Both the position numbers and the translations under genes were made by a program. Below are positions 1 to 64,000 of a stretch of DNA of 64,000 bases, in pieces (positions within the stretch are counted from its first letter, which is position 1; each line of letters opens with the position of its first letter). A model generated the notes under the pieces. It worked only from the letters and a program-made list of their open reading frames with translations, made no database searches and had not been told where the DNA came from. This DNA comes from Polytrichum commune (taxonomy: Eukaryota; Streptophyta; Polytrichopsida; Polytrichales; Polytrichaceae): the NCBI GenBank assembly GCA_950295325.1, contig OX485806.1, positions 57,469,169 through 57,533,168 of the forward strand. Direction: 5' to 3'.

Positions 1-907
1 TTTTATACCTTGAGGCTCAAATGAATGGGAGATATGTCTCATGAGTTGACAAAGAGGCAACGGACTCTTTCATGAGCCCAAAGCTCACAAGGGGGTTGGG
101 GCTTGCCGACGCGTAGAGCGGGCAAGCCCACCAAGGTGCGGTTTGCAAAAAACAAATCACATGAAGCAAAGGAGGAGGCGATGCATGTCACCTTTTAATG
201 TGGGACATTAGATTTTTGTCAAGATTTCATTCTATGTGAATTTAATGAGGTGCATGTCATTGTAAAGGTCACCTTCTTTGAAACTCACATGATAGATGTG
301 AGGCCCAAGCCGGTGTGTTTGCGGTGCATTATGATATGTCATAATGGCAAAGAGATGAAGTTCAAATTGACAAGGAGTCCTATGGTAGGAGGATCCAAGT
401 TGAATTTGATCTTAATGGACCAAATGAGAAATGGAAAACATAATGGTTGTGGTTCAATTGAAACAACTCCAAAGAACTTATGGGGAGGCTAGGAAAGATG
501 GGCCTCCCCTAAACCACTTTGGTGGGATGTTGGTGAGATACAAGGATGTATTCACCAATGTGTTGCTCAAAAGTTACCGCCAATTAGTGAAAAATAACTT
601 TGCTCAACAAGAGATTGAGTTCTTGAGGTATGTGGTGACAAAGGAAGTTGGTGGATGAACATGAAAAATGTCAAGGCAATCCAAGAGGAGAATTGGTCCT
701 TGACTCAAGAAAAAAACTTAGGTCATTTGTTGGCCTAGCCAACTACTACCACCACTTCATTCGAGGTTTTTCTAAGGTTGCTAGGACCTTAGTGAATTTG
801 TTGAAAAAATGGCTATCCCAAGAGTGGGATGAGCCTTTTCACCAAGTCTTTGGGGGAGCTTAAGACCAAGTTCTCTTCGCCACCCGTGGTCAAGTTCGCG
901 GAGCTTG
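1..907 (+). pseudogene. Ty3/gypsy copy A: protease-to-reverse-transcriptase fragment
   Basis: Decayed 5' part of a chromovirus pol region. Conceptual translation at about 650-860 gives the end of the reverse transcriptase and its link to RNase H, with the gypsy signature F-V-G-L-A-N-Y-Y followed by F-I-R-G-F-S-K. The upstream 250-650 segment holds the protease-RT linker in several frames with stops. The same sequence recurs inverted at about 42130-43100. The reading frame is cut at 907 by an insertion flanked by GCTTG and resumes at 3909 in RNase H. Not a functional gene; the family assignment is firm, exact gene limits are not. Confidence 0.8.
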
Positions 908-1259
908 TGTGAGGCCAAACCGCCCACCCTTAAGCATCCTAGTCCGGGTGAGGGAATGGGGATCACATTCATGTTCACATAACTCTTTCTTGTCAACTTG
1001 TAAGAATTCCTTACATTTCCCATCAATCATTGCACACCAATTTATTCCATGAACTGAGTACAAGCGTTGAAAAATGCTTTTCTATAGTATTTCAATCCTA
1101 ACACACCCTAAATCAATATTACGTCATAATCTAAGTAACTAACTATTCCATCATCTATTGTATCACTTTGGGCTCCCCCCCCTTATCTCACATCGGTCTA
1201 GACCTCGTTAGGCAACCACCTAATCCCCTTGAGGCCCAGCCTCTAAACCTTTAAGCAGC

Positions 1260-1521
1260 AACATTAATCCAAAACCTTAGGCCCAACAGTAATCCAGCCC
1301 TTAGGCGCAACAGTAATCCAACACCTTAGTCGCAACAGTAATCTAGCCCTTAGTCGCAACAGAAACCCAGCACCATAGTCGCAACAGTAGTCCTGCCCTT
1401 AGTCGCAACAGTAATCCAACCCTTAATCGCAACAGAAACCCAGCACCATAGTCGCAACAGTAGTCCTACCCTTAGTCGCAACAGTAATCCAGCCCTTAGG
1501 TCCAACAGTAATCCAGCCCTT
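1260..1521. repeat. 25-bp minisatellite, left part
   Basis: About ten diverged tandem copies of a unit close to CTTAGTCGCAACAGTAATCC plus AGCCC. The array continues at 3003 after the LTR insertion of 1522-3002, so it was one array before that insertion. Confidence 0.9.
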
Positions 1522-3002
1522 TGTTGCAACCCTTGCTAGTTTTCCTTCACTTAGCTTGACCGCCTTTCCAACCTAGCAAGTGCCACGAGCGCTAACCTGC
1601 ACATCCCACGCACATGCATGGTTAGCTCCCAAAACCGCGGACCTTCAAGCTCATGGCTTGGTCACCAAACCCTCCTACACATGCATTCAGAACTCTCCCC
1701 TTAGTAGGTAGCCAATGGCTAAGGTGGACTTCCATCCATGGAAGTCCACTCTTGAGTTGATCATCGTGTTGCCAAAACAACACTACAACTACCCGGAGCA
1801 CATTGCCAAGTATGCTCCGGGGGGTCGGTCGGCTAAGCCGCCTCACCCATATAAGCCCTTACCCTCATGACTCTTAGTCCGCGTGGGTGAGAGGCGTTCT
1901 CAACGCCCGGGGCCCTCACCCATGCTAAGAGTACTTGGGCCCTCTCACCAATGGCGCCACAAGTCCCGGGTGTCACTCCGGGGTCCCCTTTGTGCCCATG
2001 GTGTTGCGGGCACTCCTCATGGAGAGGTGCGCGACACCCCTTGACAATCTTGCCAATTTTCAATTCTAGCAAAGGTTACGAGCGCTACCCATTCGCATTC
2101 CGCCATGCTAATGGTTAGCTCCTCCTACCCCGGACCATATAGTTCATAGGAGGGGAACCAACCCTCCTACTTTGCTTTTGGAACTCACCCCTTAATCGGT
2201 AACCCATTCCTAGATGTGGACTTCCATCCATGGAAGTCCAATCCCATGTTGATCATCGCGTTGCCGGAGCAACACTAAAACAACCCGAACCATACTAGGC
2301 AACTATGGCCTCACATTGGGCCAACGCCCATGGAGGCCGTGTTGTTCGGCCTCGAGTGGGTGAGGCCACACCACCTCACCCATATAAGCCTCAAGGACTC
2401 TACGCAGGGCCCTTACTCCACCGTCAACCACCCTCTTGTCTCTCTACCAAGAGTTGGGGCCAAGTGGACATTTTCCTTTTGCTGCTGGGCCTACAACCCC
2501 CCCCCCCCCCCCCAAGCAGCTTCAGACCATCATAACTTCCTTGTATGATGTCTGATCATAACAACCAACCACTCTATCGTCATCTACGCTTCACGTAGAT
2601 GCCGATGGACTCCTCATGTGACCCATTCGGGCAAGTCTTGAGGAAGTTATGCCTGTTTGAACCTTGGCAGTCCCGGGAATCACTCCCAGGCACTGCTGTA
2701 CCAGGGCGCTGTCCTGGGTCAGCGCCCCACTCAAATGACCATAACTCCTAGCTCACACCTCCTCTTGAGGCGATCTTGAGCATTCTAGAATCACCACGCC
2801 ATGAGCTACGCATAGCTCATGGCCCTGCCCTCATGCCTCGTAGTCTCCGTGGGTGGGAGGCGTTCACAACGCCCGGGGCCCTCACCCACACTAGGATCAC
2901 TTGGGCCCTCTCACCAACGGCGCCACAAGTCCCGGGTGTCACTCCCGGGTCCCCCTTGTGCCCATGGTGTTTCGGGCACTCCTCATGGAGAGGTGCGCGA
3001 CA
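1522..3002 (-). mobile_element. Family-A LTR pair without internal region, TSD CCCTT
   Basis: Two family-A LTR pieces head to tail, antisense. The first (1522-2036) has lost its middle. The second (2037-3002) lacks its first roughly 20 bases. The pair is flanked by CCCTT at 1517-1521 and 3003-3007, so it entered the minisatellite as one insertion and later lost its internal region, or recombined unequally. The outer limits TGTTGCAACC...GTGCGCGACA match the other LTR copies in the window. Confidence 0.8.
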
Positions 3003-3363
3003 CCCTTAGTCGCAACAGTAACCCAGCACCTTAGTCGCAACAGTAGTCCAGCCCTTAGTCGCAACAGTAATCCCGCCCTTAGGCCCAAAAGTAATCCAGC
3101 CCTTAGTCGCAACTGTAATCCAGCCCTTAATCGCAACAGTAACCCAACACCTTAGTTGCAATAGTAGTCCAGCCCTTAGTCGCAACAGTTATCCATCCCT
3201 TAGGCCCAACAGTAATCAAGCCCTTAGTCGCAACAGTAACCCAACACCTTTGTCGCAACAGTAATCGAGCCCTTAGTCGCAACAATAATCCAACCCTTAG
3301 GCCCAACAGTAATCCAACCCTTAGTCGCAACAGTAATCCAACCCTTAGGCCCAACATTAATCC
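3003..3363. repeat. 25-bp minisatellite, right part
   Basis: Continuation of the array at 1260-1521, about 14 units of the CTTAGTCGCAACAGTAATCC type with variants such as CTTAGGCCCAACAG. Short reading frames here on both strands are products of the repeat, not genes. Confidence 0.9.
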
Positions 3364-3903
3364 AGCAACTAATCCACAATTTGCTAGTTAATTCCACTAA
3401 GCCCCTAGCTAATCCCGCTAATTAACTTCACTAATTCCCTAAACATCCTTACTTAATTCATACATTTTCCTAGCTCTAAGAGCTCAAGAACTTCTAGAGG
3501 GGAGAGAGAGAGGAGAGGGAGAAGAAGAAGAGAGAAATAAAAGAGAAGAGGAGGAGGAGGAGAGGGCACCCAAGACCACAAGCCCCTTAACCTTCTCCTA
3601 CTTAGTAGGACCTTATCCTATCCACTAAACCTTCACCCTTTAAACCAACAAGAGCATGTTCTAATTCAAACATTTAAATCAAAGGACCTTCCTCTTGCTT
3701 CATCAACCACTTCTCACTTAATCACAACACTCCCTAATATCACTAAGGTTCTACTTACCACACAAAATAAGCTTAAAGCCTAAAACATAAACCACACCAA
3801 GCCTTAACATTTTTATACTTTTGAGGTTTCAATAACACTCCAAATGCAATTTTAAATAAATTCTAACCATAAAACAAATATGAGCACTCATTTTGGGCTC
3901 ATA
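3364..3903. other. AT-rich tail of the family-B LTR, no gene seen
   Basis: About 540 bases with a GA-rich tract at 3490-3560 and otherwise AT-rich sequence. No coding motif or RNA gene was recognised. It ends at the GCTTG duplication. Confidence 0.5.
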
Positions 3904-3908
3904 GCTTG

Positions 3909-5845
3909 ACAAACCTTTTGAGGTGCATACGGGGGCGAATGACTTTACTATTACAGGATGTTGATGCAAGATGGAGGGCCATTGCATATGAGAGCATGAA
4001 ACTCAGTGATTGTCAAAGAAGACAACCAACTCATGACAAATAATTTATTTGCCGTAGTGCATTGCTTTAAGATGTGGCGACATTATTTGGGGTCGCACAA
4101 AGCATAGGTCTACATGGACAATGTGTTCTAAAAGCATTTTGACATACAAACGCAAGTGAGCGCCAAGTCATGACGGTGACATGATAGTTTGGCGCTTACA
4201 AAGGTGGATTTGATCCACAAACCGGACCGTGGAAATGTGGTGCTGGATGCGCTAAGTAGACGGGAAGAGTTCCAAGCAATGAGAACGATCCAAACCTTAT
4301 GGTTAATGTGTGCCGGTGAAGGAAACTTGTGATGCAAGATACAGGAGGGGTAATTAACTACCCCGAAGCATGAAAACTTTTAGGTGAGCTTCGCAAGAGC
4401 AAGTTGCTCAAAGAGGTTAAGTTGGTGGACGGATTGTTCAAGTGTAAGCAAAGTTGGGTTTATGTGCTACAAGGCAAGTTGAGGCTATCGGTTTTGAAAG
4501 AGGAATATGATAGTCCTATTGCCGGCCATAGAGGAAAAAGAAAAAACCGCCATAGAATGGTGTCATGGACATGTACAATTGGCGGTGCAAAAATGCGGAT
4601 ATAGCCCACTTTGTGAAGGCTTGGATGAAGTGCCAAGTGAACCGAGCCTCTTACCAAAAGCAAGGCGACTTCTTGCAACCGTTGCCTATCCCGTTGGGGC
4701 CATGACATAGTATGTGCATGGACTTGATCACAAGATTGCCGGAGTCACATGGGTATGATGCCATCTTGTTGATGGTAGAGCGGTTTGCCAAGTTGGCACA
4801 CATGGTGCCGATTGTGGGAAGCGCCATCGCGTTGGAGACCGCATAGCCTTTTCTCAAAGGATGGTTGAGGCACCACGGATTGCCAAGAGTGATTGTGTGG
4901 GATCAAGATCCAAACTTCACAAGTGCATTTTCAATGCATTTCTCTAAGGAGGTCGGAATGAAACTAAGGTTTAGCACGACCTTGCATTCCCAAATGGATG
5001 GGAAAACAGAGCGTGTGAATGGAGTCTTGAAGCAAATACTTGAGGAACTTAGTGGGGGCCGACCAAAGAGATTGGGCGGACTATGTGGGTCAAGCGGAGT
5101 GTAATTGCAATTAGCCACGCACTTGGCTACCAAGGGGTGGACTTTCGTGGTGGTTTATGAAGTGAATGCGCTCCAACCTATTAACCTAGCTCTCGAAGGG
5201 GCACATTCAACACTAGAGTTCAACCAAGATGGTGAGGACTTGGCAAAGGATGGTAAACAAGTCTTGGAGATGACCAAGTTGTTGGTGGAGAAAGCCCGAA
5301 GGTGCTATGGAGTGCAAGTCAATGCCGGAAGACGCGAAGTGGAGAATGAGGTGGGCCAAAAGGTGTTGTTGAATGTGAACAACTTCACTTAGCCGGAAGG
5401 CCTCACTCCAAAGTTCATGTCCAAATATGGAGCTTCGTTTCCCATTGTGGAACAAGTGTTCAAGGACATATATAAGTTGGAATTACCGCCCGAGATCAAA
5501 GTGCATCCGACATTTCATGTCTCAACACTAAAGCCATTTAAGGAAGACACCTTGTGGCCCGATCACAACCAACTGATTCGGCCACCTCCTGACCTTTTGG
5601 AGGTCATTTGGAACATGAGGTAAGAGGGCATCCTCAAGTGTAGGAACCCCAAGTGAAAAGGAAAGATAATGTACAAAGAAGTACTTGGTGAAATGGTAGA
5701 AAGAAATCGCTTAGGTGGCGGCAAGGGACATGGTGAACGCAAAGGAATTGGTAAAGCACTTTGAATAAAACAAGGCTAGACATTCCAATAAAATGAAGCG
5801 TAGACATTGATGAGGACATCAATCTCCTTTAGTGGGGGAGAGACG
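3909..5845 (+). pseudogene. Ty3/gypsy copy A: RNase H, integrase and chromodomain remnant
   Basis: Continuation of copy A after the 908-3903 insertion. RNase H sequence is at about 3909-4330. Integrase follows at about 4400-5600: the zinc-binding N-terminus near 4500-4650, then core residues in C-M-D-L-I-T (near 4717), V-W-D-Q-D-P-N (near 4900) and K-T-E-R-V-N (near 5000), the D,D,E set of integrases. At 5480-5600 comes the L-P-P-E-I-K-V-H-P-T-F-H-V-S type C-terminus, then a degraded chromodomain (about 5610-5800), which marks a chromovirus. Several stops and shifts break the frame. A GTGGGGGAGAGAC tract at 5833-5845 resembles a polypurine tract. Confidence 0.85.
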
Positions 5846-5859
5846 CTAGTAGCACACTT

Positions 5860-6837
5860 TGTCGCAACCCTTGCTAGCCCCCCCTGACAATCTTGCCAAT
5901 TTTCAATTCTAGCAAAGGTTACGAGCGCTAACCATTCGCATTCCACCATGCTAATGGTTAGCTCCTCCTACCCCGGACCATATAGCTCATATGAGGGAAC
6001 CAACCCTCCTACTTTGCTTTCGGGACTCACCCCTTAATCAGTAACCCAATCCTAGATGTGGACTTCCATCCATGGAAGTCCAATCCCATGTTGATTATCG
6101 CGTTGCCGAAGCAACACTAAAACAACCCGAACCATACTAGGCAACTATGGCCTCACATTGGGCGAATGCCCATGGAGGCCGTGCTGTTCGGCCTCGGGTG
6201 GGTGAGGCCACACCACCTCACCCATATAAGCCTCAAGGACTCTACGCTGGGCCCTTACTCCACCGTCAACCACCCTCTTGTCTCTCTACCAAGAGTTGGG
6301 GCCAAGTAGACAATTCCCCTTAGCTGCTGGGCCTAGAAGCCCCCCAGCAGCTTCAGACCATCATACCTTCCTTGTATGATTTCTGATGCTAACAAGCAAC
6401 CCCCCCCCCCATCTTCATCTACGCTTCACGTAGATGCCGATGGACTCCTCATGTGACCCATTCGGGCAAGTCTTGAGGAAGTTATGCCTGTTTGAACCTT
6501 GGCAGTCCCAGGAATCACTCCCAGGCATTGCTGTACCAGGGCGATGTCCCGGGACAGCGCCCCACTCAAATGGCCATAAGTCCTAGCTCACACCTCCGCT
6601 TGAGGTGATCTTGAGCATTCTAAAATCACCACGCCATGAGCTACGCATAGCTCATGGCCTTACCCTCATGCTTCCTAGTCTCCGTGGGTGGGAGGCGTTC
6701 TCAACGCCCGAGGCCCTCACCCACACTAGGATCACTTGGACCCTCTCACCAACGGCGCCACAAGTCTCGGGTGTCACTCCAGGGTCCCCCTTGTACCCAT
6801 GGTGTTTCGGGCACTCCTCATGGAGAGGTGCGCGACA
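5860..6837 (-). mobile_element. Family-A solo LTR, TSD CACTT
   Basis: 978-bp LTR, antisense, from TGTCGCAACC to GTGCGCGACA. CACTT is duplicated at 5855-5859 and 6838-6842. The uninterrupted version of the target exists at 45985-45993, where the same flank reads through with a single CACTT. This pair proves a 5-bp duplication and an insertion into the 3' non-coding part of copy A. Confidence 0.95.
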
Positions 6838-7567
6838 CACTTAGCGTCAAGGCTAATTACTCCACAACATGAACTTGTTCTTTGGCTTCAAGGAATAAAG
6901 TCCAAACTTTAGTGGTGCAAAGAGAAAAGTATGAGATGAGGTCCTAGTCTTGTATTTGTGCTTGGTTAATGGAAGAGGGGGAATTGATATGCCAGACTAG
7001 GTTGGGTAAGCCAAGTAATTGGGGGCCATGGCTTGGAAGGGCCTTGGATAAACCAAGAAACTTCTTAGTTGTGGGCTTGTCCGGGCGGGGGCAAGGTGAT
7101 GGCACATGCTCATAAAAGTGCTACCCGCGAGCTAACGAGAGTTGGCGCATGGGAGTTATGAACCCATGTCTTGAAAGAGCAAAGTGGGAACCGAGTCGGC
7201 GGGACTTGGCATCACCCCCGTGCGATCGAGGCATGGCTTAACAATGGAAAGTCATCTCAGAGTTGCAACCGAGACAACTTAGTGGAAGCGTTGAGGTCTC
7301 GCCTAGATGTGTCATGTTAGGCTAGTGGAGCCTAACGAGGGAGGCCCCAAAGGAAGGGCAACCCAAGTGAGTCCCAAAGTAGGTGGGTCTAGTATAGGTT
7401 AGGTCCTTGGACGAGAGATCCAAGGTCGCTAACGGACCACCTAGGAACGACACCTTTGGCACTATGCCAAATTTGAAGATGCATTGTGGAGGTCGCGCCC
7501 TAAGCTTAATACAATGCGGCGCCATAGAGGATGACAACATGAGAATTGGTGTGCCAACTACGACTAT
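6838..7567 (+). other. 3' non-coding region of gypsy copy A
   Basis: About 730 bases shared with 39281-39787 (inverted) and with 45994-46436 plus 47409-47737. It has no coding motif. It lies between the pol end and the LTR in this retroelement family and is unusually long for an untranslated 3' region. Confidence 0.65.
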
Positions 7568-8438
7568 TGTCGCGCACCTCTCCATGAGGACCACCCGAAA
7601 CACCATGGGCACAAGGGGGACCCCGGAGTGACACCTGGGACTTGTGGCGCCGTTGGTGAGAGGGCCCAAGTGATCCTAGTGTGGGCGAGGGCCCCGACGT
7701 TGGGAACGCCTCCCACCCACGGAGACTAGGATGCACAAGGGCAAGGCCATGAGCTATGCGTAGCTCATGGCGTGGTGATTCTAGAATGCTCAAGATCACC
7801 TCAAACGGAGGTGTGAGCTAAGAGTTATGGTAATTTGAGTGGGGCGCTGTCTCGGGACAGCGCCCTGGTACAGCAGTGCCTGGGAGTGATTCCTGGGACT
7901 GCCAAGGTTTGAACAGGCATAACTTCCTCAATACTTGGCAAAATGGGGCAAGTGAGGATTCCACCGGCATCTACGTGAAGCGTAGATGAAGATGGAGTGG
8001 TTGCTTGTTAGCATCAGACATCATACAAGGAAGTTATGATTGTCTGAAGCTGCTGGGGGCTTCTAGGCCCATCGGCGAAAGGTAAGTGTACACTTGGCCC
8101 CAACTCTTGGTAGAGAGACAAGAGGTTGGTTGACGGTGGGGTAGGGGCCCCACGTAGAGTCCTAGAGGCTTATATGGGTGAGGTGGTGTGGCCTCACCCA
8201 CCCGAGGCCGAACGGCACGGCCTCCATTGGCATTGGCCTAATGTGAGGCCATAGTTGCCTAGTATGGTTCGGGTTGTTGTAGTGTTGCTCCGGCAACGCG
8301 ATGATCAACATGAGATTGGACTTCAATGGATGGAAGTCCACATCTAAGGATTACCGATTAAAGGGGTGAGTCCCGAAGTAAAGCAAAGTAGGAGGGTTGG
8401 TTCCCTTCCTATGAACTATAAGGTCCGGGGTGAGAGTA
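7568..8438 (+). mobile_element. Family-A LTR, sense, cut by the CACTA end
   Basis: Begins TGTCGCGCAC (5' end in the sense direction) and runs 871 bases. It stops inside the LTR at GGTCCGGGGTGAGAG, where the CACTA terminus begins. The last roughly 115 bases of the LTR are missing, and no continuation was found elsewhere in the window. It may be the 3' LTR of copy A or a separate insertion: the GTGGGGGTGAG polypurine tract seen before 47738 is absent here. Confidence 0.85.
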
Positions 8439-8584
8439 CACTACAAGATAAACAAGGGTTTTTAGTACAGTGTTTTAGCAAACATGTGCTTATTGGACCA
8501 ACACTTCATGAAAAAAAGGAAATTGACATGTTTCTAGTATAAGTGTTGGAAAATAGTCATTGTGGACACATTGACGCCCCGATG

Positions 8585-8620
8585 TTGTTTATAGGACGAC
8601 TCACATCGTCCTATAAACAA
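8585..8620. repeat. Perfect 15-bp hairpin in the CACTA subterminal region
   Basis: Arms TTGTTTATAGGACGA (8585-8599) and TCGTCCTATAAACAA (8606-8620) with loop CTCACA. Subterminal repeats of CACTA elements often bind TnpA; whether this one does is unknown. Confidence 0.8.
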
Positions 8621-9699
8621 TAAAATAAATTACCCAATAGATTGTGTGAATTATGGTCGGTAATTTTCAACAACTGTGTATTTTGTAACTTTTTGAATTT
8701 TAAGGAAATCAACCCGGAATTGACACCAACCTCCCCAATCAAAATGGCAGCCATGAAAACTTGCCCTTAACCAACACTTCACAATGTAACGAAGCCCATC
8801 CATAGGTACCCAATTCCCTAAGGAATTAGTTGAGCAAATAGTGCAATTGAAGAACTGCCCATGTGAAAACCCAAAACCCTACTAACGCAAATCAAATGTT
8901 GAGAACACGGTGTCAAGATTCTAGAGTGTTGTTTGCTTTGGACTTGCTCTTATAGTCATAATTTCCTCTATCTTAGAAGTGGAAAAATTGTACCATTAAA
9001 AGCTTAATCCTTTACCAAATCATTCAGGGAGAGGTGATATTTTCCCTGTCTCATGCATATTTTATTTGTTGTCCATTTGCAATACAATTTGCACAGCTCT
9101 ATTAGTCTGTAACCATCATATTAGACCTAATTTCACTTGTCTTTGCCAAGTTATACATCCACCTCCTTCACCTCAATTTACATTTTTCCAAATACGCATT
9201 TTTTTCAATCCAACAGAAACAATTTAACCTCTAATGTTGAACATTGGGTTGGTAAATAATATGCACCCACAGAATTATCCCCACTGCTTTTAGTGGGGAA
9301 GGAAGCTCAATAGTTCAGACCCACAGTATGTACGATCATCAATGGAGTTGTCAAATATTGACATAGTTTGCAGCGTCACAGGACTAGAAGCATAGCCCTT
9401 GCAACATCGTCTTTTGACAAATAAAAATCATACAGAACAAGTTTCATGCCAAATATAGAGGCCAATCAGGAAGTTGCAAAGTCAAGTGAACTTCAGAAGT
9501 TCATGTAAAGTGTGAGTGCATGTAATTGTCAGTTACAAAGCGACAGTTACTCCTTTACACAACACCCAATGCCCTTGGTCACAGCGGCTCTACCACAAGA
9601 GGCTTTTTCTGACTTGAAACTTTTTAGGCTTAGCCTCAGTCAACCTCATCCATTAACCCTACAATCTACCCTATACCCACTCGAAGTGAGTCCCCGCCA

Positions 9700-9923
9700 G
9701 TGATCGGGGAGATTTTTGGGCATAATCGGTTGAGATCCTACTGTTTGCTAGTCCAACCGGTTGTTTGTTGACATCCTTCGGTTTTCCTTTATTAAATTGG
9801 GGTATATACTATAAATTCCTCTAGAATGATCGGTAATTTTCCTGCAGTCTTGAACCTCAACCAGTTATTTCTCAAACTCAACCGGTTCATTTGTAACTAA
9901 CTGCCGGTTCTCCCCGATCATTG
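9700..9923. mobile_element. 224-bp MITE with 10-bp TSD
   Basis: The inverted ends TGATCGGGGAGA (9701-9712) and TCTCCCCGATCA (9909-9920) are perfect. GTCCCCGCCA is duplicated at 9690-9699 and 9924-9933. The interior has AACCGGTT-type motifs and no coding capacity. TSD length fits a Mutator-type MITE; hAT is a poorer fit. It sits 48 bases before the MULE1 target duplication. Confidence 0.8.
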
Positions 9924-9981
9924 GTCCCCGCCATTTATCTATTCCAAGTTCAAGACATAGCCAATTAAGTCCAATTCCCCC

Positions 9982-10100
9982 GGGAAACTGAAGTATGTGA
10001 GCATAGCTCAGAGAGCGGAGAGCGGAGATTGGAGAGCGGAGATTTTCAAATTTGTTGGGTAATTATAGGAGAAGTCGTGCCTATTTCCGTGGATTTTAGT
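9982..10100 (+). repeat. MULE1 left terminal inverted repeat
   Basis: Terminal GGGAAACT, then repeated GGAGAGCGGAGATT, then a stretch containing TGCCTATTTCCGTGGA. It matches the inverted sequence of 57480-57613 in MULE2 and, more loosely, 27130-27336. Confidence 0.75.
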
Positions 10101-10570
10101 GATAGTTTGTCTTCAATTTGTCGGAAAGGCACCCCATTCCCGTGTAAATAAGAACCGAACTTTGTTCGGTGAACCAACCGAACCTATAAGCGTGGAAGAT
10201 AGTGTTTGTTATCAAACATCTTATAGTCTAGGTTTCGAATACGTTTATATTAAATTAGGGCTTACGTCATCAATTGAAGCTTAACACAAACATTAAAGCG
10301 GTATGGAATGTGGCCAAGAGTTAAAGTTGAACACAAACATTCAAACCATTCAAAGTCACTCACAACCTTACCATCTCTCAAGTACAACTGAAGAAGACAA
10401 CCTTCAAAGTATATTCAACCTGTCCACCCGAACCTATCTAGAGAATTGAAATCAAACACTAACGAACTTCAATGAGGGATTGAATAAGGTTTGCAAAAGC
10501 CACATAAAAATTCAAGAAATAAACTTATAAAGTAAAATCAATACAAACAAAATGGAGGTCCGAGGCGTAG
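10101..10570. other. Region between MULE1 left end and the cargo gene
   Basis: About 470 bases. The first 180 are homologous to the inside of the MULE2 right end (57340-57480, inverted). No gene was recognised; the rest is AT-rich and probably the 3' flank of the minus-strand gene. Confidence 0.55.
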
Positions 10571-11243
10571 TCAAGAACTAGGACTACCATGTCTATCACT
10601 ATCCTCGCCCTCCTCCGCTTCTACGTCTAAATACTCCTCTACTAGTTTGTTGAAAGGTCGGATGCGACTGGGAGGTGGAGACGGAGCTTCCGCCAAAAGA
10701 TTGGCAAGCCCGGCCGCATAGCAAGGGAGCTCAAATGTCTTGGAAGGACTCGAACTCATACATGCGTTCTCCCTTGGCGCTCTGAACCAAAAAGCAATAA
10801 GATTAGAAACAAGATGACACACGAAGATGGGAAAATCACTAGAAGGCAAACATGACAAAACATAGAAAGAAAACTTACACAAAGAAAACCGAATGCTCGT
10901 TTGGTCATCTTCTTAGGCGGATCAAACATAGAGGTGGACGGTGGGGCATTTGAGCGGGAGGGTTGCGAAGGTTGGTTTTCATGCATGGGGAGTAGGATCG
11001 CATTGAAAATCACTGGGTCACTCTCAAGGGCCACAATATGCCGCTCAATGAAGCGACACGCTGTAATTGAACCACCTACACCACAATGCCAGTCCATAAC
11101 AACATCATTCTTATCTGTGAGAGTAGCAAAAATGATAGAGAAGAAAACTTGATGCTTCTCGCGAGCACCTCTCCAGGGTATTCCATCACTGCGCATCGTC
11201 TGGCTCTTCTCATCGGTGAAAGCATTCAACCATCCATCTCGCT

Positions 11244-12218
11244 TGTCGCGCACCTCTCCATAAGGAGTGCCCGAAACACCATGGGCACAAGGGGGACCCC
11301 GGAGTGACACCCGGGACTTGTGGCGCCGTTGGTGAGAGGGCCCAAGTGATCCTAGTGTGGGTGAGGGCCCCGGGCGTTGGGAACGCCTCCCACCCACAAA
11401 GACTAGGAGGCATGAGGGTGAGGCCATGAGCTATGCGTAGCTCATGGCGTGGTGATTCTAGAATGCTCAAGATCACCTCAATCGGAGGTGTGAGCTAGGA
11501 GTTATGGCCATTTGAGTGGGGTGCTGTCCCGGGACAGCGCCCTGGTACAGCAGTGCCTGGGAGTGATTCCCGGGACTGCCAAGGTTCAAACAGGCATAAC
11601 TTCCTCAAGCCTTGCCCGAATGGGGCAAGCAAGGAGTCCATCGGCATCTACGTGAAGCGTAGATGAGGATGGAGTGGTTGGTTGTTATGATCAGACATCA
11701 TACAAGGAAGTTATGATGGTCTGAAGCTGCTGGGGGGGTTCTAGGCCCAGCAGCTAAGGGAAAATGTCCACTTGGCCCCAACTCTTGGTAGAAAGACAAG
11801 AGGTTGGTTGGCGGTGGGGTAGGGGCTCCGTGTAGAGTCCTAGAGGCTTATATGGGTGAGGTGGTGTGGCCTCACCCACCCGAGGCCGAACGGCACGGCC
11901 TCCATGGGCTTTGGCCCATTGTGAGGCCATAGTTGCCTAGTATGGTTCGGGTTGTTGTAGTGTTGCTCCGGCAATGCGATGATCAACATAAGATGGGACT
12001 TCCATGGATGGAAGTCCACATCGAAGAAATGGGTTACCGATTAAGGGGTGAGTCCCGAAAGCAAAGTAGGAGGGTTGGTTCCCCTCCTTTGAATTATATG
12101 GTCCGGGGTAAGAGGAGCTAACCATTAGCATGGCGGTATGCGAAGGGTTAGCGCTCGTAACCTTTGCTAGAAAGGAAAATTGGCAAGATTGCTAAGGGGG
12201 CTAGCAAGGGTTGCGACA
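11244..12218 (+). mobile_element. Family-A solo LTR in a coding exon, TSD TCGCT
   Basis: 975-bp full LTR, sense, TGTCGCGCAC...GGGTTGCGACA. TCGCT is duplicated at 11239-11243 and 12219-12223. It splits exon 11 of the methyltransferase-like gene; discounting the LTR and one TSD copy, the frame aligns with MULE2 copy 2 across the site. Confidence 0.97.
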
Positions 12219-13959
12219 TCGCTGGAGGTAGTAACCATACTCCTTGGCGGCCTCCGGTCGCATTTTCAGAACGGAGTTAACACGAATAAGAACCTTGATA
12301 CTGAATTTACGAGTCTGAAAAAATGAAAACGATTCCATAAGAATCGGAAGAAGAGAAATGAAAAAAAAAACAAAACAAAAATGAACTAGAAGAGGGATAG
12401 TTGCTTACCACTCCAGAGGGGTCCACCGGAGATTGGAGGTCCAAATCAGCCATACCGAACCAATCTTCGGCGACGTAGAAGTCGTAAGTGTGAGCCCAAT
12501 CGAAAATAAGCCTAGAAACACTTGCACTCGCACAATGGACAATAACAAGGACGTCATGATCATAGAGGTTAGATTTTGCAAAAGCAAAAAGACAGTCATA
12601 GTAAGAGTCATGGAGCTTGTTCCAATCAGGAACATCCGTGGAGATGTTGGGCACCGGCAAATTTTCGGGAATGTCCGCGAAGAATAAATCCAGTCCCTTG
12701 TGATGTGTAGAGGAGGTGTTCACACGGGAACGACCTTCCCCGGCCTGCAATGAAAAATCCATGAGAAAAAATGAAGAAGGAAAAAAAAACGCAAACCAAA
12801 TGGAAAGGAGTTTGATGAATGCCAATAAAAAACATACAAACATTGGCAATGAACTCTTGGATGTGCGTATATGCCGGGAGGGGACCTCCTGCAAGGTCGC
12901 AATCGAGCATGAGTTGTACCATGTCCACATTTTCGATGAGGAAAAACGTGGTAGGTGAATCCGAAGAGGTGGCACTCGTATCCAAGAGGGCGGCCTTCCT
13001 CTTGCGAGGCAAGGAGAGAAGAGAAGTGCCACTGTGAGAAGGAGTAGCAACAGTTGGTGGCCGACATGCGGAGGGAATGATAGAGGGGGCAGCTGATGGA
13101 GCAATGGAGGGAGTGCTAGGTGGACTTTGTAGTAAGGTGGGTGGCTGAACGGGGGTCTTTGAGGCGGACCGAGTTAATTGAGTGCCGGTATTCTTACCTC
13201 TGCCCTTTGCCTTGGGTGCCTTGGGCGGTGGAGGAGGAAGCTCAACGATGTCGGGCTCCTCATCCGGGACAATGTTCACCTCGGGAGCACTACGCACAAG
13301 GCTAGTAAAAGAGGTTTTTCTTCCGCAGGCACAAATCCTCCAGAACAATCCAAGTACCATCCCCCAGCTTGCAAGTGAGACTGCGGAAACTTGGCAACTT
13401 GATTGGGCGTAAAAACACAAAGATCGGAGTTGACATCGATCCAATGTAAAAGGAAAGTTGGCAAGCACGAAGAAGGCAATGCATTCTTCACAACGAGCTC
13501 ACGGTGAATGAACCTGAAAAATGAAGAACATGAGAAACAAAGACGGTGGGGAAAAGGAAATGAAACAAAAACAACATGTACTCAAAGAAAACTCAGAATA
13601 TTACCGGTAAGCGACGCGTTTGATTGATATGGGGTCGTCCCTAAAATCCATGAGATCAAGGCCTTTGACAAATTTCAGATCTCCCTTATCGTCAAAATAA
13701 ACCAAAAATGCCTTGTCCCAAAGAATCAGCCTCCAATGCTCAACATAATCTCCCGGTTGAAAAATATCTTCCGTGGAACTCCAATCGATTTCAACGGAAC
13801 ACACATTCTCAAATGAAGCAATCTCAGCCTCAACCCCCTTCTCCAACTATGACAGAAAAGGAAAATAGTAAGAAAAGAACAACTCAATAACCTACAAACA
13901 TGAACTTAGACTCTAGACACATAAAAAAAAACCTTAGACATGACAAAAAGACCGAGAGG

Positions 13960-16078
13960 GTGTCCCACTCATACCGAGAGGGTGTCCCAGTCAAACATTC
14001 TATATTTCTAAACAAGAAATAAACATATTAGCTGAATAACCTGATATCAGATTCTAGTGACGAGCCAAATAAATCCACATATGAGCACCACATATTAGCA
14101 TCACTTATGCACATTAGAAAACTGGACCGGGAAATCAGACCATATTTTCAAGTTCTCACCCAAAATGACCACAGTGACAAATTCTCAAAATTTGAAATTC
14201 CCTTATTAGCTAAATAAGCACAAATCAGATTCTAGTCTTGAGCCTCAAAACATACATTTCTCCACCCTATCGGAACCGAGAGGGTGTCCCGGTCCTACTA
14301 TAATGACCATTTTCTCAAATTTTGAAAATCAGAATTACCTATATGGGCTAAATAAGCACAAATAGATTGTAGTCATGAGCCATTAATTTCCACATCTCTC
14401 CACCCTCTCGGAACCGAGAGGGTGTCCCAGTCTAACCACCTAACCATATTTTGAACTTTTCAAAATGAACACTACCTAAATGGGCCCATTATCTATATGA
14501 CCATAACTTTTGAAAATCAGAATTACCTATATGAACTCAATATCCACATATCAGATTCTAGTCTTGAGAACCCAAATTCCACATCTAGGCACCCACTAAT
14601 ACCAAAATGACCTTAGTATCAAAACTTGAAATTCCCTTATTGGCTCAAGAAGCACAAATCAGATTCTAGTATTGAGCCTCAAATATATACATTTATCCAC
14701 CCGGTCGGAACCGAGAGGGTGTCCCGTCCTACTAGACTAACCATATTTTAAAGTTTGGAAACCTAAAATACCTATATTGGCTTCATAACCACATATCAGA
14801 TTCCAGTCATGAGAACCCCAAATCCAAATTTCGGAAAACACTAAAATAAAAAATGACCATATTTTCGAGTTCTGAAAATAAGAATTACCTATATTGGCTC
14901 AATATGCACAAGTCAGATTCTACTCTCGAGCCTAAGATTTCCACATTTCTCAACCCTCTCGGAACCGAGAGGGTGTCCCTGTCCTACTATTTTCACCAAA
15001 TTTTGAACTTTTGAAAATCAGAATTACATATATTGGCTAAATAATCACCAACCAGATTCTAGTCATGAGCCATTAATTTCCACACCTCTCCACCCTCTCG
15101 GAACCGAGAGGGTGTCCCTGTCTAACTATCCTAACCACAATTTCAACTTTGGAAAATCAAAACTACCTATATGGGCCCATTTTCCACAAATCAGATTTTA
15201 GTCATGAGCACAAAATTTCCACATTTGTCCACCCTCTCGGAACCGAGAGGGTGTCCCTGTCCTACTATAATGACCATATTTTAAACATTTAAAAATCAAA
15301 ACTACCTATATGGGTCAATTATCCACAAATCAGATTCTAGTGAATGGCCTCAAATTTCCACATTTCTCCACCCTCTCGGAAACGAGAGGGTGTCCCAGTC
15401 TAACTATCCGAACCATATTTTCAACTTTTGAAAATCTAAACTACCTATATGGTCCCATTATCCACAAATCATATTCTAGTCATGAGCCTAAAATTTCCAC
15501 ATTTGTCCACCCTCTCGGAACCGAAAGGGTGTCCCTGTCCTACCATTTTCACCATATTTTCATCTTTTAAAAACCAGAATTACCTATATTGGCTAAATAA
15601 GCACAAACCAGATTTTAGTCATGAGCCATTAATTTCCGAGAGGGTGTCCCAGTCTAACTAACCTAACCATATTTTGAACTTGTAAAAATCAGAACTACCT
15701 ATATGGGCCCATTATCCAAAAATCAGATTCTAGACATGAGCCTAATATTTCCATATTTCTCCACCCTCTCGGAACCGAGAGGGTGTCCCAGAATAACTAA
15801 CCTAACCATATTTTGAACTTTTGAAAATCAAAACTACCTATATGGGCCCATTATCCACAAGTCAGAATCTATTCTTGAGCCTGATATTTCCACATTTCTC
15901 CACCCTCTCGGAACCGAGAGGGTGTCCTAGTCCTTCTACAATGACCATGTTTTCAACTTTTGAAAATCTAAAGTACCTATATTGGCTCAATATCCACATT
16001 TCAGATTATAGTCTTGAGCCTAAGATATCCACATTTTCTCCACCCTCTCGGAACCGAGAGGGTGTCCTAGTCCTTGGT
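13960..16078. repeat. Palindrome array A (intron of the cargo gene)
   Basis: About 13 tandem units of roughly 140 bp. Each carries CCCTCTCGGAACCGAGAGGG or a one-sided relic of it. The unit continues GTGTCCC(A/T)GTC and a spacer with CTACCTATATGGGCCC and CAGATTCTAGTCATGAGCC. The array lies wholly between exons 7 and 8 of the minus-strand gene. Short open frames in it are repeat artefacts. Confidence 0.92.
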
Positions 16079-17974
16079 ATGAAGATTTCAAATAATAGAA
16101 AGAGGAAAAAAACAAGAGTTGCACCTGCGCCCAGAAAGAAGCTTTGTTGAGCCAGTTTTCGAGGACTTTCTCCCTAAGAGGGAGAGACGACGGAAATCTA
16201 TTATTTTCCTTGACATCGGCAGGGGAGTTCCACCAACGAAGCCACTTGGCCTTGAAATGGGCATCCACATGTGCGGTAGCCACCTTTTGAAGTTTTTCGA
16301 TTGTCATATCAGGGACGAGGAAGGTGGAGAAATGACGGTCAATCTGCCACATAGATATGAAGTAAGAATAGAGATAAGTAAGAAAGAGATATCAAGCACG
16401 ACATGATGTAAATGAGAATGAAAGAATAAATGAAAACACAAGGATAAGAGAGACACCTCGTTGAAGAAATCATCCTCGTTGTCCTTGTGGGCAACGGAAA
16501 TGAACTTCTCAAAGTTCCGAGAACGAATGCTTTTGATCAACCTATCCTGGGCTTTTGACATAATATCCCAAATTTCTGTCGAAGATCGGAGAGCCTCGGG
16601 AGTGGCCTCACGGTATAACCTCGCAGCCGTATCAGCCGCGTTGGATATCTCTCTCTGAAACAAACACAAAGAAGGATAAGGAACGCACATAAACATGGGA
16701 GAAGGAAAGTCAAGGAAAGTTTAAACAAACTTTACCTTGTATAAGAATTTGACGAAGACATCTAATGTCAGGGGATACCAAGTAAGAGTCTTCTCCATTT
16801 TGGACTCGCACATCTTGTAGTCCGAAACGGAAAGGAGGTCTTTGAACTCCTCTAGCCTCATCTTTCCAAACGTGCGAATGCGAAGTAACTTGACGGGGAG
16901 GTTATCCTTAGCATGGTCATGCTCCATGGACCTATAACAAACAAAATGTTAGAGGGAAAAATGAGAACAAACAAAAGAGAATATCAGCAACATTAAATGT
17001 TGAACTCACTAGTTGATGTCATTCATAGCATTAAGGAAGAGGGCGGTGCAATTTCTTGGATCCACCAAAATACAATCAGCCCATATATGCCAATCTTTGT
17101 CCAAAAGGTGATGCTTGTTGATGTGCCTCCACCAAGTTGTCAACCGAAGGTTCCCCTCCCACACGTAGAACATTTTGCCAACAAAGTTAGCAAGGTCGGG
17201 GTCTCTTTCGAGAATGGCATCAAACTCTGCATTGGCCTCTTGCCATAATGGACTCCAGGAGGACTTGACGTCATCGGAGACATGAAGGACCTCATCGAGG
17301 TTGTTATATAGAGAGATGTACAAAGCGCGGTCACCATCACGGTATCCCATGACGAACTCATTCTCCAAACGAGAAACATCAACGTCGTTGATTGGCCGAA
17401 CAAGAGGAAGACTCCGCAAGCGACACAATGGAATAGAGAAACGAGACTTCCCAAGAGGCTTGAATCGCACCCGCTGAATCACGGTGTTAGAGTCTTGCTT
17501 CTGCGATCTCCGAACCTTGAGCTCGGCTTCATCTGGATTCTCCTCATCAAGAGGTCGAATGCAGTCGGAAACAAGCGGAACATCAATCTACAAGAGAAGA
17601 GGAGGGAAGCATCAGAAAAAAACTATAAGACGAAACAAACAAGAAGCAGAGGCAAACAAAAATACAACAGAATTTCAACGAATCAAACACCTCTCCCTGT
17701 GAGATGTCATCCAGTGCCCTATGGCAATCTTCACGAGGCGACAATAGAATATGCCCATCCGCCATGTATTGGACACGCGCCACAGTAAGGGCCAAAGCCT
17801 GCGATGCCTGTATGCACAAAATACATCGAGATGATGCCCCAGTCCTTTTAGAAATGCACCCTTTAACCTTATACAACGCACTCCATACACATACAAATAA
17901 TCCATACACTTCAAACCTAGCCTATTGAATCCGAAAATCTGAAATAAGAATAGAGTGAAGAGCCCATATAAACA

Positions 17975-19935
17975 CCATTTCTCCACCATCTCGGAACCGA
18001 TAGGGTGTCCCTGTCCTACTAAAGTAACCTTAAACCACATATATGATTCTTGTGATGAGCCTAGAAATCCACAATTCTCCAGCCTCTCGGAACCGAGAGG
18101 GTGACCTAGTCTAACAAACCAGACCATATTTTCAACTTTCGGAAATCAGAAATACCTTTAAAGGCTATATAACCACATATAAGATTCTAGTGTTGGGCCT
18201 CAAATTTCCACATTTCTCCCCCTCTAGGAACCGAGAGGACATACACGCAGTCTAATTAATTCAAAACTAACTACATGGGCCCATTATCCACAAATCAGAT
18301 TCTAGTCATGAGCCTAAAATTTCCACATTTCACCACCCTCTCGGTTCCGAGAGGGTGACCATGTCCTACTATAATGACCATAGTCTGAACTAATGAAAAT
18401 CAAAACTACCTATATTGGCGCATTATCCACATTTCAGATTCTAGCCATGAGCCTAAAAAGTCCACATTTCTCCACCCTCTCGGAACCGAGAGGGTGTCCC
18501 CTTCCTACTATAATGACCATATTTTGAGCATATGAAAATCAATACATCCTATATTGGCCCATTATCCAAAAATCATATTCTATTCATGAGCCTAAAATTT
18601 CCACATTTCACCACCCTCTCGGAACCGAGAGGGTGTCCCAGTCTAACTACCCTTACCATATATTCAAATTTTGAAAATCAAAACTACCTATATGGGCCCA
18701 TTATCCACAAATCAGATTCTAGCCATGAGCCTAAAAAGTCCACATTTCTCCACCCTCTCGGAACCGAGAGGTGTCCCCTTCCTACTATAATGACCATATA
18801 TTGACCATATGAAAATAAATACATCCTATATTGGCCCAATATCCACAAATCAGATTCTAGTCATGAGCCTAAAATTTCCACATTTCTCCACCCTCTCGGA
18901 ACCGAGAGGGTGTCCCTGTCCTACTATAATGACCATATTTTGACCATATGAAAATCAAAATACCTATATGGGCCCTCAATCCACATTTCAGATTCTAGTC
19001 ATGAGCCTCCAAAATCCACAAATCTCCACTCTCTCGGAACCGAGAGGGTGTCCCTGTCCTACTATAATGACCATGTTTTAAACATTTAAAATTCAAATCT
19101 ACCTATATGGGCCCATTATCCACAAATCAGATTCTAGTGAAGGGCCTCAAATTTCCACATTTCTCCACCCTCTCGGAATCGAGAGGGTGTCTCTGTCCTA
19201 CTATAATGACCATATTTTGACATTATGAAAATCAAAACTACCTATATGGGCCCGTTATCCACAAATCAGATTCTAGTGAAGGGCCTCACATTTCCACATT
19301 TCTCCACCCTCTCGGAACCGAGAGGGTGTCCCAGTCTAACTATCCTAACCATATTTTCAACTTTTGAAAATCAAAACTACCTATATGGTCCCATTATCCA
19401 CAAATCAGATTCTAGTCATAAGCCTAAAAACTCCACATTTCTCCACCCTCTCGGAACCGAGAGGGTGTCCCTGTCCTACCATATTGACCATATTATCAAC
19501 TTTTCAAATTCAAAACTACCTATATGGGCTCCATTCCCACATTTCAGATTCTACTCTAGAGAACCCGACATCCACATTTCGGCACCAACCTTCTCCTAAT
19601 CTGACCATTTTTTGAACTTTCGAAAATCAGAAGTTCGAATATATGCTCTATAAGCACAAATCTGATTCTAGTGACGAGCCTCAATAATCCAAATTTCGAA
19701 TCAAAACTACCTATATTGGCTCGATATTCACATATCAGATTCTAGTCATGAGAACCCAACATCCACATTTCGGCACCCACTTCTCCTAATCTGACCTTAT
19801 TTTGAACTTTCGAAAATCAGAATTTCATATATTTGCTCAATAAGGACAAATCTGGTTCTAGTGATGAGCCTCAACAATCCACATTTCTCCACCCTCTCGG
19901 AACCGAGAGGGTGTCCTTGTCCTACCATGTTGACC
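17975..19935. repeat. Palindrome array B (intron of the cargo gene)
   Basis: About 13 units like those of array A, in the intron between exons 2 and 3. One unit near 18340 has the centre TT instead of AA, that is, the opposite polarity. The last part (19560-19860) keeps the spacer but has lost the palindrome. Confidence 0.92.
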
Positions 19936-20327
19936 ATATTATCAACTTTTCAAATTCAAAACTACCTATATGGACTCCATATCCACATTTCAGATTCCAG
20001 TCTTGAGAAATCAACATTCAGAATATCACAAGTAGACATGCACCTGAGAATCCAGAACTTCCAACCTCTCACGAATGCGCTCCTCCTTGCTTCGGCCGGC
20101 ATATAGTGGAGGCGCCTCCGAAGACTAATCTAGGTTAGACTCAAGGGTTCCTTGGTGTGGTGGATGGTTCCTAGGAGCTAGAGGAATCTGGATACTTTGG
20201 CCTATGTACCTCACCCCAAAATGGTATGGGCCGAAAGCCTATGTCCTATGTGCCGTGTTTGGGAGGTGGCGGCCCCGCACAACTTCGTGCTTAGCTTATA
20301 GCCTATTCGTGGTGCATAATTTTTGAC

Positions 20328-20349
20328 CCTCTCGGTTCCGAGAGGGTTT
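20328..20349. repeat. Isolated palindrome copy in intron 1
   Basis: A single CCCTCTCGGTTCCGAGAGGG outside the tandem arrays, within intron 1 of the minus-strand gene and about 500 bases from its start codon. It may be an array relic or a lone functional site. Confidence 0.85.
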
Positions 20350-20859
20350 GGTTCTATATTCCCCTCTAACCAACTTAAACAAAATAAGAACTTCCAATAT
20401 TTCACATGTTGGTCGTTAAGAATCACATTACATAACTCAATATCAAATTCCATCTTTTAAATATCCTAAATGTATATATGAGCCTAGTGCGTAATACGCT
20501 AAACCCAAACTTACTGTGCCAATTGAGTCCTCTTCTATCTCCTCCTCAGATTCGCTTGAATCCGAATCGCTTCGATGCTCGCTCTCTCCCATCGATGGTT
20601 CGCGCGATCCACTCTGCTCCCGTTCTTCCTCTATCCGTTCCAATTCCTCGTTCCTGCTAGACGTCCATGTCTCTGCTTCTCCCCCCGTCTTGCTCAAATC
20701 TGTTGGTGGTTCACTTCCCTGTGTACAAGATTGCTCCTTCTTCCTAAGCTCTCTCCGTCGCCTCTGCTTTGAATTGCTAAAACTCGTCCCTCCCTTTCTT
20801 TTCTTCCTCTTCCTTCCAGGATCGACTGTGGAGACTTGACTATTTCCTCGTTCCTTCAT

Positions 20860-21182
20860 GTGTGCGTCCCGGCGTCCCAATAATCGTCTCTCTCCTATAC
20901 TCTTCTATTAGGGCATCGCACTCACATAATAACTCGTTCCTTTGCTTGTATTGTTCTTTATATTGCCAGTGCTTCAGGGTTAGGGTTTCCCTCTTTTTGG
21001 CAGCCATCCCTTGTTTTCCCTTTTTGGCATCCTCCCCCTACTCCTTTTTTATATACATTAGTTCCTCGAATTCTGTTCCTTCGGTGATGCACATGGTGAC
21101 ATCACAACGTTTGTCTTCACCATTCTTCTTCCTTATAAATCTTTGCATCTTTGTTCATTTACGTTTCTGTTTTTTTGCCTTC
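20860..21182. promoter_or_regulatory. Divergent intergenic region of MULE1
   Basis: About 320 bases between the two predicted start codons (20859 minus, 21183 plus). It must hold both promoters or 5' untranslated regions if the assigned starts are right. It is pyrimidine-rich on the plus strand. I cannot point to a definite TATA box. The plus frame stays open upstream to 20862, so the transposase could start earlier. Confidence 0.45.
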
Positions 21183-22640
21183 ATGGCTTCCAGCTCAATG
21201 GCCGAACTTCGTTCCAATGCCAACGATGTCCCTATTCTCTTCCCCATTGGTGCACAGGGTATTGCTGTTGTCTCGGAGCTTCATCTTAGCGTTAGGTTCT
21301 CTCTTCAAGTTAATACAATATGGGTAGATCGTGAGATCTTCAATGATATTGGATTGCTCGTTCATACATTCCATGAGCCCTCCAAGGTAACTAACAATGG
21401 CAATGTAGTGTGGGAGCTTGGCGCAGGAAAGTATAGGGTTTGGGGCTGGCCAGATTCTCGGATGGGAGTGTCAACAGAACTCCATGCTCCTCTTCGATCT
21501 TCCACTGCTGACTTTAGCACACCTCCGGTAGTAAGTGTTAAGACCGAGCCTGACATAGACAACGTTGTAGACTTGTCTGATTCTTCGACTGAAGATGTAT
21601 CTATGAGGAAGGTTGATGTTCATGATTCCCCTCCTTTGTTTCCCTCTGATTCCTTTGTAACGCCTTCACCTTCTCGCTATGTTCCTTTATCTCCTTCCGT
21701 ACCGTCTACGTCCAAACCTCCTCCACCTATTGTTCAATGTCTTCGTCGTCTAGGTTCTATACTCGGTAGTAAAAGCGTCCTCAAGAAAATAGATTACGAT
21801 AAGATCAAAATCCAAGAGGTTAATCACCTCCCCCCTCGTTTCGATGGTACCCAGTTATTTGTCCTCCCTGCACCAGAAGTCTCTTCATGTCTTTCCAGGG
21901 CCAGGTCCATGGACGGCATGGACAAGCAATATGATGGCCATGTTTGGACGAAGACTCAGACCACCAACATTACAAACGACGTTGGCCTTCTATTTCGTTC
22001 CTCTACCTGTGTTGGCCATCTCCAATGCCAAAACACTTGTTGTGATTTCCTTCAACGCGCCCATCGTATCTCTCATGTCAACGACACGGAATTTGATGGT
22101 TTCACTACTCAGCCTTTCCCTCTCTCTGGCATTGTGCCATCCGGATCTACTCTTGTGTGCAAGATCTGCAAACAGCCTCCCAAATGCATTGCATTTTGCG
22201 AGGCGAAGATTTTCTACGTCCATGGGAAGAATTTCTCCCAAAGAGCCTGCATTCATATCGGAAACCATCAACATCCAGTGAAGGTTGGGGACTGCAGAGA
22301 CAGTCGGAAGCGCATCAATGCTCTTCTCGAGGAGCACGTTGAGCGTACGCCTCAGGCCACGTACAGCAAGATCATCCTTGACGCCAGCAAGGACATTGTT
22401 GGTGAGTTCCTCCTTTCTGAAAATAGTGAGAAACATCGTCTCCTCTCCTTAACAGAGCTCGAACCTGTGTTTGAGAGCTGTAGAGGGTTGAACTCCCCAA
22501 ACCTTCGATCTAAGGTTACCTCTTTCAAATTTTTGCAGAGGTTCGGTGTTATGGATGGCATCGCAAAGCTCCGAGGCGTTAGCAATTGGGCCTACGTCCA
22601 ACGGAACCAATTCTCAGGACAAGGTCACGATGCCGACAAG

Positions 22641-23869
22641 GCAAGGTTGTCTATTGTGTCGTGACGGAGGGTAATCCTGGCATAATGTCGTGCCGTCACG
22701 ACACGTATCCGTCATGACATTATGCCGGATGTTGTCTTTATCCTGACGGACTTGAATTTTACAGATTTTTTTGTGTAATTACATTAACCCAATTCGGACA
22801 CGTAGGATTTACAATGTCCACGTGTGATGACATGTCAGCAAAGTAAAGGTAAAGTGGGGAAAAATTTACTAGAGCCCGTCCGCCCCTGTTCCCGACCCCG
22901 TCCGCTCCGCTCCCAACCCCGTCCGCTCCGCTCCCAACCCCGTACGCCCCGTTCCCAACCCCGTACGCCCCGTTCCCCCCCGTCCGCCCCTCCGTCCGCT
23001 CCCCCGTCCGCCCCAGTTTTTTTTTTTTTTTTTTCCCCCCCCCCTTCCCCGTCCGCCCCAATTTAAAAAAAAAATTCCCCCCCCCTCCGTCCGCCCTCGT
23101 TCCCGACCCCGTCCGCCCCCGTTGCCGACCCAGTCCGCTCCGTTCCCAACCCCGTACGCCCCGTTCCCCCCGTCCGCCCCGTTCCCCCCCGTCCGCGCCC
23201 CGTCCGCCCCTCCATCCGCTCCCCCATCCGCGCCCCGTCCGCCCCTCCATCCGCTCCCCCATCCGCGCCCCGTCCGCTCCCCCATCCGCTCCCCCATCCG
23301 CCCCAGTTTTTTTTTTTTTTTTTTTTTCCCCCCTTCCCCGTCCGCCCTATTTTTTTTATAAAATAAATCCCCCCCCCCGTCCGCTCCGTTCCCAACCTCG
23401 TACGCCCCGTTCCCCCCCGTCCGCCCTCGTCCGCCCCAGTTTTTTTTTTTCTCTTCCCCGTCCGCCCCATTTCAAAAAAAAAAAATTCCCCCCCCCCCGT
23501 CCGCCCCCGTTCCCAACCCCGTCCGCTCCGTTCCCCCCCCCATTCCCACCCCCGTTCCCGACCCCGTCCACTCCGTTCCCCCCCCCACCCTCGTCCCCCG
23601 TCCGCCCCACACCCTCCTTAGTCGTTTTTTACTACTTTGATTTTAACAAAATGGTAAACAAAATGGCAAAATGATTTACCTGGCGCTAGGCATATCCACG
23701 ACCACGTCGGCGTTTTCTGCCACATAGGACGCCACCTTGGCAAGAAGGTAAGTATTTTACCCACCCTAGTCCGTTCCCCCTATGCTGACCCTACGTGGAC
23801 CCTATTTGTCGTGACGGAGGGGTCCGTCACGGCACGACACCGTCATGACGTCGCGATAGACAACCCTGC
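22641..23869. mobile_element. 1.23-kb TIR element inside the transposase gene, TSD GACAAG
   Basis: The left end GCAAGGTTGTCTATTG and inverted right end GCAGGGTTGTCTATCG agree, and both continue into a GTCGTGACGG / CCGTCATGAC motif. GACAAG is duplicated at 22635-22640 and 23870-23875. Element plus one duplication is 1,235 bases; skipping them restores the transposase frame (D-A-D-K then V-F-V-F-K). No transposase of its own, so it is non-autonomous. The superfamily is not clear: a 6-bp duplication is uncommon in plant DNA transposons. Confidence 0.88.
22870..23615. repeat. C-rich minisatellite within the TIR element
   Basis: Irregular tandem repeats of CCGTCCGCCCC, CGTTCCCAACCCCGTACGCC and similar, separated by three T-runs of 15-20 bases and A-runs. 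The minus strand is G-rich with many G3-G4 runs and could form quadruplexes. Long open frames on the minus strand (Gly/Arg-rich) are composition artefacts. Confidence 0.9.
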
Positions 23870-26233
23870 GACAAGGTGTTCGTCTTCAAGATGTCCGAGG
23901 TTGGTCCTGGAAGCGGGGTGGATTTGGTTCGTCGGATGCAACCGGGTGGGGACCTTGAGAACGCCTGGATTATGTCCGATCACGTCAAGCGGGTCAAAGG
24001 GTGGACCACCATGGCCACTCATGTCTACGATGGGACTTATCAACGGGTCATGACCATTTCATGTTGTGATTTCCAATCGGAGGATAAGGATGCCCAAGTG
24101 CTCTTCTAGCAGAACCTCAACCATGTCATGGCCCGCCACGGTATCCCGCATCCTAACTTTATTGGCTTCATGGCGGACAGTGCGCAAGCCAATTGGAACG
24201 CTGTGCGCATTGTGTATGGTTCAGGAGATCCCAAAGTTCCTATGGAGGGCCGTGAGCGCACTTGTTTTTTCCATTGGAAACAGTCGCTCGAGAAACATAC
24301 GAAATCCTACATAAAGCATGAGTTACAAGACCAACATAGACACCTTTGCCTTCAATATCGCAATGCGTCCTCTATGGCAGAGGCGGAGACTAGGTACCTA
24401 GCTATCAAGTCTTGGTGGGCATCATCGAATTGTACAAGTGAGGACGGTCTCAAGCACCTCCAGCTATGGCTTGCTTTCTGGCACTTCCGCTACCTTCAAT
24501 GGGGTGGTTTCATGGAACTGGTAAATCCCCTTCATGATTCATAATTGTCTTTTACTAGATTTAGTTTCCTCTCTATGTGCTCCCTCTAATACTCCCTCTG
24601 CACTCTCCAATCAGGAAAAGGTTCTGACTCAAGACCAGTTGGCCGAGATGCCGTCGTGCAATCTTGCGGAGTCCGTCCACAACAAGTGGCTTCAGGCCTC
24701 GGGCAACAAGGGTGGAGATTTATACGTGGCTACGGTGGACGACTACATTTGCGCCTTCCTACAAGTTGTTGCATACTACACATTCCTTAAAGGTGGAGTT
24801 GGCGGAGATGGTCCAAGCAAAGAGGAACTCAAGCTCAGGGGTGCTCAACGTCGAGCTCAGCGTACTGGCGACCCCACAGTGTTGCAGAAGGTCTTGCTCG
24901 ACATGCCCGGTGGGGAAGAGTTTTGCACTCGCGATCCACACCTTGAGGGCGCCGAGGTGTTTGGATCGCAGAAACGAAGACCTGATACTCCAATTGGTGA
25001 TGATGGCGAGACCCACCGCCCCGATACCGTGAACTTCTCACGCCCTCGTCCCGGTAAGCGAGTCACTCGATCTCAGCCAGAAATCCTACCTACTATCATT
25101 GAGGAGTGTTCCCCGTCTGTACAAGAGGTTCAAGTGCCTTCACCTGCAGGATTTGGTTTCCATCGTGTCACCGCAGTGCAAGAAACCAAAGTAGATGTCT
25201 CTCTTTGGCATATTGCCCGCATACCCTATACATCAGGGAAGTCTTGTTGGGCTAATCATGCGGGCACGAAGAAGAAGTGCTCTGCAAGAATCGTCACCAA
25301 TAATAAGAGCGTCCCTGCGCCTATCTACACCGGTATGTGACATCATTACAAACTCCAATCGATGAAGCGCACGGACTTCGTCTTCTGCCCCGACGACATA
25401 GAGCGTTGCGTAAAGGGCCCTCGTCGGAAATGGGTCATGCCGTTCTCTGATGGTCAAGAGAAACCTCCCATTCCCCCAATCTGGCCTGTCAAGATTGGTA
25501 CCAACCTCACCCGCTCGGAGATCTTCGCACTTGAGAACGCAGGTTTTCAACTCCCACCAAAGGAGCGCATCACACCGACTCGACTCTTCACCAACTCCGC
25601 TCCCCCACTGGATATGTCTGGAATCCGTATTCCGGAATTTCCAGACTTCATCCCTCCGACAAGATTGTCCAAGGTTGTTCGGCGATCCAGCAGCGCACCT
25701 TCTGCGAAGCAGAGGCAGATGGTTGCCTCTGCTGAAGCTATGCATGGTACTGTTTTGAAGCTAATTATGATCCCTCAACCGGGATTTGGCTGCATTATCA
25801 CACTGCAGTCCAAGTCAGAACCCCAACCCCCCATATACCAGGTGACAATGAGTTCTTATCCAGAGTGCAATTGCGCGAACTTCGTGGATATGATTTCCAA
25901 GTTCGGCCGCAAACGCAATCCTTATCAGAATTGTAAGCATTTGTATTACATCTTCATCAAGGTTTCCAATTTGGATCCGGAAGTGAATTTGTTCATTCAC
26001 GCCCCGACATTTAGCTTCAACGAAGTCAAACTCATCCTCGAAGGGGGTCTTTTGACACAACCTACTTCCTAGAATTCCGCTCAGCCTAGCACTACATTAG
26101 GCTATGATATATGTGTCCATTTATGGACCAACCCTAAACCAATAATTGATTGATATAATAAAGGTATAATCTCAATGATTATTTTTATTTACTTCAAAAA
26201 TTTGTATCACAATGCTTCCTATGTCTATCAATT

Positions 26234-26701
26234 CTATTTCCGATTTGCATACTTCTTGGATAATTCCGATGGAGGTGGACCCGGTCGAAGCAAATCCCTA
26301 TAAGATACTGTTTTGTCTCTAATTCGATCCTTCAGCGGAAGATGATGCGGAGGCAAGGCTCTCATCCTTTGGCGTAATGAAAGAAACTTCGAAGATTCGC
26401 CTTCCACCTTCACCTCCTGGTCCGTTTCCTTCGAATTGTCTTCATCCAAATCAGCGTCCTTCTCCGGCACATCTTCCTGCCTTTGTTCTTTTTTCTCATA
26501 TTGTTTCTGCTCCTCCTGCACCCTCCACCTCCATGCTTGTGTAGACTGCAAAAATGGAGTCAGGTCGTAGTCATCACTAGCTCGATTTCCAGGCCTAAAC
26601 TCAAATTCCGGTGATGAATTAACGGGAATATGGAGATCTCCTAGACTTCTAATTTCCTTCTCCCACCCTAATCCAGCAAACATGTCTCTCTTTTCTCCCA
26701 T
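26234..26701 (-). CDS. Unrecognised charged protein near the MULE1 right end
   Basis: 155-codon open frame, start ATG at 26699-26701 (M-G-E-K-R-D-M-F-A-G-L-G-W), stop at 26234. The middle is rich in Glu, Asp, Gln and Lys and could form a coiled coil. The end has L-K-D-R-I-R-D-K and Y-R-D-L-L-R-P-G-P-P-P. No signal peptide or membrane segment. It converges on the transposase gene and lies inside MULE1, so it may be a third element gene or a captured fragment. No family recognised. The frame is uninterrupted, but expression is unknown. Confidence 0.4.
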   Translation of the reverse strand: MGEKRDMFAGLGWEKEIRSLGDLHIPVNSSPEFEFRPGNRASDDYDLTPFLQSTQAWRWRVQEEQKQYEKKEQRQEDVPEKDADLDEDNSKETDQEVKVEGESSKFLSLRQRMRALPPHHLPLKDRIRDKTVSYRDLLRPGPPPSELSKKYANRK

Positions 26702-26722
26702 TATGTGCAAGTGTATATACAA

Positions 26723-27129
26723 TCATGGTGGATATGAGTCCAATTTATAGTCTATTCAGCCACAAACAATAATTGCTAAAGTCCAACCTATAGAATAGAC
26801 TCACATATAAGATAAAGAAAAAATGATGAATAACAACAAAGGAAGTTTATTATTTTGATTCCTTTGTATTTTGATTGACCCATTCTTCATTTATACCAAT
26901 CTCAAAAGATCCAATTTCATTGATTATTCCTTGTAATCATCCTTGGTTTTAATAATTCTTCAATTATACCAACTTCGATATACTTATTTTTGTTTGTTCT
27001 TTCTTGGGATCACCATTGATGTTTATCATATACTTATACGTTTTATTTTGATGCTATTTCATTGTAGCACTTCCCGGGTCCGAAATGTAGTGAGACATTT
27101 TCAAATATAGGGCCTTTTGAGTTAGATGT
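26723..27129. other. AT-rich MULE1 segment, nothing recognised
   Basis: About 400 bases between the small gene and the right terminal repeat. No gene, repeat array or RNA gene was seen. Confidence 0.5.
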
Positions 27130-27336
27130 GGACCTATACATTCCACGGAAATAGGTCACTATTTTTGCTATTTTTAGCAGATTCTAGAATATTCGAAGCA
27201 TATTCTAGACTATTTTTTAAAAATCTAAATTTGGTCTTAAAAGTTTGCTAAATTTAATCACTCAATGCTCTCCGCTCTTCACATCACCGCTCTAAGCTCT
27301 TCGCTCCCCGCTCTACGCACACGTACAAGTGTCGTC
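27130..27336 (-). repeat. MULE1 right terminal inverted repeat
   Basis: Contains TTCCACGGAAATAGGTCA (matching the left end inverted) and repeated CTCTCCGCTCTTC, CCGCTCTAAGCTC and CCCCGCTCTACGCAC motifs. It ends ACAAGTGTCGTCC next to the duplicated CAATTCCCCC. More diverged from the left end than MULE2 is. Confidence 0.7.
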
Positions 27337-27696
27337 CCAATTCCCCCTTAAGGTATTTATGCAATACGAAAGGTGTCATCGAGGACACCCTGGCCATAGA
27401 ACAGGCAGAATTGCTACATTAAATGGCAATTCTCATTGAGTATTTGATACAACGTGTAATTAAATGGCAACTACATTGAGCATTTGATTTAGTGCGGCCC
27501 ATACTATTCATCATCGATCCACGTTAATTGTTTTGTAACCATTGGGTGGGGACTTGAGAGGGTGTCATGACACTTGGTGAAGACCAATCTAGTCAACATG
27601 GCACATCAATTTTAATGCCACAATAACCTCAATGTTTAGTGTAGTCAATACAACTCTTCAGACTTTAATCTACCTAAAAAATGGGAATTGAAATAC

Positions 27697-27891
27697 CTTG
27701 TCCTTAGCACCCAGTTTCTCAGCCCACGCGTTCATGGTGTAGGGATCATTTACAGACACACAGATAATCTGCTCTGCACCTTTCTCCTTCAATTTGTCAC
27801 AGTTCCTCATGAAGCTTGGTACATGGGATTGAGAGCACACCCCTGAATTGGTGTCACGTTCACCAACCCGGAATTCAACAATTCCAGATTG
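27697..27891 (-). pseudogene. Captured type II peroxiredoxin-like exon
   Basis: A 65-codon open segment bounded by an acceptor (CAG at 27892-27894) and a donor (GT at 27695-27696). Translation includes S-G-V-C-S-Q-S-H-V-P-S-F, then I-I-C-V-S-V-N-D-P-Y and A-W-A-E-K-L-G-A-K-D. These are hallmarks of plant type II peroxiredoxins, closest in memory to the mitochondrial IIF form; the Cys in G-V-C-S-Q would be the peroxidatic one. No other exons were found. It lies in CACTA sequence just downstream of the TNP2 gene, so capture by the transposon is the simplest view; a relic of a host gene is possible. Confidence 0.75.
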
Positions 27892-28013
27892 CTGAATGAA
27901 CCTTCACATTATGATATTCAAAACACAATGTACACTAAGAAGCACTACATGTCCAAACCCACAGATCTCAGCTACTTGTTCTAAATGTATACATTGATGT
28001 CGTGCAGATGGTG

Positions 28014-31000
28014 TCACTCCTCCTCCGATGTGTAATATTCTGTGTCGCTATCATCTACCTCATCTACATCATGCTCGGCAACCAGGTTCACTACCCACTG
28101 AGCATCGGCCACCTCCTTTGCGGTGAGGTGTCGTGTCCCAAGGTTGGGGGCGACTGTATATGCATAATCCTCTACAATTGGTTCAGGCTCTCGGACAATG
28201 AACTCTGGGTCGTCTTCAGTCGATCGGTGGATATCCTCCCCTTCAAACTCTACACGTCTTGCCCGTGGGGTGACATTTAATACTGCAACCCACTCAGTTG
28301 ATTCTGGGCATCTAGAAAAGAACACTTGATTGACCTGTGTAGGAAAAACAAATGAATTAGGACCTACACCTTCAATCCTCCCTATTTTCACTAAAGTGAA
28401 CCCAAACTCGTCCTTCTTCATAGTAGCGTTGGGACCCAGCCATACAGGTTCCACCCACTTGCACTTCATTATACACGGCCTTAAGGTTCCATAATCCAGC
28501 ACAAAAATGTCTTGCAATTTCCCTACAAAATGAACCTTCCCTGTCCTAGGGTTCATGTCCCTGGCATTGTTCTGAGATACTGAATCAAAAATGCCTGCCA
28601 CACCACAGTTCATTGTTTTCCTTGATGTTTCAGCATCCTCGCATCTGTAGTAGTTGCCAAAATAGTACATAGCCTTATGACTGGTTGCAAAGCTAGAGGG
28701 GGGGTGTGAAAGGGCTATGACATCAAAGTCATATGTCAAGTCGGGGTACTGCCTCTCTTCCACCACGCGACGGATCCAGCTGCTTAATCTGGGAAACGCC
28801 CGCAAGTGTTCTGGAAATCTCCACCTTCGCCTCAAACAAGCAGGTACACTTAGACGCCACAACCTTCTTGCCTCGTTGTGACTTGCTTCAACCTCCTCGT
28901 GTTTCCTGCTTGTTCACAATAATATAAGTCAACCACACTATTCCACATTACTAAAATGCGCAACATTGAGGCCAACATATTATACATCCACACTATTAAT
29001 CATGTTTAGGCCAAACAATATAGTGACACGGTTAATGTTGCAACACTTACCTTCGGAAAGGCTCCATGCACAAACTGTTCATGAGCACATGTGTGTGACA
29101 CCAGTCCCGATCGTTGCCACTTAACACCACCTTCCTCCCAGATCCACATAATATCTCTGAATTATCCCGATCCTCCTCCATGTCATCCCATACCCGTCTG
29201 GACGTTGATTTGAAATTCTGCATGTACTTGTACATAAACCCAAAGACACTTCTATTGCATACCCCCTTCCCATAGAGCCTTCGGGTTTCGCTTTATTTCT
29301 GACATATCCTTTTAGGACCTTCATGTAATGTTCCATCGGGTACATCCACCGGCCATAAACTGGTCCACAAATATCTACTTCTTCCACAAGATGAATTAAT
29401 AAATGGGTCATTACGTCAAAGAAACTTGGAGGAAATTCCTTCTCTAGTAGACATATAGTCAGCGCGACTTCTTCATATAAGGCCTTATACCCGTTCGGGT
29501 CTATGACCTTTGCACATATCTTCACAAACACCCTGCTTAGTCTCATCAATGCTAACTTGGGCCCTCGTTGTAAACAGTTTCTTAGACAAAGTGGCAACAA
29601 CTGCTGCATGATGACGTGGTAGTCGTGAGACTTAAGACCATGCAGGGTACCATCATCATCGATGCGACGCCCAAACGTTGAGACATAACCCGATGGGGTT
29701 TTCAAACTCCTAAGTATGTGTATGACTCCTTCCCGTTCCAACTCTGTTAGCACATATGATGCATGGGCCTGGTCGACCCCATCAGCTTCCTGGTCTCCTT
29801 CCTTAATCCACAAGTGCTCCCTTATGTTCTGGCTCTCCATATCCTTCCTCGATGCTGGTGTGTCTTTCTGTCCGAAAAGGGTGCGTATCACATTTTCGCT
29901 CAAATTCTTCTCGCAATGCATAACATCCAGGACGTTACAGATCAAGAGATGCTGCACATACACAAAATTTAACCCAACCAAATTGTTCTTAGTTTAGGTT
30001 TTAATGCAACGAGTACTCTAATTCACGGATTTAATGTATCCCCTATAGTGTTCATGTACATGCATACATACAATTGGCTTGGACAATAAAGCTACTCACC
30101 CGCCAGTATGGGAGATTAAACAGAACGCTGCGCCTCTTAACCCCATGTTGTTTTGCTGGGTCATTGTCGGCTCCTTCGCGACCTCCAGAATCCAACCACC
30201 TAGACTTTGATAGGCCTCTCCTCTCTACAACATGGCCTGGTACTCGCTCCGGAGCAGCCCTACTCTCTGGATACCCGTTGAATGCAGCTCGCAATCATCT
30301 GTAAGGATGGTTTTCTCTCAAATGCCTTCTATGGCCCATAAATTTTATTTTTTCAACTCTACAGAGTATCGAGAATCCACTGCTGGACCACATACTGGAC
30401 ATCCCTTATAGCCTTTCACGGCACATCCTGACACTAGGCCGTATGCAGGGTAGTCATTTATAGTCCACAATAGAATAGCACGCAAGATGAACCTATCAGG
30501 GTTTGGTCCTATACCTATATCTATTGTTGGTACGCCTACCCACAAAGATTGCAACTCTTTCACCAAAGGCTCTAGATATACATCTATGTTAGAGGAGTTG
30601 CAACTCTCTCGTCCTGGTATCAATATACTCATCATAACAAAAAATCTTTTCGTAGTTAACCAAGGAGGTAAATTGTAGTTTAATAGAAGTATGGGCCACA
30701 CTGAGTACCTCAATGACATGTCTGAAAACGGGTTCATCCCATCCAACGCCAAGCCCAAATGGATGTTCCTGCTTTCTACTTGAAATGTTGGATCTAGAAG
30801 ACTTACATGAGCCCATGCTTTTGAGTCAACAACTGACCTTACCAATCCATCTGGGCTCTTGTGTGTTGCGTGCCATTTCATCAATGTTGAAAGTTCAGTA
30901 CATCTGTACATTTTCTGCAATCGTGGTATTAGTGGAAACCATCTCATAACTTTTACGGGTATTGATGTGGACCCTGGTATATACCTAGAATCCCCACATT

Positions 31001-31622
31001 TAGAGCAACACTCCAAATTGGCAGTTTCCTCCCAAAACAAAATACATCCTCTACCACAAACATGTATGCTCTTAAAGGTCAAGCCTATCTTCTCAAGATA
31101 TGACCAACATGCGTATCTTGAACCAGGCATAATGTTATCTCTGTGCAACACATCCTTTTTTAAAAACGAAAACAACTCATCCATGAATGCATTTGGCACG
31201 CCATGCACGTGTTGCAAACTCATCATCACCAATTGGAACCCCAACTTGCTTATCGTACACCCTGGAAACAATGGCAGCATTGCCTCCTCCAATAATGTGT
31301 CTCGCAAGTCATCATTGGGCACCACATTGTTCCCTGGATTTGCGGCATGCGACTGTGGACCTATGCCCGGGTCTCCCATTTCATTTTCAAAACCTGCTCT
31401 GTTCGGGATGAACTGATCCTCCATGACTCTTGCTCGTAGACCATCTGCCATCCCAAAAAATTCTGATATCATCCGCTCCAACTCAATACCCTCATTCATC
31501 ATGTGCGGCTCAGGGTCACACACATTGTCAACATTGGCATGCACATCCGCTTGTTGTATGTCGTCCTCCGAATCTGAGCTTCCAGGCTGCATTAAACAAT
31601 CAAATGCATTGTGGAGTCCCAT
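28014..31622 (-). pseudogene. CACTA TNP2 transposase
   Basis: Three exons: 30100-31622, 29051-29951 and 28014-28905, with matching phases, about 1,106 codons. Exon 1 contains the transposase_21 (TNP2) core: L-G-L-A-L-D-G-M-N-P-F, Y-N-L-P-P-W-L, I-D-V-Y-L-E-P-L-V-K-E-L and A-I-L-L-W-T-I-N-D-Y-P-A-Y, then C-P-V-C-G. Exon 2 has L-D-V-M-H-C-E-K-N and the DUF4218-type region ending in the Y-P-M-E-H-Y-M-K-V-L-K segment. Exon 3 has DUF4216-type sequence (Y-Y-G-like F-G-N-Y-Y, C-K-W-V-E-P-V-W). Breaks: one base missing in an A-run near 30344, TGA at 30295-30297 and one base missing near 29240. The usual N-terminal part may be absent. Divergent from the TnpA-like gene. Confidence 0.9.
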
Positions 31623-33427
31623 AGAGGATTACAAATACAACTTCAGACTGAAGGTACCACATCCATACTTACATTCAATCCTCCTGCAGATATATCATGA
31701 CACACAATACAATTGAAGTCTTTATGGACCTCCAAATGAAGGTTAAATGTCCCGATGGAAAAAAAATCATGTTTTTGGGTATTGCAAAGTGCAATGCTTT
31801 GCGACTGCAAGTTCTTCAACCTTCAAGATGTATGCGTAGAATTTTGTATTTACGAACTAGCAGTTGTGCTCTATATTCAGAATCTTTCAATTTTCTAGTG
31901 AATATTGAACTTCTAATGGATGAAACAACTTGTAGAACTACTAAATTGTAGAACTACTAAATTGCTATGTTTTGTATCCTACAAGAAGTGGAACCAGGTG
32001 TGGTAAGCTGGAGTTGCACAAAGTATCCGTTTGTAAACCGCCTACGTACTCTAAAACCCTAGACCCTGGCTACTAATCAACCTCTAAGTAATCTGCTTGC
32101 ACAGCCTGTGGAGATGTTTAATGAATTAATGCATCTGTCGACGTCGGAGGAGGAGGAATCGTTCAACTAAACATAGCATTTGAGAGGCAAACCAGCCAAT
32201 CCTCAGGAAGCACATGGCAATCCTAACTTACTTTGTGCAACTCCAGCTTACCACACCTGGTTCCTTCTCGGATTCCTGCAACCTTTGAGTGGTTCTGATG
32301 CCCCCTCACTCACGAAGATCTGAAGTGTATCAAGTCTTCTTCCCTCCAATTTCTGGAGATTCACTGGTTAGTACTCTCTCTAGGTCGAAGTTGTTGCGGG
32401 AGGTTTCTGATTGCTAGAGTTTGTCATCTCTGTTGCATACACCTTGCTAAAATTTTATATCTGTACAGACAGACTCCTGTGAAGCAAGCATCTATTTTTT
32501 TGCAAACCACTGTATATCGAAGTCAATTTTTTTCTCTGTCACCATCCAGACCGTAAGTAGGTAATTATTTGTCGTCACTTAAAGAACATAAATTTTCTCA
32601 ACTATTATTGAAGCAGACCCCAAAAGAAGAGGTCGGTTCTGCACATATCTTCGTCCCAATAAAATTATGGGCCACATACTTTTTGTAAAGTTCTATAGGG
32701 TTCTGCCATTTGTTCGTCTTTTAAGTTTGACATGAGTAGCATTGCAAATTGATTATCTTTGAGACTGACTTGATAATAAATCTTATGATGTATCTCAGGG
32801 ATTAACCTAAGTAAGAATTACGTGCATTGCTCCACCCGAAAATTGATTGATTGAAAACTTTGGGACATGGTTCGATTGACGTACCAACACAGTGTTCGTC
32901 AACGTCGGATCACGACCTCGACTCTCGATGTGTTGCTGAATGGTTGCCCTGTTCATTGGCCGCCCGCCCCCTTTGCAAACTCTACAGGGGCAGCGATATC
33001 AGGTTACACCCCTCCTCTCTGCCCTTCGATATTCACGTTCACATAGCAGTGTGGCCCTCCTGCCCTCCATCACTCCACTCGTGGCTAACAATGGGTTCAA
33101 ATGAATGCCCTGCATGATTGCATGCGAAGTATTATCATTTGAAAATGAGTCCCTTGTACCTGAAAAGATAAGAACATTAAAAATCATGTTAGTGCACATA
33201 GAAGAAGTACCTGAAATTTGAAAGATCCATGATAAAATCATCCAGCTTGGATGAATGTCACTAATATCTTATCCTTGCTTCATCCACTTTGTGGCGCACT
33301 CAAGTGTGTGGAGACAACTAGGTCCCTGCTCTCGATTGCACAAAGTGAAGGATTGCACAAAGTGAAGCCACGAAGGTGTCCTCTAGTTTGGCATTTCCAT
33401 TTGCTTGCAGACACAGATTCCACTGCC
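31623..33427. other. CACTA intergenic region between divergent genes
   Basis: 1.8 kb with no recognised gene apart from the inverted repeat at 31990-32264. Promoters for TNP2 (-) and the TnpA-like gene (+) should lie here. No definite TATA box assigned. Confidence 0.5.
31990..32264. repeat. Perfect 36-bp inverted repeat with 203-base spacer
   Basis: Left arm 31990-32025 begins GGAACCAGGTGTGGTAAGCT; right arm 32229-32264 is its exact complement, ending AGCTTACCACACCTGGTTCC. The arms are identical although the surrounding element has decayed. Could be a small foldback element or part of the CACTA promoter region. Confidence 0.9.
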
Positions 33428-34119
33428 ATGGCGGAGAACAAAGAACCAAACACTTACGAAGAGTTACGGGAAGTTAATATCAGGCGAAACAATGAGAAGC
33501 TGCGCTGTTTGGGACTTCTGCCGCTTCACTCATCCAGGTATGTTCCATGAATGCACGCAGTGACGATCTAGCATGAATTGTATGTGTTCTCTTCACCCTC
33601 TTCTACGCATACCCACGGAGTAGGGGATAAGAGGCTGCAAAATACGCACTGTATGGTCCAGTAGTAGAGAGAGGATGACGGTGACTCAACTTGCCTATAA
33701 TTCCGGAAAAGCAATGGCTGGAGGAGCTTCCACCCCCCCTCCCTTCTTGATGAGGTTATGAGAACTAGATAGACTTTTGCGAAACTGGCGAGAACATTTC
33801 ACATTGGATACCAAGTATAGGTTGAATGAGAGAGCTTACACTGCAAATTTCTGAACTTTTCTGCCGTACTTGTCTGAAGTCAGGGGAGTTAGCTGAATGG
33901 AGTCTCTGAGCTTGATTCTCAACAAAGAAGACTATGTAGCAATCTTGTTTTAGCTGTTTTTCTTGGAGGTTCTTGAGAGAATCATCACTTTCTATACTTG
34001 AAGAATATTGCATGTGTGTTGATGCAATGTGAGGTTTACTCTCTAAGCCTGTGTATTGAATCTGTAGTAGACAACCAAGGTACTCTAGACATGTGGCGGA
34101 GACACCATTGTTTACAGAA

Positions 34120-34800
34120 AGACTTTGCTTCGGGATATGCTGTGAGGTTTTGGTCACATTGGTGTCTGCTGCGATTCCCATGTGAATTTTCTGGCTGGCG
34201 GGAGCTTCCAAACCTTTCTTTGCGGAATCGGCGTCTCTCTTATCTTTGAGCTATGAGCAAAAAGAGAACTCTAGTGTACAGTCTTACATCTTCCACCCAT
34301 GGCGGTATCACTTACGAAGTCAATCTGCAGTAGAAATTCTAGCTTGATCCTGGAAAATCTGGGATACTGAAACCTTTGTCGACGTTATGTCCGGATGCTG
34401 ACTAATCTCGTGACTTGCTTCGGGATATGTTGTGAGGTTTTGGTCGCATCGGTGTCTGGTGTGATTCCCATGTGAATTTGTTGCCTGGCGGGAGCTTCCA
34501 AAATATATTTGTGTTTCTCTTCTCTGAGCAAAGAGAGAACCCTAGTGTGTAATCTTTATCTTCCACCCGTGACGGTATGACTTATGAAGATTATCTTTAT
34601 TGGAATTTCAAGCTTGATCCTGGCACACTGGAATTCTGTAACCTCAGTAGACCTTATGTCTGAATAGTGACTTATCTCACCCTTTGCTTTGGGATATGTC
34701 GTGAGCTTTTGGTCATATTAGTGTCTGTCACATTGGTGTTTTTGTTTAACAGGCGAATCATGTAGAAATTTTCAATCTCGGAGCAATAAGAGAACCCTAC
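34120..34800. repeat. Diverged tandem repeat in intron 1 of the TnpA-like gene
   Basis: Two and a half units of about 280 bases, starting near 34125, 34416 and 34686 with CTTCGGGATATG(C/T)TGTGAGG and sharing GGCGGGAGCTTCCAAA and AGAGAGAAC(T/C)CTAGTGT. No coding sequence or RNA gene is evident. Confidence 0.75.
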
Positions 34801-37800
34801 TATGTAATCTTCTACACATAGTTACAGGCCACAGTTTCAGGAACGCATTGTATGCTTCTAACGAGGAGATCTGCATTGTTATAGCTAATGTTGGTGGTAT
34901 CTGTAGGTTGAACAACATAACATCTAACAATTGATATTTCAAGATAAACTCTTTTGTACTGTGAAACTGCGTTTGGCTCTAGTTTCTTTGATGGTACCTT
35001 GCTACTCGGATAACCGTAGTAATTGTAGAGCTCATACATGCACAAACTCCCCACCTCTGGAAGGAACGTATTTGTTAGATAAAAGGCCGATGCGGGCCTG
35101 CCCGGTATTGCGGTGACTCATGACAACTTGTCGAATCTATTTTCCTGGTAATGTTTCCATTTGGTTTGAAATGGGACAGGGAAAATGTAAAGGTTGACGA
35201 TGGAAGCAGACGAGTGAGGAACACCATTGATATTGTGGAATCGCTCACCGAAGGAGGCTTACCGACTCCGAGAAGTTCAAGACTTGTGAGGCATTATTCA
35301 AGATCAGTTCCACACGAGGAGGCGGGGTTATCAGATTCATCTAGTAGTTTGGAGGTATCCTCGTGTTTCACAACTCATTTTGTTTTTTTTCATGGCCTAC
35401 TTGAGTTTGAAATGGCAATGACATTATAATCGTTTTTAAACTTGTAGGCGTCAAAAGGGTACATACCAACAAACTCCAAAATGGTTGTTGCCGAATCATC
35501 TGAGCACATTGACTTGGACACTTCCGACTCCGACAATAGTGTCCATGAGATGACACCTGGCAATTCGATGAGGCATTCACAAATGAGGACAATGCAGACA
35601 CATATTCCTGCAATGTTGGGGACACCATCACCTCAAACTGGCGTTGGTGGCATGCAGTTTCCATCCGAAATTGTGCAAGCCATCTTGCAATCGGCTGCAT
35701 TTTTAACCCAAACTCAACAACAATCTCAGTCTAACTTTACTTCTACGTTTGAGGGCAACACCCCCGGATGGCGGGCTTTGCAGAGCATGGTTGTAAAGGA
35801 CCTACAAGGAGCATCTGTTAGGAGGCCCACATTGGTTGAACTTGCACCATCAAACACTGCCAAAAAACCCAAAAAAAAATCAAAATCATTGAAGGACATG
35901 GCAGTAGCAGCTGGGGAAGATTCTGACTCCCAATTGGAGTATCCTGAATATCCCAATGAAACAACTCAGCAAAGGCATACGCGAATTCGTGCATTGGGTC
36001 GTTACAGGGAAAGAAGAGCCAAAAATTTGAAAGCAGCACGACAATTTGCTGGCCTCAAGGAGCACATTCTGTACATTGATGGAGGTGGTAGGGGGAAAAG
36101 CAAACACAAGCACTGGTGGAAGGCTGCACTTCGGGGGCAGTGTGTGCGACTGGATCCTACAAAGGACCATGTAAAGCACCAACCTAAACCCATAATTGAC
36201 TCAATATGGGAGGCTTTAAACTCGACATGGGAGTTTTCTGGTTTCCCAAGCATGGCAAGGAGGATGTTTGATGGCCAGGTAACCAAATATTTACGGAACA
36301 AGAAAAATATATTAGTTGCCCGGGCCAAAAAGGTCCCCAAAAACCAACCAAATGATGTGGAGGACTTATATTGGTCGAAGATATTGGCTTTGACAAAGGA
36401 CGATGGTTACCGTAGGAGGTCAGAGGAAATGGCATTAAGAAGGCAAGGGAAGTCCACTCGACACGGATTTGAGGAGAACACGATGAAGGTTGACGACATC
36501 GGAATACCATCACGCTCCATTGGGAAGGTGACATCATCATTTAATAAATTGTTCACCCATATGTTGTACCTATATGCACACCTAAGAAAAAAAACAATCC
36601 ATTGTAGTGTCCAGATTGTTGCAATCTTGAAAATGGGCCACGTCCACCTTACTGTTTCTAATCTTCTACAAAATTATATGATGGCAGGAGTGGGGGGAGG
36701 GAACAAGCACACATGCAACAATGTGTGTGGACAAAGATTCCCCATCTATGAGTAGTGACCTCGCGGAGCTTCTGAACATGTAGGAAAAAATAAGTAGCCT
36801 AATAAAAGAGCGAAGGGTAAGAAGGGCTAAACCCCGTCCAGGTTTATAGTAAGCTTTGTGAAATTGGGCCCTCGTGACACTTGGCGTAGGTTTGAACTAG
36901 GCAGTTAAATATGTGTATGGTGATTGTTTAATGCAGAGTGCTATGAGTATGGAACCAACGCCCTTGGAGCACCTCAAAAACACAAAACCCGGGGCCCGAA
37001 ACAAGACGCAACGCAATTTGAGCACTTCATTAGCAGGCAGCTGGATACCTGAGTCACCTGACCTGTCTCATGACATCTCTGGTGATAGCAGTGCCAACAC
37101 TGCTAGCTTGGAGGTGAGAAATTTTGTAGCACGGGTTTCTTTCCCAATGGTAGTTTAGAGGACCTAAGTACCTCCATAGGGACATGTTTAATGTAATGCT
37201 CGTTGGGACTTGTACCATGCCATTGAGATGCATTTGTAAGACAGAGGTCATGCGTGATGGGCACATAGCCATGGACCTCAATGCTAATTTTGCACCTGAC
37301 ATGCATGTGTCTTTCATTGGCAGCATGGGTCAATGGACGAAAGGGAGACGTGTAAGAAAGACAGACATGAGGATTCATTGCCATGCAATGATGATACTGT
37401 CGCATTGGCTGATGAAGTAGTTGAACTGACCCCAGTGGTAGCACTCCCACCCGCGAGTAGAGTAGCAACAACTAATTCTCCAAAGCGTGCAACAGTTCAC
37501 ACAAGCAAAAGTCGAAAGAAAACTCGAGTTGCCCCACCAATCGTGCATCCAAGTGCTAAGAGGAGAGGAGTGGAGGTCACGATCGACCCAATTGTTAACA
37601 CAGAAAACATGATTTCGTCGCCTGCGCGGGTGACCAGACATAGTGCGAAAGCAATGGAGGTAAATGCGAGTGGCAATAAGGGCTCACCGAGTGGGAAGGG
37701 TGGTCCAACTGATGTTGCAAATCAGCCCAACATGCAGCCCCAGGTGGACAACTACCCAGTGAGTATCCTAAAGCAAGTACAACCTACTCCCTCCCCTGTG

Positions 37801-37830
37801 ATGAATTATACTAAAACACCTCCAATATAG

Positions 37831-38744
37831 CTACACTAGATATTGTATTTAGTGTCACCAATTCTATTTCTCGGGGGGGGGGGGGGGCAGTGTGTTAAAA
37901 AGTTAAGGATATAGGTGCGAACAACCACTATTTTATAAGGGGTTATTACTTTCAATTTTTTATTTTTTTTCACATGCTATCATTATATAAATTTCTACTT
38001 TGGGTCAATAGAAAAATGGCTTGCATTACTTATAATTTCAAATTACCTATTATTCCATACCCTATAGTACTTTAAAGATGTCCAGTGCCATTTTTGATAC
38101 CCTATATTATTCTTAAGCCCAATTATAATTTTTTGCTCCCATGTTTTTAAAATACCCTATCATTTGTTCGCACGTATATTGCTACTCCAACCAATGACTA
38201 CCCCCCCCCGAGTTCTATTTGTCTTTCACAATACTCCCTGTAAACCGCCCATGTAGTGTCACCAACACAAAATGTAAACCTAACATTATTTGTCATTCCT
38301 TGTAATTTTTTTTGGGCATTATAGATTTACAATGTTACAACTACTGTCACTTACTTCGTAATTTTTCATCCAAATCTCAACCATCCATTAAAATTTTCCT
38401 TCCACATTTCAATCATCCATGACATTATTCCATTACATAAATGTTAGGATGCAGAATATACCAAATTTTAGTGTAGTGCTTGAACCAGCATCTTTACGGT
38501 AACGCTATTATCACACACGGTTTGTTAATTACAAAAAATGGGCACGAGAATTCCTATGTAATGCTTGCAATATAACCTTGACATTGGGGGTGTGGGGTGA
38601 GAAGATGAAGGAGTTATCATTCCGTGTCATGTCCAGTTTGAACATCATTGTGGTCGTTAGATCAAAATTTGTTGTAGCTTAACATGACTGTTACTATTCC
38701 TATATCTACAAGTGTGAATACCCTGAATTTGTTCATTTGTACAG
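37831..38744. other. Intron 5 of the TnpA-like gene
   Basis: AT-rich, about 900 bases, with a run of 14 G at about 37875-37888 and a run of C near 38202. No gene recognised. Confidence 0.6.
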
Positions 38745-39280
38745 AATGGTGATTATTCAGGGCTTGTGGGTTTGGCATCTGCCCATAATGTGATAGACTA
38801 AGAGCTATGGTATATGTGGTTGTACATCGAAACAGGCGATGAGGTGGTCATGTTTTCTTCTGTGCACCCTAGCAATGAAGTTGGGCGGGCAATCGTGATG
38901 GCCAGTGCTGGCTCAAAGTACAAGAAACAGGTTGTACTAAAAGGGTGGTTTGTTGTAAAAGTGAAATCTGTAGTGCCTCAAAATTGCGGAGATCCGTGTC
39001 GTGATCCACCTGGGTGGTATGGCAAAGACAACCCCGAGAGCATTGAGGAGGCAGAAGGCAACACAATTTTGTGGGAGGCAAAGTCTCTTGTAGCAATTTA
39101 GAGTGCATCGATGATAGGTTGTGTTTGTTAGTTACGAGTGGAAATTTAAGGCAGGCATTAATAGTCTTGCACTATGTGTTTTTCATGATTTTCAGTGGCA
39201 CCTTCACATGGCGCGCATAGAAGTCTTGTGCCAAAAGTTGTGTTGACCACGGCTATTCTATGGAGTTTGGGAGGCCATAG

Positions 39281-39787
39281 AGGACACAATGCCGCTCCAC
39301 TAGCCTAACGTGACACATCTAGGCGAGACCTCAACGCTTCCACTAAGTTGTCTCGGTTGCAACTCCGAGATGGCTTTCCATTGTTAAGCCACGCCTCGAT
39401 CGCACGGGGGTGATGCCAAGTCCCGCCCGACTCGGTTCCCACTTTGCTCTTTCGAGACATGGGTTCATGACTCCCATGCGCCAACTCTCGTTAGCTCGCG
39501 GGTAGCACTTTTATGAGCACGCGCCATCACCTTGTCCCCGCCCGGACAAGCCCACAACTAAGAAGTTTTTTGGTTTTATCCAAGGCCCCTCCAAGCCATG
39601 GCCCCAATTACTCGGCTTACCCAACCTCGTTTGGCATGTCTATTCCCCCTCTTCCATTAACCAAGCACAAGTACAAGACTAGGACCTCATCTCATACTTT
39701 TCTCTTTGCACCACTAAAGTTTGGACTTTATTCCCTCAAGCCAAAGAACAAGTGCATGTTGTGGAGCAATTAACCTCGAAGCTATGT
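39281..39787 (-). other. 3' non-coding region of gypsy copy B
   Basis: Inverted copy of the sequence at 6838-7330 and 45994-46436. The expected 3' LTR is missing on its left, where CACTA-side sequence begins. Confidence 0.65.
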
Positions 39788-42470
39788 TTGCTACTAGAGT
39801 CTCTCCCCCACTAAAGGAGATTGATGTCCTCATCAATGCCTACGCTTCTTTTTATTGGAATGTCTAGCCTTAGTTTCTTCAAAGTGCTTCACCAATTCAT
39901 TGGTGTTGACCATGTTTCTTGCCGCCACCCAAGCGGTTTCTTTCTCATGGTATCCTCACCATTTCACCAAGTATTCCTTTGTACTTTTTCTTTCCTTTTC
40001 ACTTGGGCTTCCTACACTTGAGGATGCCCTCTTACCTCATGTTCCAAATGACGTCCACAAGGTCGGGAGGTGGCCTAATCACTTGCTTGTGATCGGGCCA
40101 CAAGGTGTCGTCCTAAAATGACTTTCGTAATGAGACATGAAATGTCGGATGCACTTTGATCTCCGGCGGTAATTCCAACTTATATATGTCCTTGACCACT
40201 TGTTCCACAATGAGAAACGGAGCTCCAATTTTGGACATGAACTTTGGAGTGAGGCCTTCCGGCTAAGTGAAGTTGTTCACATTCAACAACGCCTTTTGGC
40301 CCACCTCATTCTCCACTTCGCGTCTTCCGGCATTGACTTGCACTCCGTAGCACCTTCGGGCTTTCTCCACCAACAACTTGGTCATCTCCAAGACTTGTTC
40401 ACCATCCTTGGCCAAATCCTCACCATCTTGGTTGAACTCTAGTGTTGAATGTGCCCCCTCGAGAGCTAGGTTAATAGGTTGGAGCGCATCCACTCCATAA
40501 GCCACCACCAAAGACCACCCCTTGGTAGCCAAGTGCGTGGCTACATTGCAATTACACTCCGCTCGACCCACATAGTTCGCCCAATCTCCTTGGTCCGCCC
40601 CCACCAAGTTCCTCAAGTATTGCTTCAAGACTCCATTCACACGCTCTGATTTCCCATTCATTTGGGAATGCAAGGTCGTGCTAAACCTTAGTTTCATTCC
40701 GACCTCCTTAGAGAAATGCATTGAAAATGCACTTGTGAAGTTTGGATCTTGATCCCACACAATTACTCTTGGCAACCCGTGGTGCCTCAACCATCCTTTG
40801 AGAAAAGGCTATGCGGTCTCCAACGCGGTGGCGGTTCCTACAATCGGCACCATGTGTGCCCACTTGGCAAACCGCTCTACCATCAACAAGATGGCATCAT
40901 ACCCATGTGACTCCGGCAAACTTGTGATCAAGTCCATGCACATACCATGCCATGGCGCCAACGGGATAGGCAACGGTTGCAAGAAGCCGCCTTGCTTTTG
41001 GTAAGAGGCTCGGTTCACTTGGCACTTTGATTCAAGCCTTCACAAAGTGGGCTATATCTTCCTTTATGCACCGCCAATGGTACCTCTTTGACACCATTCT
41101 ATGGCGGTTTTTTCTTTCTCCTCTATGGCCGGCAATAGGACCGTCATATTCCTCCTTCAAAACCGATAGCCTCAACTTGCCTTGCGGCACATATACCCGA
41201 CTTTGTTTGCACTTGAACAATCCGTCCACCAAGTTAACCTCTTTGAGCACCTTGCTCTTGCGAACCTCACCTAAAAATTTTTGTGCTTCGGGTAGTTAAT
41301 TTACCCCTCCCATGTCTTGCATCACAAGTTTCCTTTGCCGGCAAACATTAGCCACAAGGTTTGGATGGTTCTCAATGCTTGGAACTCTTCCCGTCTACTT
41401 AGCGCATCCGGCACCACATTTCCACGGTCCGGTTTGTGGATCAAATCCACCTTTGTAAGCGCCAAATTATCATGTCACTGACATGACTTGGCGCTCACTT
41501 GCGGTTGTATATCAAAATACTTTTAGGACACATTGTCCATGTAGACCTATGCTTTGTGCGACCCCAACTAATGTCGCCACATCTTCAAGCAACGCACTAC
41601 GGCAAAGAGCTTCGTTGTCATGAGTTGGTTGTCTTCTTTGACAACCATCGAGCTTTATGCTCCCATATGCAATGGCCATCCATCTTACACATAATCCACC
41701 ATTGGCAAAGGCACTCACCCCCGTAAGCACCTCAAAAGGTTTGTCAAACTCCACGAACTTGAGCACGGGCGGCGAAGAGAACTTGCTCTTAAGCTCCCCA
41801 AAGACTTGGTGACAAGGCTAGTCCCACTCTTGGGATAGTCATTTCTTTCACAAGTCGGACAACCATCGAGCTTCATGCTCCCATATGCAATGGCCATTTT
41901 ATTTTTTACATCAACATCCGCCAAATAGAGTCCTTCGCCCCCGTATGCACCTCAAAAGGTATGTCAAACTCCGCGAACTTGAGCACGGGCGGCGAAGAGA
42001 ACTTCGTCTTAAGCTCCCCAATGGCTTGGTGGCACGGCTCATCCCACTCTTGGGATAGCCATTTCTTGTACAAGCCGGACAAGGTTCGACAACCATGAAG
42101 CTTAATGCTCTCATAAGCAATGGTCATCCATCTTGGATCAACATCCGCCAATGATAAAGTCCTTCGTCTCCATGTGCACCTCAAAATGCTTATGAAAACC
42201 CGGAAACTTAACCACATATTGTGAAAGGAACTTGCTCTTGAGCTTCCCAAAGGCTTGGTGACAAGGCTCATCCCACTCTTGGGATAGCCATTTTTTCAAC
42301 AAATTGACTAAGGTCCTAGCAACCTTAGAAAAACCTCGAATGAAGTGGTGGTAGTAGTTGGCTAGGCCAACAAATGACCTAAGCCATTTTCTTGAGTCAA
42401 GGACCAATTCTCCTTTTGGATGGCCTTGATATTCTTCATGTTTGTCACCAACTTCCTTTGTCACCACATA
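39788..42470 (-). pseudogene. Ty3/gypsy copy B: pol (RT, RNase H, integrase, chromodomain)
   Basis: Reading the minus strand: RT end at about 42140-42470 (F-V-G-L-A-N-Y-Y-H-H-F-I-R-G-F), RNase H at 41400-42310, integrase zinc region near 41040-41250 and integrase core at 40263-41018 with C-M-D-L-I-T, V-W-D-Q-D-P-N and K-S-E-R-V-N holding the D,D,E residues. A degraded chromodomain at about 39880-40060 (Y-L-V-K-W) again marks a chromovirus. Stops and shifts are present throughout. The RT-RNase H junction is present three times in tandem (41641-42310). Confidence 0.85.
41641..42310 (-). repeat. Tandem triplication inside pol of copy B
   Basis: The segment marked by ACAACCATCGAGCTT...CCCATATGCAATGGCCAT recurs near 41641, 41861 and 42090, a period of about 220-230 bases. 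Each unit spans the RT-to-RNase H junction (S-Q-E-W-D-E-P...F-E-V-H-T-G). Copies A and C do not show it. Confidence 0.8.
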
Positions 42471-43470
42471 CCTCTAGAACTCAATATCTTGTTGAGCAAA
42501 GTTATTTTCATTTCTTGGCGGTAACTTTTGGGCAACATATTGGTGAATACATCATTGTATCTCCCCAACATCCCACCAAAGTGGTTTAGGGGAGGCCCAT
42601 CTTTCCTAGCCTCCCCATAAGTTCTATCGAGTTGCTCCAATTGAACCACGACTATTATGTTGGCCATTTTTCATTTGGTCCATTAAGACCAAATTCAACT
42701 TGGGTCCTCCTACCATAGGAGTCCTTATCAATTTGAACTTCATCTCTTTGCCATTATGACACATCATAATGCACCGCAAGCACACCGGCTTGCACCTCAC
42801 ATCTCTCATGTGAGTTTCAAAGAAGGTGACCTTTCCAATGACATGCACCTCATTTATTTCACATAGAGTGAAATGTTGACAAAAATCTAATGTCCCACAT
42901 CAAAAGGTTACATGCATCGCCGCCTCCTTTGCTTCATGCGGTTCGCCCTTTGCAAACCGTACTTTGGTGGGCTTGCCGGCTCTACCCGTCCGTGAGCCCC
43001 AACCCCCTTGTGAGCTTTCGGCTCATGAAAGAGTCCGTTGCCTCTTTGACAACTCATGAGACATATCTCCCATTCATTTGAGCCTCAAGGTATACATGAC
43101 TTGGCCTTGGCTTAAGGCTACTAACGTTGGCCACAAAGCCACCATCTAATTCTCCGTCCACCGCAACAATATGTTTTGGCTCGGTCCGCAAAGCCAACTT
43201 TTAACATTTCGTCCATGGGACGAATTGGTTTAGTGCCACAAAAGCAATTTCCAATAATTTGTCCACAAAACAAACATGTTTTCCCTTGATAGCACAAAGC
43301 CACCTTCCCACACTCTGTATGCGGCACGAACATGAATTGCCTTGGTAGGACAAACCCACCTTCCAACATTCCGTCCGCGGCATGAGTATGATTTGCCTTG
43401 GAAGCATAAAGCCACCTTTCAACATTCCGTTAGCGGCACCAACATATTTTGCCTAAGTAAAATGAACCAA
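42471..43470 (-). pseudogene. Gypsy copy B: gag end and protease region
   Basis: Minus-strand sequence homologous to 1-490 on the plus strand (the RT-proximal linker). Beyond it, at 43120-43440, are four tandem segments of about 55-60 bases, each with the GCACAAAGCCACCTT..CATTCCG pattern. Their translation is Cys-rich, possibly a degraded zinc-knuckle repeat of gag. Weak assignment, no open frame. Confidence 0.5.
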
Positions 43471-44103
43471 ACAATTTGCACTCATTTCTTTGGGACCAAC
43501 TTTGGCTAAAGCCACTTGTGGTGATGCGCCGCCAAACTTTTCTTCGGGACCATCGGATTCAATGATCTTGCAAACTTGATGATCCCCACCATGTCCTCAA
43601 GAAGCCTTGGGGACTTAAACAAGGCATCCACCACCCGCTTTTAAACCCCACCTAAAACGATGCATTTCTTAGAAAGCTCGTCCGTTTTAGATGTATCCTT
43701 CATTTGTGCGTTTGAATAGCGCACATAGGCCTTAAGAGGCCCCGGGTGCCTCATTAGCACCAAGTTCATTTCAATATCCGAACCTTCGAAGCATCTCGAA
43801 TTGAAATTTCAATCCAACATTAATACCCTCCAAGGTTTTGGGTGCTTTCGGTATTCTAGGCCCCAAATGTTTTTTGAAGTTTGCGGGAGCCCTTTTCAAA
43901 GCACTCCTCCATTTTCCTTACCAAATCCACCCTCATGCCCACCATTGTCATTAGAACCAATGGTATGGTCAAATTCCACTTGCACATGATCCTTGTTCCA
44001 ATTTGAGCCTCACAACCTTTTGGAAACACCGGGCTCACCATCATAACCCGCATTTTTGATACCCATGTTTCCCTCAAAGTGCTAGCTCAAAAATTGGAAC
44101 CCT
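43471..44103 (-). other. 5' leader and gag start region of copy B
   Basis: Lies between the PBS and the recognisable coding part. Too decayed for a gene call; gag is expected here by position. Confidence 0.45.
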
Positions 44104-44115
44104 GCTCTGATACCA
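44104..44115 (-). promoter_or_regulatory. Primer-binding site of gypsy copy B
   Basis: Minus strand TGGTATCAGAGC, complementary to the 3' end of initiator methionine tRNA, two bases inside the LTR end. This fixes the sense strand of the family-A LTR: sense starts TGTCGCGCAC and ends GGGTTGCGACA. Confidence 0.95.
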
Positions 44116-44117
44116 AG

Positions 44118-45113
44118 TGTCGCAACCCTTGCTAGCCTCCCCTTGACCATCTTGCCCATTTTCAATTCTAGCAAAGGTTACGAGTCGCTAACCCTTCGCA
44201 TACCGCCATGCTAATGGTTAGCTCCTCTAACCCCGGACCATTAGTTCATAGGAGGGGAACCAACCCTCCTACTTTGATTTCGGGACTCACCCCTTTAATC
44301 GGTAACCAACCCCTTTTATCGGTAACCAATCCTTAGATGTGGACTTCCATCCATGGAAGTCCAATCTTATGTTGATCATCGCGTTGCCGGAGCAACACTA
44401 CAACAACCCGAACCATACTACGCAACTATGGCCTCACAATGGGCCAAAGCCCATGGAGGCCGTGCCGTTCGGCCTCGGGTGGGTGAGGCCACACCACCTC
44501 ACCCATATAAGCCTCTAGGACTTCACGCGGGGCCCCTACCCCACCGTCAACCAACCTCTTGTCTCTCTACCAAGAGTTGGGGCCAAGTGGACATTTTCCT
44601 TTAGCCGCTGGGCCTAGAAGCCCCCAGCAGCTTCAGACCATCATAACTTCCTTGTATGATGTCTGATTCCAGAAACCAACCACTCTATCTTCATCTACGC
44701 TTCACGTAGATGCCGATGGACTCCTCACTTGCCCCATTCGGGCAAGTGGTGAGGAAGTTATGCCTGTTTGAACCTTGGCAGTCCCGGGAATCACTCCCAG
44801 GCACTGCTGTAGCAGGGCGCTGTCCCGGGACAGCGCCCCACTCAAATGGCCATAACTCCTAGCTCACACCTCCGATTGAGGTGTTCTTGAGCATTCTAGA
44901 ATCACCACGCCATGAGCTACGCATAGCTCATGGCCTTACCCTTGTGCCTCCTAGTCTTCGTGGATGGGAGGCGTTCCCAACGCCCGAGGACCTCACCCAC
45001 ACTAGGATCACTTGGGCCCTCTCACCAACGGCGCCACAAGTCCCGGGTGTCACTCCGGGGTCCCCCTTGTGCCCATGGTGTTTCGGGCACTCCTCATGGA
45101 GAGGTGCGCGACA
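44118..45113 (-). mobile_element. Family-A 5' LTR of gypsy copy B
   Basis: 996 bp, TGTCGCAACC...GTGCGCGACA on the plus strand. It contains several near-perfect palindromes: 44341-44362, 44692-44712, 44727-44749, a 24-bp perfect one at 44815-44838 centred on CCCGGG, and 44909-44934 with 11-bp arms. It abuts integrase sequence of copy C at 45114, so copy B inserted into copy C. Confidence 0.95.
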
Positions 45114-45960
45114 GGTTACCAAGGGTGATTGTGTCGGATCAAGATCCAAAGTTCACAAGTGCATTTTCAATGCACTTCTCTAAGGAGGTCGGAATGAAAC
45201 TAAGGTTTAGCACGGCCTTACGTTCCCAAATGGATGGAAAAACGGAGCGTGTGAATGGAGTCTTGAAGCAATACTTGAGGAACTTGGTGGGGGTGGACCA
45301 AAGAAATTGAGCGGACTATGTGGGTCGAGCAGAGTTTAGTTATAATGTAGCCACGCACTTGGCGACCAAGGGGTCGTCTTTCATGGTGGCTTTTGGAGTG
45401 CGCTCCAACCTACTAACCTAGCTCTCGAGGGGGCACATTCAACACTAGAGTTCAACCAAGATGGTGAGGACTTGGCGAACGATGCTAAACAAGTCTTGGA
45501 CATGAGCAAGTTGTTGGTGGAGAAAGCCCGAAGGTGCTACGGATTGCAAGTCAATGCCGGAAGACACAAAATGGAGTATGAGGTGGGCCAAAAATGTGCA
45601 CAACTTCACCTTGGGGAAGGCCTTAGTCCAAAGTTCGTGTCCAAAATGGGAGTTCCGTTTCCCATTGTGGAACAAGTGTTCAAGGACATGTATAAGTTGG
45701 AATTACCCCCCGAGATCAAAGTGTATCCGACATTTCATGTCTCATTCCTAAGCCATTTAAAGACGACACCTTGTGGCCCGATCACAAGCAAGTGATTAGG
45801 CCACCTGAAATGGTGAGGATACCATGGGAAAGAAACCGCTTGGGTAGCGGCAAAAAACGTGAGGAACGGCAATAACTTGGTAAGGCACTTTGAAGAAACT
45901 AAGGCTAGACATTCCAATGAAAAGAAGCGTAGGCATTGATGAGGACATCAACCTCTTTTA
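45114..45960 (+). pseudogene. Ty3/gypsy copy C: integrase fragment
   Basis: Begins inside the integrase core (R-V-I-V-S-D-Q-D-P-K-F-T-S, then K-T-E-R-V-N) and continues through the C-terminal region (F-P-I-V-E-Q-V-F-K-D-M-Y-K-L-E-L-P-P) into chromodomain relics. The RT and RNase H parts are absent. Frame shifts near 45310 and 45590 and stops are present. Closely similar to 4880-5850 and to 39790-40790. Confidence 0.85.
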
Positions 45961-46436
45961 GTGGGGGAGAGACGCTAGTAGCACACTTAACTTCGAGGCT
46001 AGTCGCTCCACAACATGTACTTGTTCTTTGGCTTGAGGGAATCAAGTCCAAACTTTAGTGGTGCAAAGAGAAAAGTATGAGATGAGGTCCTAGTCTTGTA
46101 TTTGTGCTTGGTTAGTGGAAGAGGGGGAATAGACATGCCAAACTAGGTTGGGTAAGCCGAGTAATTGGGGGCCATGGCTTGGAGGGGCCTTGGATAAAAC
46201 CAAGAAACTTCTTAGTTGTGGGCTTGTTCGGGCGGAGGCAAGGTGATGGTGCGTGCTCATAAAAGTGCTACACGCGAGCTAACGAGAGTTGGCGCATGGG
46301 AGTCATGAACCCATGTCTCGAAAGAGCAAAGTGGGAACCGAGTCGGGCGGGACTTGGCATCACCCCCGTGCGATCGAGGCGTGGCTTAACAATGGAAAGC
46401 CATCTCGGAATTGCAACCGAGACAACTTAGTGGAAG
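45961..46436 (+). other. 3' non-coding region of copy C, left part
   Basis: Contains the uninterrupted form of the site where the solo LTR of 5860-6837 inserted in copy A. Cut at 46436 by another LTR. Confidence 0.7.
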
Positions 46437-47408
46437 TGTCCCAACCCTTGCTAGCCCCGCTTGACAATCTTGCCAATTTTCAATTTTAGGAAAAGTTACG
46501 AGCGCTAACCATTCGCATTCCGCCATGCTAATGGTTAGCTCCTCCTACCCCGGACCATATAGCTCATAGGAACGAACCAACCCTCCTACTTTGCTTTCAG
46601 AACTCACCCCTTAATCGGTAACCCATTCCTAGATGTGGACATCCATCCATGGAAGTCCAATCCCATGTTGATCATCGCGTTGCCAGAGCAACACTACAAC
46701 AACCCGAACCATACTAGGCAACTATGGCCTCACATTGGGCCAATGCCCATGGAGGCCTTGCCGTTCGGCCTCGGGTGGGTGAGGCCACACCACCTCACCC
46801 ATATAAGCCTCTAGGACTTCACGCGGGGCCCCTACCCCACCGTCAACCAACCTCTTGTCTCTCTACCAAGAGTTGGGGCCAAGTGGACATTTTCCTTTAG
46901 CCGCTGGGCCTAGAAGCCCCCAGCAGCTTCAGACCATCATAACTTCCTTGTATGATGTCTGATTCCAGAAACCAACCACTCTATCTTCATCTACGCTTCA
47001 CGTAGATGCCGATGGACTCCTCACTTGCCCCATTCGGGCAAGTGGTGAGGAAGTTATGCCTGTTTGAACATTGGCAGTCCCGGGAATCACTCCCTGGCAC
47101 TGCTGTACCAGGGCGCTGTCCCTGGACAGCGCCCCACTCAAATGGCCATAACTCCTAGCTTACTCTTTCGATTGAGGTGTTCTCGAGCATTCTAGAATCA
47201 CCACACCATGAGCTACGCATAGCTCATGGCCTTACCCTTGTGCCTCCTAGTCTTTGTGGGTGGGAGGCGTTCCCAACGCCCGGGGCCCTCACCCACACTA
47301 GGATCACTTGGGCCCTCTCACCAACGGCGCCACAAGTCCTGGGTGTCACTCTGGGGTCCCCTTGTGCCCATGGTGTTTCGGGCACTCCTCATGGAGAGGT
47401 GCGCGACA
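46437..47408 (-). mobile_element. Family-A solo LTR, TSD GGAAG
   Basis: 972 bp, antisense, TGTCCCAACC...GTGCGCGACA. GGAAG is duplicated at 46432-46436 and 47409-47413. The related sequence in copy A (about 7279-7295) is not interrupted. Confidence 0.95.
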
Positions 47409-47737
47409 GGAAGGTCTCGCCTAGATGTGTCACCTAGATGTGTCACATTAGGCTAATGGAGCCTAACGGGGGGGAGGCCCCAAAGGAGGGGCAACCCAAG
47501 TGAGTCCCAAAGTAGGTGGGTCTTGTATAGGTTAGGTCCTTGGATGAGAGATCCAAGGTCGCTAACGGACCACCTAGGAACGACACCTTTGGGACTATGC
47601 CAAATTTGAAGATGCATTGTGGGGTCGCGCCCAAAGGTAAACACAATGCCGCACCATAGAGGATGGCAACTTGACAATTGGTGTACCGACTACAAGTATA
47701 GTCGATGAGGGCATCGACTCCGTTTGGTGGGGGTGAG
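47409..47737 (+). other. 3' non-coding region of copy C with polypurine tract
   Basis: Ends GTGGGGGTGAG directly before the LTR at 47738. This is the expected plus-strand primer of the family-A element. Confidence 0.7.
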
Positions 47738-48581
47738 TGTCGCGTACTTCTCCATGAGGAGCGCCCGAAACACCATGGGCACAATGGGGACCCCGAAGTG
47801 ACACTTGGGACTTGTGGCGCCGTTGGTGAGAGGGCCCAAGTGATCCTAGTGTGGGCGAGGGCCCCGACGTTGGGAACGCCTCCCACCCACGGAGACTAGG
47901 ATGCACAAGGGTAAGGCCATGAGCTATGCGTAGCTCATGGCGTGGTGATTCTAGAATGCTCAAGATCACCTCAAACAGAGGTGTGAGCTAAGAATTATGG
48001 TAATTTGGGTGGGGCGCTGTCTCGGGACAACGCCCTGGTACAGCAGTGCCTGGGAGTGATTCCCGGGACTGCCAAGGTTTGAACAGGCATAACTTCCTCC
48101 ATACTTGCCCAAATGGCGCAAGTGAGAGTCCATCGGCATCTACGTGAAGCGTAGATGAAGATGGAATGGTTGCTTGTTAGTATCAGACATCATACAAGGA
48201 AGTTATGATTGTCTGAAGCTGTTGGGGGCTTCTAGGCCTAGCGGCGAAAGGTAAGTGTACACTTGGCCCCAACTCTTGGTAGAGAGACAAGAGGTTGGTT
48301 GACGGTGCGGTAGGGGCCCCGCGTAGAGTCCTAGAGGTTTATATGGGTGAGGTGGTGTGGCCTCACCCACCCGAGGCCGAACGGCACGGCCTCCATTGGC
48401 ATTGGCCTAATGTGAGGCCATAGTTGCCTAGTATGGTTCGGGTTGTTGTAGTGTTGCTCCGGCAACGCGATAATCAACATGGGATTGGACTTCCATGGAT
48501 GGAAGTCCACATCTAAGGAATGGGTTACCGATTAAGGGGTGAGTCCCGAAAGCAAAGTAGGAGGGTTGGTTCCCTCCTATG
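47738..48581 (+). mobile_element. Family-A 3' LTR of copy C, truncated
   Basis: Sense LTR of about 844 bases lacking its last roughly 130. It is followed by CTCCGTTTGGTAGGAGTGAG, a copy of its own upstream flank, and then by another LTR. Confidence 0.9.
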
Positions 48582-48601
48582 CTCCGTTTGGTAGGAGTGA
48601 G

Positions 48602-49575
48602 TGTCGCGCACCTCTCCATGAGGAGCGCCCAAAACACCATGGGCACAAGGGGTACCCCAGAGTGACACCCGGGACTTGTGGCGACGTTGGTGAGAGGGCC
48701 CAAGTGATCCTAGTGTGGGTGAGGGCCCCGGGCGTTGGGAACGTCTCCCACCCACGGAGACTAGGAGGCATGAGGGTAAGGCCAGAAGCTATGCGTAGCT
48801 CATGGTGTGGTGATTCTAGAATGCTCAAGAACACCTCAATCGGAGGTGTGAGCTAGGAGTTATGGCCATTTGAGTGGGGCGCTGTCTCGGGACAGCGCCC
48901 TGGTACAGCAGTGCCTGGGAGTGATTCCCGGGACTGCCAAGGTTCAAAGAGGCATAGCTTCATCAATACTTGCCCAAATGAGGCAAGTGAGGAGTCCATT
49001 GGCATCTACGTGAAGCGTAGATGAAGATGAAGTGGTTGGTTGTTATGTTCAGATATAATACAACGAAGTTATGATGGTCTGAAGCTGCTGGGGGGTTCTA
49101 AGCCCAGCAGCTAAAGGAAAATGTCCACTTGGCCCCAACTCTTGATAGAGAGACAAGAGGTTGGTTGACGGTAGGGTAGGGGCCCCGCGTAAACTCCTAG
49201 AGGCTTATGTGGGTGAGGTGGTGTGGCCTCACCCACCCGACGCCGAACGGCAAGGCCTCCATGGGCATTGGCCCAATGTGAGGCCATAGTTGCCTAGTAT
49301 GGTTCGGGTTGTTGTAGTGTTGCTCCGGCAACGCGATAATCAACATGGGATTGGACTTCCATGGATGGAAGTCCACATCTAAGGAATGGGTTACCGATTA
49401 AGGGGTGAGTCCCGAAAGCAAAGTAGGAGGGTTGGTTCCCTCCTATGAGCTATATGGTCCGGGGTAGGAGGACCTAACCATTAGCATGGCGGAATGCGAA
49501 TGGTTAGCGCTCGTAACCTTTGTGAGAATTGAAAATTGGCAAGATTGTCAAGGGGGGCTTGCAAGGGTTGCGACA
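48602..49575 (+). mobile_element. Family-A LTR, full length, tandem to the previous one
   Basis: 974 bp, TGTCGCGCAC...GGGTTGCGACA. Preceded at 48582-48601 by a second copy of the polypurine-tract flank, pointing to unequal crossover between two element ends. It joins MULE2 array C at 49576. Confidence 0.93.
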
Positions 49576-50300
49576 GTATAGATAGGTTCAATTAGTTGGT
49601 CGTTAGGTTGAACTAGTTTGTTTGTGGTCCAAAATTTTACCCTTTCAGAACCAAGAGGGTCTTGGTTTATAAATGTAGGAGCAGATTTTGACCATTATGG
49701 TTGTTAGCTTGTAGGTGTGCATAGGTTCAACTAGTTGGTCTTATCGTTCAACTAGTTTGTTTGTGGTCCAAAATTTGACCCTCTCGAAACCGAGAGGGTC
49801 TTGGTGTAGAAATGTAGGACCAGATTTTGCACATTTAGGTTGTTAGCTTGTGGGTATGGATAGGTTGAACTAGTTGGTCATTAGGTTGAACTAGTTTGTT
49901 TGTGGTCCAGAATTTTACCCTCTCGGAACCGAGAGGGTCCTGGTTAAGAAATGTAGGAGCAGATTTTGAACATTATGGTTGTTAGCTTGTAGGTGTGCAT
50001 AGGTTCAACTAGTTGGTCTTATCGTTCAACTAGTTTGTTTGTGGTCCAGAATTTGACCCTCTCGGAACCGAAAGGGTCTTCGTGTAGAAATGTAGGACCA
50101 GATTTTGCACATTTAGGTTGTTAACTTGTGGGTATGAATAGGTTCAATTAGTTGGTCGTTAGGTTGAATTAGTTTGTTTGTAGTCCAAAATTTTACCCTC
50201 TCGGAACCGAGAGGGTCTTGGTTTGTTAGTGGTTGGTTGTTAGGTTCAACTAGTTTGTTTGTGGTCCAAAACTTTACCCTCTCGGAATTTTACCCTCTTT
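49576..50300. repeat. Palindrome array C
   Basis: Six units of about 138 bases with CCCTCTCGGAACCGAGAGGG followed by TCTTGGT. The spacer (GTTCAACTAGTTGGTC, TTGTTTGTGGTCCA) is unlike arrays A and B. It precedes exon 8 of the gene copy, the same place array A holds in MULE1. Confidence 0.92.
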
Positions 50301-50343
50301 AGAGTCTAACCACATTTCTAACTTTCGGTTTCTCTCTTCTCAG

Positions 50344-52897
50344 TTGGAGAAGGGAGTTGAGGATGAGATAGCGTCATTTGAAAATGAATGCTCCATCGAC
50401 ATCGACTAGACTTCTACGGAAGATCTTCTGCAACCTGCTCATTTTGTGGAGCATTGGAGGCTCATTTTGTAGGACAAGGCTTACCGAGTATATTTTGATG
50501 AGAAGGGTGACTTGAAGTTCACCAAAGGGCTCAATCTCTTGGAGTTCAAGGAAGGATCCATTGCTATCAAGCGCGTTGCTTATCGGTAAACATCCTCGTT
50601 TTTCTTTTCTCCCTCTTATCTTCGTTTCTTTTCATTTTTTCCAATCCTTTTTTTTCCCATTTTCTTTACTTTGTACGTACATTCATCGAGAGCTTGTCGT
50701 GAAGAATGTTCTTCCTTCTTCGTCGTTGCCATTATTCCTTCAAGATTGGATCGATGACAATTCAAATCTTTGTGTGTACACGCCTATGCAACTTGTAAAA
50801 TTTCCATGCGTGCATTTGGTGGCGGGTGGTTGGTACTTGAATTGTTATCGTGGGTTCGTTCCCGACGTAGAGGAACCCCTCTACAACAGCCTCGCTTCCT
50901 CTGCTCCTGAGGTTATTGAATTGGAGGAAGAGCCAGATTGTCGCGCACCTCTCCATGAGGAGTGCCCGAAACACCATGGACACAAGGGGGACCCCGGAGT
51001 GCCACCCGGGACTTGTGACGCCGTTGGTGAGAGGGCCCAAGTGTTCCTAGTGAGGGTGAGGGCCCCGGGCGTTGGGAATGTCTCCCACCCACGGAGACTA
51101 GGAGGCATGAGGGTAAGGCCATGAGCTATGCGTAGATCATGGCGTGGTGATTTTGGAATGCTCAAGATTACCTCAAGCAGAGGTGTGAGCTAGGAGTTAT
51201 GGCCATTTGAGTGGGGCGCTGTCTCGGGACAGCGCCCTGGTACAGCAGTGCCTGGGAGTGATTCCCGGGACTGCCAAGGTTCAAACAAGCATAACTTCCT
51301 CAAGACTTGCCCAAATGGGACAAGTGAGGAGTCCATCGGTATCTACGTGAAGCGTAGATGAAGATGAAATGGTTGCTTGTTATGATCAGACATCATACAA
51401 GGAAGTTATGATGGTCTGAAGCTGCTAGGGGGGTTCTAGGCCCAGCAGCTAAAGGAAAATGTCCACTTGGCCCCAACTCATTCATTTCATATGTTGCACC
51501 GGTTGTTTTTATCTTACATTTGCATTGGATTTTCTCTTTGCAGGTTGGAGCGCGCTGTACTTGTCCCAATACGAAGCCTAAGGTTCACACAGGGCTAGAT
51601 CCATTGTTTGCAGATGTGCCGGAGAACCTCCGTGTGCCTAGGATCTCCTCATCATCGTCAGATATTCCTTATTGGAACAAACGTTCTTTCACGTACTTTG
51701 AGGTTCTCTTTGCCTTCGCAAGCGCCAACCTTCATGACGATGGCGTTCTTGTGTTTGCACACGCCGCTGATCCGGAAGTGTATAGATCAATTCACAACTG
51801 GGCACATACAGAGGACTTTTACGTTGCCGAAGATTGGTTTGGCATGAATGACTTTGATCTTTAATCGCCCACTAATCCTTCTAAGTTGGTAATTGCTATC
51901 TAACCTCATCTTTCTTTATTCTTGTCTTTTTTTCCATTACATTTTTTAGATTCCTAAATCTACCCTTCGCATTTCTTTCAGACTTGCAAGTTTTTCATCA
52001 AGTTGCTTGTCTGTAATGAATCTGTTCTGAATGTCCGGACCTCGGACTTCGAGGACATGGGTTATAATTTCAAGAGAGATGGTTGGCTCAACAGTTTCGC
52101 CGATGCGAAGAACCAATCGATGAGGGAAGACGAGGTGCCTTGGAGGGATGCTCGTGAAAAGCGCCCCGAGTTTTTTTCCATCTTTTTTTCCGCCCTTACG
52201 GACAAGGACAATATTATCATAGATTGACAATGTGGCGTTGGTTGGTTTTCCATCTCTTTGTTTTTTTTTCTCTGTTCTGTAATGCTTCGTTTTCTTTGCT
52301 ACTTGCTCCATTTTCCATTCATTTCCTTATGCTCGGTTTCTCGCATCTATTTCTTCTAGGAGGTTCCGTCATTGCATGCCGCTCCATTCAACGACATATT
52401 GTGGCGCTTGAGTCAGACATCGATATCTACAAGTCCATCCTACTCCCCTTGCGTGAGCCTGAGCAAGAACACACTTCGCAGCATGTTGCTGCTCAACGAG
52501 GCTCTGTTTTTGCTCCTCCTCCTCGGAAGACGGCGAAGCGCAATTTTGATTTGCTGTGTGCGTAAGTTCGCTTTTGGCTTCTTACTGGCTTTCTTGCATT
52601 TTTTCCCTCTCGGATTTGAATTTTTGGCTTGTACTCATGTTTGTTGTTTCCTCTTCCTATATGTGCAGAGTTCAAAATGCAAGCCCAATTCATGTCCTTC
52701 ATGCGGACATGTTTTCAACCCCTTCGACGACATTCGAGCTCCCTTCCTTTGACGCAGACCTTGCCCACCTTTTGGCAGAGGCATCGTCCCCACCTCCTGC
52801 TCGCATACGTCCTTTCAACAAACTAGTATTGGATTTCCTAGACATAGAAGCAGAGCAGGGTGAAGAAAGAAATATACATGGTGGCCCAAGTTGTTGA
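50344..52897 (+). pseudogene. ParB-like/DNA methyltransferase-like gene, MULE2 copy (3' half)
   Basis: Exons matching MULE1 exons 8-12: 50344-50585 (242 bases, same length), part of exon 9 from about 50680 to 50938, exon 10 at 51544-51888, exon 11 in two parts (51982-52240 and 52360-52561), and exon 12 at 52669-52897. Key motifs recur: L-F-A-D-V-P-E-N in place of the catalytic [DNS]PP[YFW], and C-G-V-G-G-S...R-H-I-V-A-L-E-S-D. Breaks: TAG at 50407-50409 and 50470-50472, TAA at 51862-51864, TGA near 52225, a lost acceptor before exon 9, and an LTR with a deletion at 50939-51479. All four stops replace Trp or Gln of the MULE1 copy. An extra intron splits exon 11. Confidence 0.7.
50939..51479 (+). 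mobile_element. Family-A LTR fragment in exon 9 of the MULE2 gene
   Basis: First 541 bases of a sense LTR (TGTCGCGCAC...GGCCCCAACTC). Its remainder and the rest of exon 9 are deleted; gene sequence resumes in the next intron at 51480. Left flank CAGAT would be its duplication. Confidence 0.92.
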
Positions 52898-52989
52898 CTG
52901 CGCCTCATACGTTTCGAACCTCCATCTAATATGTATTATTTATGTTCAAGTTTTTCTTAAGTTCATTTGTTGACTTCCATGTGCCTTTG

Positions 52990-55900
52990 CAAACCCTATT
53001 CAACTCCTTCAACTAGTTCGTTTATGGGATGAAATACTTTATATGTTCACCCTAGGTATATATAACCAGATTTTACAGTTTACGGTTGTTGGTTTGTTTG
53101 TTTGGATAGGTTCACCTGGTTGGTTGTAAGCTTGTAGGTGTGTATAGGTTCAACTACTTAGTTGTTAAGTTCAACTAGTTTCTTTGGGGCTGGAATTTCA
53201 CCCTCTCGGAACCGAGAGGGTCTTATTGTAGGAATATAGGACCACATTGTCCAGTTCAAGGTTCTTTGCTAGTATGTATGTGTACGTTCAACTACTTTGT
53301 TTGTAGGCTGGAATTTCACCCTCTCGATACCGAGAGGGTCTTGGACTATTAATGTATGTCCACATTTTGAAATTATAAATTGTTGACGTCTATGTGTACA
53401 TTGGTTGAACTAGTTGTTTGATTGGTTCAAGTGGTTAGTTTTTTTGCTCCTATATTACCCTCTCGGAACCGAGAGGGTCTCAGACACTTAATGTATGACC
53501 ACATTCTACAATTTCAGATTGAAATCTACTTTTCGTGGATAGTTTCAACTACTTCGTTGGTGGGTTCAACTAGTTAGTTTTGGGGTACAAGTGGTTTGTG
53601 TTTCAGCTGGAATTTGACCCTCTTGGGATTGAGTAGGTCTTTCTGTAGTATTGGAGGACCATATTTTGTACTTTAAGGTTGGAAGCTTGTATGTGTACTT
53701 AAGTTGAACTAGTTGGTTGATAGGCTATACATGTAGGATGTGTGCTTGTGTGCATAGTTCCAACTACATGCTTGGTAGGATCAACTAGTTTGTATTTTGG
53801 CTGGAATTAGTTACTCTCGGAACCGAGAAGGTCTTAGGCTATTAATGTAGGCCAACCTTATGGTCATAATGATAATTATTGCATCCCCCTTCAATATATG
53901 GTGTATTAGCTAGGATCCCCAAATCAAGTTAGGATTTTCCATACTAATGTAATGCACTCAAATCAAACATCATAGCAATGATGGTCACACCCCCTTCCAC
54001 CCTTTTCACAATCGAGGACATCCAAGCACATAAGCTTCAAACCAAATGCAAGTTTTCATTGCATTCTCCTCTTCCAATCTGGTGAGTGTTCGGACTCTGC
54101 CCCCTTTGAATTTTTGTTCATGTTTTTTTACGCCAAATTTTTGGTTTTAATGCATAAGATGACATTTTGTGTTTCGGTATTCTCTCTTGGATCCGAAAAG
54201 ATGTAGGGTATACAAGATTGTTGGGTTTGATGCATACAATGGAGTTTTGTGTGGGAATTTTGTGTGGCTAGTTTGTATGTGAACTGGAATGGACCCTCTC
54301 AGTTCCGAGAGGGTCTTACTTGCAGTATTTAGGACCAGATTTCGGACTTGAATGTTGAAGGCGTGTTTGTGTATATAGGTTGCACTAGTGTGGATGTGGA
54401 CTGGAATTAATCTTCTCGGTTCCGAGAGGATGTTCCTTCCAGAATTTAGGATCAGATTTGACCTTCGATGTTGAAGGGTTTCACTAGTGTGGATGTGTAC
54501 TTGGTCTGGATTGGACCCTCTCGGTTCCGAGAGGGTCTTACTTTAAGTATATAGGACCATATTTTAGACTTGAATGTGTGTATTTGTACGTGGACTTGAA
54601 TGGACCCTCTCGGTTCCGAGAGGTTACTTGAATTTTTTTAGACCAGATTTTGCACTTGAGTGTTGTGTGCTTGTTTGTGAATATAGGTTGGACTAGTGTG
54701 TATTTATATGTTGACTTGAATGGACCCTCTTTCTTCCGAGAGGGTCTTACTTGAAGTATTAGTGACCAGATTTTGAACTTGAGTATTGTATGTTTGTTTG
54801 TGTATATAGGTTGGACTAGTGTGTATTTGTAGGTGGACTTGAATGGACCCTCTCGGTTCCAAGAAGGTCTTACTTGAATTTTTTAAGACCAGATTTTGGA
54901 CTTGAATGTTGTGTGTTTGTTTGTGAATATAGATTGGACTAGTGTGTATTTGTAGGTGGACTTGAATGGACCTTCTCGGTTCCGAGAGGGTCTTTCTTGA
55001 ATGTTTTTAGACCAGTTTTTGCACTTGAGTGTTGTGTGTTTGTTTGTGAATATAGGTTGGACTAGTGTGTATTTGTAGGTGGACTTGAATGGACCCTCTC
55101 GGTTCCGAGAGGGTCTTACTTGAATGTTTTTAGACCAGTTTTTGCACTTGAGTGTTGTGTGTTTGTTTGTGAATATAGGTTGGACTAGTGTGTATTTGTA
55201 TGTTGACTTGAATGGACCCTCTATCTTCCGAGAGGGTCTTACTTGAAGTATTTGTGACCAGATTTTGAATTTGAGTATTGTGTGTTTGTTTGTGTATATA
55301 GATTGGACTAGTGTGTATTTGTAGGTGGACTTGAATGGACCCTTTCGGTTCCGAGAGGGTCTTACTTGAAAGTTTTTAGACCAGATTTTGCACTTCAGTG
55401 TTGTGTGCTTGTTTGTGAATATAGGTTGAACTAGTATGTATTTGTATGTGGACTTGAATGGACCCTCTCGGGTCTTACTTCAATTTATTGGGACCAGATT
55501 TTGGACTTGAGTGTTGAATACTTGTTTGTGTATATAGGTTGGGCTAGTGTGTATTTGTATGTTGACTAGGAATGGACCCTCTCTCTTCCGAGATTGTCTT
55601 ACTTGAATTATTTAGGACCAGATTTTGGACTTGAATGTTTTGTGTTTGTTTGTGTATATTGGTTGGACTAGTGTGTATTTGTATGTGGACTTGAATGGAC
55701 CATCTCAATTCCGAGAGGGTCTTACTTCAATTATTTAGGACCACATTTTGGACTTCAATGTTGTGTGCTTGTTTGTGAATATAGGTTGAACTAGTGTGTA
55801 TGTGTATGTGGACTTGAATGGACCTTCTCTCTTTCGAGAGGGTCTTACTTCAATCATTTAGGACCAGATTTTGAGCATGAATGTTGAAATCTTGTTTGTG

Positions 55901-56340
55901 AATATAGGTTGAACTAGTGTGTATGTGTATGTTGACTTGGATGTACCCTCTCTCTTCCGAGAGGGTCTTACTTGAAGTGTTTGTGACCAGATTTTGGACT
56001 TCAGTGTTGTGTGTTTATTTGTGTATATAGGTTGGACTAGTGTGTATTTGTATGTGGATTTGAATGGACCCTCTTTCTTCCAAGAGGGTCTTACTTAAAT
56101 TTTTTTGGACCAGATTTTGGTCTTGAATGTTGTGTTATTGTTTGTGAATATAGGTTGAACTAGTGTGTATGTGTATGTTGACTTGAATGGACCCTCTCTC
56201 TTCCGAGAGGGTCTTACTAGAATTATTTAAGACCAGATTTTGGACTTGAATGTTTTGTGTTTGTTTGTGTATATTGGTTGGACTAGTGTGTATTTGTATG
56301 TGGACCCTATCGGTTCCGAGAGGGTCTTCCTTCAAGAATG
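52990..56340. repeat. Palindrome array D
   Basis: About 23 units of roughly 120 bases. Units at about 53190-53830 have centre AA (CTCGGAACCGAG). Units at about 54290-56330 have centre TT (CTCGGTTCCGAG), a reversal of polarity. The second block has spacers TTGGACTAGTGTGTATTTG and GACCAGATTTTG. Between them, 53860-54280 has no palindrome. It lies downstream of the gene, where MULE1 has no array. Confidence 0.92.
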
Positions 56341-56714
56341 TATTACCATATTTCGGACCTCCATCCTATATGTAATGTTTTCTCTGAAAATATTTATAAG
56401 TATATATGTTGAATCTCCATGTGCCTTTTCCCAACCTCATTCAATCCTTCAGGGGTGGTTGGTGTTTCATTTGAACTCTCTATATAGTTTCGGATGGAAG
56501 GGTTGAATATACTTTGGAGGTTGTCTAGTTTAGTTGTTCTTGAGAGAAGCTAAGGTTGTGCGTGACTTTGAATTGTTTGAATGGGTTGAATGTTTTTGTT
56601 AAGGTTAGCTCTCGGCCACATTTCATTTGGGTTGGATTCATATGATATATGTGTCTCATTTTGTAACCGATTGGGGTTGGCGCATCAGGTTGGAAATCCC
56701 ACGTCATACTTGCA

Positions 56715-57200
56715 TTGTATTTGGACGAAGATGTACAATTGAACGTCTTGGTCCCAAACTTGTTGGTAGGTGCCGCAAATATGGATATGAGTGCAGAGAG
56801 GGCATTGGACACCCATCTCTATTTCTTGCTAATCCATAGTTTGAGGCTATGTTGCAAAGCATGGAAAACGATTGTGGATAAAAGTGTGGAGTACAATGCT
56901 CTTCGTTTGGCTCAGCATGAATACTCCATGGGTCCCAACGGTGTCCCGAGGGTGTATTTGATACGAGAACATAACCTCATACATCAATTTCAAATGAACT
57001 TGATGTGGTTCTCATACAGCCAGCACGTCACCTCAAAAATTCCCAGGAGGATTCTTATGTCGGACTTGGGGAATTTGTCATTGCGTTCATTGGCTAAGCT
57101 AAGGGATGAATTAGAAAGCTGCTGGTGTGCGGTAGAGATGTATGGCATGACCTTTGAATCATTTTATCCATATTGGATATGCCTGGCCGATAGGATGTAG
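56715..57200 (+). CDS. Unrecognised 161-codon frame in MULE2
   Basis: Open frame from ATG 56715 to TAG 57198-57200. The stretch L-R-L-C-C-K-A-W-K-T-I-V-D resembles the end of an F-box (C-K-x-W-x-x-I-V), and D-V-L-type residues precede it, but the match is short. The rest (Y-S-Q-H-V-T-S-K-I-P-R-R) is unknown. It could be the last exon of a longer gene, since the frame is open a little upstream. It lies between array D and the MULE2 right end. Confidence 0.35.
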   Translation: MYLDEDVQLNVLVPNLLVGAANMDMSAERALDTHLYFLLIHSLRLCCKAWKTIVDKSVEYNALRLAQHEYSMGPNGVPRVYLIREHNLIHQFQMNLMWFSYSQHVTSKIPRRILMSDLGNLSLRSLAKLRDELESCWCAVEMYGMTFESFYPYWICLADRM

Positions 57201-57339
57201 ATGGAAATAAAGTAGAGTAATCTGTATATAGTTACTTGAACTGAATACACATTTTTATAAGTCTTGAGGTTGGCACCTAACTTCACCTGTATTTTGTTGG
57301 GCAATAAAATATTTTGTATATGGTATTTTGATTTCAATT

Positions 57340-57613
57340 GGTGACGTCAACCCTAATTTAATATGAAACATTTGAAAGCTAGCCTATAAGATGTTTGAGA
57401 ACAAATGCAATCTTCCACGCCTATAGGATCCGTTGGTTTCTCGAATAATTATGGGTTATTATGTCCACGGGAATGGCGTGCCTTTCCAACAAATTGAATT
57501 CAAACCATCTCTAATTCCACAGAAATAGGCACTGCTTCTCCTAAAATTATCCAACAAAATCTAAATTTTCTGCTCTCCGCTCTCCGCTCACCGCTCACAC
57601 TACTAAGTTTTCC
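57340..57613 (-). repeat. MULE2 right terminal region
   Basis: Inverted homologue of the MULE1 left end (9982-10280): shared GCCTATTTC(C/T)GTGGA, GGAAAGGCAC(C/G)CCATTCCCGTG and AAACATCTTATAG motifs, then CTCTCCGCTCTCCGCTCACC before the terminus. Confidence 0.75.
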
Positions 57614-58696
57614 GCCGGTAATGCTAGAAGTGGTGCCGGTTTTCTAACCGCTAAAGGACGTGGACCTGTGTCAACAAGAACATATGGGACTTGACTATCA
57701 TATTTGACCGGTTCTCCCGTTATCACCCTAGGTCGAATGGGAATGAATTGTGGTATCAATTCATCTTCCCTCCTCCACAATCTCTCATGATCTCTATCCA
57801 AACTCTCTAGCCGCTCTCTTGGCATCCGCCAAAGTCTGAGGATTCCTTTCAAGAACACATCTAATTGTTCCCGACTTAAAGAATCTTTGAATGAAGAATT
57901 GCTTTAGTATGTCATCATTAAACATGGTGCCCATAAATCGTGTATACACTAAATCAAATTTTCTAATGTAGGCCGAAATTTCCTCTTCCTTACCTTGCTT
58001 CAATAAAGCCAATGCCCTCAAAGCCGTGCTTTGACCAACATCCGGCCGAAACTCGTTCAAAAACTCCCTTTGCAATTGCTCCCATCCTCTAAAATGTCCT
58101 TCGGCATGATCTCTACACCACTCATAAGCCTCACCCTCTAGAGTGGTAGGAAACCACACCAACCAATATTCCGGGTTGGTCACAAGAGAATTAGCCAACC
58201 TTTCGATGTACCTCTCCATGTGCCTAGAAGGATCCTCATCCTTAGTTCCATAAAACTTAGGGTGGTGGGATGGCATATCCACCGCTTGTAAGTTTTGTGG
58301 GACCACAATTAGTAGACCTCTCCGCCTAACCAATGAATCAATGGGTGGCATAGGAGGTATGGGTGGCGGATCCACCCCATGGTCCGGCTTCATGGTGACT
58401 GGTGTATCCCCTTTTATTTCCCTATCAATGTGTATCGGAATCTCTTCCCTAAATATATAAGTCTCCGATGATGTCTCTCCACTCAAGTTAGAGGGAGTTG
58501 CCTCTTTCTCAAGTCGAGACTCTATTTCTAATGTCCATAGCAATGGACTAAAACTAGGCTCAACATTCAAACAACTTTCTAATCTAACATCAACTTCTTT
58601 TACAACTTCAGTAATCCTAGATAATCTCCTCCTACGTATAAATTTGTCTAATCCTAATATCAAGCTTCGTTTTTTAGATCGAGTCTTACCTTGCAT
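57614..58696 (-). pseudogene. Retrotransposon gag (Retrotrans_gag domain), cut by MULE2
   Basis: Starts at ATG 58694-58696 (M-Q-G-K-T-R-S-K-K-R-S-L). The gag domain is at about 58270-57800: F-Y-G-T-K-D-E-D-P, W-F-P-T-T-L-E-G-E-A-Y-E-W, then F-L-N-E-F-R-P and L-K-Q-G-K-E-E-E-I-S-A-Y-I. A one-base shift near 57800 breaks the frame. The reading stops at the MULE2 end. This belongs to the LTR family at 59586 (family B), not to family A. Confidence 0.85.
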
Positions 58697-59564
58697 TCCC
58701 CAAAGAATCGATCATCCCTCACTTGACCAAACATACTCTTCACTACCTTCACTCTTCAATGTTATCACTTCTCTTGATGTGGTTTTAAAAATTGAAGAGG
58801 TGAGGAAGAGAAATTGCAAGCCCATTTAAATGAAAAATCCCAAACAGGGGATAGGCATGTTCATGTCATTTTTTGGTTGGACTAGAGCATTACCTCTAAA
58901 ACCCTTCCTCCAACTGACACTCACCACAATACCAATTGTGAGGGGTTGATCTTCGCCATGTATTATGCTGAGGACCGAGGCTTCATCCTCTTGTCCTCGC
59001 ATAATAATACAACTAGGGAATTACCCTCTCCAATGGATAACGATAATAACAGTTACAAAAATCATTCTTTAATTAATTTAATGAATAGACTTGGAAGAAT
59101 GACATACCTTAAGCAATTCGTCATTCTCTGCAAGTTAGCACTCCTCTCGACTGTGACTCAATGTGACAATAACAATCAACAATTTCTGAACTAACAATTC
59201 TAATGTAAAGCATCAAATTAAAAATTCCCAAGACTTGGAGACTCACCCCGAGGTGAGTGTCAAATTCTAATCTTTCTAAATTTAATTATCCCTCTAAGGT
59301 TTTAATGAACTAACGATCATAGATTCTTTTCATGTTTTTAGCAAATCCCCAAGAAGGTTGAGGATATACCTTAGTCGCGCTCCCTCCTGAAAACAAAATG
59401 CATAAATGACATATGCAATTCATTCCAAGGAAATAAAGAAAATGAACTAAATTAGTCAATGACAAAAATCAAAAATCCTAAATGAGACACTTACCATGAA
59501 CTAGGCGCTCCTCTTTTTCTCCTACGATGTCCCCTCCAAGTCTTGACTTCTAATCCCGCTTCAC
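58697..59564 (-). other. 5' leader of the family-B retrotransposon
   Basis: About 870 bases between gag and the primer-binding site. No gene or RNA recognised. Confidence 0.5.
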
Positions 59565-59581
59565 TCCTGGCGGACGCACCA
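59565..59581 (-). promoter_or_regulatory. Probable primer-binding site of the family-B element
   Basis: Minus strand TGGTGCGTCCGCCAGGA, four bases inside the LTR end at 59586. It starts with TGG as a tRNA 3'-end complement should. The tRNA is not identified. Confidence 0.6.
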
Positions 59582-59585
59582 TTTA

Positions 59586-62550
59586 TGTGAGGCCAAACCA
59601 CCCACCCTTATGCATCGTAGTGCGGGTGAGGGCATGGAGCTCACATTAATCCCTATGTTATTCTCAACGCCAATATGGTCGAGCTCCACCGCATTCCACA
59701 TTGATGTGAACACACCAGTTTCTCTATAACATGAGTACGAGCTTTGAAAAATGCTCCACTCCTTTATTGCACTCTTCCACACAAGCTCACAACACCACAC
59801 ACAATCCCTCACCTAAGATTCACTCCCTAATTTCACCACATTACATTGAGTGGCTCCCTAATCCTCCATTAAGCCCATTTACTAGCCTAATCCCTTGTTT
59901 TTACCCTATCCAACCCTTCCACCATTGTGGTACTTTTGGGCCATCCCCTTTCGAGGGAGCCTAAAAGTATCACACAAGCCCTTCGGTGAAGGTGGCCTAC
60001 ATTTGCAGGCGCCCAAGCCGAACCCGGATGATAGGTGTATAACGTGAGTAGTTAGATTTTTAAGGGAGATTAAATATGCGTCGTAGTACCTCCGGAGGTT
60101 GGGCCTTAGTTTTTTACTAGTGTGGCTTTAAACTCCACTAACCAATTTCATATCTAGTTCTAACCTTAAGCTACGACCTATTCTACGCGCAGACGCACCA
60201 GCCTTGAAACCAAGGCAATCCTAATTTGTGAATTGGGATGGTTCTGATACACCCAACCGGGTATGACTCATACCACCTTAACTCAACGAACGGAATAACG
60301 ACAATTTGATGGACCATTTAATTCTTCCTATTTCTTTATTTAGTTCTATTTAGTTTTCTAAGCGGGGGAACTTAGCCTAAGTCCCACCCTTCACACAAAT
60401 TCCTTTTTAATTACTTACTTTTGTTTGCACGTCCTAACTCATTACATTAACATATTAGGCATCACCCCTTACCTCGGAACCTTCTAAGGCCTCGTGCAGG
60501 TCCTTTGAAGGTCGAGTAACATCTCAAACCCTTCGGACATCAATGGTTCGAAGGGTGGTGTCACTCTACCGAGTTAAGTTTCCGATTCGGGTCTCTTGCC
60601 AACAAGGGTTTACGATTTATTTTGTATGTTTTGATTGTCAAATGTGTTTACACTGGATAGACCACGAAATGCAATTCAATGGGACCAGGGTGACGGACAA
60701 CCTGTAGGTTCAACCTGTTGCGCAATCTTCATAAATTGGGGCCATTACTCCCAATCTATGGGGCCAACAACATAATAGTGGATTCGCGGGTCATTAACCC
60801 CACCTTTCCACCAACAACATTCAGAGTGGTCGTGTCGGTGATTAATTCAACTTACCACACATAAAACTTGCTGATAAATGAAGCTACTACTATAAAACAT
60901 ACTAAGGGCCCCGAAAACAATGGAGTTGAATATTCCCTTGGCGGTCAAGTGGTCAAGCCACTTGACCTTACGAGATAGGTGAGTGGGTTTATAGATGCGT
61001 ACCTTAGCCGCGCTCCCTCCAACCCTAAATGGAAGGCTAGCGTTAGTAAATTTACCTCAATTCTCTTCGGTTTATTTGGGCTCGATGTAGGCCCAACCGC
61101 TACCTCCTTCCTTGCTCCACTTCCCTAGCGTCAACCTTGCCTCCTTCTTTGTAACTAGTTTAGTAGTAAGCGTACCTTAGTTAACAATTAAAATATAAAG
61201 TATTTATTCTGCAGTGTAATTTAATCCTAAGAATAATATTTATACTTAGTGCACCTAATTATCTTTCCAATGATCTAAAAATCACTTGAATCGGATAAGA
61301 AATGCAAAAGTTATGAGGGTTGGAAGTGTGAGGTCGATTCAACCTACCCTTCCAACCCACCTATCTAACTTCTAACTTCAAAAATTCATAGCACATTCCT
61401 TACTAATTGGGTCTAGGCTTTCCTTATACCATTGGAAAGCTATGAATATGTTCTAACTAGGAAAATTATGACATCAGCAGGCTAAGCTAATAGAAATTCA
61501 GCAGACTCCTTGTAACACAGCAGTCAATCAAGAAGGCTTAAACTATGTATCTCGCCTTCAACAATTCATATCTAATTCAAATCTTATTCAAATCAAACGT
61601 TCTATATGACCCTGGAGAGATATTAAAAATATGTATTTGACAAAAATATGTGATTAGAAAGGTAAGCCAAAGTGAACCCAGCAGATCATCTGTAATGCAG
61701 CAGTCAACCAAAAGTTCTCAAACTATGTGTCCCATCTAGCACAATTCATATCTAATTCAAATCATGCTCAAATCAAATGTTCTAAGCCATTTTGGAAAGC
61801 TACACAAAAGTTCTACTTGGAGAAAATATAACTTCTTGGAATTAAAATTCCTATTGGGCTTGCAGGTTTGATCCAGCAGCCGCTACCCACAAGACCACCC
61901 AGTTTTTTCTACTCCATCTTTGAAAATCCATAACTAATTGTCATCTTAACCAAATCACAATTGGGAAACGGCTATGGATAGCTATAGGAAATCTCTCTAA
62001 GAGAAAAATGATAAGTATATTTTTCTAGCTTGTCAACTAAGCCTTCAGGGCATTGGCAGATGAGGTCTACAATGCCTCCACTCAAAATTCTACCATCCAA
62101 CCTACCTCTATAAAAGAAATAATCATTTTGTTGGTGTGTTAAGAAACACACATTTGAACTAGGAGAGAGAGTAGAGGAAGTTCTCAAGCCTTTTTTTTAG
62201 GCCATTGAGAATACATGCTAAAGGATTTTTTCCTAACTACATTGAAGCAGGGCTTCGCCCAAGCATTAGAGGAAGAGAGAGAGCTACAAGGTGGAAGGAG
62301 GGGTTTTTAAACCCTCTCACAAAAGGGTTGGACCCCTCCTCCACCGGATCCATTTGTCAAACCCTTTCCCGAAATTTTGGCTCGGGGTTTTTCCGGTTGA
62401 GGTTGTCACCCTCTCGCCGAGGTGGCTCCGATGGATACCTTAGAAATCTTTCTAATTTTTTCCATCGAGTTGGCAAGGGGGCAAGTGGGCAAGTAGCCCC
62501 CTTGTTTTTTTTTTTTCTTCAAAAGTCTTCAAGCCAATTTTGTCTTCTTA
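59586..62550 (-). mobile_element. Family-B 5' LTR (right limit uncertain)
   Basis: Starts TGTGAGGCCAAACC on the plus strand, like the insertion at 908. A length near 3 kb is guessed from that copy. It contains degenerate repeats of about 180 bases and a cluster of AT-rich sequence. No coding domain. The right end could be anywhere from about 59980 to 62900. Confidence 0.45.
61490..61860. repeat. Two diverged repeats of about 180 bases
   Basis: Both contain CAGCAGTCAA(T/C)CA, AAACTATGT and ACAATTCATATCTAATTCAA followed by AAATCAAA(C/T)GTTCTA, starting near 61498 and 61678. Confidence 0.75.
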
Positions 62551-62584
62551 CGTAAAACACCTCCAATAGTCTTGTGTGCCTCAC

Positions 62585-62735
62585 ACTAACTAATAAACTA
62601 ACACTTGCTTAGCTAGCATTTATTAACATTTGCTTAATAGCTAGCATCTACTAATATTTGCTTAGCTAGCATCTACTAACATTTGCTTAATAGCTAGCAT
62701 CTACTAATATTTGCTTAGCTAGTTGTTTTTACTAG
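62585..62735. repeat. Short tandem repeat rich in GCTAGC
   Basis: Units like TTTGCTTAATAGCTAGCATC followed by TACTAA(C/T)A, three to four copies. Confidence 0.85.
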
Positions 62736-63033
62736 CTAGCATATTTTTTCTACTTTGCTATCTTCTAGCACTACTTAGTTTCATTTTGACCTTCCTTCTT
62801 CTAGGCTAAATGCTAAATGAACTAATTTTTCCCTAAATTCCCTATCAATTCTAACTTTTAATGCTAACATTCTAACTAAAAGTGATCCCGCAGAGTGGTG
62901 GACCACTCAAAGAGTTCACAACCATGTAATATAGCATTAATACTAACCCCCCTACGCTAATTAAGGTTTAGCCTCGGTTCCCTAATTACGAAACTACGCT
63001 GTTCGGCTCTGGGACTCTGCCCGTCCTCGCTCG
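62736..63033. other. Unassigned spacer
   Basis: AT-rich, no gene or repeat recognised. Confidence 0.4.
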
Positions 63034-63216
63034 CCACCGAGCTCAGCTCTTCGGAGTCTGGCCACCGAGCTCAGCTCTTCGGAGTCTGGCCACCGAGCTC
63101 AGCTCTTCAACATTTTGTCTACCGAGCTCAACTCTTCGGCAATGTGGCTACCAAGCTCAACTCTTCGGCCTTCTGGCACCTAGCTCAGCCCTCAGATTTC
63201 TGGCTACCGAGCTAGG
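63034..63216. repeat. Minisatellite of about 28 bases
   Basis: Units of CCACCGAGCTCAGCTCTTCG plus GAGTCTGG, about six copies decaying to the right. Confidence 0.88.
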
Positions 63217-63233
63217 GTTTAGGGTTTAGGGTA
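63212..63233. repeat. Interstitial plant telomere-type repeats
   Basis: Nearly three copies of TTTAGGG (AGGGTTTAGGGTTTAGGG). They abut the broken end of a methyltransferase-like gene fragment. Confidence 0.85.
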
Positions 63234-63665
63234 TCCGGAGCGACGACCTTCCTCTTGCGTGGCACGGAGGGAATGGTGACATCGCTATGGGAAGGAACAG
63301 GAACATGGTGTCGAGAAGGGGCAGAAAGAGTTGCCGTTGGACTTCCGACAACTGTGGTAGTTGGAGTGCGCTGAACGCAGGCCTTGGTGAAAGAATGGGT
63401 GGACACTTGACTAGAAGCCACCCTCTTACCCTTGCCCTTGGCCTTCACCGGTGCAACCTCTTTGTCAATGGCGGGAGGAGGAGGATTCTCATCTTCATCC
63501 GGCTCTTCTTCCAATTCAATGACCTCAGGGGCAGCGGAAACAAGTCTATTGTAGACGGGTTCTTCTACTTCGGGAACAAATCCACGAGAACAATCCAAGT
63601 ACCAACCACCAGCGACCAAATGCACGTGTGGAAATTTTGCAAGTTGCATGGGCGTGTATGTGGGA
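63228..63665 (-). pseudogene. Third fragment of the ParB/methyltransferase-like gene (exon 9)
   Basis: Open for 145 codons and matches exon 9 of the MULE1 and MULE2 copies: Y-T-P-M-Q-L-A-K-F-P, G-G-W-Y-L-D-C-S-R-G-F-V-P, then a proline-rich linker with K-A-K-G-K-G-K-R and P-R-K-R-K. Homology begins near 63665 and stops at 63228 where TTTAGGG repeats start. The linker is intact here but shifted in MULE1 and deleted in MULE2. Confidence 0.8.
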
Positions 63666-64000
63666 ACACGCGAACACCAACCTATCCGGATTGGCGGTTT
63701 TGAGTGCCTAATCCGGTTTTGTCCGGATGACCCTAGTATCGTCCAGGGATTCTATGAAGTGTAGGAGGTCTAGAACGCTCCGTACCTGCTTATTTTCTCT
63801 TCCTTAGCCAAATTTCTAGAAACCCTGATTTCCGAACTTTTGGTCTTTGAACACTGTTATTCTTCTTCCGGAGTGTCCCTTTCCGGATCGTATCTCTAAG
63901 TTTTAATTATAATGCTTACCCCCTCCTCTACATCTACCCTCTAGAATAGGTGGTTTCTTCCGGTGAAGACATCCCTTATAAGATTGGAATCCGGAAACTC
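63666..64000. other. Unassigned end of window
   Basis: Several TCCGGA or TTCCGG motifs at irregular spacing. No gene recognised. Confidence 0.4.

Follow-up and report, generated by a model that had tools for sequence, protein, structure and literature searches.

A dead Mutator-like element of Polytrichum commune with a methyltransferase-like second gene and intronic palindrome arrays

What might a transposon gain from a second gene whose product resembles a DNA methyltransferase? We analysed a window of 64,000 nucleotides from Polytrichum commune (contig OX485806.1), in which MULE1, an element of 17.4 kb, carries a transposase that is broken and, running divergently from it, a second gene (gene 2; Table 1). 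An initial annotation had proposed that the cargo, described as ParB-like plus methyltransferase-like, acts on element DNA; its observations are confirmed in part, and its interpretation is supported in part. The palindrome arrays that we describe below, built on the CpG-bearing repeat ACCCTCTCGGNNCCGAGAGGGT, are a new part that it did not mention.

Table 1. Positions of features in the 64-kb window (position 1 is its first letter)
Feature	Position	Strand	Basis or remark
MULE1, whole element, nested insertions included	9982..27338		9-bp TSD and GGGA ends
Left target-site duplication (TSD) AATTCCCCC	9973..9981		Repeat search
Right TSD AATTCCCCC	27339..27347		Repeat search
Left terminal inverted repeat, short AGAGCGG repeats inside	9982..10041	+	End-anchored comparison
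Right terminal inverted repeat	27279..27338	-	End-anchored comparison
Second gene, last exon	10571..10781	-	High end by eye
Second gene, exon 11	10879..12314	-	SAM motif 11017-11094; ends by eye
LTR-like insertion splitting exon 11	11244-12218		5-bp repeats TCGCT on + strand
Second gene, exon 10	12409..12744	-	DIPE replaces DPPY at 12664-12675; ends by eye
Second gene, exon 9	12842..13513	-	Frameshift near 13290; low end by eye
Second gene, exon 8	13605..13846	-
Array A, intron 7	14265..16062		139-bp monomers, 11 palindromes (<=2 mismatches)
Second gene, exon 7	16125..16343	-
Second gene, exon 6	16457..16654	-
Second gene, exon 5	16736..16931	-	TAG at exon 4/5 junction
Second gene, exon 4	17010..17587	-	Region annotated as ParB-like; ParB not detected
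Second gene, exon 3	17691..17807	-
Array B, intron 2	17986..19911		139-bp monomers, 13 palindromes (<=2 mismatches)
Second gene, exon 2	20044..20124	-
Single perfect palindrome, intron 1	20327..20346
Second gene, exon 1	20515..20859	-	Charged N-terminus
Transposase gene, broken	21183..26072	+	Open reading frame; MULE motifs by eye
Nonautonomous hAT-like insertion in transposase	22642..23868		CARGGTTGTC ends, 8-bp repeats CGACAAGG; classed by eye
In-frame stops in transposase	TAG 24107-24109, TGA 25338-25340	+
SWIM-like motif CxC...CxH in transposase	25866-25940	+	By eye
Array C, directly 5' of MULE2 exon 8	49576..50300		Differing 139-bp monomers, 4 palindromes (<=2 mismatches)
MULE2 second gene from exon 8 on	50344..52897	+	Premature stops, LTR remnant
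Arrays D and E, 3' of MULE2 gene	53201..56324		3 and 10 palindromes (<=2 mismatches); E of 123-bp monomers
MULE2 terminal inverted repeat	57515..57613	-	Limits approximate
Third copy, exon 9 fragment alone	63212..63751	-

Limits and state of the element

The 17.4-kb stretch had been described as bracketed by an 11-bp direct repeat, CCAATTCCCCC, and this 11-mer has exactly two exact sites in the 64-kb window, 9971-9981 and 27337-27347. With one mismatch allowed there are four sites where 2.53 would be expected. By itself the 11-mer is therefore nothing unusual, and it is its placement at both ends that is significant. When the repeat is read as the 9-bp AATTCCCCC, both ends of MULE1 begin with GGGA, and we dropped the 11-base TSD in favour of this reading. 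The exact 9-bp duplication falls within the range of 8-11 bp given for Mutator-like elements (PMC6446971).

The matching inverted ends, a feature of many Mutator-like families, are real but imperfect, their end-anchored score being equalled by one of 500 shuffles and one of 500 random pairs of places. One end is common to MULE2: the left 500 bp of MULE1 aligns with the MULE2 end at 81.6% identity over 267 columns, and the right 500 bp has no second copy within the window. Short AGAGCGG repeats occur at the left end and, as judged by eye, at the right end and the MULE2 end. No Rfam family matched the window at gathering score.

The transposase frame lies on the + strand, as annotated. It contains DGTY, a second Asp, CxxH and SWIM-like motifs, which by eye we take to be of MULE type. 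No Pfam match to a MULE, KDZ or SWIM domain was obtained, and the reported SWIM finger stands as a motif seen by eye. The assignment of MULE1 to the Mutator-like elements, with a second gene aboard, is supported. The copy is dead and once had two genes: the transposase is interrupted by an insertion with an 8-bp TSD and by in-frame TAG and TGA codons, and the second gene has a TAG, a frameshift and an LTR-like insertion.

Both genes lie between the same ends in one copy only within the window. MULE2, annotated as a second copy, is represented by a single end and by gene 2 from exon 8 onward, its 3' half; a search for transposase on either side of MULE1 in the window gave a best E of 0.071 over 13 residues, which we do not count as a match. 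The comparison that found the MULE2 parts covered the window from MULE1 onward, and the part of the window before MULE1 was compared for transposase alone. The third fragment reported near 63 kb is present, as a single exon fragment.

The second gene and its product

The divergent gene is spliced, as had been proposed for the - strand, and each of the eight introns that separate exons 1 to 9 has GT..AG borders. Splice sites were chosen by eye, junctions past exon 9 by eye only, and the exon lengths give an estimated product of roughly 1,200 residues. Between MULE1 and MULE2, dN/dS is 0.10 over 376 codons (in this comparison, exon labels 10-14 denote pieces of exons 9 to 12), with synonymous sites saturated (pS 0.71). 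The gene was therefore maintained by purifying selection. Gene capture is frequent in MULEs, as described in PMC6446971 and PMC13317346, and gene 2 could be cargo of the Pack-MULE kind with no function for the element, but a dN/dS of this size between two anciently split copies, together with palindrome arrays beside the gene in both, makes functionless cargo very improbable.

The C-terminal part of the protein is methyltransferase-like and includes a SAM motif. The MULE1 piece matches CcrM in NCBIfam (E 0.0026), a PHROG (E 0.0038) and DpnA in the PDB (E 0.024). In our own phage methyltransferase profile the scores of MULE1 and MULE2 were each equalled by none of 2000 shuffles, with MULE2 reaching only 9.0 bits; the MULE2 piece has no Pfam match. 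Gene 2 shares motif order, the SAM motif and the FAD-P context with CcrM/DpnA-type beta-class methyltransferases, and SAM-binding motif I follows the catalytic motif in both copies. It differs from them in that its domain sits within a far longer protein and the catalytic DPPY is lost, being replaced by DIPE in MULE1 and DVPE in MULE2. With D[IV]PE standing in place of DPPY in MULE1 and MULE2 alike, the domain is probably inactive, and DNA methylation by the protein is unlikely; "methyltransferase-like" thus holds for a degenerate domain. Structures predicted without alignments for exon 4 and the SAM-motif part had pLDDT values of 37 and 43 and were unusable.

An active methylase that modifies element DNA on or close to the palindrome, the modification being protective as proposed for algal proteins, would account for the retained beta-class motif order and SAM motif. 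There are parallels in the Ectocarpus Sola1-1 protein, predicted to make 4mC or 6mA (PMC12477816), and in DIRS retrotransposons, described as carrying Dam-like methylases (PMC5890265). The replacement of DPPY lies in a stretch that is under purifying selection in both copies, however, and we consider it most unlikely that the enzyme is active.

The ParB-like part of the cargo was not detected by any of the tests made. Comparison with Pfam, NCBIfam, PHROGs and PDB sequences revealed no ParB domain; tblastn of phages gave a best E of 0.1, in unannotated stretches, and tblastn of plasmids gave no match. Our own profiles of seven or four P1/N15-type phage ParBs, which cover one ParB type, reported no ParB in gene 2; the profile of four recovers three of three held-out ParBs, the weakest with E 1.7e-25. 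Five pattern matches to exon 4 in viral_contigs, a collection poor for plant and algal DNA, yielded no confirmed relative. No DNA-binding domain was recognised in the gene 2 protein, ParB being one that would help to explain palindrome binding.

The ParB guess nevertheless has a precedent, and the claim that such a gene is not a standard component is weaker than thought. As reported in PMC12477816, a protein with ParB-like and N4/N6 methyltransferase parts lies opposite the transposase in the 21.5-kb Sola1-1 family of Ectocarpus, transposons of green and red algae are cited as having similar proteins, and such proteins are suggested to bind and modify their own transposon. Since such accessory proteins are already on record, the ParB-methyltransferase cargo itself is not new. 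The gene 2 protein is probably a diverged relative of them: both systems comprise a large DNA transposon in which a second protein (about 1,100 residues in algae) with an N4/N6-type methyltransferase domain is encoded opposite the transposase. Compared by description only, MULE1 differs in its Mutator-like ends and TSD, its undetectable ParB and its lost DPPY. Palindrome arrays fill the introns of its gene, whereas the available text of PMC12477816 mentions no such arrays.

Palindrome arrays

The 20-bp core of the palindrome has 42 sites with at most two mismatches in the window, against none in 100 shuffles. All 25 sites of MULE1 lie within second-gene introns 1, 2 and 7 (1, 13 and 11, respectively), and none in the transposase or the ends. 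The other 17 belong to MULE2, where the same palindrome sits inside largely different monomers; the motif is thus common to two old subfamilies, represented by two dead copies in one 64-kb window. By eye, the arrays of the two elements do not share one orientation with respect to the gene. The exact 22-bp palindrome is absent from viral_contigs and genome_contigs, both poor for plant and algal DNA. A second motif, ACCAnATTTTnnACTT, follows 19-20 nt downstream, with 13 of 16 letters shared between arrays B and E (equalled by 1 of 200 shuffles) and 12 of 16 between B and C (5 of 200).

The occurrence of arrays in both elements, ACCAnATTTTnnACTT and the dyad symmetry would suit any element-encoded DNA binder. 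The palindromes could then be internal sites for the transposase, for which the subterminal repeats of En/Spm offer a comparison, or for a host factor that it recruits, with the second gene doing another job. We regard this as unlikely, given that none of the 25 MULE1 palindromes is near the ends and that the left end has AGAGCGG repeats of its own. The motif data would nonetheless accommodate a transposase that binds the palindrome almost as readily as a gene 2 protein that does so.

Choosing sites by the palindrome biases a conservation test, and arrays A and B were retested with a spacer anchor (spacer-motif search alone, matches <41 bases apart dropped). The palindrome is present with at most two mismatches in 22 of the 30 monomers, with 3-5 mismatches in none, and is missing from eight, one of which retains a half-site. 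Mismatch rates are 39/511 in the palindrome and 560/2939 in the spacer; with gaps counted as differences, the palindrome is unexceptional, 38 of 77 windows being as low or lower. A window-conservation test used 51 of the 54 palindrome-like sites (<=5 mismatches), in five groups; the palindrome does not rank first in arrays C and E, where 19 and 20, respectively, of 82 other 20-column windows equal or exceed it in conservation.

Outside the palindromes, CpG is depleted (observed/expected 0.17-0.34 in four array stretches). Inside them, CpG transitions number 0/100 in MULE1 and 11/112 in MULE2, counted over 53 of the 54 sites (25, 10 and 18; the site at 12971 was omitted). Array E has eight CpG transversions among 72 palindrome CpG nucleotides.

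These data also bear on a simpler explanation, that the arrays are ordinary intronic satellite in which the palindrome persists through hairpin-promoted slippage or the youth of the arrays. Perfect palindromes do fold as DNA hairpins (-9 kcal/mol; none of 200 shuffles as stable), introns of a dead copy can grow freely, and the palindrome window is not specially conserved in arrays C and E. But MULE1 spacers are ~15-19% off consensus while most palindromes are near perfect, one palindrome recurs in two subfamilies whose spacers are largely unlike, and its CpGs persist within CpG-depleted surroundings. We therefore give the satellite explanation a low probability.

Possible function and comparison with known systems

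The palindrome arrays strengthen the suggestion that the cargo acts on element DNA, if hardly by methylation. By analogy with known systems, we tentatively propose, at a little under an even chance, that the gene 2 protein, of methyltransferase type with catalysis lost, binds the palindromes and counteracts silencing. The protein, or a complex containing it, would bind as a symmetric dimer to a palindrome that tandem duplication multiplied in the gene 2 introns and, in MULE2, beside the gene. Dense binding would keep the noncoding DNA of the element unmethylated and the element expressed. Such a device would be sequence-specific anti-silencing, VANC-like in action, by a protein without a VANC domain: DUF1985 and DUF287 gave no Pfam match in exons 1-9 spliced to the frameshift, the rest of exon 9, the last exon or the methylase part.

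VANDAL elements with VANC, as described in PMC5735166, offer several parallels: they belong to the Mutator superfamily, have a second gene beside the transposase and carry a short motif as tandem arrays in second-gene introns, VANC21 motifs being tandemly repeated within VANC and VANB introns. The VANDAL motif is YAGTATTAY, whereas that of MULE1 is a CpG-bearing palindrome with a putative anti-silencing role. MuDR likewise combines a transposase and a second gene (mudrA/mudrB) in one Mutator element, but the available text of PMC6446971 mentions neither a methyltransferase-like second protein nor a palindrome array. DIRS elements (Dam-like methylase) and Symbiodinium elements (DNMTs) share a methyltransferase domain on a mobile element but are retrotransposons, and palindrome arrays are not mentioned for either in the available text of PMC5890265.

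In the parts of the surveyed literature available, Arabidopsis VANC is the only transposon protein for which sequence-specific anti-silencing has been worked out, and binding of the algal ParB-methyltransferase proteins to their own element is a proposed role (PMC12477816). The wider proposal is that an anti-silencing system evolved independently in a Mutator-like element, from a ParB-methyltransferase-type protein turned reader or blocker and CpG palindromic operator arrays spared methylation-driven decay; we consider this possible, although on balance doubtful. If true, MULE1 would join VANC-type and algal systems, and the candidate target would be one palindrome, repeated within the introns of gene 2 itself, with CpGs that outlast the surrounding CpG loss. 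Motif-array anti-silencing would then have arisen more than once, here with a DNA-modifying enzyme turned reader.

The MULE1 element and its surroundings

The Mutator-like element MULE1 occupies 17.4 kb of the 64-kb window. The 11-bp direct repeat proposed to bracket it is exact and occurs twice in the 64 kb, but taken as a duplication the best end match is obtained with the 9-bp AATTCCCCC; with this choice, both ends start with GGGA. The anchored inverted-repeat score was equalled by 1/500 shuffles and by 1/500 random place pairs. Duplications of MULEs are described as 8–11 bp in PMC6446971.

The SWIM transposase reported for one strand, here the plus strand, stands as far as a CxC...CxH SWIM-like motif seen by eye is concerned, but none of the Pfam models matches the protein. 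By eye, this frame carries the motifs DGTY, second Asp, CxxH and CxC...CxH, presumably of MULE type. Since Pfam gives no match, the superfamily assignment is made from the target-site duplication, the ends and these motifs. The MULE1 copy is dead, because its transposase contains two in-frame stops and is interrupted by a 1.2-kb insertion, which is flanked by 8-bp repeats and looks hAT-like from its ends. Tandem CCCGTCCGC repeats, very rich in C, lie inside this insertion, and its CpG o/e is 1.33 (0.61 in the window).

Between the transposase and the right end lies a highly charged 155-aa open frame beginning with MGEKRDMFAGLGWEKE, which may be a third gene of MULE1; Pfam returns nothing for it at E 0.01. 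Elsewhere in the window, an LTR-like 975-bp repeat (TGTCGC...GCGACA) is present in six near-full copies of ~90–93% identity and in further partial copies, alongside 24-bp tandem repeats and a CACTA-type element, the latter pointing to a plant-type host.

Coordinates of features in the window
Feature	Position	Strand	Remarks
MULE1	9982-27338
Array A	14265-16062		second gene, intron 7
Array B	17986-19911		second gene, intron 2
Array C	49576-50300		MULE2
Arrays D and E	53201-56324		MULE2
Second gene, exon 4	17010-17587	minus	MULE1
Second gene, exon 8 onward	50344-52897	plus	MULE2
Exon 9 fragment	63212-63751
SWIM-like motif	25866-25940	plus	MULE1
C-rich tandem repeats	22875-23601		within hAT-like insertion
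155-aa open frame	26234-26701	minus	MULE1
F-box match	56667-57200	plus	MULE2
MULE1 end compared	9982-10481
MULE2 end compared	56458-57596
975-bp repeat, near-full	2037-3002
975-bp repeat, near-full	5860-6837
975-bp repeat, near-full	11244-12218
975-bp repeat, near-full	44118-45113
975-bp repeat, near-full	46437-47408
975-bp repeat, near-full	48602-49575
CACTA-type element	28017-31628	minus	Transposase_21, DUF4218; DUF4216 sub-threshold
24-bp tandem repeats	1258-1530		GCAACAGTAATCCAGCCCTTAGTC kind
24-bp tandem repeats	3003-3366		GCAACAGTAATCCAGCCCTTAGTC kind

The second gene and its methyltransferase-like terminus

The multi-exon gene described opposite the transposase is borne out: on the minus strand, nine exons, picked by eye, join with 8/8 introns GT..AG, and the frame is maintained across them except where exons 4 and 5 meet, which creates a TAG. 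Three further downstream exons were also placed by eye. In MULE1, exon 9 carries a frameshift and the methylase exon a 975-bp LTR-like insertion with 5-bp repeats. MULE2, a partial second copy, holds the gene from exon 8 onward, and four of its premature stops, compared by eye with MULE1, could all have arisen by C-to-T or G-to-A change. An alignment of 376 codons shows MULE1 and MULE2 differing at 71% of synonymous and 19% of nonsynonymous sites; dN/dS is thus 0.10, with synonymous distance saturated, and the gene must have been long maintained in both lineages. The exon 9 fragment agrees, its dN/dS being 0.17 over 34 codons and 0.23 over 56. Despite the saturated synonymous sites, the MULE1 and MULE2 ends are ~80–82% identical in two stretches (267 and 170 columns), and they seem to have been constrained or exchanged.

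The C-terminal part of the second protein is a relative of beta-class DNA methyltransferases. Database matches of the MULE1 piece are weak but concordant, all falling on the SAM motif: NCBIfam CcrM (E 0.0026), PHROG (E 0.0038), PDB DpnA (E 0.024) and Pfam N6_N4_Mtase (E 0.21). The MULE2 piece has no match in Pfam, the only library applied to it. Our own profile, built from nine phage methylases (Rofo, which the second protein matches weakly at E 1, and eight found via Rofo), gives 14.4 bits for MULE1 and 9.0 bits for MULE2, scores reached by 0/2000 shuffles of each. In the alignment with PDB CcrM, the catalytic DLIFADPPYNL of CcrM lies opposite DLFFADIPENL of the second protein, a segment not significant alone. 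DPPY is replaced by DIPE in MULE1 and DVPE in MULE2; both lineages have thus lost the catalytic site.

The ParB label attached to exon 4 by the initial annotation found no backing in PDB sequences, Pfam, PHROGs or NCBIfam. When seven phage ParBs of P1/N15 type were made into a profile, it left the exon unreported, whereas 1042/2000 shuffles were reported; as a control, a profile of four of the seven recovers the remaining three, each with an E of at most 1.7e-25. The claim that a ParB-methyltransferase cargo is non-standard is weakened by algal transposons (Ectocarpus, green and red algae; PMC12477816), from which this cargo type is already known. Their proteins, as described, and the second gene are alike in place, size class and C-terminal domain, and we think that the second gene is probably a diverged relative.

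In the open-licence literature covered, we found no description of a ParB-methyltransferase protein in a Mutator-like element, of the DPPY loss or of the palindrome arrays described below; relatives of the second gene may already be known under other names. None of the MULE accessory ORFs tabulated in PMC6446971 is of this type and its main text lacks "methyltransferase"; likewise, the main text of a plant capture review (PMC13317346) includes neither the type nor the terms methyltransferase and ParB. Methylases carried by retrotransposons are known (PMC5890265).

Palindrome arrays

The initial annotation did not mention the palindrome ACCCTCTCGGNNCCGAGAGGGT, whose 20-bp core occurs 42 times (≤2 mismatches; none in 100 shuffles). 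All 25 MULE1 palindromes are intronic, within the second gene's introns 1, 2 and 7; among the 17 in MULE2, four lie immediately upstream of exon 8 and the other 13 between the gene and the element end. Array monomers measure 139, 139 and 123 bp. The spacers are largely different between MULE1 and MULE2, so neither element's arrays are a recent copy of the other's. By eye, the array adjoining exon 8 runs one way with respect to the gene in MULE1 and the opposite way in MULE2. ACCAnATTTTnnACTT, 19–20 nt downstream of the palindrome, is common to arrays B and E (1/200 shuffles as good); its sharing between B and C is less clear (5/200). Between the MULE2 array and end, a stretch with a sub-threshold F-box match (Pfam E 0.026) is possibly a captured host gene.

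Mismatches to consensus in palindromes (rounded sums from the per-site table) and spacers, with p values that overstate the evidence because monomers have common ancestry, are 5/220 and 194/1309 in array A (p 4e-9), 9/259 and 248/1546 in B (p 2e-9), and 40/359 and 322/2120 in E (p 0.04). In arrays A, B and D no 20-column window is more conserved than the palindrome; in C and E others are. Because palindrome-picked sites bias this test, arrays A and B were retested with a spacer anchor: the mismatch rate was 39/511 in the palindrome vs 560/2939 (p 1e-11, similarly overstated), and with gaps scored as differences the palindrome window is unexceptional (38/77 windows as low or lower). Of these 30 monomers, 22 have palindromes at ≤2 mismatches, none at 3–5 and eight lack one, a half-site being left in 1/8. 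The palindrome in arrays A and B is thus mostly near perfect or else gone.

Outside the palindromes, CpG o/e in the arrays is 0.17, 0.27, 0.34 and 0.19, against 0.61 in the window, with an excess of TG+CA, a pattern expected after prolonged methylation of cytosines. There are two CpGs in each palindrome. Among 100 CpG nucleotides of MULE1 palindromes there are no transitions and one transversion; the 112 of MULE2 show 11 and eight (transitions, p 0.0009). The MULE1 CpGs would be held either by selection or by protection from methylation; in MULE2 this hold seems to have been lost, or MULE2 is older.

Likeness to the VANC system

In VANDAL21, the accessory protein VANC21 binds a motif and lowers methylation (PMC5735166); the noncoding regions that carry such motifs are targeted by RNA-directed DNA methylation (PMC10398659). 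VANDAL21, a Mutator element, has this motif tandemly repeated within accessory-gene introns (PMC5735166), and the Mutator-like MULE1 has the same layout; the second protein differs in that Pfam finds no VANC domain in the exons scanned. We infer that the second protein would bind the palindrome, the main alternative being that the transposase is the binder. With the second protein as binder, the VANC21-like layout combined with the missing VANC domain leads us to think that this element may have evolved a comparable device, built on a ParB-methyltransferase-type protein.
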